Shown here: positions 1 to 64,000 of the stretch, one piece after another
How the letters are laid out: each line of letters begins with the position of its first letter
Numbering within the stretch: position 1 is the first letter of the stretch
Assembly: GCA_030737835.1 (NCBI GenBank)
Contig: JAUJYN010000027.1
Coordinates: 372,001-436,000 of the forward strand
Direction of reading: 5' to 3'
Source of the DNA: Acorus gramineus
Taxonomy: Eukaryota > Streptophyta > Magnoliopsida > Acorales > Acoraceae
Length of the DNA: 64,000 nucleotides
The notes under the pieces: model-generated
Seen by the model: the letters and a program-made list of their open reading frames with translations, nothing else
Told to the model about the DNA's origin: nothing
The model's database searches: none
Made by a program: the position numbers and the translations under genes

Positions 1-519
1 GGTTATCGTGCATGTAGTTCATGTACATAACTAAGATATAATTCCCCTGGATATATATGCGCATGTTAAAACTGATTAGGCCTATCTGAAATAGGCGTGG
101 GTATGACCCGTTGTCGGGTTGTACCTTATTAGTTAGAGCGCTAGCGATGTAATCGCCCCCGTGCATCCGAGAGATGCACTCGTTTGGAATTCAGGAGAAT
201 TCATTATCTTATCGGTTTTGTTAAGCCGGTAGTTGTGGCATTAAGCTAGGCCTACCCGTGCTAGGCGTGTATATGAACCGCCTGTTGGGTTATGTGCCTT
301 GGGATTATTTCTAAGTGAGAGCAGAGGCAACCCCCCCCCCTTTGTGTCCGAGCGACGCAACCGCGTGGGAGTGCAATAGTATTCGACTATCATCGATATG
401 TGATTATCGAGAGTAGTTGTTTTTCCATTGGGTTCGCTTTGCAAAAATGGAGTGTTTCCTCCCAATGTCGTCTGTGTTGAAATGGCCCGGGTTGTAGCTG
501 TCCTGACTGAGGGCCCCCA
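1..519 (+). repeat. Type III LTR fragment, copy 1
   Basis: The window opens inside a long terminal repeat. Its sequence matches 4093-4600 with about six substitutions and one C-run length difference by eye. It also matches the reverse strand of D2 at about 46970-47460. It holds no gene; the 74-codon frame on the minus strand is an artefact. It stops at 519/520, where a type II LTR terminus starts. Parentage off the left edge is unknown. Confidence 0.8.
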
Positions 520-563
520 TGTTGTGCCTGTGTCATTTGGAGAACTATAATTTAAAATTTGGG
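520..563 (+). repeat. Type II LTR 5' terminus stub (44 bp)
   Basis: It begins TGTTGTGCCTGTGTCATTTGG, the same start as element E's LTR at 4607 and 21305. After 44 bp it runs into a type I LTR lacking its first three bases. Both partners contain TATATA at the join, which suggests microhomology-mediated joining. The rest of this type II LTR is missing here. Confidence 0.7.
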
Positions 564-1107
564 TTATATATGTGTCACTTTTATCCTTCTGGTCACCATT
601 GGAACATTCTGGCAGTTTTTCAGCTTTTTCATTTTTCGATCAGAACCGCTAAAATTTTGGACTGTTAGCTATCGTTTTGAGCTTGAGGTCTCTGATTGAA
701 AATCTAACTGCATATTATGTGTCCTGGTGCCATTTCAAGCCACTCACGAAAATTTCATCGAATTCTGGTAACGTTTCAGAATTTCACAGTTCCGAAGCGT
801 ATCCGGGTTTTGACCGAGCGAGAAGTCATCGGGTGTTATATATGTGTCACTTTTAACCTTCCGGTAACCATTGGGACATTCTGGCAGTTTTTTGGTTTTT
901 TTCTTTTTTCGATCGGAACCGCTAAAATTTTGGACTCTTAGCTATCACGCTGAGTTTGAGGACTCCGATTGAAAATCTAACTGCATATTATGTGTCCTGG
1001 TGCCATTTTAAGCCACTCACGAAAATTTCATCGAATTCCGGTAACGTTTCAGAATTTCACAGTTCCGAAGCGTATCCGGGTTTTGACCGAGCGAGAAGTC
1101 ATTGGGA
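564..1107 (+). repeat. Tandem duplication of the LTR 5' end (~270 bp x2)
   Basis: The first ~270 bp of the type I LTR occur twice in direct tandem, 564-833 and 834-1107. The second copy restarts at TGTTATATATGTGTC. The distal halves, from the CTAACTGCATATTATG block onward, are nearly identical. The proximal halves are clearly more diverged, so later gene conversion or a composite origin is possible. Confidence 0.8.
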
Positions 1108-1286
1108 GACTTGACTTGGTCAAGGTGGGCCCATGACTTGGTCAACTCCTTTGGATTTTAATGTGGCTGGGTTGACTAGGATCAAACCTCACCTAAGTGC
1201 ACTTAAACCTCACTGATCCAAGCCTAAACCTAATTAATTAGCCTTAAGCTAAGTGTGGGTGTGAGAGTGTGTGGTGTGTGTGTGAG

Positions 1287-1296
1287 TATAATAAAA
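1287..1296 (+). promoter_or_regulatory. Putative LTR TATA box
   Basis: TATAATAAAA lies about 130 bp upstream of the first intron-like donor of this LTR. It is in the same relative position as the TATA-like boxes of the C, B and J LTRs. This is a prediction by motif and position only. Confidence 0.4.
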
Positions 1297-2747
1297 TCCC
1301 ACGACTACAAACAGCCCTCCTATTCATCATCTTCTCCAAATTTCTCTCTCTCTCCCTCTCTTTAATCCCCATTAAGACCTAGTTCAAGTGGTTGAAACCA
1401 AAAACCCTAAGAAGAGAAAAGATAGGTATTGTCCCGATCTATCTTCCGGTGGTCTCGGATTCGAGTTCCCTCTTGTGTGACCCCCTCTCATACCCTCTTT
1501 TCTCCTCTGTTTTCAGCCTTGCTTTGGCTGAGTGGAGATCTTGGTGGTGGTGGCCTTGGAGGTGGTGTTTCGGTGCGCGAAGAGCACCCGTTCTTCCTCC
1601 CCTTCCTTTCCTCTCCTTGGGTGAGTTTCCTTTCCTTCCTTTCTTGTTTAGATGCTTGATTAGGAGGTGTTTTTGGGTATGTATGGCTTTCATGGTGGTT
1701 TTGGTGGCTGTCTGTGGCGGTTGGGGTGGTTGTGCCGGCTCGGGTGTGCGAGCTCATCGGGCCTACGCGCGCAGGCAGGCAGGCAGGGCAGGCAGAGCAG
1801 GCTGGCAGGGCATGCGCGTGTGCGCACGGGAGTGCGCACGGGCGAGCGCGCGGGTGCTGCGCAGGGGGCGCAGTGCGTGCTGTGCGCGCGGGGCCGCGTG
1901 CGGGTGCTCCGCGCTGGGCGCCGTGCGGGGGCGTGTGCGCGGAGCGCTGCGCAGAGGCGCAATGCGTGCTGTGCGTGCGGGAGGCGAGCGGGTGGTGTGC
2001 GGGTGCTGTGCAGGGGGCGCAGTGAACGCAGGGCGAGCGGGGAGTGCATGCGGGGCGCTGCGCTGGGATGCAGTGCGGGCGGGTGTGCGCGTGAGGCGCT
2101 GCGCTGGGGCGCAGTGCGCGCGGGTGCATCCGGGGGCTCGACGCGCGGTGCGCACGGTGGCGTGTGCGTGCGTCCGAGCGTGCGGAGTGTCTGGGCTTGC
2201 GAGCTGGAACGTGGCTGTGCGCCCGGGGCGGGTGGCCGTGCGTACGGCTGCCCGGGGGTTCGGGAGTGAGTCGGGGTGCTCGGACTCGCGTGCGTACAGG
2301 CCGTATGTACGCTTGTCCGAGTGTTGGGTATTTTAGTGTATTTTTGTATATAATTGTGTATTTTACTCACCGAGTTGATTACCCTGTCTTGCAGATCTTG
2401 ATGCACGGTCACGCGATGACCCGGGCATTGGTGAGTGGGACAATCCAACCCAGTAGGGAGGCGCTATATGCACTTGGGCGTATACCGTCCTCCCCTGGGG
2501 CACCATAGTTTAATATTAACTTGTATAATATGTAATCTATGCAAGCATGATTAATATGTAGTATGCATGCTACCCTAGACCGTGTATGTTAGGGACTTGC
2601 ACCCTTAGCATATGTGTAAGAGCCATGCATCCTGTCACCATGTTCTCATGCTAGGAAGCCTCGACCTATGCATGTGTCCTATTAGTTTAATTTATTAAAT
2701 TAAATGTGAACTTATGGTATTTTAGCATGCCTTAGGGAATATTATAA

Positions 2748-2865
2748 GGGGCCTTGCGAGGTCAACATTGAGACCCGGGCTAGGGTACTCCGTGTTCCTT
2801 GTTTGGTTGTCGGGATATCCTATATCGGGACCTCATGGTGCCCTCCCAAGGTTTCTTTTCCCGAT
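2748..2865 (+). mobile_element. MITE-like module, copy 1
   Basis: A ~115-118 bp insert starts GGGGCCTTGCGAGG and ends CCAAGGTTTCTTTTCCC. It is flanked on both sides by AATATTATAA (2738-2747 and 2866-2875). The same LTR position in E and A lacks it and reads gaatattataacc. The ends carry imperfect inverted similarity: CCTTGCGAGG at one end and CCTTGGGAGG, read in reverse complement, at the other. It encodes nothing. It was probably a small non-autonomous DNA transposon with a 9-10 bp target duplication. Confidence 0.65.
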
Positions 2866-3794
2866 AATATTATAACCTCGTTATTATATTATGTGTCTCC
2901 CCGCATCTTAGTTATGCGCCCTGGAGGAATTCTGAAGAATTTATGACATTTATAAGTTGAGATCGGTGTTGGTGGATCCGAGTGGATCGTATGCGTATGG
3001 ATAGGCTGTTTCTTTTCCCTTCGTTGGATCCGTATAGAGACTGCCCCAGCGTTAGACAGGCCTTCCTGACAGAGGGCTCCCATCAGTAGGCACCTCCTGA
3101 TTTGGGTTCGGACTGTGCTGAATTGTGGGAACGGACCAGGCGGTCTACGGAGTAGAGGAGAGACTATCGGTGGACCAAGGGTGATTAACAGCCTAGTCAG
3201 TCCCAATATCCTATGTCACCTATTTGGAGGGTGAGGGTGAGGGTGTGGTGGGTCGGCGATGTTGCGACCCACTGGATTTGTGTATTTCCTGCCACTTTAG
3301 AGGCTTTGAATAATTTTGATGTTAATATGAATTGTGATGCATGGGTTGTGCTATTCACTGAGCGTGTGGCTCACCCCTCGCATAATTTTTCTCCAGTTAT
3401 CACTGAGTCGGACTTGAAGGAGGAGCTCCCCGAGAGACTTCATCAGTAGCGGAGCAGCGCCATGTCCCGCGAGTGTTAGAGGCCATCAGCATCCTTTTTT
3501 ATTGTATGTATTATATTTTCTGTGCTTGGGCACCCGTTTGTATATTATTTGGATGTATTGTGTATATTTGGCTCTCACAGGACAGTTGATTATGTATCGA
3601 GTCTGTAATGTGTTTTGATTACAGATTCAGTCTTTTAGCTTCCGCTATTTGTGTATATATCATGTCAGCCTCCTTGTTGTCTGTGTTGTCATTTTAACTG
3701 TTTGTTTAGGGTATGTTATTGACCTCCTGTATAAACTGCTGATATCATGTATACACTTGCCACGTCCCTGGGACGGCCGCCCTGGGGCGTGACA

Positions 3795-4606
3795 CTAATG
3801 GGGCAAGGCTATGACCAATTTCATGAGATGATGATCTCTCTCGCCCTCTCTCTCTGCACGAACTGAGTACGTAGATGCAATTTCCTACTCGACTCAGGTT
3901 CGTTTGGAATATTGGCATGCACCTTTTAGTGCGCGAGATTTGCGCTTGACCCATACCTTTTAAGTTGGTGATATCCAACGCATGCTTAAGTTAGGCCTTG
4001 TGCGCTTATGTGATTAATGGCCATGTATGCATGTTGTATGATTTATTATGATGTAAATTCATGTTAGGGAGTATCCCTATAATTATTTGATAGGTTATCG
4101 TGCATGTAGTTCATGTACATAACTAAGATATAATTCCCCTGGATATATATGCGCATGTTAAAACTGATTAGGCCTATCTGAAATAGGCGTGGGTATGACC
4201 CGTTGTCGGGTTGTACCTTATTAGTTAGAGCGCTAGCGATGTAATCGCCCCCGTGCATCCGAGAGATGCACTCGTTTGGAATTCAGGAGAATTCATTATC
4301 TTATCGGTTTTGTTAAGCCGGTAGTTGTGGCATTAAGCTAGGCCTACCCGTGCTAGGCGTGTATATGAACCGCCTGTTGGGTTATGTGCCTTGGGATTAT
4401 TTCTGAGTGAGAGCAGAGGCAACCCCCCCCCCCCTTTGTGTCCGAGCGACGCAACCGCGTGGGAGTGCAATAGTATTCGACTATCATCGATATGTGATTA
4501 TCGAGAGTAGTTGTTTTCCCATTGGGTTCGCTTTGCGAAAATGGAGTGTTTCCTTCCAATGTCGTATGTGTTGAAATGGCCCGGGTTGTAGCTGTCCTGA
4601 CAGAGG
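3795..4606 (+). repeat. Type III LTR K, first visible segment
   Basis: This is the mid-portion of a type III LTR. It matches the reverse complement of D2 at about 46970-47760, including the ctctctcgccctctctctctg tract and the paired GAATTC hairpin. It is interrupted by element E at 4606/4607, where AGAGG (4602-4606) is the left target duplication. It resumes at 24660. No coding sequence was seen. Confidence 0.85.
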
Positions 4607-7600
4607 TGTTGTGCCCGTGTCATTTGGAGCAATATGATTGAAAATTTGGGTATATAATTTTTTTTCCTGGAAGTTATGTATTCCTGATTTAGTATTTGGA
4701 TTTGATTTTGTTAAAACCAAGATGAAGAGGTTTAAATATGAGTTTACGCTGAGATGTCCAGTTTTGAGTTAGCTTTCGTACAGAAGTGGAATTAGATCAA
4801 CTGGATTCTTGTAGAAAAAGTTATGGGTATTTTTCCAAGTATACCCCGGGGAGGGAAATTCTGGCAGCAGCCCTGCTCTATGTTTAGCTCTAATTTTGGA
4901 ATAGCTGGAGAGATTATTTGATCTTGGCATGAACATGAAAGTTGTAGATAATCTTCTTGGCTTTCCAACGGACTTGGAATTGTGCAATTCGGAGCTATAT
5001 CGAGGAAGTTATGGCTGTTCCAGTGAAGCATGCGCAGAATTTTTAGTCAAAGGGCGACTAGGTCATTCCATCCTTTTTAGATATTTGTGTGCAACAAATA
5101 TCTCCTCTCTCTCTCTCTCCCTCTCACTTCCACGCCTACATCTTGAGCTCCCTTTCTCTCTTTCACACACAAAGCCCCCCAAGTGTTTGCTTAAATGTCC
5201 CAATGAGAAGAAGAGAAGGAGGAGGTGATGGAAGAAGAGAAGGTTGTGCTTATGTGTTGTTGTTGTTTGTTCTCCCTTCTCTCAAGCTCCCCCTCATGAT
5301 CCTTCCCCCCTGATTTTCAGCTGAAGAGGAGGCTGAGGAGAGGCTGAAGGAGGGTGTTGGTCGTGGCGGTTGAGGTGGTCGCGGGTGCGTCGAGGGCCCC
5401 CGAACCTCCCCCTTTCTTTCCCTTCCAAAGGTGAGCCTTTCCCCTTCTTTTCTTGATTTTTATGGCTTAGGGTTGGTTGGGAGGGTCATGCATGTTGGGT
5501 AGATGTGTTAGGGTGTGTGTGAGGGGTTGGGAAGGGTTAAAAAGGGGTTAGGAGGGGCTGGGCGCGCGCTGGGCGCAGTCTGCGTGCGTGGGCGTGCAGG
5601 CGTGCGCAGGCAGGCGCTGGCTGGCGCGCAGATGCGCGCGGGCGCGTGCGCGCGAGTGCACGGGTGCGCGCGGAGTGGGTGCGCGGGTGCACGAGGGTGC
5701 TGGCGCGAGCGCGAGTGTGCGCGCGCGGAGCAATGCGCCTGGCATGTGCCTTGGCGCGGGGCTGGGGACCAGTGCGCGCGCGCGCGTGCTGGGGCGTGCG
5801 CGGGGTGCTGCGCGAGGGCGCGTGAGCTGGACGCGCAGTGCGCGCGGGCGTGCGCGAGCGTGCGGCAGCGCGTCTGGGCGTGCGGGCACGTTAGTGCGCA
5901 GATGGTGTTGGGGTGCGTGCGTGCGTGCGTGCGTGCGCATTCGTGCGTGCGCGTGCGGGGGGGCCATGTGTGTGGCTGCCCGAGGGTTCGGGTAGGTGTC
6001 GGGGCACTCGGACTCGCGTGCGTACGTGCGTGCTCGCATGCGAGCGTGTCCGTATGCATGCTTGTCCGAGTATTGGGTATTTCTAATAATTTCTATGTGT
6101 AAATTGTGTTGTTACTCACCAAATTCGATGCCCCTACCTTGCAGATCTCGTCGGATGGGATGCGCGAGGTCCCGGGTTATAAGGTGAGTGGTTTGATTCC
6201 AATCCCCCCCCCCTCTCTAGGGATGCGCTCGACCCGCATAGACGCGCGTCGCGCATCGATGGGGCCCCCTAGCTATAATATGTAAATACTATGTAATGCA
6301 TGTTATAATATGATGAAACCATGCCATATTAGACCTTGTATGCTAGGGATATGCATCCATATACCATGTATAGAGGCCCATACATGCCTAGACACCATGT
6401 CCCTTGATTTGAAAGCCCCGACCTACGCATGTTTCCCATTTTGTTTAAATTTATTTAAATCAAATGTGATTATATTGTTGTAAGCATGCCTTAGAGAATA
6501 TTATAACCTTGTTGTTATAAAATATGTTTCCCCGCATCTTAGTTATGCGCCCTGGAGGAATTCTTGAGAATTCATGACATTAGTAGTGTTAGAAATCGTT
6601 GTCGACGGATCCAACAGGATCGTACGCGCGTGAGTAGGCTGTCTTCTCCTTTTTGTTGGATGCGATGTAGGAACTCCCCGGCGTTGGCTGTACCTGACAG
6701 AGGGCTCCCGTCCGTAGGTACCTCCGATGTGTCGGACAGTACTGATAGCGGGAGTGGACTAGGTGGAGGCTACGAGGGTGGGAAAGGGCTACCGGGTGGA
6801 CCAGGGGTGGAGAGCGGTCTAGTCTGTCCCAAAAGACCCATGACACCCCAAAAAGGGTGAGCGTGGGGTGGATCGGCGATGTTACGACCCTCTAACTTGT
6901 GTAGTTACTCCCGTATAGGGACTATGACTACTTTAAGGTTAATATGAGTGTGTTGATTGTTGTTATGCCTGTGTTTGATATCTCGATAAGCGAGTATCGA
7001 GAGTGGTTGTTTTCCATTGGGTTTCGCTTTGCGAACATGGGATCGTTCTCCCCTTCGTTGGATCCGATGTAGGAACTCCCCGGCGTTGGCTGTACCTGAC
7101 AGAGGGCTCCCGTCCGTAGGTACCTCCGATGTTATATATGTGTCATTTTTAGCCTTCTGGTAACCATTGGAGCATTCTGGCAGTTTTTCAACTTTTTCGT
7201 TTTTCGATCGGAACCGCTAAAATTTTGGACTTTTACCTATCATCTTGAGCTTGAGGACTCCGATTGAAAATCTAACTGCATATTATGTGTCCTGGTGCCA
7301 TTTTAAGCCACTCACAAAAATTTCATCGAATTCCGGTAACGTTTCAGAATTTCGTAGTTCCGAATTGTATCCGGGTTTTGACCGAGCGAAAAGTCATTGG
7401 GAGCCTTGACTTGGTCAAATTTGACCTTTGACTTGGTCAATGGGTTTTGGTTTTTAGTGTGGTTGGGTTGACTAGGGTCAAAGTACAGTTAGACCTAACT
7501 AAACCTAGATTAACCTAATTTGTTTTTCACTAAGTGTGTGGTGAGTGTGTGAGTGTGTGTGTGGTGTGTGTGTGGGGACTTTAAGTCCACGCCTAGGCAT

Positions 7601-8039
7601 AGTAAATGCCCTATTCATCTTCTTCTCGACCAAAAGCTCTCTCTCATCTTCTCTCTTTTTCCACCATATGACCTAGTAGGGGTGGTTAAAATAAAAAACC
7701 CTAGAAGGAGAAAAGCAAGGTATTGTCCCGATCTATCCATCCATGGTTTCATTTTCGAGTTTCCTCATGTGTGACCCCCTCTCATAGCCTCTTTTCTCCC
7801 CTGTTTTCAGCCCTTCCTTGGCTGAGTGGAGATCTAGGTAGTGGTGGTCTTGGAGGTGGCGAATCGGTGCGCGAAGAGCACCCGTTCTTCCTCCCCTTCC
7901 CTTCCTCTCCTTGGGTGAGTTTCTTTCCTTCCTTTTCTTCTTTAGATGCATGTAAGGAGGTGTTTTTTGTTATGCATGGCTGTTGGGTGGTTGGAGGGGG
8001 CTGTTAGAGGTTGTTGGAGGTGTTAGGGTTGGCTCGGGT

Positions 8040-8500
8040 GCATGCGGGCTCACCGGCGCGCGTGCGAGCGAGCCTGCGTGCGCAGGAAGGCAGGCGCAAG
8101 CAGGCGAGCTGCGGTCAGGCGCGCTGGGCGCATGCTGTCAGGCTCGCTGGGCGCGTGCGGTTGGGCGCGCTGGGCGCAGTGCACGGCGTGCGCGCGGAGC
8201 GCTGCGCAGGGGCGCGTTGCGAGCAGTGTGCGCGGGGAGGCGAGCGGGCGTGCGCGCGGGGTGCTGCGCGGGGGAGCAGTGCGTGCGGGTGTGCGCGCAA
8301 GGTGCTGCGCTGGGGTGCAGTGCGCGCGGGTGCACCCGGGGCTGGACGCGCGGTAGCGGGTTTGGGCGTGCGAGCAGAGGCGCGGCAGCGGGTTTGGGCG
8401 CGCGGGCTGGGGCGCGGCAGTGTGCCCGGGGCTCGTGCGTGCGTGCGCGTGCGGGTGGCCGTGCGCATGGCTGCCTGGGGGTGCCGGGAGTGAGTCGGGG
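8040..8500 (+). repeat. CpG-dense hairpin array within the LTR intron
   Basis: An extremely CG-rich stretch is built from degenerate units such as GCGCTGCGCTGGGGCGCAGTG, in which TGCGC and GCGCA can pair. Equivalent blocks lie at about 1740-2280, 5540-5990, 15600-16090, 22260-22640, 27070-27560, 30640-31530, 36930-37830, 44780-45240, 53020-53290, 59350-59490 and 63230-63790. They are always between the second donor and the CTTGCAG acceptor. Long open frames in all six frames are a composition effect, not genes. Confidence 0.8.
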
Positions 8501-9451
8501 CACTCGGGCTCGCGTGCGTACGGGCCGTATGTACGCTTGTCCGAGTGTTGGGTATTTTTAGTGTATTTTTGTATGTATTGTGTATTTTACTCACCGTGTT
8601 GAATACCCTGTCTTGCAGATCTTGACGGACGGTCACGCGACGACCTGGATATTGGTGAGTGGGACAATCCAACCCAGTAGGGAGGCGTATATGTTCTTAG
8701 GCGTGTATCGTCCTTCCATGGGGCACCATAGTTTAATATTAACTTGTATAATATGTAATCTATGCAGGCAAGATTGTTATGTAGTATGCATGCCACCCTA
8801 GACCTTGTATGTTAGGGACTTGCACCCTTAGGATATGTGTAAGAGCCATGCATCCTGATACCATATTTTGATGCTTGGAAGCCTTGACCTATGCATGTTC
8901 CCATTTAGTTTAATTTATTTAAATCAAATGTGAGTTATTTAGTAATGAGCATGCTTAGTGAATATTATAACCATGGGTTATAATACAGGCTTCCCCGCAT
9001 CGTAGTTATGTGCCCTGGAGGAATTCGCAAGAATTCATGACATTTAAATTGTTAGGAAGATGTTCCCGACGGATCCGATTGGATCGTGTACATGTGGGTA
9101 GGCTGTTTCTGTTCCCTTCGTTGGATCCGTATAGAGATTGCCCCAGCGTTAGAAAGGCCGTCCTGACAGAGGGCTCCCAGCAGTAGGCACCTCCTGATTT
9201 GGTTTCGGACTGTGCTGAATTGTGGGAGTAGACCAGGCGGGCTACGGAGTGGAGGAGAGACTATCGGTGGACCAAGGGTGATTAACAGCCTAGTCAGTCC
9301 CAATAGCCGTGTCACCTATTGGAGGGTGAGGGTGAGGATGTGGTGGGTCGGCGATGTTACGACCCACTGGATTGTGTAGTTCCTGTCACTATGAGGCTTT
9401 GAATAATTTTATGGTTAATATGAATTGTGATGCACGGGTTGTGCTATTCAC

Positions 9452-9466
9452 TGAGCGTGTGGCTCA
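9452..9466 (+). other. Conserved 15-nt stem-loop before the last acceptor
   Basis: TGAGCGTGTGGCTCA forms a 5-bp stem with a 5-nt loop about 20 bp upstream of the TTCTCCAG acceptor. The same stem with changed loop bases occurs at 3359, 17037, 18158, 24240, 25376(-), 25856(-), 29253(-), 35556(-), 43554(-), 49957 and 60483. The unrelated LTR G has a relaxed form at 55529. The stem is kept while the loop is GTGTG in type I and TTGTA in E and K. Confidence 0.7.
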
Positions 9467-9892
9467 CCCCTCGCTTATTTTTCTCCAGTTATCACTGAGC
9501 CGGATCTGAAGGAGGAGCTCCCCGAGGGACTTCAGCAGTAGAGGAGCAGCGCCACATTCCCGCGAGTGTTAGAGGCTATCAACATCCCTTTTTGATTGTA
9601 TGTATATATTTCCGTGCTTGGGCACCCGTTTGTATTGTATTTGGATGTGTTTGTGTATATTGGCTCTCACAGGACAGTTGATTATGTATCGAGTCTGTAA
9701 TATGTTTTTGAATTACAGACTCAGTCTTTTAGCTTCCGCTATTTGTGTATATATCATGTCAGCCTTGCTTTTGTTTGTGTTGTCATTTTAGCTGTTGTTT
9801 AGAGTATGTTATTGACCTCCTGTATAGACTGCTGATATCATATATACACTTGCCGCGTCCCAGGGACGGCCGCCCTGGGGCGTGACAAAAGT

Positions 9893-9904
9893 TGGTATCA
9901 GAGC
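9893..9904 (+). other. Primer binding site of element A
   Basis: TGGTATCAGAGC lies five bases after the LTR end. It is the classic complement of the 3' end of plant initiator methionine tRNA, which primes minus-strand DNA synthesis. Confidence 0.95.
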
Positions 9905-10007
9905 CTGGTCCTGTCAGAGCCAATTGTCTTCTTTTTCGTAGAGATGAGTCCTAGGATTTCTATATGAGTATTCTGATCCTAGTGTCTGGTTTTCTTAGGT
10001 TGCTGAT

Positions 10008-11411
10008 ATGCCTCCTCACAGAGGACAGCACGGACGTGGTCCCTCTCGACCTTTGGAGGTTTTCGGACCTGCCAGAGGCGAGGATGCTACTGGAGAGTCC
10101 ACGGCTGTGAGGCCAGGATCGGCGCAGGAGCCTCATTCATGGGAGCGTGCGTTCGCTCGGATAGCGGATTTGGTGGAGACTCAGACAAGGGCACTGGAGG
10201 CCCAGACCAGAGTGTTGGCTGAGCAGGCACGAGAGATTCAGGAGCTGAGGGCGGCCCGTGATGCAGTTCCACAGGTCCCCTTGGTGGCAGATCCACCTGT
10301 GGTACCTGACGTACCCCTAGTCCCTGTGGTGATTCCGGCGGTGAGAGTTCAGGATCGTCAGGAGAGGGAGGTGGTGTTGGAGGCTGCAGCGCGGGTGCAT
10401 CAGAGTGGCCTCAGCGCCTTTCTGAAGCTCCACCCTCTCGAGTTCCATGGCCAGACGGCGGATCCCCTTGCCCCAGAGCGTTGGTTGATGGAGGTGGACA
10501 CGATCTTCTCGACCATGCATTGCACTGACCGCCAGCGAGTCTCCCTGGCCACCTTCATGCTGAAGGGTAGCGCCGCCGACTGGTGGGCTACCCGATCGGT
10601 GGACATCCCCGAGGGAGTGGAGCAGCTTTTATGGGCGGGATTCCAGAGGTATTTCTTGGAGGAGTACTTCCCATTCTCTACGCGCCAGATTGTGATGCAG
10701 GAGTTTGAGCAGTTGACGCAGGGCTCCATGTCTGTCGCTGACTACTCCACGCGCTTCACGAGGCTTTCCAGATTCACCCCAGCCTTGGTGATGGATGAGG
10801 AGACGCGGTGCCGTCGTTTCGAGCTTGGTCTCAGTAGCGCCATTCGGGTGCATGTCACCTCCCAGGCTTTCACGAGGTACTCGGACTTGGTGTCTCGGGC
10901 GAAGACAGTCGAGCGAGACCTCGGGATCTCAGTGAGGGTTCCGACCCCTTCTACAGACCAGAGACCTCCCAGGAGCCAGGACCAGGGACAGCACAAGAAG
11001 AAGAGGCCCCGCTTTGATCAGTCAGCGGCTGCCTCTCCTCCAGTCGATGTGGTGCCAGCGCGAGGTCCAGCACCCATTGCGGCAGTGCCAGTCCAGGCCA
11101 GGCGACCGGAGACGCGGCGCTGTTACCACTGTCAGCGCATCGGGCATATCTTGTATAATTGTCCTGATACTGGCTGACCCCGCGTGATGCCTCCGCAGCA
11201 ACAGCAGCAGTTACCGCAGCAGTTCCAACAGCAGCCTCAGCGCCAGCAGCAGCAGCAGCCTCAGCGTCAGCAGCAGCAGCCACAGGGTGGCCGTGTTGAC
11301 CAGAGGAGGCAGCCAGCACAGCCGGCAAGGCATGCCCCTGCTCCTCAGCCGCAGTTTATTCTTGGCTGAGTGACAGCGCTTTCGGCAGAGGAGGCTTAGG
11401 CTTCGGGTAGC
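10008..11411 (+). pseudogene. gag: Element A gag (capsid/nucleocapsid), stop-interrupted
   Basis: Gag forms the virus-like particle in which reverse transcription happens. The frame opens at ATG 10008 (MPPHRGQHGRGPSRPL). It has a coiled, E/Q-rich stretch at residues ~45-80, the retroelement Gag core at ~140-290 ([22 protein letters not shown]) and one CCHC knuckle, [14 protein letters not shown], starting at residue 372 (11121). A Q-rich linker follows. Stops interrupt the frame at 11175 (CGA to TGA), 11367 (CGA to TGA) and 11397 (CAG to TAG), judged against element C. All are C-to-T changes expected from methylcytosine decay. The frame is the same as pol, so Gag-Pol was one fused ORF. Confidence 0.93.
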
Positions 11412-13844
11412 GTGGTCCGAGGTATTGTTCAGATCTCCCAGCTCCCTGCATATGTGTTATTTGATTCCGGAGCCACGCACTCGTTCGTGTCTCCCGCTTT
11501 TGCGAGACGGACGTGTGTGGCGTCCGCCCCTCTTGAGGTTGTTCTAGAGATATCATTGCCCGTGGGAGACCGTATTCTCCTCCGTTCTGTGTACCGAGGG
11601 TGTACGGTGGTGATTGCGGAGCATGAGTTCCCAGTGGAGTTGGTAGAGCTCGCTATGACGGACTTCGATGCCATCCTGGGAATGGATTGGCTCTCAGCTA
11701 GTCACGCCAGCATCGACTGTTTTGCTAAGTCGGTGTCTTTCCACCTTCCGGGTCGGAGGTCTTTCCAGTTCGTGGGCGATCGTGACGTAGCCCCTTTGGG
11801 GTTCGTGTCGTCCATCCAGGCGTGGAGACTCCTTCAGGGAGGATGCGAGGGCTTTCTGGCGTACATTGCTCAGGAGGACGCACTGCTGCAGGCAGATATC
11901 AGTCAGACTCCGGTCATGGCAGAGTATCCTGAGGTTTTCCCCGATGATCTTCCGGGATTACCGCCGGATCGCGCGATCGAGTTTGAGATAAATCTGATTC
12001 CGGGGACCAAGCCGATTTCGAGAGCTCCGTACCGGATGGCCCCTGCAGAGCTGAAGGTGCTCAAGGAGCAGTTGGAGGAGTTGCTGGAGAAGGGCTTCGC
12101 ACGTCCGAGTGTTTCTCCGTGGGGAGCCCCTGTTCTGTTCGTCCGGAAGAAGGACGGTTCGCTGCGGCTTTGTATCGATTACAGGCAGCTGAACAAGCGG
12201 ACAGTGAAGAACAAGTACCCCTTGCCACGGATTGATGATCTGTTTGACCAGCTCCAGGGAGCGCGAGTCTTTTCTAAGATCGATCTCCGCTCGGGCTACT
12301 ATCAGCTGAAGATCCGGGAGTCAGACATTCCGAAGACGGCCTTTCGCACCCGTTATGGGCACTACGAGTTCAGAGTACTGCCATTTGGGTTGACGAATGC
12401 GCCGGCGGCCTTCATGGATCTGATGAACCGGGTGTTTCGGCCCTTCCTCGACTCCTTTGTGGTAGTATTCATCGATGACATATTGGTGTACTCGAGGAGT
12501 CTTGAGGAGCATGCTCACCATCTCCGCACTGTCTTAGAGACTTTGGCCCGACATCAGTTGTTCGCCAAGTTCAGCAAGTGCGAGTTTTGGTTGGAGCGTA
12601 TGGCCTTTCTGGGCCATGTGATTTCCGGTGAGGGCATATCTGTGGACCCGGACAAGACGCTCGCCGTGTCGAATTGGCGTCGACCGTCGAACCCCATAGA
12701 GATTTGGAGCTTCCTGGGCTTGGCGGGTTATTACAGGAGGTTTGTCGAGGGTTTCTCGAAGATAGTCGTTCCTCTTACCCGCCTCACTCGGAAGGATGTT
12801 CGGTTCGAGTGGTCCCCGGCTTGCGAGGAGAGCTTCCTGGAGTTGAAGCGAAGGCTCACCTCAGCGCCAGTTCTTACCCTTCCGTCTGGGAGTGGTGGGT
12901 TCGCAGTATACTCCGATGCATCCCGGTTGGGTGTGGGTTGCGTCCTGATGCAGCACGATAAGGTTGTGGCTTACGCGTCGCGTCAGTTGAAGCCCCATGA
13001 GCAGAATTACCCCACCCATGACCTTGAGTTGGCAGCGATCATCTTTGCGCTGAAGATGTGGAGGCATTACCTCTATGGCGAGGAGTTCGAGCTCTTTACT
13101 GATCATAAGAGCTTGACATATTTGCAGTCCCAGCCAGAGCTCAACATGCGTCAGAGACGTTGGGTCGAGTTCCTGAAGGACTATGATTGTGACATCGCTT
13201 ACCATCCGGGTAAGGCGAATGTCAAGGCGAATGTCGTGGCGGATGCTCTCAGCAGGCAGCCCTTGGGCATGGCCGCCCACATGGTTGTACGTCGTTGGAG
13301 GCTTCTCGAGGAGGCCGCTTGCTGGATCAGCGTTCGAGAGACTCCTGCGGGTGGCTTTTTGGCCAGGCTAGTGGTGCAGCCAGTTCTTCTCGATGAGATC
13401 CGCACGGCTCAGGGTCAGGATCCGCATTTTATAGTCCTCTCTGAAGGCGTCGCCCGGGGCGAGCGTCCGGACTACCAGATTCGCGAGGACGGGATCCTGC
13501 GGTTCAGAGGCCGAGTATGCATTCCTGACGACGCAGAGCTGAAGCAGAAGATCTTGGACGAGGCCCATCGTTCGAGGTACACAGTGCATCCTGGTGGCAC
13601 GAAGATGTACAGGGGCCTTCATCGTGGCTACTGGTGGCGCGGGATGAAGACGGATATTGCCCGTTTCGTTGCCCGATGCTTAGTATGCCAGCAGGTGAAG
13701 TCGGAGCATCAGCGTCCTGCGGGGAAGCTGCAGTCCATTGAGATCCCTCAGTGGAAGTGGGAGCAGATCACCATGGACTTCGTCTCGGGTTTGCCGAGGT
13801 CACGTTCGGGTCGTGATGCCATCTGGGTGATCGTCGACCGACTA
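11412..13844 (+). pseudogene. pol: Element A pol: protease, RT, RNase H, integrase N-terminus
   Basis: This open stretch continues the Gag frame. The aspartic protease motif [12 protein letters not shown] is near 11460. Reverse transcriptase runs at about 12000-12600 with VFIDDILVY near 12465 (the catalytic DD of the YxDD-type box). RNase H starts at YSDASRLG near 12910 and has [10 protein letters not shown] near 13095. The integrase HHCC zinc domain spans about 13560-13695 (CLVCQQVK). A 12-bp direct duplication, aaggcgaatgtc twice at 13212-13235, adds KANV. The frame breaks at ~13844 by loss of one G relative to C, just after IWVIVDRL at the start of the integrase core. The enzymes would have copied and integrated the element. 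Confidence 0.93.
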
Positions 13845-14794
13845 CGAAGTCCGCTCATTTCCTCCCCATCCGATTCACCTATTCTCTGGACACCCTGGCG
13901 CAGTTGTTTGTCTCTGAGATTGTTCGTCTCCATGGCACTCCCGTCATCATCATTTCCGATCGAGACGCGCGATTTACTTCGAGGTTCTGGCGTAGCCTCC
14001 AGCACGCCCTTGGTACGAACCTCCACTTCAGTACAGCATTTCATCCGCAGACGGACGGCCAGTCGAAGAGGACGATTCAGACCCTGGAGGACATGCTGCG
14101 AGCCTGCATTATCAATTTTGGGGGCAGTTGGGAGAGGCACCTTCCGTTGGTGGAGTTTGCCTACAACAACAGCTACCACTCGAGTATCCGGATGGCTCCT
14201 TACGAGGCGCTCTATGGCCGCAGCTGTAGGTCCCCCTAGTGTTGGGACGAGGTCAGAGAGCGCCAGTTGGAGGGACCAGAGATCATTCACCAGACCTCAG
14301 AGATGGTGAAGACGATTCGCGAGCATATCTGAGTCGCTCAGAGCCGTCAGAAGAGCTACGCCGACCATCGTCGCCGTGAGCTCGCCTTCGAGGTTGGTGA
14401 CCATGTCTTCCTGAAGGTGTCCCCGATGAAGGGCATCTTCCGTTTTTGTGTGCGGGGCAAGTTGACTCCGCGTTACATTGGGCCGTTCCTCATCCTTGAG
14501 CGAGTTGGGGAGGTGGCCTATCGCATAGCTCTGCCCCCACAGTTGGCTCAGGCCCATGACGTCTTCCATATCTCGCAGCTGAGGCGATATGTCCCGTTCG
14601 AGCCGCTCGTCTTCGAGCTGGACTTATCATTCGTGGAGCTGCCGATTGAGATCCTGGACCGCCGTGAGAAGGGGCTCCGCATCAAGACCGGCCAGTTGGT
14701 CAAGGTGCGATGGCAACACCATTCCGGTGCCGAGGCCACTTGGGAGCTCGAGGACGCCATGCGTGACGCGTATCCGCATCTTTTCCCTTCCTAG
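13845..14794 (+). pseudogene. pol: Element A integrase core and chromodomain, frame-shifted
   Basis: Here pol continues one frame over. The integrase core shows [12 protein letters not shown] and the DDE glutamate position has become K ([11 protein letters not shown], where C has QSERT), so a catalytic residue is lost. Stops lie at 14237 (TAG, where C has CTG) and 14330 (CGA to TGA). The last part, ending at 14794 with YPHLFPS, is a chromodomain with LVKVRWQHHSGAEATWELED, typical of Tekay/Del-type elements. In this lineage it directs integration to marked chromatin. Seven residues before PFEPLVFE are missing compared with the F copy. Confidence 0.9.
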
Positions 14795-14828
14795 ATGTTT
14801 TTGTATTTATTTTGAGGACAAAATTTCC

Positions 14829-14841
14829 TAAGGGGGTAGAA
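14829..14841 (+). other. Polypurine tract of element A
   Basis: A purine-rich run, taagggggtagaa, directly precedes the 3' LTR start. It is the expected primer for plus-strand synthesis. Confidence 0.85.
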
Positions 14842-17475
14842 TGTTATATTATGTGTCCTGGTGCCATTTCAAGCCACTCACGAAAATTTCATCGAATTCC
14901 GGTAACGTTTCAAAATTTTGTAGTTCTGAATCGTATCCGGGTTTTGACCGAGCGAAAAGTCATTGGGAGACTTGACTTGGTCAAATTTGACCTTTGACTT
15001 GGTCAATGGGTTTTGGTTTTTAGTGTGGTTGGGTTGACTAGGGTCAAAGTACACTTAGACCTAACTAAACCTAGCTTAACCTAATTTTTTTTTCACTAAG
15101 TGTGTGGTGAGTGTGTGAGTGTGTGTGTGGTGTGTGTGTGGGGACTTTAAGTCCACGCCTAGGCATAGTAAATGCCCTATTCATCTTCTTCTCCACCAAA
15201 AGCTCTGTCTCATCTTCTCTCTTTTTCCACCATATGACCTAGTAGGGGTGGTTAAAATCAAAAACCTAGAAGGAGAAAAGCAAGGTATTGTCCCGATCTA
15301 TCCATCCATGGTTTCATTTTCGAGTTTCCTCATGTGTGACCCCCTCTCATAGCCTCTTTTCTCCCTGTTTTCAGCCCTTCCTTGGCTGAGTGGAGATCTA
15401 GGTGGTGGTGGTCTTGGAGGTGGCGAATCGGTGTGCGAAGAGCACCCGTTCTTCCTCCCCTTTCCTTCCTCTCCTTGGGTGAGTTTCTTTCCTTCCTTTT
15501 CTTGTTTAGATGCATGTTAGGAGGTGTTTTTGGTTATGCATGGCTGTTGGGTGGTTGGAGGGGGCTGTTAGGGGCTGTTGGAGGTGTTAGGGTTGGCTCG
15601 GGTGCATGCGGGCTCACCGGCGCGCGTGCGCGCGAGCCTGCGCGCGCAGACAGGCAGGCGCATGCAGGCAGGTGCAGGCGGGTGAGCTGCGGTCAGGCAC
15701 GCGGGGCGCGTGCTGTCGGGCTCGCTGGGTGCGTGCGGTCGGGCGCACTGGGCGCAGTGCACGGCTTGCGCGCGGAGCGCTGTGCAGGGGCGCGTTGCGT
15801 GCGGTGTGCGCGGGGAGGCGAGCGGGGGTGCGCGCGGGGTGCTGCGCTGGGGCGTAGTGCGTGCGGGTGTGCGCGCAAGGTGCTGCGCTGGGGCGCAGTG
15901 CGCGCAGGTGAACCCGGGGCTGGACGCGGGGTGCGCAAGGGCACGCGCGAGCGTGCGCGCGGCGTGCGGCGGGTCTGGGCGCGCGGGCTGGGGCGCGGCA
16001 GTGCGCCCGGGGCTCCGGCGTGCGTGCGTGCGTGCGCACCCGGGTGGCCGTGCGCATGGCTGCCCGGGGGTGCGGGAGTGAGTCGGGGCACTCGGGCTCG
16101 CGTGCGTGCGGGCCGTATGCACGCTTGTCCGAGTGTTGGGTATTTTTAGTGTATTTTTGTATGTATTTGTGTATTTTACTCACCGTGTTGAATACCCTGT
16201 CTTGCAGATCTTGACGGACGGTCACGCGACGACCCGGGTATTGGTGAGTGGGACAATCCAACCCAGTAGGGAGGCGTATATGCTCTTAGGCGTGTATCGT
16301 CCTTCCATTGGGCACCATAGTTTAATATTAACTTGTATAATATGTAATCCATGCAGGCATGATTGTTATGTAGTATGCATGCCACCCTAGACCTTGTATG
16401 TTAGGGACTTGCACCCTTAGGATATGTGTAAGAGCCATGCATCCTGATACCATATTTTGATGCTAGGAAGCCTTGATCTGTGCATGTTCCCATTTAGTTT
16501 AATTTATTTAAATCAAATGTGAGTTATTGGTAATGAGCATGCTTAGTGAATATTATAACCATGAGGTTATAATACAGGCTTCCCCGCATCGTAGTTATGC
16601 GCCCTGGAGGAATTCGCAAGAATTCATGACATTTAAATTGTTAGGAAGATATTGCCGACGGATCCGATTGGATCGTGTACGTGTGGGTAGGCTGTTTCTG
16701 TTCCCTTCGTTGGATCCGTATAGAGACTGCCCCAGCGTTAGAAAGGCCTGACAGAGGGCTCCCATCAGTAGGCACCTCCTGATTTGGGTTCGGACTGTGC
16801 TGAATTGTGGGAGTAGACCAGGCGGGCTACGGAGTGGAGGAGAGACTATCGGTGGACCAAGGGTGATTAACAACCTAGTCAGTCCCAATAGCCGTGTCAC
16901 CTATTGGAGGGTGAGGGTGAGGGTGTGGTGGGTCGGCGATGTAGCGACCCACTGGATTGTGTAGTTCCTGTCACTATGAGGCTTTGAATAATTTTATGGT
17001 TAATATGAATTGTGATGCATGGGTTGTGCTATTCACTGAGCGTGTGGCTCACCCCTCGCATATTTTTCTCCAGTTATCACTGATTCGGATTTGAAAGAGG
17101 AGCTGCCCGAGGGACTTCAGCAGTAGCAGAGCAGCGCCACATTCCCGCGAGTGTTAGAGGCCATTAGCATTCCTTTTGATTGTATGTATTATTTTTTTTT
17201 CCGTGCTTGGGCACCAGCTTGTATTATATTTGGATGTGCTTGTGTATATTGGCTCTCACAGGACAGTTGATTATGTATCGAGTCTGTAATATATTTTTGA
17301 ATTACAGACTCAGTCTTTTAGCTTCCGCTATTTGTGTATATATCATGTCAGCCTTGCTTTTGTCTGTGTTGTCATTTTAGCTGTTGTTTAGAGTATGTTA
17401 TTGACCTCCTGTATAGACTGCTGATATCATATATACACTTGCCGCGTCCCGGGGCGACTGCCCTGGGGCGTGACA
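14842..17475 (+). repeat. Element A 3' LTR (2634 bp)
   Basis: It matches the 5' LTR but begins tgttatattatgtgtcc, so ~146 bp of the U3 start have been lost between two TTATAT-like sites. Exon-like blocks are at 15375-15478 (104 bp), 16208-16243 (36 bp) and 17074-17126 (53 bp, ending CAGCAGTAG). The CpG block is at about 15600-16090. The right edge is followed by TCCGA and then E's LTR. Confidence 0.92.
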
Positions 17476-18583
17476 TCCGATGTGTCGGACAATACTGATA
17501 GTGGGAGTGGACTAGGTGGAGGCCACGAGGGTGGGAAAGGGCTACTGGTGGACCAAGGGTGTAGAGCGGTGAGTTGAGGAGATCGGGTTGTAGATACTAC
17601 CCGGGAGAGGGTTAACGAATGATGTTACGGGCGTGGGAATCGTTCTCCCCTTCGTTGGATCCGATGTAGGAACTCCCCGGCGTTGGCTATACCTGTCAGA
17701 GGACTAGGCGGAGGCCACGAGGGTGGGAGAGGCTACCGGTGGACCAGGGGTGTAGAGCTGTCTAAGTCTCTTCCCAAAGTCCCAAGATGTCTCCTTTCAC
17801 GAGTGAGGGTGTGGATGAGGTGAAGACACGTCACCTCGTGACCCATTCGTTGTTCGACCGTTCCCATAGTTGTTTGGTCCGGTCTCGTGATCGATGTTGA
17901 AGGACATCGTTGGGCGATTATCTAGATGTAGATGATCCAGTAGTGTTGAGTAGACCAGTAAATCCGGGTCTCTTCGACCGACGGTATGGTCTCTCCCCAT
18001 AAGTCCCAAGAGACTCCCTCCGGGAGTGAGGGTGGGGGTGAGGTTGGTCGCGCCGCCGCGTGACCCAGTATTCCATGGGTTTCTACCCATGTTTTCCTTG
18101 AAAGGAAATTGATTATGTATTGAACTGTAGAATGGTGATTGGTTTCCAGCCACTCACTGAGCTTGTAGCTCACCCCCTCGCATACTGTTTCTTTTTAGGG
18201 GCAGTGTTGGGCGTGGAGCTGGAGCTTTCCTGTGGCGTGGTCTTATGGGCGTGGAGCGTTCTGCCGGCGGGTGGCGAGTGAGAGGCTGTCAGCATTCCTA
18301 GAGTCATTTTATGCTTTGTAAATCATGCATGTGGCACAGGTTGTATTTTCTTTGGTCTAGACTTGGCTTTCACAGGACATTGATTGTGTATTCGGGTCTG
18401 TAATAATGTTTTTGATTTACAGACATTGTTATATATTATGCTTCCACTTTTCAGTCAGTTATCATTATCTTGCTTGCCACCTTGTGTATTGTTGTTGGTG
18501 TCCTTATTGACCTCAGGTATTGATAGCTGATATTTATTATTGCCACGTCTCGGGGACGGCCGCCCTGGGGCGTGACAAAAAGT

Positions 18584-18595
18584 TGGTATCAGAGC
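18584..18595 (+). other. Primer binding site of element E
   Basis: TGGTATCAGAGC follows the LTR end at 18577 after a few A residues. It is the same initiator-Met-tRNA type as in A, B and C. Confidence 0.93.
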
Positions 18596-19018
18596 CTGGT
18601 CCTGTCAGAGCCTAAGTCTAGTCGTATAGATGATGAGTCATAGGATTGTCATCCGAGTACTCTTGTTTTAGAAGTTATCTTAGGTTGCTGACATGCCTCC
18701 TCGCATCCGTTGACGTGGACGTGACCCCCTGGACCACCCTTAAGTTGTCGACTGGGTCGACTGGTTAGGGTCAGTTGTTAGATCTCTTGTGCGGGATTAA
18801 GGTTTGGGTAGGAGATTTATGCCCAGTAGTGTGATAGTGATGAATTGGTTGCAATTTCTAAGGTATGAATTGCGTCTCAAAAATGGAGCTTCTTTCCCGT
18901 GTATCGGTATCGCTGGTAACCATGGAGTTTGCGCGCGGCGTCAGTTTCAAGTGTTGAGGATGTGGGTATTGCTCATTAAGGGGTGATGTCTTCTTCTAGT
19001 CTTCCTACTCAGGATTAA

Positions 19019-19132
19019 GGGGCCTTGTAGGGTCAGCGTTGAGACCCGGGCTAGGGTACTCCGTGTTCCTTGTTTGGTTGTCGGGATATCCTATATCGGG
19101 ACCTCATGGTGCCCTCCCAAGGTTCTTTTCCC
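19019..19132 (+). mobile_element. MITE-like module, copy 2 (inside E's coding remnant)
   Basis: The same ~114-bp module as at 2748 is embedded in the internal region of E instead of an LTR. Flanks ttcttctag...ggattaa and agtcaaggaatacc match the flanks of the copy in B (32965-33079), so E and B share this insertion by descent. Confidence 0.65.
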
Positions 19133-21290
19133 AGTCAAGGAATACCTTAGAAGCATCAAATTGATGGTGGATTTTTCCCTCTCACTTGGAAGGTGCTGTA
19201 GCGAGTGGTGATGCGTACGATCGGGATTGGGTGCGTCCTATTGCAGCTCAGTGGGCGATCGCTAGTGGACAGGGTTCCATAGTGGCATCTGGAGTCGCTT
19301 CGATATATCATTGTGCGTTGTAGCTGCCCGGTTGAGGCCAGAGCCCTGTGAGGTGCTCCCAGATGCTATGCTTGTTGGTGCGCCCATATGGCAGAGATAG
19401 CGGGCTTGGGAGGCTACCAGGTAGAGGCCACACCGGGAGAGTGCTGCTAAATGATGTCGAGAGTGTGGACTCCCCGTGATGAATCTGCCCATGGAGTGCA
19501 GGATGCTGGAGTTTCAATGGTTGTAGATGAGCGACCTATCTCTGGCGGCATGTGAAGCACAGTTGTGGATACTGTCGCGTTTTGCCCCACATTGGTCACG
19601 AATAAGGAGACGCGATGCTAGCGTTCATGATGGGACTCAACCGCCCTATCAGATAGATGACGTCGCATAGGCATTGTCGAGGTTCGACGACCCCTTATTG
19701 CGTGTCTTGTGGATTAAGTGCGGTTGAGCGACTTACCAAGCGTGTAAGTGTCATCATGAGCGCCAGACATGCTCGAGGAGTAGAATCTGGACTTAATTTT
19801 TCGAGGTGTTATTTTGATCTCCCCGTGGAGGTTGAAGATCAATTACCTTTGCCGTGAATCGATGATCTATTTGACCAGCTCTGGGAGCGAGTGTCTGCTG
19901 TTAGATCGATCTTCGCACAAGGGTACCACAAGTTAGAGATCCGAGAGTTGGACATCCTGTAGATGGCCTTTCGTGACCGTTCAGGCACTACGAGTTTTAA
20001 GTACTGCCGTCAGGGTTGACGAATGCGCTGGATGCCTTCGTGGATCTCAAAAGTTTTATTGGGCCTCCGTGGACTACTTTGAGGTAGTCTTCATTGAGAT
20101 TGCTGTGGTGTGATGAAAAAGGTGATATGGGTGACCTTGTTTCCCCAGGTTGGCATGCCCTCAGGCAAAGTTTGAGAATCATCATTGAGTGGAAAGCGTC
20201 AGTCCATCGAGATTCCTCAGTGGACGTGGGAGTGGGTTATCAGGGATTGTTGCGGACTCGCTAATGTCACGTTCGGGTCACGACGCCGTCTAGGTGATCA
20301 TTGACCGACTGACTAAGTCCGCGCTTCCCTCCCTAATAAAACTGATTGAGTCTCTGGACTCCTTGACGTGGGTTTTCACCTTCGCGATTGTTCGTCTTCA
20401 TGGCACTCCAGTCGGCGCTATTTTCGGTTGAGACACGAGGGTTACTTTGAGGTTGTGGCGCAGCCTTTGGCGCGAGCCTCCATTTAAGTATAGCGTTTCA
20501 TCACCGATGGACAGCCAGACAAAGAGGATGATTCAGACCTTGGAGGACATGCTAAGTGTCTGCGTGCTCGATGATGAGGGCAGTTGGGTGAGGCACCACC
20601 CATTTGTTGGGGTATGCCTGCAAGACGACTGCCATTCGAGCACCCAGATGGATCTGTGAAAGGCACTCTACAGGCGTAGTTTTATACCTCCCTTGTGTTG
20701 GGACGGTTGAGGAGCGCCAGTTGGAGGGGCCATAAGTTAGTTGTTTGACCTTGCGGTGGCTAGGTTGGTTCGTGTGTACATCTGCACCTCCCAGAACCGA
20801 CAGAAGGGCTACCCAGGTCATTGTCGCCAGGGGCTTACCTTTGGGTTTGGCGACCATATTTTCAAGAAGGTGTCCTAGTTAAAGGGCACCCTCTGTTTTG
20901 ACGTTCGGGGCAAGCTGAGTTTGCTCTTTAATGGGACCATTTTCTCGTCATTGAGTGGATTGGGGAGGTGGCTTATCATGTAGCCTTTCCCCCACAGCTG
21001 GCTCATGCCCACGACGTCGTCCTTGTCTCATGACCGGGGCGTTATGTCCAAGATCCTGCTCATGTCAGTCTGTTCGACCGCCTCATCCTTAAGGTGGATT
21101 TGTCGTTTGTGGAGCAGTGGATCGAGGTCAGAGACGAAATGAGAAGAGGCTCCACGCTAAGACCGTTCCTTTGATTATAGTCAGTTGGTAGCGCCAGTCC
21201 GGTGCAAAGACCACTTTGGAGCAAAAGGTTTATGCATGATACTTTCGGTCTTCCCTTTGGGTTTCCTTAAATTTCGAGGACTAAATTTCC

Positions 21291-21304
21291 TAAGGGGGGA
21301 AGAA
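21291..21304 (+). other. Polypurine tract of element E
   Basis: taaggggggaagaa immediately precedes the 3' LTR TG. It is followed by the type II start TGTTGTGCC. Confidence 0.85.
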
Positions 21305-24300
21305 TGTTGTGCCTCTGTCATTTGGAGCACTCTGATTGAAAATTCGGGTACATAATTTTTTTTCCTAGAAGTTATGTATTCCTGATTTGGTATTTGGATT
21401 TGATTTTGTTAAAATCCAAGATGAAGAGGTTTAAATATGAGTTTACTATGAGATGTCCAGTTTTGAGTTAGCTTTCGTACAAAAGTGGAATTAGATCAAC
21501 TGGATTCTTGTAGTAAAAGTTATGGGTATTTTTCCAAGTATACCCCGGGGAGGGAAATTCTTGCAGCAGCCCTGCTCTATGTTTAGCTCTAATTTCGGAA
21601 TAGCTGGAGAGATTATTTGATCTTGGCATAAACATGAAAGTTGTAGATAATTTTCTTGACTTTCCAACGGACTTGGAATTGTGCAATGCAGAGTTATTTT
21701 GTCGAAGTTATTGCTGTTCTAGTGAAGCATGCGCAGAATTTCTAGTCAAAGGGCGACTAGGTCATTTCCATCCTTTTTAGATATTTGTGTGCAACAAATA
21801 TCTCCTCTCTCTCTCTCTCTCCCTCTCACTTCCACGCCTACATCTTGAGCACCATTTCTCTCTTTCACACACAAAGCCCCCCAAGTTTTTGTTTAAATGT
21901 CCCAATGAGAAGAAGAGAAGGAGGAGGTGATGGAAGAAGAGAAGGTTGTGCTTATGTGTTGTTGTTTGTTCTCCTCTCTCTCAAGCTCCCTCTCATGATC
22001 CTCCCCCCCTGATTTGCAGCCAAGAAGGAGGCTGAGGAGAGGCTGAAGGAGGGTGTTGGCCGTGGCGGTTGAGGTGGTCGCGGGTGGGTCGAGGGCCCCC
22101 GAACCTCCCCCTTTCTTTCCCCTCCAAAGGTGAGCCTTTCCCCTTCTTTTCTTGATTTTTATGGCTTAGGGTTGGTTGGGAGGGTCATGCATGTTGGGTA
22201 GATGTGTTAGGGTGTGTGTGAGGGGTTGGGAAGGGTTAAAATGGGGTTAGGAGGTGCTGGCGGGTGCGCAAATGCGCGCGGGTGAGTGCGCGCGAGTGCG
22301 CGGGTGCGCGTAGAGTGGGCGCGCGCGAGGGTGCTGGCGCGAGCGGGAGTGCGCGCGGGGAGCAATGCGAATGGGCATGCGCTTGGGCGCGGGGCTGGGG
22401 ACCAGTGCGCGCGCGTGCGCGTGCGTGCGCATGCTGGGGCGTGCGCGGGGTGCTGCGCGAGGGCGCGTGGGCTGGACGCGCAGTGCGCGCGGGCGCGCGC
22501 GTGCGTGCCGCAGCGCGTCGGGGCGCGCGGGCAGGCGCGCGACAGTGCGCTGATGGTGTTGGGGTGCGTGCGTGCGTGCGTGCGCATTCGTGCGTGCTCG
22601 TGGGGGGGGGGGTCATGCGTGTGGCTGCCCGAGGGTTCGGGTAGGTGTCGGGGCCCTCGGACTGGTGTGCGTACGTGCGTGCTCGCATGCTTGCGAGTCC
22701 GTATGCATGCTTGTCCGAGTATTGGGTATTTCTAGTAAATTTCTATGTGTAAATTGTGTTGTTACTCACCAAATTGGATGCCCCTACCTTGTAGATCTCG
22801 TCGGATGGGATGCGCGAGGTCCCGGGTTGTAAGGTGAGTGGTTTGATTCCAATCCCCCCCCCCCCCTCTCTAGGGATGCACTCGACCCGCATAGACGCGC
22901 GTCGCGCATCGATGGGCCCCCCTAGCTGTAATGTGTAAATACTATGTAACGCATGTTATAATATGATGAAACCATGCCATATTAGACCTTGTATGCTAGG
23001 GATATGCATCCATATACCATGTATAGAGGCCCATACATGCCTAGACACCATGTCCCTTGATTTGAAAGCCCTGACCTACGCATGTTTCCCATTTTGTTTA
23101 ATTTATTTAAATCAAATGTGATTATATTGTTGTAAGCATGCCTTAGAGAATATTATAACCTTGTTGTTATAATATATGTTTCCCCGCATCTTAGTTATGC
23201 ACCCTGGAGGAATTCTTGAGAATTCATGACATTAGTAGTGTTAGAAATCGTTGTCGACGGATCCAACAGGATCGTACGCGCGTGAGTAGGCTATCTTCTC
23301 CTTTTGGTTGGATCCGATGTAGGAACTCCCCGACGTTTGCTGTACCTGATAGAGGGCTCCCGTCCGTAGGTACCTCCGATGTGTCGGACAGTACTGATAG
23401 CGGGAGTGGACTAGGTGGAGGCTACGAGGGTGGGAAAGGGCTACCGGGTGGACCAGGGGTGGAGAGCGGTCTAGTCTGTCCCAAAGGACCCATGACACCC
23501 CAAAAAGGGTGAGCGTGGGGTGGATCGGACAGTACTGGTAGTGGGAGTGGACTAGGTGGAGGCCACGAGGGTGGGAAAGGGCTACTGGCGGACTAACGGT
23601 GTAGAGCGGTGAGTTGAGGAGATTGGGTTGTAGATACTACCCAGGAGAGGGTTAACGAATGATGTTACGGGCGTGGGAATCGTTCTCCCTTCGTTGGATC
23701 CGATGTAGGAACTCCCCGGCGTTGGCTATACCTATCAAAGGACTAGGCGGAGGCCACGAGGGTGGGAGAGGCTACCGGTGGACCAGGGGTGTAGAGCAGT
23801 CTAAGTCTCTTCCCAAAGTCCCAAGTGGTCTCCTTTCAGGAGTGAGGGTGTGGATGAGGCGAAGACACGTCGCCTCGTGACCCATTCGTTGTTCAACCGT
23901 TCCCATAGTTGTTGGGTCCGGTCTCGTGATCGATGTTGAAGGACATCGTTGGGCGATTATCTAGATGTAGATGATCTAGTAGTGTTGAGTAGACCAATAA
24001 ATCCGGGTCTCTTCGACCGACGGTATGGTCTCTAGACCAGTAAATCCGGGTCTCTTCGACCGACGATATGGTCTCTCCCCATAAGTCCCAAAAGACTCCC
24101 TCCGGGAGTGAGGGTGGGGGTGAGGTTGGTCGCGCCGCCGCGTGACCCAGTATTCCATGGGTTTCTACCCATGTTTTCCTTGAAAGGAAATTTATTAGGT
24201 ATTGAACTGTAGAATGGTGATTGGTTTCCAGCCACTCACTGAGCTTGTAGCTCACCCCTCGCATACTGTTTCTTTTCAGGGGCAGTGTTGGGCGTGGAGC

Positions 24301-24659
24301 TGGAGCTTTCCTGTGGCGTGGTCTTATGGGCGTGGAGCGTTCTGCCGGCGGGTGGCGAGTGAGAGGCTGTCAGCATTACTAGAGTCATGTTATGCTTTGT
24401 AAATCGTGCATGTGGCACAGGTTGTATTTTCTTTGGTCTAGACTTGGCTTTCACAGGACATTGATTGTGTATTCGGGTCTGTAATAATGTTTTTGATTTA
24501 CAGACATTGTTATATATTATGGTTCCGCTTTTCAGTCAGTTATCAGTATCTTGCTTTGCCGCCTTGTGTATTGTTGTTGGTGTCCTTATTGACCTTAGGT
24601 ATTGATAGCTGATATTTATTATTACCACGTCTCGGGGACGGCCGCCCTGGGGCGTGACA
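21305..24659 (+). repeat. Element E 3' LTR (3355 bp)
   Basis: A type II LTR. It holds a GT/AG-like junction set parallel to type I: donor aaag|gtgagc near 22130, acceptor at ~22795 (cttgtag) and a 39-bp exon-like block ending at donor GTGAGT near 22832. The last acceptor, TTTCTTTTCAG, is near 24280. A CpG block lies at about 22260-22640. A local tandem duplication of agaccagtaaatccgggtctc lies near 23990-24075. No gene. Confidence 0.9.
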
Positions 24660-24967
24660 AGAGGGCTCCCATCCGTAGGTACCACCGATGCGTTCGGAAG
24701 TATACTGATCGTGGGAGTATACCAGGTAGAGGCTACTCGGGAGAAAGCTAACGAATGATATTGCGAGCGTGAAATCGTTCTCCCCTTCGTTGGATCCGAT
24801 GTAGGAACTCCCCGGCGTTGGAAAAGCTGTCCTGACAGAGGGCTCCCATCCGTAGGTACCATCGATGCGTTTGAAAGTGTACTGATCGTGGGAGTATAGC
24901 AGGTAGAGGCTACGTGGGGAAAGGGCTACCGGTGGACCAAGGGTGTAGAGCAGTCTAAGTCTCTTCC
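24660..24967 (+). repeat. Type III LTR K, second segment
   Basis: It resumes K after E (AGAGG 24660-24664 is the duplicated target). It carries two copies of the gttggatccgatgtagg/cctgacagagggctcccatccg unit and stops at gtctcttcc, where D2 begins. D2's own copy of this stretch reads straight through at about 46637 (reverse strand). Confidence 0.85.
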
Positions 24968-25430
24968 TGTCATGCCCCAGGGCGACTGTCCCCGAGACGT
25001 GGCAATAATCAAATATCAGCTATCAATACCTGAGGTCAATAAAGACTCCAACAACAACACACAAGGTGGCAAAGCAAGGATAATGATAACTGACTGAAAA
25101 GCGGAAACATAATATATAAACAATGTCTGTAAACCAAAAACATTATTACAGACTCGAATACACAATCACTGTCATGTGAGAGCCAAGTCTAGTCCAAATA
25201 AAATACAACCTATGTCACATGCACGATTTACAATACATAAAATGACTCTAGGACTACTGACAGCCTCGCACTCGTCACCCGCCGGAAGAACGCTCCACGC
25301 TCATAAGACCATGCCACAGGAAAGCTCCAGCTCCACGCCCATTGCTGCCCCTGAAAAGAAACAGTATGCGAGGGGTGAGCTACAAGTTCAGGGAGTGGCT
25401 GGAAACCAATCACCAATACAACAGTTCAAT

Positions 25431-28419
25431 TGTCACGCCCCAAGGCGGCCGTCCCCGGGTCGCGGCAAGTGTATACAAGATATCAGCAGTCTAAACAGGG
25501 AATCAATAAATCACTCTAAACAACAACTAGAATGACAACAACACAGATGAAAGCAAGGCTGACATAATATATACACAGATAGTGGAAGCTAAAAGACTGA
25601 GTCTGTAATCCAAAAACATACTACAGACTCGATACAAATCAAACGTCCTGTGTGAGCCAATATATACACATACATCCAAATAATACACAACTGGGTGCCC
25701 AAGCACAGAAATATATACATACAATAAAAGGGAAGGATGCTGATGGCCTCAAAAACTCACGGGACGTAGCGCTACTCCGCTACTGGTGCAGTCGCTCAGG
25801 GAGCTCCTCCTTCAAGTCCTCCTCAGTAATCACTGGAAAAATAATATGCGAGGGGTGAGCCACACGCTCAGTGAACAACACAACCCATGCATCACAGTTT
25901 ATATCAACCACAAATAATCAACAACCAGCCCCAAAGTGGCTTAACAACATAATCCAGTGATTCGTTACATCGCCGAACCACCATACCCTCACCCTCACCC
26001 CTCAATAGGTGACATAGGATATTGGGACTTATAATCATCCATACACATCCATACACCCTCACCCTCACCCCTCAATAGGTGGCATAGGATATTGGGACTG
26101 ACTATCATCCATACACATCCATACCCATCCATACACCCTCACCCTCACCCCTCAACAGGTGACATAGGATATTGGGACTGACTAGGCTGTTAATCATCCT
26201 TGGTCCACTGATAGCCTCTCCTCCACACCGTAGCTTGCCTGGTCTACTCCCACATTCAGCACAGTCCGAGTCCAAGATCAGGAGGTGCCTACTGATGGGA
26301 GCCCTCTGTCAGGATAGCCTGTCTAACGCTGAGGAGTTCCTACACGGATCCAACGAAGGGAAGAGAAACAGCCTACCCACACGCATATGATCCACTCGGA
26401 TCCGTCGACAACACATCTGTACAACTCTAATGTCTTGAATTCTTCAGAATCCTCTAGGGCGCATAACCAGGATGCGGGGAACATGCATTAATATAGAAGG
26501 GAAAAGAAACCTTGGGAGGGCACCATGAGGTCCCGATATAAGACGTCCCGACAACCAAACAAGGAACATAGAGCACCCTAGCCCAGGTCTCAATGTTGAC
26601 CTCGCAAGGCCCCTTAATATTCCCTAAGGCATGCAATAATATTACCAGTTACATTTCATTTAACAAATTAAACTAATAGGAGCATACAAAGGCCGAGGCT
26701 TTCCTAGCATGATAACAAGGTGACAAGATGCATGGCTCTTACACAACCTAAGGGTGCAAGTCCATAACTTACTCAGTCTAGGGTAGGATGCATACTACAT
26801 ATCAATCATGCTGCATGGATTACATATTTAACAGGTTAATATTAATCTATGGTGCCCCAGGGGAGGACGGTATATGCCCAAGTGCATATAGTGCCTCCCA
26901 ACTGGGTTGGATTGTCCCACTCATCGGTAGTCGGGTCGTCGCACGACCGTCCGTCAAGATCTGCAAGACAGGGTATCAACTTGGTGAGTAAAATCCACAT
27001 ATACACCTAAATACTCAAAAATACACAAATAAATACCCAACACTCGGGCAAACGTGCATACGGCCCGTACGCACGCTAGCCCGGGCACCCCGACTCACTC
27101 CCGCAGCCCCGGCAACCATCCGCACGGCCACCCACCCCCGGATGCACCACCGCGCCCCAGCCCGCGCACCCAGGCGCCCTGCCGAGCCCCTGCCCGCACG
27201 CCAGGACGCGCCTCCGAGCTCCCTGGGTGCACCGCGGGCTCAATGCGCCCCAGTGCAGCCTCGCCCCGCGCGCACCACCGCTCGCCTCGCCGCGCACCCC
27301 GCGCGCACCACCGCTCGCATCACCCACTCGACCAGCACCCCCAGCACGCCCACCGCCCAGCACGCCCAGCACACCCGCGCCTGCGCCACCCGAGCGCACG
27401 CCCGCACGCACGTCCGCGCCCACGCGCGCGCGCGCCCTGCCACTGCATGTCTGCTGCGCTGCTTGCTGCGCCTGTGCTGCCATCCTACCCGGGACAGACA
27501 CCCACTCTGCCCGAGCACCTCTACCACCAACCACCGGCCACCAATGGCCTCTGACCGCCCCCAACCACCACCGACAGCCACCAGCCGCCCTCCACACCCA
27601 ACCATACCCTCCTAACATGCATCTAAACATGACAAGAAGGAAAGAAAACCCTTACCCAAGGAAAGGAGAGGAAAGGAAGGGAACCGGAGGATCTTCGTGC
27701 ACCGAAACGCCTCCCAACGGATCTCCACCACCAAGACCTCTTCCTACCTCAAATGGGGCTGAAAACAGGGGAGAATAGAGGGGGTTAGAGGGGGCCAAAC
27801 TTGTCAGAACTCGAATCCGAGAACACCGGGGGATAGATCGGGACCGGATCTAACCTTTCTATGTTTTGGGTTTTGAGTTTTGAGAACTCTAGGTGGCTCA
27901 AAACCAAGAAAAGGAGAGAGGGGGAGAGAGAAAACTCATTTGAGAAGATGATGAATAATGGGGGAGACTTTTAGATTTCACTTAAATATGTCAAACCACT
28001 TGGATTAGGGTTAACCAAACTTAATTAGGGCTAAGAGAGGTTTAGGGGGGGTTTTAAGTGGGCTTTGACTTGGGTCAACCCAACCACACAAAAAAAACAA
28101 AAAGGGTTGACCAAGTCATGAGCCCACTTTGACTGAGTCAACTCTCCCAATGACTTCTCGCTCGGTCAAAACCTTGATACGCCCCGGAACTGTGAAATTT
28201 CGGAAACGTTACCAGAATTCGATGAAAATTTCGTGAGTGGCTTAGAATGGCACCAGGACACATAATATGCAGTTAGATTTTCAATCGGAGTCCTCTAGCT
28301 CAGGACGATAGCTAACAGTCCAAAATTTTGCGGTTCCGATCGAAAAACAAAAAAAACTCAAAAACTGCCAAAATGCTCCAATGGTTACCAGGAGGCCAAA
28401 AAGTGACACATATATAACA
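25431..28419 (-). repeat. Element C 3' LTR (2989 bp)
   Basis: It matches 43130-46177. The last exon-like block is at 25780-25832 and reads VITEEDLKEELPERLHQ-stop. Exon 3 is at 26925-26960, but its donor has changed from GTGAGT to ATGAGT, unlike the 5' LTR. Three tandem ~70-bp units with CACCCTCACCCTCACCC lie at 25979-26180. A MITE-like copy is at 26499. Confidence 0.9.
26499..26613 (-). mobile_element. MITE-like module, copy 3
   Basis: The module in C's 3' LTR is flanked by ttaatat-type repeats and is in the same LTR position as copy 1 at 2748. The paired copy in C's 5' LTR is at 44198. Confidence 0.6.
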
Positions 28420-28434
28420 TTCTCCCCCCCATAG
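28420..28434 (-). other. Polypurine tract of element C
   Basis: On the minus strand, ctatgggggggagaa directly precedes the TGTTATATATG start of the 3' LTR. Confidence 0.85.
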
Positions 28435-28467
28435 GAAATTTTGTCCACAAAATAAATACAAGAACAT

Positions 28468-28824
28468 CTAAGAAGGGAAAAGATGCGGATACGCGTCACG
28501 CATGGCGTCCTCAAGCTCCCAAGTGGCCTCGGCACCGGAACGGTGCTGCCATCGCACCTTGACCAGCTGGACGGTCTTGGTGCGGAGCCTCTTCTCGCGG
28601 CGGTCCAGGATCTCAATCGGCTGCTCAACGAAAGACAAGTCGGCTCGAAGACGAGCGGCTCGAACGGGATGACGTGAGCAGGATCGTGGACACAACGCCT
28701 TAGCTGCGAGACATGGAAGAGGCCATTTGCCTGAGCCAACTGTGGGGCAGAGCTATGCGATAGGCCACCTCCCCAACTCGCTCGAGGATGAGGAACGGCC
28801 CAATGAAACGCGGACTCAGCTTGC
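28468..28824 (-). pseudogene. pol: Element C integrase C-terminus and chromodomain
   Basis: This is the tail of C's pol, separated from the rest by element B. It resumes as LSPRFIGPFLILERVGEV exactly where 38576 stopped (GVRDK). It ends with a chromodomain, LVKVRWQHRSGAEATWELED, and YPHLFPS. Two single-base losses shift the frame, one in the ALPPQLAQ region and one after VFEP, so this part is more damaged than the upstream pol. The chromodomain would bind histone marks and guide integration. Confidence 0.9.
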
Positions 28825-29860
28825 TGTCACGCCCCAGGGCGGCCGTCCCCGGGACGCAGCAAGTGTATATATAATATCAGAAACTACACAGGAGGTCAAT
28901 AATATATCACACACAAACAACCAGAATGACACACAGGCAACAAAGGGGCTGACATGATATATACACCAAATGCGGAAGCAAAAGACTGAATCTGTAAATA
29001 AACATTCTACAGACTCGATACTCAATCATCTGTCCTGTGAGAGCCAATATACACCAATACGACTGAACACATACAGACGCGTGCCAAGCACGATAACACA
29101 ATACAAACAGTCAAGAAGGGATGCTGATAACCTCTGGTACTCGCGGAACGTGGCGCTGCTCCGCTACTGAAGGAATCCCTCGGAAAGCTCCAACTGCTGC
29201 TCCGGCTCCAGCTCAGGCTCAGTGACCACTGGGGAAAAACATATGCGAGGGGTGAGCCACACGCTCAGTGAACAGCACAACCCATGCATCACAGACAATA
29301 TTTACCACAATTCAATTATTTATCCAACCTCTAAGTGGCATAACAACATAATCCAGTGGTTCGTACATCGCCGAACCACCACACCCTCACCCTCACCCAT
29401 CAATGGGTGACATAGGCTGTTGGGACTGATAATCATCCAACCACAAATCCAGTAGGTCGCTCATCGCCAACCCACTACACCCTCACCCTCACCCTGCCAC
29501 GGGTGACATAGGATATTGGAACTGACTAGGCTGTTGGTCACCCTTGGTCCACCGATAGTCTCTCCTCCACTCCGTAGGCCGCTGGCCTTCACCCATAACT
29601 TCAGCACAGTCCGTCACAAATATCGGGAGGCGCCTACTGATGGGAGCCCTCGAAAGGGACGACCTTATCACGCTGGGGCAGTCTCTACACGGATCCAACG
29701 AAGGGAAACAGAACAGCCCATCCATACGCATATGATCCACTCGGATCCGCCGACAACACATCTCTACAACTCAAATGTCATGAACTCTTCAGAGTTCCTC
29801 CAAGGCGCATAACCAAGATGCAGGGAACACGTACAATAAAAGCAAGGTTGTAATATCATT

Positions 29861-29979
29861 GGGGGAAAGAACTCGGGAGGGCGGCGTGAGTTCCCGATAT
29901 AGGATACCCCGACAACCAAACAAGGAACACGGAGTACCCTAACCCGGGTCTCACCGCTGTCCTCGCAAGGCCCCTCCCC
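29861..29979 (-). mobile_element. MITE-like module, copy 4
   Basis: The more diverged of two adjacent modules in B's 3' LTR (ends aaagaactcggg and ggcccctccc). ATAATATT flanks its right side. Confidence 0.55.
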
Positions 29980-30042
29980 TATAATATTCACTAAATATGC
30001 TGATAATCATACCAGTTATATAACATTACTTATAATATTAAT

Positions 30043-30161
30043 GGGACTAGAAACCTTGGGAGGGCAGCATGAGGTCCCGATACAGGACATCCCGACAACC
30101 AAACAAGGAACACGGAGTACCCTAACACGGGTCTCAATGTTGACCTCGCAAGGCTCCTCCC
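30043..30161 (-). mobile_element. MITE-like module, copy 5
   Basis: Second module of the tandem pair. It is flanked by TATAATATTA on the left and TATAATATTA on the right, which supports separate insertion or duplication together with its target. Confidence 0.6.
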
Positions 30162-32310
30162 TATAATATTATCTAAGGCATGCGATTTAACATACACTAG
30201 CATTTAATTTAATAAATAAACTAGTAGGACGCATGCATAGGCCGAGGTTTCCTATCATGAAAACAGGGGGCATGGTGCATGGCTCTTACACCTATCCTAT
30301 GGGTGCAAGTCCCTAACATACAAAGACTAGGGTAGCATGCATTCTACATTTAAATCATGCAAGCATAGATTACATATTACTATGGTTAATATCAATCCAT
30401 GGTGCCCCAGGAGAGGTCGGTATACGCCCAAGTGCGTATAACACCTCTCTACTGGGTTGGATTGTCCCACTCACCGAAGATCGGGTCGTCGCGCAACCGC
30501 CCGTCAAGATCTGCAAGACAGACATTCAATATGGTGAGTTAAAAATCCACAACTACTACCAAAGACATCAAAATACACAAAACCCACAACCAAACACCCA
30601 ACACTCGGGCAAACGTGCATACGACCCGCACGCACGCTAGCCCGAGCACTCCGGCAACCACCCACACGGCCGGCAACCACCCGCACGGCCACCCGACCGC
30701 CCGAGTGCACCGCCGCGCCTCAGCCAACGCACCCCGCGCACCGCCGGGCCCCGCCCGCCGCCTGGACGCGCCGCCGAACCTCCGGGTGCACCGCGCGCCC
30801 CCTGCACCCCAGCGCAGCCGCCCGCGCACACCCCGCACGCCCCGCGCGCAGTGCCTCGCCCCGCGCGCACCCTGCGCGCACCTCCAGCCCCCTATCCGCG
30901 CGCACTCCGCGCGCACCTACCAGCCTCTACCCGCGCGCACCACGCGCGCACCACCCGCTCGCACCCACTGCACCGCACGCACGCCTGCGCCTCAGCCCAG
31001 CGCCCGGTATCCGCGGCCCAGCACCCGACGCTCAGCGCCCAGCACCCGGGACCCTCACCCAGCGCCCACGCGCACGCTGGCGCAGCACGCACCCAGCGCG
31101 CCTGGCAGCATGCGCCCAGCGCGCCTGCCAGCCTGCGTGCGCTGCTGCCCGCGCTGCCTGCCTGCGCGCGTCGCCGAGTGGCCCGAGCACCGTTCGCCTT
31201 GCAGCCCAGCCACTGCCCGCCTGATACCCGAGCACCCCCTGCCAGCTGCCCGAGCATGGCCTGCCCAGCCGGCCTGCCCTGCTCGCACAACCCGCAGCCA
31301 TCCCGCTCCGCACACCTCCCCCTGCACCCCCCGAGCGCACGCCCGCGCGCGCGCGCGCGCCCGGCAAACTGGTGCACCTGCTCCCAGCCTACCCGAGCTA
31401 GTCCTACCAGCACGCCCAGCACGCCCAGCACGCACGCACTGCTGGCACCAGCTCCCCCCGAGCGCACGCCCGTGCGCACGCCGCGCGCACGCCCGCGCGC
31501 CCAGCCTGCTGCGCTGCTGTGTTGCTGCCGGTGCTGCCTGCTGCTCGGGACTGCCAGCCCACCTGCCCGAGCTCCTCTACCACCCACCTCCGGCCACCAA
31601 TGGCCTCCGACCACCACCCCACAGCCCTCCGACGGCCACCCACCGCCGCCGACCGCCTCCCAACCCCAAAACCACCCTCCTAACATACATCTATGCAAGA
31701 AAAGAGAGGAAAGAGGCTTACCAAGGGGAGGAAGGGAAGTCCGGATGCTCTCCGCGCACCGAAACCTCTCCCAAAGGGCTTCCACCGCCCGGATCTATCT
31801 TGGCCCTCGAAATGGTCCAAAACAGAGGAGAAGAGAGGGGGGACGGAGGGGCAAATCTCACCGGAATCAGGATTTGAAAGCACCGGGTGTAGATCGGGAC
31901 CCGATCTACACTTCCTATGCTTTAGGTTTTTAGGTTTGAGGGGTCTAGGGGGCTCAAAAGTGAGAAAAGGAGAGAGGGGAGAGAGAAAATGAAATTGGTA
32001 GGGATGATGAATAGTGATTTCGAAATTAGATCCCACATATATATAGTGAGCGACTTAAAAACCCAGATACGCCCCGGAACTGTGAAATTTTGGAAACGTT
32101 ACCGGAATTCGATGAAATTTTCGTGAGAGGCTTAAAATGGCACCAGGACACCAAATATGCAGTTAGATTTCCAATCGGAGTCCTCTAACTCAGGACGATA
32201 GCTAACAGTCCAAAAATTAGCGGTTCCGATCGAAAACCGAAAAAAAAATTGAAAAACTGCCAGAACGCTCCAACGGTTACCAGCAGGTTAAAAGTGACAC
32301 ATATATAACA

Positions 32311-32324
32311 TTCTTCCCCCCTTA
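32311..32324 (-). other. Polypurine tract of element B
   Basis: Minus-strand taaggggggaagaa abuts the 3' LTR start. The same tract is found in E. Confidence 0.85.
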
Positions 32325-32339
32325 GGAAATTTTGTCCTC

Positions 32340-33660
32340 AAAATATGCAAAAACATCTAGGAGGGGAAAAGATGCGGATACGCGTCACACCTGGCATCCT
32401 TGAGCTCCCAAGTGTCCTCGACACCGGAACGGTGCTGCCATCGCACCTCGACCAACTGGACGGTCTTGGTGCAGAGCCTCCTCACGCGGCGGTCCATGAT
32501 CTCAATCGACTGCTCCACGAATGACTGTCCGGCTCAGAGACGAGCGGCTCGAACGGGATGACGTGAGCAGGATCGCGGACACACCTTTACCCAACTGCGA
32601 ACCCACCACTCCAAGACGGAGAGGTAAGAATTGGCGCTGAGGTGAGCCTCCGATAGAACTCCAGGAAGCTCTCCTCGCAAGAAGGGGACCACTCGAACCG
32701 GACATCCTTCCGAGTAAGGCGGTTAAGAGGAACAGCTATCTTCGAGAGTCCCTCGTCAAGCTTCCTACAATAACCCTCCAACTCGGGAAGCTCCCAATCC
32801 TCGCGGGGTTCGACGGTCAACGCCAATTTGACGCGACGAGCGTCTTGCCCGGGTCCACAGATATGCCTTCACCCGAAATCAATCAGCCCAAAAGGCCTTA
32901 ACCTCTAACCAAAACTCGCACTTGATCTCTCATCTATCTGATGCTTCCATGGCATCCCTTACCTGGGAAAAGAAACCTCGGGAGGGCACCATGAAATCCC
33001 GATATAGGATACCCCGACAACCAAACAAGGAACACGAAGTACCCTAGCCCGGGTTCCAACGCCGACCTCACAAGGCCCCTTAATCCAGAAAGGAACACTA
33101 GAAGAAGACATCATTTAAAGAACACTACTAACCCTCCCGGATCATCTACCTCTAGGTGATCACCCAACGATGTCCTTCAACATCCACTACAAGACCGAAC
33201 CCAACATCATTGGGAATGGTCCAACAGAAATTGGGTCACGAGCGACCCGTCTTCGCCTCATCCACACCCTCACTCCCAAAGGAGACATTTTGGGACTTTG
33301 GGAGAGACTTAGACTGCTCTCTACCCCTGGTCCACCGGTAGCCTCTCCCCGCTCCGTAGCTCGCCTGGTCCTCTGACCGGGAGCCTGTCTAACGCCGGGG
33401 CTGTACTACGCGGATCCAACGAAGGGGAGAGCGATTCCACGCTCGCGGCACCATTCAATAATCTCTTACCGGGTAGCCCCTACCTAGCATACTCCCAAGT
33501 TCAGTACCCCTCCGACTGCATCGGTGGTACCTACTGATGGAAACTCTCTACCAGGACGGCTATAACCCGGCTTCCTTAACTCAATCAACCGCTCTTGACA
33601 CTCACTCATCCAGATACCCCACACACTTGCATAATAACCACCAACTACACACACACCTAT
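32340..33660 (-). pseudogene. Element B rearranged internal remnant
   Basis: Read on the minus strand, the order is as follows. First comes an LTR-derived fragment (about 33540-33110, with the ttcgttggatccg unit and the ggaccaggggtagagag stretch of type II/III LTRs). Next is a MITE-like module (33079-32965). Then comes a scrap of pol ending near 32590, with [21 protein letters not shown]. Last is a chromodomain-proximal scrap (about 32580-32380). No protease, RT catalytic centre or integrase core remains. This is a deletion derivative, not a gene. Confidence 0.8.
32965..33079 (-). mobile_element. MITE-like module, copy 6 (inside B's core)
   Basis: Same module and same flanks (ggattaa / aggtaagggatgcc on the minus strand) as copy 2 in element E. 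The insertion therefore predates the split of these two non-autonomous elements. Confidence 0.65.
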
Positions 33661-33667
33661 CCTTATA

Positions 33668-35009
33668 CTAGAGAGCTGGGAAACACAAGACGATACCACG
33701 AACCATGATACCCGAAGGCTGCACCTCCTCGGCCGTAAGCGCTGCAACTCTGCCCTGGACCAACCGCGGCTGAGGAGCAGGAGCACGCCTCGCCGGCTGC
33801 TCTGGCTGCTGCTGACGCTGAGGCTGCTGCTGCTGCTGCTGGCGCGGAAGCTGCTGCTGTAAGAACTGCGGCTGCTGAGGTGGCACTCGGGGTCGGCCAG
33901 CATCAGGGCAATGGTATCTGATATGCCCGATGCGCTGACAATGGAAACAGCGCCGCTTACTGGATGGGCACTGCTGCAATGGGTGCTGGATCCCACACTG
34001 GCACCGCATCAGCTGGAGGAGAGGCAGCCGCTGACTGATCGAAGCGGGGCCTCTTCCTCTTGCGCTGCCCCTGGTCCCGACTCCCGGAAGGACCCTGATC
34101 TGAAGAAGGGGTCGGAGCCCGCACCTGGATCCCGAGGTCTCTCTCGACGGTCTTCGCCCGAGACACTAAGTCGGAGTACCTCGTGAAAGCGTGGGCGGTG
34201 ACGTGCACCCGGATAGCGCTGCTGAGACCGAGCTCGAATCGACGGCACCTCGACTCCTCGTCCATCACCAACGCTGGAGCGAATCTGGACAGCCTCGTAA
34301 AGCGCGTAGAGTAGTCAGCAACCGACATGGAGCCCTGCGTCAATTGCTCGAACTCCCGCATCACGATCTGGCGCGTCGAGAACGGGAAATACTCGTCCAG
34401 AAAATGCCTCTGGAAACCCGCCCAAGAAAGCTGTTCCACTCCCTCTGGGATGTCCACCACTCGGGTAGCCCACCAGTCGGCGGCGTTACCCTTCAGCATA
34501 AAGGTGGCCAGGGGGACTCGCTGGCGATCAGTGCAAAGCATGGCCGCGAAGATCGTGTCCACCTCCCTCAACCAACGCTCTGGCGCAAGAGGATCTGTCG
34601 TCTGCCCATGGAACTCGGGAGGGTGGAGCTTCAGAAAGGCGTTGAGGCCGCTCTGCTGCACTCGCACTGCCGCCTCTAGCTCCTCCTCCCTCTTCAGGGG
34701 ACCCTGAACTCCTACCGCCGGAAATGCCACTGGAACTGGGGGTACATCGGGTACCACAGGCGGATCTGCCACCAAGGGGACCTGCGGAACTGCCTCGCGG
34801 GTCGCCCTCAGCTCCTGAATCTCTCTATCCTGCTCTGCCAACACTCTGGTCTGTGTCTCCACCAAATCAGCCAACCGAGCGAAAGCACGCTGCCAAGCAG
34901 GAGGCTCCTGCGTCAAGGGCTCTCCGGTAGCATCCTCGTCTCTGGTAGGTCCGGAAACCTTCAAAGACCGAGAGGGACCTCGTCCGCGCCGTCCTCTGCG
35001 AGGAGGTAT
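33668..35009 (-). pseudogene. gag: Element B gag, start codon lost
   Basis: A chromoviral Gag homologous to C's. The initiator position (35007-35009) reads ATA instead of ATG, a single transition. The Gag core is readable: [22 protein letters not shown] and the [17 protein letters not shown] stretch. The frame ends near 33957 and shifts. The CCHC knuckle [14 protein letters not shown] and a Q-rich linker follow in another frame to about 33668, and then homology stops before the protease. B thus keeps packaging-type Gag sequence but no enzyme. Confidence 0.9.
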
Positions 35010-35111
35010 ATCAGCACCCTAAGAAAACCAGACACTAGGATCTGAATACTCATATAGAAATCCTAGGACTCATCTCTACGAAAGGAGGACTATTGGCTCT
35101 GACAGGACCAG

Positions 35112-35123
35112 GCTCTGATACCA
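35112..35123 (-). other. Primer binding site of element B
   Basis: The minus strand reads TGGTATCAGAGC a few bases after the 5' LTR end at 35130. Confidence 0.93.
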
Positions 35124-36162
35124 ACTTTTTGTCACGCCCCAGGGCGGCCGTCCCCGGGACGCGGCAAGTGGATATATAATATCAGAACTACACAGGAGGT
35201 CAATAATATATCATACACAAACAACCAGAATGACACACAGACAACAAAGGGGCTGACATGATATATACACCAAATGCGGAAGCAAAAGACTGAATCTGTA
35301 AATAAACATACTACAGACTCGATACTCAATCATATGTCCTGTGAGAGCCAATATACACCAATACGACTGAATATACACAGACGCGTGCCAAGCACGAAAA
35401 TAAAATACATACAGTCAAGAAGGGATGCTGATAACCTCTGGTACTCGCGGAACGTGGCGCTGCTCCGCTACTGAAGGAATCCCTCGGAAAGCTCCAACTG
35501 CTGCTCCGGCTCCAGCTCAGGCTCAGTGACAACTGGGGAAAACATATGCGAGGGGTGAGCCACACGCTCAGTGAACAGCACAACCCATGCATCACAGACA
35601 ATATTTACCACAATTCCATTATTTATCCAACCTCTAAGTGGCATAACAACATAATCCAGTGGTTCGTACATCGCCGAACCACCACACCCTCACCCTCACC
35701 CATCAATGGGTGACATAGGCTATTGGGACTGATAATCATCCAACCACAAATCCAGTAGGTCGCTCATCGCCAACCCACTACACCCTCACCCTCACCCTAC
35801 CACGGGTGACATAGGATTTTGGGACTGACTAGGCTGTTGGTCACCCTTGGTCCACCGATAGTCTCTCCTCCACTCCGTAGGCCGCTGGCCTTCACCCATA
35901 ACTTCAGCACAGTCCGTCACAAATATCGGGAGGCGCCTACTGATGGGAGCCCTCGAAAGGGACGACCTTATCACGCTGGGGCAGTCTCTACACGGATCCA
36001 ACGAAGGGAAACAGAACAGCCCATCCATACGCATATGATCCACTCGGATCCGCCGACAACACATCTCTACAACTCAAATGTCATGAACTCTTCAGAGTTA
36101 ATCAAGGCGCATAACCAAGATGCGGGGAACATGTACAATAAAAGCAAGGGTGTAATATCATT

Positions 36163-36280
36163 GGGGGAAAGAACTCGGGAGGGCGGCGTGAGTTCCCGAT
36201 ATAGGATACCCCGACAACCAAACAAGGAACACGGAGTACCCTAACCCGGGTCTCACCGCTGTCCTCGCAAGGCCCCTCCC
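36163..36280 (-). mobile_element. MITE-like module, copy 7
   Basis: Counterpart in B's 5' LTR of copy 4. Same ends and same neighbours. Confidence 0.55.
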
Positions 36281-36344
36281 CTATAATATTCACTAAATAT
36301 GCTAATAATCATACCAGTTATATAACATTATTTATAATATTACT

Positions 36345-36463
36345 GGGACTAGAAACCTTGGGAGGGCAGCATGAGGTCCCGATACAGGACATCCCGACAA
36401 CCAAACAAGGAACACGGAGTACCCTAACACGGGTCTCAATGTTGACCTCGCAAGGCTCCTCCC
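36345..36463 (-). mobile_element. MITE-like module, copy 8
   Basis: Counterpart in B's 5' LTR of copy 5. Flanked by TATAATATTA-type sequence on both sides. Confidence 0.6.
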
Positions 36464-38303
36464 TATAATATTATCTAAGGCATGCGAATTAACATACACT
36501 AGCATTTAATTTAATAAATAAACTAGTAGGACGCATGCATAGGCCGAGGTTTCCTAACATGAAAACAGGGGCATGGTGCATGGCTCTTACACCTATCCTA
36601 TGGGTGCAAGTCCCTAACATACAAAGACTAGGGTAGCATGCATTCTACATTTAAATCATGCAAGCATGGATTACATATTACAGCTGGTTAATATACATCC
36701 ATGGTGCCCCAGGAGAGGTCGGTATACGCCCAAATGCGTATGACCCCTCTCTACTGGGTTGGATTGTCCCACTCACCGAAGATCGGGTCGTCGCGCGACC
36801 GCCCGTCAGGATCTGCAAGACAGACATTTATATGGTGAGTTAAAATCCACAACTACTATCAAAGACATCAAAATTCTTAAAACCCACAAACAAACAACCA
36901 ACACTCGGGCAAACGTGCATACGACCCGCACGCACGCTAGCCCGAGCACCCCGGCAACCACCCACACGGCTGGCAACCACCCGCACGGCCACCCGCCCGC
37001 CGCCTGGACGCGCCGCCGAACCTCCTGGGTGCACCGCGCGCCCCCTGCGCCCCAGCGCAGCCGCCCGCGCACACCCCGCACGCCTCGCGCTGGCCCGCGA
37101 GCACCTTGCACGCCCCGCGCGCACCCCGCGCGCACCTCCAGCCCCCTATCCGTGCGCACTCCGCGCGCACCCCCCGCTCGCACCCACTGCACCGCGCGCA
37201 CGCCTGCGCCTCAGCCCAGCGCCCGGTATCCGCGGCCCAGCACCCGACGCTCAGCGCCCAGCACCCGGGACCCTCACCCAGCGCCCACGCGCACGCCCGC
37301 GCAGCACGCACCCAGCGCGCCTGGTAGCACGCGCCCAGCGCTCCTGCCAGCCTGCGCGCGCTGCTGCCCGCGCTGCCTGCCTGCGCGCGTCGCCGAGTGG
37401 CCCGAGCACCGTTCGCCTTGCACGCCCAGCCACTGCCCGCCTGATACCCGAGCACCCCCTGCCAGCTGCCCGAGCATGGCCTGCCCAGCCGGCCTGCCCT
37501 GCTCGCACAACCCGCAGCCATCCCGCTCCGCACACCTCCCCCTGCACCCCCCGATCGCACGCCCCCGCGCGCACGCGCTCGCGCGCCCGGCAAACTGGTG
37601 CACCTGCTCCCAGCCTACCCGAGCTAGTCCTACCCAGCATGCCCGCACGCCCAGCACGCCCGCGCACAGCACGCCCAGCACGCACGCACTGCTGGCCACC
37701 AGCTCCCCCCGAGCGCACGCCCGTGCGCACGCCCGCGCGCACCCATGCGCGTACGCCCGCGCGCGCCCAGCCTGCTGCGCTGCTGTGCTGCTGCCGGTGC
37801 TGCCTGCTGCCCGGGATTGCCAGCCCACCTGCCCGAGCTCCTCTACCACCCACCTCCGGCCACCAATGGCCTTCGACCACCACCCCACAGCCCTCCGACG
37901 GCCACCCACCGCCGCCGACCTCCTCCCAACCACAAAACCACCCTCCTAACATACATCTATGCAAGAAAAGAGAGGAAAAGAGGCTTACCAAGGGGAGGAA
38001 GCGAAGTCCGGACGCTCTCCGCGCGCCAAAACCTCTCCCAAAAGGCTTCCACCGCCCGGATCTATCTTGGCCCTCGAAATGGTCCAAAACAAAGGAGAAG
38101 AGAGGGGGGACGGAGGGGCAAATCTCGCCGGAATCGGGATTTGAAAGCACCGGGGTGTAGATCGGGACCCGATCTACACTTCCTATGCTTTAGGTTTTTG
38201 GGTTTGAGGGGTCTAGGGGGCTCAAAAGTGAGAAAAGGAGAGGGGAGAGAGAAAATCCAAATGGTAGGGATGATGAATAGTGATTTTGAAATTAGATCAC
38301 ACC

Positions 38304-38311
38304 TATATATA
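38304..38311 (-). promoter_or_regulatory. Putative TATA box, element B 5' LTR
   Basis: TATATATA (minus strand ...gctcgctatatatagg...). The 3' LTR has the same box at 32038-32045. It lies upstream of the ctctctcccctctcc leader and the first intron-like donor. Assigned by motif and position. Confidence 0.5.
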
Positions 38312-38575
38312 GCGAGCGACTTAAAATACCCGGATACGCCCCGGAACTGCGAAATTTTGGAAACGTTACCGGAATTCGATGAAATTTTCGTGAGAGGCTT
38401 AAAATAGCACCAGGACACCAAATATGCAGTTAGATTTCCAATCGGAGTCCTCTAACTCAGGACGATAGCTAACAGTCCAAAAATTAGCGGTTCCGATCGA
38501 AAACCGAAAAAAAATGAAAAACTGCCAGAACGCTCCAACGGTTACCAGCAGGTTAAAAGTGACACATATATAACA

Positions 38576-41500
38576 CTTGTCCCGCACACCGAATCGGAAG
38601 ATGCCCTTCATCGGGGACACCTTCAAGAACACATGGTCACCAACCTCGAAGGTGAGCTCACGGCGACGACGGTCGGCGTAGCACTTCTGACGACTCTGAG
38701 CGACTCGGATACGCTCGCGAATCGTCTTCACCATCTCTGAGGTCTGGTGAACTATCTCTGGTCCCTCCAACTGGCGCTCTCCGACCTCGTCCCAACACAG
38801 GGGGGACCTGCAGCTGCGGCCATAGAGTGCCTCGTAAGGAGCCATCCGGATGCTCGAGTGGTAGCTGTTGTTGTAGGCAAACTCCACCAACGGAAGGTGC
38901 CTCTCCCAACTGCCCCCAAAATCGAGAACACAGGCCCGCAGCATATCCTCAAGAGTCTGGATCGTCCTCTCCGACTGGCCGTCCGTCTGCGGATGAAACG
39001 CTGTACTGAAATGGAGGTTCGTACCAAGGGCGTGCTGGAGGCTACGCCAGAACCTCGAAGTAAAACGCGCGTCTCGATCGGAAATGATGCTGACTGGAGT
39101 GCCATGGAGACGGACAATCTCGGAGACAAATAACTGCGCCAGGGTGTCCAGAGAATCGGTGAGTCGGATGGGGAGGAAATGAGCAGACTTCGTCAGCCGG
39201 TCGACGATCACCCAGATGGCATCGCGACCCGAACGTGACCTCGGCAAACCCGAGACGAAGTCCATGGTGATCTGCTCCCACTTCCACTGAGGGATCTCAA
39301 TGGACTGCAGCTTCCCCGCAGGGCGCTGATGCTCCGACTTCACCTGCTGGCATACTAGGCATCGGGCAACGAAACGGGCAATATCCGTCTTCATCCCGCG
39401 CCACCAGTAGCCGCGACGAAGGCCCCTGTACATCTTCGTGCCACCAGGATGCACTGTGTACCTCGAGCGATGGGCCTCGTCCAGAATCTTCCGCTTCAGC
39501 TCTGCGTCGTCGGGAATGCACACTCGGCCTCTGAATCGCAGGATCCCGTCCGCGCGAATCTGGTAGTCCGGACGCTCGCCCCGGGCGACGCCTTCAGAGA
39601 GGACTATAAAATGCGGATCCTGAGCCTGAGCCGTGCGGATATCGTCGAGAAGGACTGGCTGCACCACCAGCCTGGCCAAAAAGTCACCTGCGGGAGTCTC
39701 TCGAACACTGATCCAGCAAGCGGCCTCCTCCAGAAGCCTCCAACGACGGACAGCCATATGGGCGGCCATGCCCAAGGGCTGCCTACTGAGCGCATCTGCC
39801 ACGACATTCGCCTTACCCGGATGGTAAGCGATGTCACAATCGTAGTCCGTCAGGAACTCAACCCAACGTCTCTGACGCATGTTGAGCTCCGGCTGGGACT
39901 GCAGATATGTCAAGCTCTTATGATCGGTAAAGAGCTCGAACTCCTCTCCATAGAGGTAATGCCTCCACATCTTCAGCGCAAAGATGATCGCTGCCAACTC
40001 CAGGTCGTGGGTGGGGTAATTCTGCTCATGGGGCTTCAACTGACGAGACGCGTAAGCCACAACCTTACCGTGCTGCATCAGGACGCAACCCACACCCAAC
40101 TGCGATGCATCTGTGTAAACTGTGAACCCACCACTCCCAAACGGAAGGGTAAGAACTGGCGCTGAGGTGAGCCTTCGCTTCAGCTCCTGGAAGCTCTCCT
40201 CGCAAGCAGGGGACCACTCGAACCGAACATCCTTCCGAGTGAGGCGGGTAAGAGGAACGGCTATCTTCGAGAAACCCTCGACAAACCTCCTGTAATAACC
40301 CGCCAAGCCCAAGAAGCTCCGAATCTCTGTGGGGTTCGACGGTCGACGCCAATTCGACACGGCGAGCGTCTTCTCCGGGTCCACAGCTATGCCCTCACCG
40401 GAAATCACATGGCCCAGAAAGGCCATACGCTCCAACCAGAACTCGCACTTGCTGAACTTGGCGAACAACTGATGTCTGGCCAAAGTCTCCAAGACAGTGC
40501 GAAGATGGTGAGCGTGCTCCTCAAGACTCCTCGAGTACACCAATATGTCATCGATGAATACTACCACAAAGGAGTCGAGGAAGGGCCGAAATACCCGGTT
40601 CATCAGATCCATGAAGGCCGCCGGCGCGTTCGTCAACCCGAATGGCAGTACTCTGAACTCGTAGTGCCCATACCGGGTGCGAAAGGCCGTCTTCGGAATG
40701 TCTGACTCCCGGATCTTCAGCTGATAGTACCCCGAGCGGAGATCGATCTTGCAGAAGACACCCGCTCCCTGGAGCTGGTCAAACAGATCGTCGATCCGCG
40801 GCAACGGGTACTTGTTCTTCACTGTCCGTTTATTCAGCTGCCTGTAATCAATACACAGCCGCAGCGAACCGTCCTTCTTCCGGACGAACAGGACAGGGGC
40901 TCCCCACGGAGAAACACTCGGACGTGCGAAGCCCTTCTCCAGCAACTCCTCCAACTGCTCCTTGAGCACCCTCAGCTCTGCAGGGGCCATCCGGTACGGA
41001 GCTCTCGAAATCGGCTCGGTCCCCGGAATCAGATTGATCTCAAACTCGATCGCGCGATCCGGCGGTAACCCCGGAAGATCATCGGGGAAAACCTCGGGAT
41101 ACTCTGCCACGACCAGAGTCTGACTGATATCTGCCCGCAGCGGTGCATCCTCCTGAGCAATATACGCTAGAAAGCCCTCGCATCCTCCCTGAAGGAGTCT
41201 CCACGCCTGCATGGACGACACGAACCCCAAAGGGGCTACGTCACGATCGCCCACGAACTGGAAGGACCTCCGACCCGGAAGGTGGAAAGACACCGACTTG
41301 GCAAAACAGTCGATGCTGGCATGACTAGCCGCAAGCCAATCCATTCCCAGGATGGCATCAAAGTCCGTCATCGCGAGCTCCACCAACTCCACTGGAAACT
41401 CATGCTCCGCAACCTCTACCGTACACCCTCGGTACACTGAACTGAGGAGAATACGGTCTCCCACGGGCAATGATATCTCCAAGATAGCATCCAAAGGGGC

Positions 41501-43009
41501 GGACGCCACGCCCGTCCGTCTCGCGAAAGCGGGAGACACGAACGAGTGGGTGGCTCCGGAATCAAACAATACATAAGCAGGAAGCTGGGAGATCTGAACA
41601 GTACCTCTGACCACGCTGCCTGATGCCTGAGCCTCCTCTGCTGAAAGCGCTGCCACTCGACCCTGCACGAACTGCGGCTGAGGAGCAGGGGCACGCCTCG
41701 CCGGCTGCGCTGGCTGCCTCCTCTGGTCAACATGGCCACCCCGTGGCTGCTGCTGACGCTGAGGCTGCTGCGGCTGGCGCTGAGGCTGCTGCTGGCGCTG
41801 CTGCTGAAACGGCTGCTGCTGCGGAGGCATCACTCTGGGTCGGCCAGCATCAGGGCAATTATACAAGATATGCCCGATGCGCTGACAGTGATAACAGCGT
41901 CGCGACTCTGGTCGCCTCGCCTGGACCGGCACTGCTGCGATGGGTGCGGGACCTCGCGCTGGCACCACATCTGCTGGAGGAGGGGCAGCCGCTGACCGAT
42001 CAAAGCGGGCCCTCTTCTTCCTGCGCTGTCCCTGGTCCTGGCTCCTGGGTGGCCTCTGATCTGCCGAAGGGGTCGGAACCGTCACGAGGATCCCGAGGTC
42101 TCGCTCGACTGTCTTCGCTCGAGACACCAAGTCGGAGTACCTCGTGAATGCCTGGGAGGTAACATGCACCCGAATGGCGCTGCTGAGGCCAAGCTCGAAT
42201 CGACGGCACCTCGTCTCCTCGTCCATCACCAAGGCTGGAGCAAATCTGGATAGCCTCGTGAAGCGCGTGGAGTAGTCAGCGACGGACATAGAGCCCTGCG
42301 TCAGCTGCTCAAACTCCCGCATCACGATCTGCCGCGTCGAGAACGGGAAGTACTCCTCCAAGAAATACCTCCGGAACTCCGCCCATGTAAGCTGCTCCAC
42401 TCCCTCCGGGATGTCCACTGATCTAGTAGCCCACCAGTCGGCGGCGCTACCCTTCAGCATAAAAGTGGCCAGGGAGACTCGCTGGCGGTCGGTGCAAAGC
42501 ATGGTCGAGAAGATCGCATCCACCTCCATCAACCATCGCTCTGGGGCAAGGGGATCCGCCGTCTGACCCTGGAACTCGGGAGGGTGGAGCTTCAGAAAGG
42601 CTGCGAGGCCACTCTGCTGCACTCGCGCTGCCGCCTCCAGCTCCACCTCCCTCTCCTGGCGATCCTGAACTCTCGCCGCCGGAACAACCACAGGGACTGG
42701 GGGTACATCGGGTACCACAGGTGGATCTGCCACCAGAGGAACCTGCGGAACTGCCTCACGGGCCGCCCGCAGCTCCTGAATATCCCATGCCTGCTCTGCC
42801 AACATCCTCGTCTGGGCCTCCAATGCCCTGGTCTACGTCTCCACCAAATCTGCTAACCGCGCAAACGCGCGCTCCCAGGCAGGAGGCTCCTCTGCCGATC
42901 CTGGCCTCACGGCTGAGGACTCTCCAATAGCATCCTCGCCTCTGGCAGGTCTGGAAACCTCCAAAGGTCGAGAGGGACCTCGTCCGCGCCGTCCTCCACG
43001 AGGAGCCAT
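38576..43009 (-). pseudogene. gag-pol: Element C Gag-Pol, almost fully open
   Basis: One frame of about 1,478 codons from ATG at 43009 to the B insertion. Visible parts by residue: Gag core ~140-290, CCHC knuckle from 372, Q-rich linker ~390-440, protease [12 protein letters not shown] (Asp at 483), RT with VFIDDILVY (first Asp ~820), RNase H (Asp ~967, then [10 protein letters not shown]), integrase HHCC at ~1180-1220 and integrase DDE at ~1250, ~1311 and ~1347 ([11 protein letters not shown]). All catalytic residues I looked for are present. The only stop seen is TAG at codon 59 (42833-42835), a CAG-to-TAG change. The protein would have assembled particles, reverse-transcribed the RNA and integrated the DNA. 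B cuts it after GVRDK, and the rest is at 28468-28824. Confidence 0.93.
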
Positions 43010-43112
43010 ATCAGCAACCTAAGAAAACCAGACACTAGGATCAGAATACTCATATAGAAATCCTAGGACTCATCTCTACGAAAAAGAAGACAATTGGCTC
43101 TGACAGGACCAG

Positions 43113-43124
43113 GCTCTGATACCA
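43113..43124 (-). other. Primer binding site of element C
   Basis: TGGTATCAGAGC on the minus strand, just inside the 5' LTR end at 43130. Confidence 0.95.
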
Positions 43125-44197
43125 ACTTTTGTCACGCCCCAGGGCGGCCGTCCCCGGGTCACGGCAAGTGTATACAAGATATCAGCAGTCTAAACAGGGA
43201 ATCAATAAATCACTCTAAACGACAAATAGAATGACAACAACACAGATGAAAGCAAGGCTGACATAATATATACACAGATAGCGGAAGCTAAAAGACTGAG
43301 TCTGTAATCCAAAAACATACTACAAACTCGATACAAATCAAATGTCCTGTGAGAGCCAATATATACACATACATCCAAATAATACACAACTGGGTGCCCA
43401 CGCACAGAAATATATACATACAATGAAAGGAAGGATGCTGATGGCCTCAGAAACTCGCGGGACGTAGCGCTACTCCGCTACTGGTGCAGTCGCTCAGGGA
43501 GCTCCTCCTTCAAGTCCTCCTCAGTAATCACTGGAAAAATAATATGCGAGGGGTGAGCCACACGCTCAGTGAACAGCACAACCCATGCATCACAGTTTAT
43601 ATCAACCACAAATAATCAACAACCAGCCTCAAAGTGGCATAACAACATAATCCAGTGATTCGTTACATCGCCGAACCACCATACCCTCACCCTCACCCCT
43701 CAATAGGTGACATAGGATATTGGGACTTATAATCATCCATACACATCCATACACCCTCACCCTCACCTCTCAATAGGTGACATAGGATATTGGAACTGAC
43801 TATCATCCATACACATCCATACCCATCCATACACCATCACCCTCACCCCTCAACAGGTGACATAGGATATTGGGACTGACTAGGCTGTTAATCATCCTTG
43901 GTCCACCGATAGCCTCTCCTCCACACCGTAGCTTGCCTGGTCTACTCCCACATTCAGCACAGTCCGAGTCCAAGATCAGGAGGTGCCTACTGATGGGAGC
44001 CCTCTGTCAGGATAGCCTGTCTAACGCTGAGGAGTTCCTACACGGATCCAACGAAGGGAAGAGAAACAGCCTACTCACACGCATATGATCCACTCGGATC
44101 CGCTGACAACACATCTCTACAACTCTAATGTCTTGAATTCATCAGAATTCCTCCAGGGCGCATAACCAAGATGCGGGGAACATGCATTAATATGGAC

Positions 44198-44312
44198 GGG
44201 AAAAGAAACCTTGGGAGGGCACCATGAGGTCCCGATATAGGACGTCCCGACAACCAAACAAGGAACACGGAGCACCCTAGCCCGGGTCTCAATGTTGACC
44301 TCGCAAGGCCCC
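44198..44312 (-). mobile_element. MITE-like module, copy 9
   Basis: Counterpart in C's 5' LTR of copy 3. Right flank ttaatattccc and left flank cattaatatgga keep the target repeat. Confidence 0.6.
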
Positions 44313-45742
44313 TTAATATTCCCTAAGGCATGCAATAATATTACCAGTTGCATTTGATTTAACAAATTAAACTAATAGGAGCATACAAAGGCCGAGGCTT
44401 TCCTAGCATGATAACAGGGTGACAAGATGCATGGCTCTTACACAACCTAAGGGTGCAAGTCCCTAACATACTCAGTCTAGGGTAACATGCATACTACATA
44501 TCAATCATGCTGCATGGATTACATATTTAACAGGTTAATATTAATCTATGGTGCCCCAGGGGAGGACTGTATACGCCCAAGTGCATATAGCGCCTCCCAA
44601 CTGGGTTGGATTGTCCCACTCACCGGTAGTCGGGTCGTCGCGCGACCGTCCGTCAAGATCTGCAAGACAGGGTATCAACTTGGTGAGTAAAATCCACAAA
44701 TACACCTAAATACTCAAAAATACACAAATAAATACCCAACACTCAGGCAAACATGCATACGGCCCATACGCACGCTAGCCTGAGCACCCCGACTCACTCC
44801 CGCACCCCCGGCAACCACCCGCACGGCCACCCGCCCCCGGATGCACCGTGGCGCCCCAGCCCGCGCACCCAGGCGCTCTGCCGAGCCCCTGCCCGCACGC
44901 CAAGACGCGCCGCCGAGCTCCCCGGGTGCACCACGCGCTCACTGCGCCCCAGCGCAGCCGCCCGCGCGCACACCGCACGCCTCGCGCCTAGCGCCTCGCC
45001 CCGCGCGCACCACCGCTCTCCTCGCCGCGCACCCCGCGCGCACCACCGCTCTCCTCGCTGCGCACCCCGCGCGCACCACCGCTCGCATCACCCACTCGAC
45101 CAGCACCCCCAGCACGCCCAGCGCCCAGCACGCCCAGCACGCCCAGCACACCCGCGCCTGCACCACCTGAGCGCACGCCCGCGCACACATCCGCGCGCAC
45201 GCGCGCGCGCACCCTGCCACTGCACGCTTGCTGCGCTGCCTGCTGCGCCTGTGCTGCCATCCTGCCCGGGGCAGACTACCACCCTGCCCGAGCACCTCTA
45301 CCACCACCCACCGGCCACCAACGGCCTCCGACCACCCCCAACCACCACCGATAGCCACCAGCCCCATACCCTCCTAACATGCATCTAAACATGACAAGAA
45401 GGAAAGAAAACCCTTACCCAAGGAAAGGAGAGGAAAGGAAGGGAACCGGAGGATCTTCGGGCACCGAAACGCCTCCCAACGGATCTCCACCACCAAGACC
45501 TCCTCCTACCTCAAAAGGGGCTGAAAACAGGGGAGAATGGAGGGGGTTAGAGGGGGCCAAACTTGTCGGAACTCGAATCCGAGAACACCGGGGGATAGAT
45601 CGGGACCGGATCTAACCTTTCTATGTTTTTGGTTTTGAGTTTTGAGAACTCTAGGTGGTTCAAAACCAAGAAAAGGAGAGAGGGGGAGAGAGAAAACTCA
45701 TTTGAGAAGATGATGAATAATGGGGGAGACTTTTAGATTTCA

Positions 45743-45752
45743 CTTATATAAG
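45743..45752 (-). promoter_or_regulatory. Putative TATA box, element C 5' LTR
   Basis: Palindromic CTTATATAAG lies upstream of the first intron-like donor of this LTR. The 3' LTR copy at the same place is eroded (aaatatgtc). Confidence 0.45.
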
Positions 45753-46177
45753 TCAACACTTAGATTAGGTTAAGCAAGCTTAATTAGGCTTAAGAGAGGT
45801 TTAGGGGGGGTTTTAAGTGGGTTTGACTTGGGTCAACCCAACCATACAAAAAGACAAAAAGGGTTGACCAAGTCATGGGCCCACTTTGACCGAGTCAACT
45901 CTCCCAATGACTTCTCTCTCGGTCAAAACCCGGATACGCCCCGGAACTGCGAAATTTCAGAAACGTTACCGGAATTCGATGAAAATTTCGTGAGTGGCTT
46001 AGAATGGCACCAGGACACATAATATGCAGTTAGATTTTCAATCGGAGTCCTCTAGCTCATGACGATAGCTAACAGTCCAAAATTTTGCGGTTCCGATCGA
46101 AAAATGAAAAAAACTAAAAAACTGCTAAAATGCTCCAATGGTTACCAGCAGGCTAAAAAAGTGACACATATATAACA

Positions 46178-49100
46178 TCATTACTAAAGTAATTTCCTTT
46201 CACGGAAAACATGGGTGGAAACCCATGGATAACAGGGTCACGCGGCGGTGCGACCAACCTCACCCTCACCCTCACTCCCGGAGGAAGACTCTTGGAACTT
46301 TTGGGGAGAGACCATACCGTTGGTCGAAGAGACGCGGAATTACTGGTCCACACAACACTACTGAATCACCAACCTCACCCTCACCCTCACCCTCACTCTC
46401 GGAGGGAGACTCTTGGGACTCTTGGGGAGAGACCATACCGTTGGTCGAGGAGACCCGGAATTACTGGTCTACACAACACTACTGGATCATCTACATCGAG
46501 ATAACTGCCCAACGATGTCTTTGAACATCGATATGCAACCGGACCCAACAACTTTGGGAATGGACGAACAACGAATGGGTCACGCGGCGACGTGTCTTCA
46601 CCTCATCCTCACCCTCACCCCTTAGAGGTGACATAGGACTTTTGGAAGAGACTTAGACTGCTCTACACCCTTGGTCCACCGGTAGCCCTTTCCCCGGGTA
46701 GTCACTACCTGGTATACTCCCACGATCAGTACGCTTCCGAACGCCTCGGTGGTACCTACGGATGGGAGCCCTCTGTCAGGACAGCTTTTCCAACGCCGGG
46801 AAGTTCCTACATCGGATCCAACGAAGGGGAGAACGATTCCATGCTCACAATATCATTCGTTAACCCTCTCCTGGGTAGCCTCTACCTGGTACACTCCCAC
46901 GATCAGTACGCTTCCGAACGCATCGGTGGTACCTACGGATGGGAGCCCTCTGTCAGGACAGCTACAACCCGGGCCTCTTCAACTCGGATGACATTGGGAG
47001 TAAACATTCCATGTTCGCAAAGCGAACCCAATGGAAAAACAACTACTCTCGATAATCACATATCGATGATATCGAACACTATTGTACTCCCACACGGTTG
47101 CGTCGCTCGGACACAAAGGGGGGGGTTGCCTCTGCTCTCACGCAGAAATAATCCCAAGGCACATAACCCAACAAGCGGTTCATATACACGCCTAGCACGG
47201 GTAGGCCTAGCTTAATGCCACAACTACCGGCTTAACAAAACTGATAAGATAACGAATTCTCCTGAATTCCAAACGAGTGCATCGCTCGGATGCACGGGGG
47301 TGATTACATCGCTAGCGCTCTAACTAATAAGGTACAACCCGACAACGGGTCATACCCACGCCTATTCCAGATAGGCCTAATCAGTTTTAACATGCGCATA
47401 ATTATTACAGGAGAATTCTATCACTGAAGGAACTTGATCCACATGCACAATAACCTATGCTTAACTATAGGGGTTCTCCCTAACATGAGTATATGGCATA
47501 AACAACACATCATGCAACATACATACAAGGCAAGGCCTAACTACACAAACATGTGAGGGCACTAATTGTATAAACATAGAAAATATACTCTAACGCGATC
47601 TCGCGCACTAACAGGTGCATGCCAATATTCCAAACGAACCTGAGTCGAGTAGGAAATCGCATCTACTTACTCAGTTCGTTCAGAGGGAGAGGGAGAGAGA
47701 GATCATCATCTCATGAAGCTGGTCATAGCTTTGCCCCATTAGCATGGGCGCAACAACTACACCACGCCCTCGAGTCTTATCGTAAGGGAATATTAGGCAG
47801 GTGCCCGTTATTAACCCAGACTTAATCATACTGGATATTCCAATTAATATGGTGGGAGTAAAATTACAATACTACCTAAGGCAGGCCATATTCTATACAT
47901 CCATACACATTATAAAAATACATGCCCATACTAGAGGGGCGCATGCAACACAATCATTCATACATGGATACAATACATGTATATAAGCCTAGCATGCAAG
48001 ATATCTAACATATTATAGTTTAAGCATGGCTATACTACTTATCTACACAAGTAGTATAGCTAGGGGGCCCCATCAATGCGCGACGCGCGACTACGCGCGT
48101 CGAGCGCATCCCGAGGGGGGGGATTGGATCGAACCACTCACAGATACCCGGATCGTCGCGCGTCCGGTCTACGAGATCTGCAAAACACAACCAATGATCC
48201 ACAATTAAAATATGGAACCTCCTATCACACATATAAGCCTACTTCATGAAGGCCCTAACCCCTGATACTTCCATATTATCACCCAAAACACATGCAAACA
48301 ACTCCTTGACACTCAACCAAGCAAAACTGCCAAACCTGCTGCAACCAGCCCTACTAATTGGTCTCCACAGCACCCAATACACTTCCAAAAATTATGAAAT
48401 AAATCATGCACATTCTCTGATATGCTGGGATCATAATCCATGCAGACATTAGAACCTAATTTTGCCTCTACAAGCCCGAAACAAATTATTTCCAGAAGCA
48501 GGTCAATTCCTACGCGAATCTGGACAGGCCATGCAAAACTGGTTCTAACTTACACCACAGATATCATAATGACCCCAAATTTCATATATAACAACTAGAC
48601 ACATAGATGATCATATCATATGAAGACATAATCCTACAAATGTGCCTCTAAATACTAGATTCACTGAGATCTTTAAAAGACAGTGAGCTGCCTTACCGAA
48701 ACAGGGGGAGGGAAATGGGGAGATGCGGGGTTATCGACACACCCACGACCACCTCAACCACCACCACCACTACCACCATCTCTTCAGCCTCTCCACCAGC
48801 CCTTCTTGGCTGAAAAACGGAGGAAAACATGAGGGGAGACATATGAGAGGGAGCTAGAGAGAGGAGAATCAACAACAACAAATTATGAATACACATGCAC
48901 ACACACAACTTCTTTCTCTTCAAGCACCTCTTCTTCTTCTAGTGCTTCTTCTTCTCTTCTTTTCCTTCTCAACACAAGACTTAAGAGGGAAGGAGAGGGA
49001 GAGGGAGACGTGTGAGAGGGAGGGGAAGAGAGAGGGGGAGACACTCACAAAAGGGGGAGTTTAATTAATTCTCAAAAAGGGGGTTGGTGAGGGGGGGTTT

Positions 49101-49453
49101 GACAAGTCAACCTAACCAAGCTAGAGGACAAAACCAATTGACTTGGTCAATGGTCATCCTTGACTTGGTCCAAGTCTCCTTTGACTTGGTCAAAGTCACC
49201 CCTTTGATAATCCAGTTCAGAACTGCATAATTTCCAAAAACGTAACCAGAACTCGGTGAAATTTTTATGGGTAGTATGAAGCAGTACCAGGACCCATAAT
49301 ATGCAGTTAGATTTTCAATCAGAGTACTCCAACTCCCGTAGGTGGCTAAAAGCCAAAATTTTAGCGACTCCGATCGAAAAAGAAAAAGGCCCTGAATGAC
49401 CCAGATGTGACCAAGGCTTAACCGAAATGGCTCCAAATGACACAGGCATAACA
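46178..49453 (-). repeat. D2 LTR, 5' part
   Basis: The larger part of the D2 LTR. On the minus strand it starts TGTTATGCCTGTGTCATTTGG. It holds a 36-bp exon-like block near 48140-48175 with donor GTGAGTGG. It has duplicated blocks with CACCCTCACCCTCAC (about 46225-46510), and a stretch at about 46970-47760 that is an inverted copy of 1-519 and 3795-4606. No gene. Confidence 0.82.
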
Positions 49454-50378
49454 CCAAAAGTCCTATGTCACCTCTAAAGGGTGAGGGTGAGGATGAGGTG
49501 AAGAATCATCGCCGCGTGACCCATTCGTTGTTCGTCCGTTCTCATAGTTGTTGGGTCCGGTTGCGTATCGATGTTCAAAGACATCGTTGGGTAGTTATCT
49601 CGATGTAGATGATCCAGTAGTGTTGTGTAGACCAGTAATTCCGGGTCTCTTCGACCAACGGTATGGTCTCTCCCCAAAAGTCCCAAGAGTCTCCCTCTGG
49701 GAGTGAGGGTGAGGGTGAGGGTGAGGTTGGTGATCCAGTAGAGTTGTGTAGACCAGTAATTCCACGTCTCTTTGACCAGCGGTATGGTCTCTCCCCAAAA
49801 GTCCCAAGAGTCTTCCTCCAGGAGTGAGGGTAAGGGCGAGGTTGGTCGCTCCACCGCGTGACCCTGTTATCCATGGGTTTTCACCCATGTTTTCCTTGAA
49901 AGGAAATTGCTTTAGTATTGAACTGTTGTATTGGTGATTGGTTTCCAGCCACTCACTGAGCTTGTAGCTCACCCCTCGCATACTGTTTCTTTTCAGGGGT
50001 AGTGTTGGGCGTGGAGCTGGAGCTTCCCTGTGGTGTGGTCTTATGGGCGTGGAGCGTTCTTCCAGCGGGTGGCGAGTGCGAGGCTGTCAGCAGTCCTAGA
50101 GTCATTTATGTATTGTAAATCGTGCATGTGGCACAGGTTGTATTTTATTTGGACTAGACTTGGCTCTCACAAGATAGTGATTGTGTATTCGAGTCTGTAA
50201 TAATGTTTTTGGTTTACAGACATTGTTGATATCTTATGCTTCCGTTTTTCAGTCAGTTATCATTATCTTTGCTTTGCCACCTTGTGTGTTGTTGTTGGAG
50301 TCTTTGTTGACCTCAGGTATTGATAGCTGATACTTCATTATTGCCACGTCTCGTGGACGGCCGCCTTGGGGCGTGACA
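49454..50378 (+). repeat. Type III LTR K, last segment
   Basis: It continues K after D2 and ends GGGGCGTGACA at 50378. It includes the stem-loop TGAGCTTGTAGCTCA at 49957 and the acceptor TTTCTTTTCAG near 49990. It has a four-run G tract (GGGagtgaGGGtgaGGGtgaGGG) at 49699-49723. After 50378 the sequence is unrelated, so this is K's 3' edge. Its left edge is outside the window or was lost in the rearrangement near 3794. Confidence 0.82.
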
Positions 50379-50431
50379 CCCCCAAAGACCCGATCCAGGT
50401 CAAGCAATCGTATGATGACATCCTCAGGTGT

Positions 50432-50705
50432 GCAGGCACGACTAGACTAAGAGTCTAGTTGGACTGTCGAACACCTCATGAGAAAATGTCACCTCGAGTA
50501 GTCTAAGGCACTACCAGACATGAGGTCTGGTCGGTTGATCTTACTCCTTGAGAATGAGCAGTCTAAGGCACGATCAGACATGAGGTCTGATCGGTCGACC
50601 TTACTCCTCGCAGACATACTATGAAACGTACGGGCGAGCATATCAAGAGACCCCAAGCAATTAAGGCACGACCAGACAAGAGGTGTGGTTGGACGACCTT
50701 GCTCA
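50432..50705 (+). repeat. Diverged tandem units with a palindromic core
   Basis: Four degenerate units share the pattern aggcacga(c/t)cagac...gtctg(g/a)tcgg...cttactcctcg. The core CCAGACATGAGGTCTGG, best kept near 50513, is an inverted repeat able to fold. Units start near 50432, 50498, 50561 and 50663. Confidence 0.65.
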
Positions 50706-50930
50706 TCGCGTACGAGTATGCAAAAAGGCCACGAATAGACTGAAGAAAAGGTCAAGGGAATGAAACGCCTGTAACTGCCAAATTGGCAATTAAGGCCCAC
50801 TACCTACGAAACGTGGGTAATCAAGGGACCGACATGGGAACCGTTTCCCTGGAAAAAAAGCCCACTAAACACTTAGTGGCAAATAGGTCGCCTGGGTGTG
50901 ACTTGATCCCCAAGGGGTACATAGGCAGCC

Positions 50931-50937
50931 TATAAAG
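50931..50937 (+). promoter_or_regulatory. Putative TATA box of element H
   Basis: TATAAAG in the context agcctataaagagg, ~240 bp before the primer site. This is a normal layout for an LTR promoter. Confidence 0.55.
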
Positions 50938-51171
50938 AGGTCACAATATAGCACTCTAAAGGCCCAGTCAGTCATTGACAGTCAAAGATAGTCAGTAAAA
51001 GTGAGCCAGTCAGAAAAACACAACTAGTCGTTTCTAAATAATCAGTTTTACACAGTCCTACCCAGTAAGACAACCCCAGTAAAAAAAGCCATAAATTCAT
51101 ATAGTTCAAGTTTATTTTGCGACCAAAATATTTACAAATTTAACTAAAGGGGGAAAATATCCACTTAAGTT

Positions 51172-51187
51172 TTGCACCATCTGTGGG
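51172..51187 (+). other. Degenerate primer binding site of element H
   Basis: ttgcaccatctgtggg resembles the TTTGGCGCCGTCTGTGGG leader found after LTRs of Tat-type plant elements, with one deletion and C-to-T/G-to-A changes. Confidence 0.55.
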
Positions 51188-51239
51188 ATACTGAAACAAA
51201 AAGCCAGTGTCTGCAATGTTATATCCTAGTGACACCAAT

Positions 51240-52133
51240 GCAGGGGGATGACAAGAACGAGACGTTCCCCCATCCGATGCCGCTGATGGCTCACCAGAGA
51301 CCCTGGTTAGTCAGGTCCAGGACCTCAGGCGGGTAATGGAGTCCATGCAAGAAACTCTATTTACCCGTCTACAAGGGTCAATGCAGCAGATCATCGAAGA
51401 GTCGATGCAACAGTTCTATACGAACATGCATCAACAATAGCCAATCCAGGAGGGAATTCGGCCACCACCTCCTGTACTGCCCAACCCCCCAACCGTCAAT
51501 GCTGAAGGTTCGGAGGGAAGTACCTTTTCTTCCAATCAAAGGTAGTGGTCCCGTCGGCGTTTGCACACTCCTCGAGCGGGTCGACATGTTCAGGAAGAAC
51601 AGAGGCACGGGCATTCACCTCATGGAGAACGCTCCGCTCGGCGGGAGGCTTCGCGGAGACAAATAGACCAAGAACACTCGGCTTTACGCGAAGTACCTGA
51701 ACGACATCAGCTTGACTCACCACCCTAGCAGCAAGCCGGGGGAGCAGTCATGCGGCCTCGTTACACCTTGCGCTCTGAGGTACGGCGCATTCTGAGTCAT
51801 GAGATGGTGAAGCATGCAATACGGGGATTCGCCTCTCCGTTTTGCGCAAAGATTCTCAGAGAACAACTTCCCTTGAAGTTCGTTCAACCCAAATTCAAGC
51901 TATACATTTGTATGATGGATCCCCACGATCATATCTTGGCATTCCGCCATTTGATGGCGTTGTATGAGCTCTATGATGGGCATATGTGCCACCTCTTCCC
52001 CTTCAGCCTGAAAGGGGCCGCGCTAACTTGGTTCCACCTCTTTCCACCTGTGACAATTAGAACTTTCGAGGAGCTCGGCACTATGTTTGCCGAGCACTTC
52101 ATCTGTAGTCAACAGAGGAAGAAGGATCTTGGC
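51240..52133 (+). pseudogene. gag: Element H gag, 5' part
   Basis: Gag of a Tat-lineage element. The best stretch (51750-52133) contains PKFKLYICMMDPHDHILAFR, HLMALYELYDGHMCHLFPFS, then LKGAALTWFHLFPP and FAEHF, the usual Gag core layout of this group. The upstream part is proline/glutamine-rich and has stops. Element F interrupts it at 52133; reading 52133 directly into 60924 keeps the frame (KKDLG|DLMKIQ). Confidence 0.85.
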
Positions 52134-53419
52134 TGTTATATATGTGTCACTTTTAGCGTTCTGGTCACCTTTGGGACATTTCTGGCAGTTTTTCAACTTT
52201 TTCTTTTTTCGATCAGAACCGCTAAAATTTTAGACTTTTAGCTATCATCATGAGCTTGAGAACTCCGATTGAAAATCTAACTACACATTATGTGTCCTGG
52301 TGCCATTTCAAACCACTCACAAAAATTTCATCAAATTCCGGTAACGTTTCAGAATTTGGCAGTTCCGAACCGTATCCGGGTTTTGACCGAGTGGGAATGT
52401 CAAAGGGGGGACTTGACCAAGTCAAAGAAGACTTTGACCAAGTCAAGTTTGACCATTGACTTGGTCAAATGGTTTTGTTTTTTTGTGTGGTTGGGTTGAC
52501 TCAAAGTCAAGCCACCAAAACCCTAATGTTCTAAGTGTGTGAGTGAGTGTGTGAGTGTGTGTGTCACTAGTGTTGGGCGCCCACTTTTCTTCCCCATCTC
52601 TCTCTCTCTCACACACACAAATCCATCACTCCCTCTTCTTATTTGCTTCCATTAGAGGTAGTAGAAGGAGAAGAAAAAGGAAACCCTAGAAGGGAAAAAG
52701 AGAGGTAAGGGTGTGATCTATCTTTCTATGGTCTTTGTTTTGGATTTCCCCTTTCTCTACCTCCCTCTCATGGCTTCTCCTCCCCCCCTGTTTCAGCCAT
52801 TGTTAGGGCTGAGAGTGGCTGAGGTGGTGGTGGTCTTGGTGGTGGCGATTTGGTGCGCGAAGGGCACCCGAGCTTCCTCCCTTGTTCTTCCTCTCTTTGG
52901 GTAAGTCTTCCTCCTCCCCTAGCTTGGTTAGATGTTTGTTTAGGATGTTTAAAAGGTTATGCATGCTATGCATGGGTGTTAGGGGGTGTGGGAGGGCTGA
53001 GGAGGGGGTGGAAGGGGGTCGGGCGCGCGCGCGGAACCATCCGCGCTCGTGCGCGCGCGGTATTGCGCGGGTATGCGCTGAGCCAAGCGTAGTGCGCGCG
53101 GGCGCGTACGAGCGTGCGCGCGCGCGCGGCAGCGCGTCTGGGCGCACGAGCAGGGGCGCGGCAGTGCACCAAGGGCACTGGGGCGCGTGCGTGCGTGCGC
53201 ATTCGTGCGTGCGCGTGCGGGGGGCCATGCGTATGGCTGCTAGAGGGTTCGGGAGGGTGTCGGGGCACTCAGACTCGCGTGCGTACGCGCGTGCTCGCAT
53301 GCGTGCGGGTCCGTATGCATGCTTGTCCGAGTATTGGGTATTTCTAGTAAATTTCTTATGTATTTGTGTAGTTTACTCACCATATTGAATGCCCATGTCT
53401 TGCAGATCTTGACGGATGG

Positions 53420-53767
53420 TGTGACGATTGCATATTTTGAATTTAAATTTTATTTATTTATTTAAAAATATATATATATTCATTGCATACATAATTGTAT
53501 TTCAATCAAATTTCAATGTTTAATTATTATTTTTAATGTATAAGATATTAGATTAGAATATGTGGGTGTGTGTAAATGAAATAGGGGTGTTGGGTTCAGC
53601 CCATGATGGGCCTTATGAGGGAAACCAAAGAGGGCCCATATGCATGGGAAATCATGCACGTGAGCAGTGCATACAATTTCCTTATATGGCATATCTTCTC
53701 CTCTATATAGTCACCCTTAATGAAAAAAAAAAAAAAAATTAGGGTGAGCCGTGTATTCTATTAGGCG

Positions 53768-53812
<45 letters not shown>

Positions 53813-55953
53813 CTCTTCTTACCTTTTGATTTTCTTCTACATCGTTGTTATTTTTTTGTGATATTGGATTTATGTTTGGGTGTTAAGTTTTTTATTTATT
53901 TATTTATTTTAAAGATAAAAATTAGGGTTTTTATTTATTTTAAGAATTTAATATATTTTTATGTTATGGGATTTTTAGTTTTGATCAAGTTAGAGTTTTG
54001 ATATATATATACCTGTTGTTAGATTCTTATGATTTTATTAAAAAAATAAAAATAAAAACAAGGGTTTTGATTTTTATTTATTATTATTAGATGTATATTG
54101 GATATTTGGATTTTTTTTTAGTCTTCATAAACTTAGGGTTTTGATTTATTATTTATTTTAAAGATTAGATCTGTGTTTAGATTTCTAAAATATGAGTTTT
54201 TAATCATACGAGGGTTATGATTTATACAAATACATGATAAGTTTTATATATTTTCAACTTTTATCAATTAATAATTATGTTTATAAAAAAAAAATGTATG
54301 TTTTCATAGTATTTTATGAATTTTTGTTATTTTATTATTATTTTGAATTTCTGGATTTTTTTTTTCTATTGTTTTCTGTTTTGTCTTTTCTGGTTTCGTC
54401 TTTTAGTGCCTGGTTATATGGTAAATAGGTTTTTGATCATCTTTTTAGGTTGTGTGTTGTATATGTGGATATGGGTCTATATTGTTGAGTAAAAATTTAT
54501 ACCCATTAATTATGGATAGATATTTAGGTCTTGGACGTAGGCTTAAATAATAGATTTTAATTAATCATTTATATGGTTCATCTAGGTTCTAATTGCGAGC
54601 TTCGTTCTCCGGACCTAGGATCCATTCAAGGTGAGTGGGCTTACCGACCTATTCATATGGGTTCTTACCCTAGAACCATGTATTCTTTATTCTCAAATGT
54701 CGATTTAGATTAATTTTTTCTAGCGATATTATAAGTTATTCATGCATTTATATTATGATAACTATGCATGATTTTATTGTTGTACATATTGTAAAAATTG
54801 CATCATTTATTAAATAAAGTTGCATGATTTAATTCCTTCATCGTGTCATTTAAATAGCATGAATTATGCTATTCATGTTTCAAAAAATTATTATAATACA
54901 ATTTCTGATGCTTATGTTTTTGAAATAATATTTGGATTAAATATTATCATTTTTGAGATTTTTGAAAAAATTTAGAACTAGTGGAGGCAACCTAGTCCTA
55001 AAAGATTTTATTAAGATGCACATCATAGCATATTTCAAGAACAAATCCCCCCGTTGTATTTCGCCTTTGGGGAGGAAGGTCTAGGACTCGAAGAGTCCTA
55101 AGATCGGTGAGGGGTGTGGTAAAGCATTCCTTGCAGCGGCATATTTCTTCGTTTAGAGTTTGCAGCAACCGGGGCATCCTGTGCTGGTGTTCTCGTAGTG
55201 ATGGCAGCGGCGACCCATCAGCGTCTTCTAGATCTGACGTCTCCTCGAGGGAGCTTTTTGAGCGATTTAGTCGCTTGGGGTTTGGCACACCTGTTTTGGG
55301 GGAACGGTTCTTCCGATTGAGAACCCTACCCGGTCACACCATTTAAACTATATGATTTCTATAACGTGGGCCAAGGATTGGGCCACATGATTGCATTAAA
55401 ATACTTTTATGTTCATGATCACGATTTTAAATTGATTTATCAAAGGAAATTCTTGTTTTTTTCACATAACTTTATTTTTTTATATATATAATTGTCATAT
55501 GAGATAATATGTCTGTGAGTCTATTCACTGAGTTAATCGCTCACCCTATTCCAAATGGCTGGTTGTTTTATAACCAGGTAGTTCATCTTCTGAGGATCAA
55601 GACAAAGCTTGAACTTTTCATACACTTCAGGGATCTCAAGGTAGCAGTGTTGGAAAATAAATAATAGTCGTAGCCGACTATTTGGTTTTATTTTAGTTAG
55701 ATGGCTCCCATAGGGGTGGTTTAGTATGTCTTTTCATTTTAGTATTTTGTTTCCGTCAAACTCTGATATTTTGTATGACCATGAGTGGTTTGGAAATTTG
55801 GGATATTGTTTTAATGTTTTATCATTTCCAGTTTTATTATATTAGTATGTTAAAGAAAAAAAAAAGGTGCACATTTTGGTTTTGTGTTTTATATAGGTGT
55901 GGTAGCGACCCGTTTACCGTCCGATTAGCGGTTAGGTAAACCGGGGCGTTACA
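53420..55953 (+). mobile_element. G: AT-rich solo LTR of another gypsy-type family
   Basis: A 2,534-bp insert starts TGTGACG and ends CGTTACA, so the ends form a short imperfect inverted repeat. The perfect duplication is GATGG (53415-53419 and 55954-55958). It has no primer site or coding frame, hence a solo LTR. It is strikingly AT-rich against its host. It still carries AAG|GTGAGTGGG near 54630 and TGAGTTAATCGCTCA at 55529, echoing modules of the chromovirus LTRs. Small frames in it are not supported. Confidence 0.88.
53771..53809 (+). repeat. GA microsatellite
   Basis: An almost pure (GA)n run of ~39 bp in LTR G, between a poly-A tract (about 53722) and a gtactcttctt stretch. In this position it may be transcribed leader sequence. 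Confidence 0.95.
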
Positions 55954-56489
55954 GATGGTCACGCAGCGACCCGGGTTTCGGTTAGTGGGACAATCCAACC
56001 CAGTAGGGAGGCGTTCGATGCACGTAGGCGTGCATGGCCCTCCCCTGGGGCACCATAATTGTGCATTAACTTATAATAAATGTAAAACTATGCAATGGAT
56101 GATTAATATGATGTATCCAGGCCACATTAGACTTTGTATGCTAGGGATATGCACCCATATATCATGTATAGAGGCCTATGCATGTTTAGTCACCATGTCC
56201 CTTGATAGGAAAGCCCCGAACTATGTATGTTCCCATCTAGTTTAATCTAATTAAATAAAATGAGAGCATATAGTTATAAGCATGCCTTAGAGAATATTAT
56301 AACCTTGTTGTTATAATATATGTTTCCCCGCATCTTAGTTATGCGCCCTGGAAGAATTCTTGAGAATTCATGACATTAGTAGTGTTACAATCGGTGTCGA
56401 CGGATCCAAGAGGATCGTATCCGTGTGAGTAGGCTGTCTTCTCCTTTTGGTTGGATCCGATGTAGGGACTCCCCGGCGTTGAAAAGCTA

Positions 56490-58506
56490 CCAGAAATGTC
56501 CCAAAGATGACCAGAAGGCTAAAAGTGACACATATATAACATTCTTTCCCCCTTAGGAAATTTTGTCCACAAAATAACACAAAAACATCTAGGAAGGGAA
56601 AAGATGCGGATATGCGCCACGCATGGCGTCCTCGCGCTCCCAAGTTACTCGGCACCAGAACGGTGCTGCTATCGCACCTTAACCAGTTGAACGGTCTTGG
56701 TGCGGAGCCTCTTCTCGCGTCGGTCTAGGATCTCAATCGGCTGCTCCACGAATGACAAGTCCGGCTCGAAGACGAGCGGCTCGAACGGGATAACGTGAGT
56801 AGGATTGTGGACGTAACGCCTCAGCTGCGAGACATGGAAGACGTCATGGGCCTGAGCCAACTGTGGGGGCAGGGCTATGCGATAGGCCACCTCTCCAATC
56901 CGCTCAAGGATGAGGAACGGCCCAATGAAACGCGGACTCAGCTTGCCCCGCACACCGAAACGGAAGATGCCCTTCATCGGGGACACCTTCAGGAAAACAT
57001 GGTCACCAACCTCGAAGGCGAGCTCACGGCGACGACGATCGGCGTAGCTCTTCTGACGGCTCTGGGCGACTCGGATACGCTCACGAATCGTCTTGACCAT
57101 CTCTGAGGTCTGGTGGATGATCTCTGGTCCCTCCAACTGGCGCTCTCCGACCTCGTCCCAACACAAGGGGGACCTGCAGCTGCGGCCATAGAGCGCTTCA
57201 TATGGTGCCATCCGGATACTCGAGTGGTAGCTGTTGTTGTAGGCAAACTCCACCAACGGAAGATGCCTCTCCCAACTGCCCCCAAAGTTGAGAACGCAAG
57301 CTCGCAGCATGTCCTCCAGGGTCTGAATCGTCCTCTCTGACTGGCCGTCCGTCTGTGGATGAAACGCTGTACTGAAGTGGAGGTTCGTACCAAGGGCGTG
57401 CTGAAGGCTACGCCAGAACCTCGAAGTAAATCTCGCATCTCTATCAGAAATGATGCTGACGGGAGTGCCATGGAGACGAACAATCTCGGAGACAAACAAC
57501 TGCGCTAGGGTGTCTAGTGAATCGGTGAGTCGGATGGGGAGGAAATGAGCAGACTTAGTCAGTCGGTCGACGATTACCCAGATGGCATCGCGACCCGAAC
57601 GTGACCTCGGCAAGCCCGAAACGAAGTCCATGGTGATCTGCTCCCACTTCCACTGAGGAATCTCAATGGACTGCAGCTTCCCCACAGGACGTTGATGTTC
57701 TGACTTCACCTGTTGGCATACTAAGCAACGGGCAACGAAACGGCCAATATCCGCCTTCATCCCACGCCACCAGTAGCCACGACGAAGGCCCCTGTACATC
57801 TTCGTGCCACCAGGATGCACTGTGTACCTCGAACGATGGGCCTCATCCAAGATCTTCTACTTCAGCTCTGCGTCGTCAGGAATGCATACTCGACCTCTGA
57901 ACCGCAGGATTCCATCCTCGCGAACTTGGTAGTCCGGACGCTCGCCCCGTGTGACACCTTCAGAGAGGACTAGAAAGTGAGGATCCTGCCCCTGAGCTGT
58001 GTGGATCTCGTCGAGAAGAACGGGCTGCACCACTAGCCTGGCCAAAAAGCCACCTGCAGGTGTCTCTCAAACGCTGATCCAGCAAGCGGCCTCCTCTAGA
58101 AGCCTCCAACGACGTACAGCCAAGTGGGCGGCCATGCCCAAGGGCTGCCTGCTGAGAGCATCGGCCATGACATTCGCCTTACCCGGATGGTAAGCAAATG
58201 TCACAATCATAGTCCTTCAGGAACTCGACCCAACGTCTCTGACGCATGTTGAGCTCCGGCTGGGACTGCAAGTAAGTCAAGCTCTTGTGATAAGTGAAGA
58301 GCTCAAACTCCTTGCCATAAAGGTAGTGCCTCCACATCTTCAGCGCAAAGATGATCGCTGCTAAATCTAAGTCGTGGGTGGGGTAATTCTGCTCATGGGG
58401 CTTCAACTGACGCGACGCGTAAGCCACAACCTTACCGTACTGCATCAGGACGCAACCCACACCCAGCTGCGATGCATCGGAGTAGACTGCGAATCCACCA
58501 CTCCTA
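56490..58506 (-). pseudogene. pol: Element F inverted pol block: RNase H to chromodomain
   Basis: Minus-strand pol starting in RNase H ([19 protein letters not shown], 58490) and running through integrase to the chromodomain (to about 56590). A polypurine tract (56541-56555) and the first 49 bp of an LTR follow. RNase H reads FTYHKS where A and C have FTDHKS, so a catalytic Asp is lost. Integrase keeps SDRDARFTS and [11 protein letters not shown]. Breaks: a frameshift near 58195, TAG near 57857 (CAG to TAG), TAG near 56669 (TGG to TAG), and a one-base loss before the last chromodomain helix. Confidence 0.88.
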
Positions 58507-58918
58507 GTGGAACCGCTAAAATTTTTCTTTTTTCGATCGGAACCGCTAAAATTTTAGACTTTTAGCTATCATCATGAGCTTGAGAACTCCGATTGAAAAT
58601 CTAACTGCACATTATGTGTCCTGGTGCCATTTGAAACCACTCACAAAAATTTCATCGAATTCCGGTAACGTTTCAGAATTTGGCAGTTCCAATCTTATCC
58701 AGGTTTTGATCGAGTGGGAATGTCAAAGGGGGACTTGACCAAGTCAAAGAAGACTTTGACCAAGTCAAGTTTGACCATTGACTTGGTCAAATGGTTTTGT
58801 TTTTTTTGTGTGGTTAGGTTGACTCAAAGTCAAGCCCACCAAAACCCTAATGTTCTAAGTGTATGAGTGGTGTGTGAGTGTGTGTGTCAGTAGTGTTGGG
58901 CGCCCACCTTTCTTCCCC

Positions 58919-58950
<32 letters not shown>

Positions 58951-60918
58951 AATCCATCTTTCCCTCTTGTTGTTTGCCTCCATTAGAGCTAGTAGAAGGA
59001 AAAGAAAAAGGAAACCCTAGAAGGGAAAAAGAGAGGTAAGGGTGTGATCTATCTTTCTGTGGTCTTTGTTTTGTTTTCCCCTTTCTCTACCTCCCTCTCA
59101 TGGCTTCTCCTCCCCCCCTGTTTCAGCCATTGTTAGGGCTGAGAGTGGCTGAAGTGGTGGTGGTCTTGGTGGTGGCGATTTGGTGCGCGAAGGGCACCCG
59201 AGCTTCCTCCCTTGTTCTTCCTCTCTTTGGGTAAGCCTTCCTCCTCCCCTAGCTTGGTTAGATGCTTGTTTAGGATGTTTAAAAGGTTATGCATGCCATG
59301 CATGGGTGTTAAGGGGTGTGGGTGGGCTGAGGAGGGGGTGGAAGGGGGGCGCGCATGAGCGTGCCCGAGCGCGCGGAAGCGCGTCTGGGCGTGCGGGCAG
59401 GGGCGTGGCAGTGTGCCAGGAGCGCTGGGGCACGGGCATGCGTGCGCATTCGTGCGTGCGCGTGCGGGGGGCCATGCGTATGGCTGCCCGAGGGTTCGGG
59501 AGGGTGTCGGGGCAGTCAGACTCGCGTGCGTACGCGTGTGCTCACATGCGTGCGGGTCCGTATGCATGCTTGTCCGAGTATTGGGTATTTCTAGTAAATT
59601 TATTTTGTATTTGTGTAGTTTACTCCCCATATTGATGCCTATGTCTTGCAGATCTTGACGGACGGTCACGCAGCGACCTGGGTTTCGGTGAGTGGGACAA
59701 TCCAACCCAGTAGGGAGGCGTTCGATGCACGTAGGCGTGCATTGCCCTCCCCTGGGGCACCATAATTGTGTATTAACATGTAATAAATGTAAAACTATGC
59801 AATGCATGATTAATATGATGTTTCCAGGCTACATTAGACTTTGTATGCTAGGGATATGCACCCTTATATCATGTATAGCGGCCTATGCATGTTTAGTCAC
59901 CATGTCCCTTGATAGGAAAGCCCCGAACTATGTATGTTCCCATCTAGTTTAATCTAATTAAATAAAATGAGAGCATATAGTTATAAGCATGCCTTAGATA
60001 ATATTATAACCTTGTTGTTATAATATATGTTTCCCCGCATCTTAGTTATGCGCCCTGGAGGAATTCTTGAGAATTCATGACATTAGTAGAGTTACAATCG
60101 TTGTCGACAGATCCAAGAGGATCGTATACGCGTGAGTAGGCTGTCTTCTCCTTTTGGTTGGATCTGATGTAGGGACTCCCCGACGTTGGAAAGCTGACCG
60201 GACAGAGGGCTCCCGTCCGTAGGTACCTCCGATGCGTCGGACAGTACTGATAGTGGGAGTATACCAGGTGGAGGCTACGGAGTGTGGGAGAGGCTACCGG
60301 GTGGACCAGGGGTGGAGAGCGGTCTAGTATGCCCCAAGAGGCCCATGTCACCCCCGGAAAGGGTGAGGGTGAGGTGGGTTGGCGATGAAACCACCCACTA
60401 GAATGTGTTGTTGCTCCCGTTTTAGGGACTATAAATTATTTAAGGTTAATATGAATTGTGATGCATGGATTGTGCTATTCACTGAGCGTGTGGCTCACCC
60501 CTCGCATATTCTTTTTCTCCAGTTATATCTGAGTCGGATCTGAAGGAGGAGCTCCCTGAGGCACCACAGCAGTAGCGGAGCAGCGTCACGTGTTGGGTTC
60601 TGCGAGTGAGAGGCCATCAGCATCCCCTTCTTGATTGTATGAATTGTTATCCGTGTTTGGGCACACACTTGTATTTGGATGTCATTGTGTATATTGGCTC
60701 TCACAGGACAGTTGATTATGTATTCGGGTCTGTAATATGTCTTTGAATTACAGACTCAGTCGTTTAAGCTTTCGCTATTTGTATATATTATGTCAGCTAC
60801 CTTATCGTCTGTGTTGTCATTTTGATGTTGTTTAAAGTATGTTATTGATCTCCTGTATAGACTGCTGATATTATATATGTTTGCCACGCTTCGGGGATGG
60901 CCGCCCTGGGGCGTGACA
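58507..60918 (+). repeat. Element F 3' LTR, missing its start
   Basis: It begins after a 15-bp repeated filler (gaaccgctaaaattt) and matches the 5' LTR from the ttcttttttcgatcgg block on. Exon-like blocks are at 59127-59230 (104 bp), 59652-59687 (36 bp, DLDGRSRSDLGF) and 60523-60575 (VISESDLKEELPEAPQQ-stop). Its CpG block is the shortest in the window (59350-59490). Confidence 0.88.
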
Positions 60919-60923
60919 TTGGC

Positions 60924-61733
60924 GATCTCATGAAGATCCAAATGCAGACAGGGGATATGATTCTGCAATATGTCAACCGCTTTCGCATCCTGAAGTTTGA
61001 AGTAGAAGATTGCAATGAGGACGCTGCAATAATGGCTTTCCGGAATGGCCTGCCATCCGGAAACGGCCTCAAGGAGTCCCTTATCAAGCGCACTCTGTCC
61101 AACTTGCATGATTTGATGGTGATTTTATGGGGTGTGCTGAAAAGTATGCCAGGGTGGAAGAAGAATCCAAGATCTTTAAGTAGGCGGCAGCTGCGCCCCG
61201 GTCTTTGTCAGCGGGGCGAGATGGGCAAGAAGCCTAGTGCCTCAACTAATGATATGCGAGAAGGACGGGGGATGTTCTTCAAGATCCCTCCATCACAGAT
61301 CCTGTCCAGAATCTAGGGGGATCTGTGGTTCAAATGGCCTGCACCCATGAGAAGTGACTAGTCAAAGTAGGATCAAACTCTCCTCTGTGACTATCACAAG
61401 AGTGTGGGCCATACTACCGACCAATGCCGTATCCTTCGGGGGTTCTTGGAAAGGGGCACCTGAACGAATATGCTCCTATTGAGAAGACCCCAGCTCCCAG
61501 TGAGCAACATGTGACTAATATTGACACTTCGGCGGGGGTCATTGATGTCATTTTTGGGGGGCATACCGCACTTTGTCACGCCAAAAAGCACCCGACGAGA
61601 TTCGAGGAAGTTGCAGGTCTCCTTCGAGATGATGCAGATTGACCAGGAGCCAAAGCTGGTAGTGAAGAGACCAAGAAGTGGTGATGAAGGGGCCATCACT
61701 TTCTCTGATGCTGACCTGGAAGGAGTCTAGGCC
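60924..61733 (+). pseudogene. gag: Element H gag, 3' part with zinc-knuckle-like motif
   Basis: It continues Gag in frame after F: DLMKIQMQTGDMILQYVNRF, then AIMAFRNGLP and ESLIKRTLSNLHDL. There is a stop at 61314. The motif CDYHKSVGHTTDQC at 61386 is the C-x2-H...GH...C pattern found late in Tat-lineage Gag. A one-base shift near 61455 then gives GHLNEYAPIEKTPAP and later IDVIFGGH, both familiar from the Gag-protease junction of this group. The gene is dead. Confidence 0.85.
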
Positions 61734-62318
61734 CCGCACTCAGATGCGTTGATAATCACTTTGCGTATCTCTAATTTTGACGTTAAAAGGATTCTTGTTG
61801 ACACAGGAAGCTCGGCCGACATTCTCTTCATGGAACCCTTTCTTTGGATGGGTTGAAAGCCGCTAATCTCACCCCAACGAAGGACCCTCTGGTTGTATTC
61901 AACGGAGCACGAGTCATCCTGGCCAGACGTATTACATTACCTGTCCGAGCAGGGAACCAGACCACCATGACAGAGTTCACCGTCATGGACCTCCTGTCTC
62001 CAAAAAACGCTATCGTCGAATGCGCCTGGCTGGCAGCGATGAAGGCGATTATGTCGACTTACCACCAATGTCTCTGTTTCGCCACAGCTGAGGGGATAAT
62101 GGAGATTCGAGGAGACCGAGTTGCCGCGAAGCGTTGCTACATGGCAGTGATGGCAGGGAAGTCGGCCTTGCCCGAGTTTCAAGGAGCAGCCTAAGGACGG
62201 AGAGATTCAACCAAAAAGGTAGAAATTACTTCAGAACCGAGTCAAGGCCGATGAGCGCCGGCCCAGTCCCAAAGACAGGGTTCTTGAAGACCTTGAACAG
62301 GTTCCAATAGATCCCCTT
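61734..62318 (+). pseudogene. pol: Element H aspartic protease region
   Basis: [13 protein letters not shown] with the DTGSS active site at 61800-61814 identifies the retroviral-type protease. A stop at 61854 interrupts it. The following frame (61844-62194) has LPVRAGNQTTMTEFTVMDL, KNAIVECAWL and STYHQCLCFATAEG, matching the usual C-terminal half of Tat-type proteases with the catalytic-fold motif weakened. A short linker continues to 62318, where LTR J begins. RT and later parts of H lie beyond J, outside the window. Confidence 0.85.
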
Positions 62319-64000
62319 TGTTATATATGTGTCACTTTTAACCTTCTGGTAACCGTTGGACCATTCTGGTAGTTTTTCGGTTTTTTTCAATTTTCGGTCG
62401 GAACCGCTAAAATTTCGGGCTGTTAGCTATCGCCCTAAGATTGAGGGCTCCGATTGAAAATCTAACTGCATATTATGTGCCCTGGTGCCATTCCAAGCCG
62501 CTCACGAAAATTTCATCGAATTCCGGTAACGTTTCAGAATTTCACAGTTCCGGGGCGTATCCGGGTTTTGACCGAGCGAGAAGTCATTGGGAGAGTTGAC
62601 TTGGTCAAAGTAGGCCCATAGACTTGGTCAACCCCTTTTGTTTTTATTTGTGGTTGAGTTGACCCAAGTCAAAACTCACTTAAACCCTCACTAATCCTTT
62701 CTTAGCCCTAATTAAACCTAGTTAGGCTAATCTAATTGTGAGGATTATATTTAAGTGAGCTAAAAATATCTCCCCCCACTATTCATCTTCTTCCCCAAAA
62801 TGATTTTCTCTCTCCCCTCTCTCTTTTTCCTCCATTAGAGCTAGTTGGAGTGCTTGGAACTCAAAACCCAAAGAAGAGAAAGGTAAGGGGAGCTCCCGAT
62901 CTATCCACCGGTGGTCTCGGATTCGAGTTCCGAGGTGTTTAGCCCCTTCTCACCCTCTATTTTCTCCCCTGATTTCAGCCTTTCTTTGGCCAGGAGGAGA
63001 TCTAGGTGGTGGTGGTCCCTGGGGAGGTATTTCGGTGCCCGAAGAGCTCCCAGTTCCCTTCCCTTCCTTTCCTCTCCTAGGGTAAGCTCTCTTTCCTTCC
63101 TTTTCTTGCTTAGATGCTTGTTAGGGGGTTGTTTTTGAGTGGGGGTGGCTGTTGGTGGCGGTGGGAGGCTGTCGGCGGCGGTTGGTGGCCGTGGGAGGCC
63201 ATGGGTGGCCGTCGAGCAGATAGGAGAGCTGCCCCGGGTGGGCTCGGGCAGCAGGCAGGCAGGGCTCGGGCAGCAGGCAGCTGGCGGTGCTCGGGCTGGC
63301 AGGCGGGTAGTGCTCGGGCTCCTCTGCAGTGCGTGCGGGCGAGCAGCGCGGGCAGGCTAGCAGGCGTGCTGGGCACGTGTTGCCAGGTGTACGTGTGGGC
63401 GCTGGGCGCAGAGGCTGGTCGTGGGTGCTGGGTGCTGGTCGTGGGTGCTGGGCGCCGTCCGGGCAGAGAGCGCGCGGAGTGGTGAGCGGGCAGGTGTGAG
63501 GGCGCTGCGCTGGGGCGCAGTGCGGGGGGGTGCGCGTGCGGGGCGCTGCGCTGGGGCGCAGTGCGCACTAGTGCACCCGGGGCTGGTGATGCGAGCGGGT
63601 GGTACGCGCGGGTTGCTGCGCTGGGGCGCAGTGGGCGCGCGGTGCACCTGGGAGGTCTCGGCAGGGTGTCCGGCGTGCAGGCTGGGCTCGGCAGAGCGTC
63701 TGGGGGTGCGGGCCGGGGCTCAGCTGTGCGCTCGGAGCGGGTGGCCGTGCGTACGACTACCCGGGGGGTTCGGGAGTGAGTCGGGGTGCTCGGGCTCGCG
63801 TGCGTACAGGCCGTATGTACGCTTGTCCGAGTGTTGTGTATTTTAATGTATTTGTGGATTTATTTGGGTGTTATACTCACCGATTTAATTACCCTATCTT
63901 GCAGATCTTGACGGACGGTCGCGCGACGACCCGACTATCGGTGAGTGGGACAATCCAACCCAGTAGGGAGGCGTACTACTCACTTGGGAGTGTATTGCCC
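62319..64000 (+). mobile_element. J: type I LTR, running off the window
   Basis: It starts TGTTATATATGTGTC with left flank CCCTT (62314-62318), expected to recur after its unseen end. It shows a TATA-like tatatttaag at 62746, donor AAAG|GTAAGG near 62882, exon 2 at 62979-63081 (103 bp), a CpG block with three TGCGCTGGGGCGCA hairpins (63485-63640) and exon 3 at 63905-63940 with donor GTGAGT. Whether it is a solo LTR or the 5' end of a full element cannot be seen. Confidence 0.88.

Follow-up and report, generated by a model that had tools for sequence, protein, structure and literature searches.

How could ribosomes reach gag in a retrotransposon whose unspliced leader places 47, 60 or 58 ATGs in front of it? 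These are the counts for the 5' LTRs A5, D5 and E5 of three elements in a nest that fills the window, the whole 64,000-nt stretch of DNA analyzed. The elements are Ty3/gypsy retrotransposons: between the LTR pairs, Retrotrans_gag, RVP_2, RVT_1, RT_RNaseH, Integrase_H2C2 and rve (Pfam) follow one another in this order in a single frame, a primer binding site (PBS) lies after the 5' LTR, and a polypurine tract of the AAGGGGGGAA type precedes the 3' LTRs. The PBS, TGGTATCAGAGC, is found at 9893, 18584, 35123 and 43124, the copy at 18584 being that of a second family, and the LTRs of the main family begin with TGTTATATATGTGTCA and end with GGGGCGTGACA. The gag frame of element A (10008..11177, forward strand) matched eight database proteins out of 7996 candidates scored; seven are from Acorus gramineus, the best at 88% identity, and the eighth match is weak. 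The host is thus very likely an Acorus. The elements are probably chromoviruses. The pol tail of A and D, ending in WELEDAMRDAYPHLFPS and a stop, resembles a C-terminal chromodomain, a trait of Tekay/Del chromoviruses; Pfam gave no chromodomain match in the three proteins scanned, which do not include this tail. (Element E has a possible insert between gag and protease, and the end of pol in element B is full of stops, so that B may be a long-dead copy.) The predicted introns described below all lie in the LTR and leader, and none is inside gag-pol.

The main family is represented by ten LTR copies (two each from A, D and E, together with S1, C8, C9 and J) and the second family by B5, B3 and X49 plus two end fragments, X50 and X25. 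(The E type here is B of an earlier note on this DNA, and our B is its E.) The reference copy is the 5' LTR of A (A5, 7130..9887, forward strand, TG...CA), which is followed by the PBS at 9893..9904. Its first predicted exon, 7612..7719, begins at a conserved TATTCATC, the putative transcription start, and ends at the donor AAG^GTATTG (the caret marks the splice point). Exon 2, of 104 nt and with no ATG, is predicted at 7811..7914, between TTTTCAG^ and TGG^GTGAGT; exon 3, a micro-exon of 36 nt, at 8619..8654, between CTTGCAG^ and ^GTGAGTGG; and exon 4 at 9489..9597, with a TAG at 9539-9541 and a candidate donor, ^GTATGT, at 9598.

The same layout recurs throughout the window. On the forward strand it is seen in the solo LTR S1 (834..3794; exons 1321-1425, 1517-1620, 2395-2430 and 3397-3503), in the 5'-truncated 3' LTR of A (A3, 14846..17475; exons 15178-15284, 15375-15478, 16208-16243 and 17074-17181), in C9 (58519..60918; exons 58912-59035, 59127-59230, 59652-59687 and 60523-60625) and in J, which is cut by the window end (62319..64000; exons 62778-62882, 62979-63081 and 63905-63940). 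C8, also on the forward strand (52134..53420, exon 2 at 52797-52900), is broken within exon 3 by unrelated DNA and resumes at 55951-56488. On the reverse strand are the 5' LTR of D (D5, 43130..46177; exons 45721-45617, 45520-45418, 44659-44624 and 43530-43422) and its 3' LTR (D3, 25431..28419), with exon 2 at 27758 and the exon-3 donor altered to ATGAGT. The E-type 5' LTR (E5, 35130..38575, reverse) has lost intron 1, leaving a fused exon at 38280-37989 followed by 36812-36777 and 35532-35413, and the E-type 3' LTR (E3, 28825..32310, reverse) has the same arrangement. In the second family, the first part of B5 (4607..7129, forward) has exon 2 at 5321-5430 and exon 3 at 6145-6183 and continues at 17476-18577, with an acceptor at 18199; B3 (21305..24659, forward) is laid out like B5, and the partial X49 (46939..49453, reverse) has exon 2 at 48809-48697 and exon 3 at 48177-48142.

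How well are the sites kept? Counts were made over 13 LTR copies from the two diverged families, X50 and X25 being added for the exon-4 acceptor only. The exon-2 donor and the exon-3 acceptor are present in 13/13, which bears out the recurring junctions that the earlier note had reported, and the exon-2 acceptor in 11/13, being absent from E5 and E3. The exon-1 AG^GT is found in 10/13 (E5 and E3 are without it, and the only one in X49 lies 18 nt upstream), the exon-3 donor GT in 12/13 (AT in D3; C8 reads GTTAGT, its exon-3 acceptor and donor flanking an insertion), and the exon-4 acceptor in all 12 stretches that reach that point, X50 and X25 included. In an alignment of exon 3 from 12 copies, neither the acceptor AG nor the donor GTGAGTGG varies, apart from one base of the donor in D3. 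The predicted junctions are real features of the sequence. The lengths described earlier also stood up, with one correction. Exon 2 has 104 nt in the five copies named by the earlier note and 103 nt in three rather than two (D5 at 45520, D3 at 27758 and J at 62979), and is longer in B5 (110 nt) and X49 (113 nt); exon 3 has 36 nt in X49 and in 9/9 main-family copies that are intact at this point, and 39 nt in B5 and B3; exon 4 runs 53 nt to its stop in six copies and 65 nt in two, ending in CAGTAG in 8/8 main-family copies and in 0/4 of the second family (B5, B3, X50 and X25). The acceptor that the earlier note reported as lacking in its B is that of exon 2, gone from both E-type LTRs (TTTTGGACC in place of TTTTCAGCC), where exons 1 and 2 would fuse; both ends of intron 1, the exon-1 AG^GT and the exon-2 acceptor, have changed together.

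Pyrimidine tracts and CTCAC, CTCAT or CTAAC lie upstream of most acceptors, the latter presumably like branch points. For the exon 2-3 and exon 3-4 junctions of the main family, the two that were searched for, the DNA of the window contains no spliced version (0 matches each). With a splice-site matrix, 35 of 44 scored sites of introns 1-3 rank within the top ten of 80-273 candidates. The other nine rank lower by the same matrix: the exon-1 donor in S1 (11th), B5 (22nd of 176) and X49 (119th of 186), the exon-2 donor in D5 (13th), the exon-3 donor in X49 (56th of 186), the exon-2 acceptor in A5 (14th), D5 (11th) and C9 (28th of 123), and the exon-4 acceptor in E5 (19th of 204). Intron 2 of A5, D5 and E5, with 67-72% GC and 18-23% T, is odd for a plant intron.

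Conservation of any single site proves little, since between 7612 and 9700 of A5, 41 of 174 GT and 31 of 132 AG dinucleotides (about 24%) are kept in all of the lineages compared. In this column-wise alignment the exon-1 donor is retained in 2/5 other lineages and each of the two exon-2 sites in 4/5, a shortfall that arises because AG^GT has shifted by a few bases and because of the loss in the E type. Nor is conservation clearly higher over the exons as a set than over the introns (0.67 for exon 2 and also for intron 1, 0.81 for exon 3, 0.54 for intron 2), a comparison that is uninformative, gaps from the truncated copy J lowering the values past exon 3.

Some blocks are conserved beyond what splicing would call for. 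The same 25 nt precede the exon-4 acceptor in 8/8 main-family copies, and 8/10 share GGTGAGTGGGACAATCCAACCC at the exon-3 donor, with one mismatch in the other two; both exceed the needs of a splice site. The 25-nt block also holds a 5-bp hairpin (TGAGC-loop-GCTCA), placed where the branch point of intron 3 would lie, which is whole in 11/12 copies and has one pair broken in X25. Could these blocks be other DNA or RNA signals, for transcription control, packaging or integration, that merely mimic splice sites? We think this unlikely, since such signals would leave unexplained both the joint disappearance of a donor and its acceptor from the E type and the scarcity of ATGs in the exons described below. 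Among 57 predicted pairs in the alignment from exon 4 to the LTR end, four have changed on both sides, all of them long-range; the hairpins formed locally hardly vary and so give no support from covariation. Rfam gave no match at the gathering threshold, and the pattern CACTGAGYKTNTRGCTCACCCC had no match in viral contigs and one in a Rhodopseudomonas contig, taken as chance.

More weight as evidence for the exons is given to their depletion in ATG than to the conservation of GT and AG, the test being independent of the splice sites: a leader scanned by ribosomes should be without ATGs, and introns need not be. With one LTR per main-family element (S1, A5, D5, C9, E5 and J), there are 6 ATGs in the predicted exons versus 230 in the introns. 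Blocks of the same sizes placed at random in the same LTRs had 38.0 on average, and six or fewer in 0/5000 placements. ATG is the most depleted trinucleotide (ratio 0.13), with AGT, GAT, TAG and TGA at 0.89-1.22 and GTA at 0.40. Dinucleotide shuffling of the six elements gave an expectation of 15.6 for the 6 seen (2/2000 shuffles as low); with exon 1 left out, 3 were seen for 13.4 expected (0/2000). Over eight main-family copies (seven each for exons 2 and 4), exons 2, 3 and 4 have 0, 2 and 1 ATGs, against 4.0, 4.8 and 7.2 in dinucleotide shuffles. Exon 1, including the fused exon of E, is not depleted (5 for 5.0 expected), and intron 3 has 235 for 207 expected. The three exon ATGs of S1 are at places where the other copies mostly read ACG, and they may have arisen by decay of methylated CpG.

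The second family counts against this reading. The exons of B5 have 7 ATGs for 3.2 expected, 1997 of 2000 shuffles being no higher, and those of B3 have 8, with both LTRs carrying them in the same exons; X49 has 1 for 2.1 expected. When B5 and X49 are pooled with the other six, 14 are seen for 21.2 expected (61/2000), a weaker test.

What does this mean for the leader? With introns 1-3 removed from A5, D5 and E5, the 47, 60 and 58 ATGs before gag fall to 9, 8 and 7, and of these all but one or none lie at or beyond ATT^GTATGT in exon 4 (ACT^GTATGT in E5). A candidate fourth intron starting at this site would leave 1, 1 and 0. Directly before the gag ATG of A and D is an acceptor-like TTTTCTTAG^GTTGCTGATATG; in E it has a one-base change, and E's gag ATG is lost, and B has a related TTATCTTAG^GTTGCTGACATG before gag. 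The candidate intron would be about 395-403 nt long, with 38-40% T versus 14-34% T in the exons of A5 and D5, and would span the end of the LTR and the PBS. In A5 it would occupy 9598..9998 (401 nt, 40% T). It is the least certain of the four predicted introns. By the matrix used above its donor ranks 12th of 202 in A5, 12th of 209 in S1, 16th of 243 in D5 and 23rd of 273 in E5, and its acceptor 9th of 154 in A5, 7th of 167 in D5 and 14th of 87 in B5; stronger unused candidates exist, such as the top-scoring acceptors of A5 (9942) and D5 (43075), which sit just past the PBS, between it and the intron-4 acceptor. At position -1 this donor carries a T; its sequence is GTATGA in C9 and GTTTGT in E3, and the B and X copies show nothing equivalent at that column.

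Exons 1-4 might instead form a short RNA that ends within the same LTR, for example a regulatory non-coding RNA. The T-rich and TGTA-rich DNA after exon 4, which might resemble a plant 3' end, would suit such an RNA. However, exon 4 has a single ATG in 766 nt summed over seven copies, where 7.2 are expected, a scarcity that a 3' end would not need, and gag in A, D and B is preceded by an acceptor-like TT(T/A)TCTTAG^GTTGCTGA(T/C)ATG. We regard such an RNA as quite unlikely.

A second question is whether the joined exons encode something. The earlier note had proposed a spliced leader carrying a constrained small ORF, or an upstream ORF before gag. The leader finds support in splice sites that extend across two families and in the ATG depletion of the main family; the ORF is supported weakly. 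In its favor, the 36 nt of exon 3 and the 53 or 65 nt of exon 4 preserve the frame, and the details noted earlier hold: the codon split by the intron between exons 3 and 4 is Val (GTT or GTG) in 8/8, and all five columns that vary within the DLKEELPE codons are synonymous (S1, A5, A3, D5 and C9). In these five copies exon 4 has a pN/pS of 0.24 in the peptide frame versus 0.97 and 2.38 in the others. Of the 21 changes counted in exon 4, 10 are synonymous for 4.7 expected (P 0.004), or 8 of 18 (P 0.03) when A3, the second LTR of A, is left out, both P values being uncorrected for the choice of frame and exon. On the other hand, no copy has an ATG in the peptide frame; the earlier note had seen no conserved ATG. 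Exon 3 alone gives 6 synonymous changes of 17 (P 0.41). In the D, J and E types, the exon-2 frame that corresponds by homology to the one in A and S1 fails to run on into DLDGRSRDDP. A TAA interrupts the peptide frame of exon 3 in B5 and B3, and the second family is without the exon-4 peptide. Four joined peptides had no Pfam match, and a search of database proteins of about 35-110 aa for any with three 5-residue words in common with a blended joined peptide found none. A spliced RNA encoding a short conserved peptide under purifying selection (DLDGRSRDDP, then VITE.DLKEELPE, to the stop), perhaps begun at a non-AUG codon or acting as a regulatory upstream ORF, seems to us improbable, and the synonymous excess in exon 4 is a weak, unexplained signal.

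Exons 3-4 of the 3' LTR were also considered as a C-terminal extension of pol, which would dispense with an ATG. This was rejected: pol of A and D ends in an ordinary stop (after PHLFPS) before the polypurine tract, and the donor that would be used, AAG^GTGCGA, is in the wrong phase for exons 3-4 (phase judged by eye). Capture of the exons from a host gene is hardly credible. It has the multi-exon look in its favor, but the joined peptides lack Pfam matches and homologues in the searches above, and the layout is common to two diverged LTR families.

We consider it likely, on the strength of the DNA sequence, that the LTR carries a spliced, mostly non-coding, multi-exon leader that enables translation of gag, the unspliced RNA serving as genome. 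Transcription would start near the conserved TATTCATC, and from the capped RNA the spliceosome would excise the three introns within the LTR and, less surely, a fourth reaching from the LTR past the PBS to just before the gag ATG. Splicing would thereby shorten the leader from 2.4-3.3 kb, holding 47-60 upstream ATGs, to about 0.36-0.46 kb, holding 0-1, so that ribosomes would reach gag. RNA that escapes splicing would keep the whole LTR and the PBS and could be the genome for reverse transcription. Genomic copies would retain their introns because the unspliced RNA is the template that is reverse-transcribed; splicing would then have to be partial. Two such pools of RNA would fit both the introns in the LTR copies and the absence of the two spliced junctions from the DNA. 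As a speculation, the hairpin over the branch-point region of intron 3 could hold splicing back.

More tentatively, and with somewhat less than even confidence, the R region may itself be built of exons and introns, with the PBS in the last intron, so that one splicing decision sorts translatable from reverse-transcribable RNA. The spliced RNA could then be translated and would never be reverse transcribed; the unspliced RNA could be reverse transcribed and, with some 50 upstream start codons, would hardly be translated.

Why would this matter? It bears on how a retroelement separates its messenger from its genome, and introns in the LTR, one of which encloses the PBS, would offer a simple solution if true. 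It could also explain the great length of some plant LTRs, and solo LTRs would bring ready-made promoters and first exons to nearby genes. If elements related to these carry the same blocks in other plants, long-LTR chromoviruses would share this as a general strategy of expression.

In the literature searched, by title and the opening of the abstract and with most subscription papers outside it, no description of introns inside plant LTRs was found. Splicing from an LTR has a precedent in deltaretroviruses and foamy viruses, which have their major splice donor in the R region; there, however, a single donor is joined to acceptors far downstream, whereas here several whole introns are predicted inside the LTR. 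Plant LTR retrotransposons are generally intronless, with exceptions that include Ogre and EVADE, according to a 2025 review (PMC12786077). In PMC3735527, BARE1 of barley (Ty1/copia) is described as keeping the RNA that is translated apart from the RNA that is replicated; one of the two pools is spliced, a 104-nt intron at the start of the protease domain being removed to give a Gag-only RNA. The same paper names CRR as a further spliced gypsy element. The proposed split of RNA pools is shared with BARE1; the introns predicted here are in the LTR leader, upstream of gag. For EVADE/ATCOPIA93 of Arabidopsis (Ty1/copia), PMC8892269 has the spliced RNA well translated and the unspliced RNA mostly nuclear and used as the replication template, but the intron of this element is in its coding part and is coupled to premature poly(A). 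In Ogre (Tat lineage, Ty3/gypsy), an intron is spliced out of some of the transcripts (PMC6317226), but that intron lies between the gag-protease and RT-RH-INT frames. Plant pararetroviruses of the CaMV type, like the unspliced RNA here, have a long leader; it contains short upstream ORFs, and ribosomes pass it by shunting (PMC5902531). There the ribosome is carried past the leader, whereas here splicing would remove it.

The block CACTGAGC(G/T)TGT(G/A)GCTCACCCC, which contains a 5-bp hairpin, lies just 5' of the predicted exon-4 acceptor, at 9449-9473 in the reference copy (A5, the 5' LTR of element A) and in 11 homologous places. All 25 nt of the block are identical in 8/8 main-family copies, and this conservation exceeds what a branch point would require. 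At the other end of predicted intron 3, GGTGAGTGGGACAATCCAACCC (8654-8675) spans the predicted exon-3 donor and the bases that follow; it is identical in eight of the ten main-family copies, with one mismatch in the remaining two. Here, too, the conservation is beyond any requirement that the putative splice site would impose. Near the LTR end there is a conserved hairpin, GTCTGTAA...TTACAGAC (9693-9720 and homologues), and a second hairpin sits at the extreme end.

Predicted intron 2 (7915-8618) varies in length among the LTR copies. It is GC-rich (67% in A5, 72% in E5, the 5' LTR of element E) with CGCGCG stretches, and several long ORFs on both strands overlap stretches of this type. The LTR start is partly duplicated at 563-833, immediately 5' of copy S1 (92% identity), and predicted exon 3 of copy C8 carries an insertion (53421-55950) that matched no other LTR in comparisons within the window.

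In the E element (33700-33130, minus strand), gag gives way after MVRG to DNA similar to the second LTR family's LTR/intron-3 region. Gag is also abandoned near the same point in the Acorus gramineus gene models P0002, P0004, P0005 and P0007, and part of the tail beyond it is common to P0005 and P0007. One subfamily may carry an LTR-derived insert, or an intron, between gag and protease.
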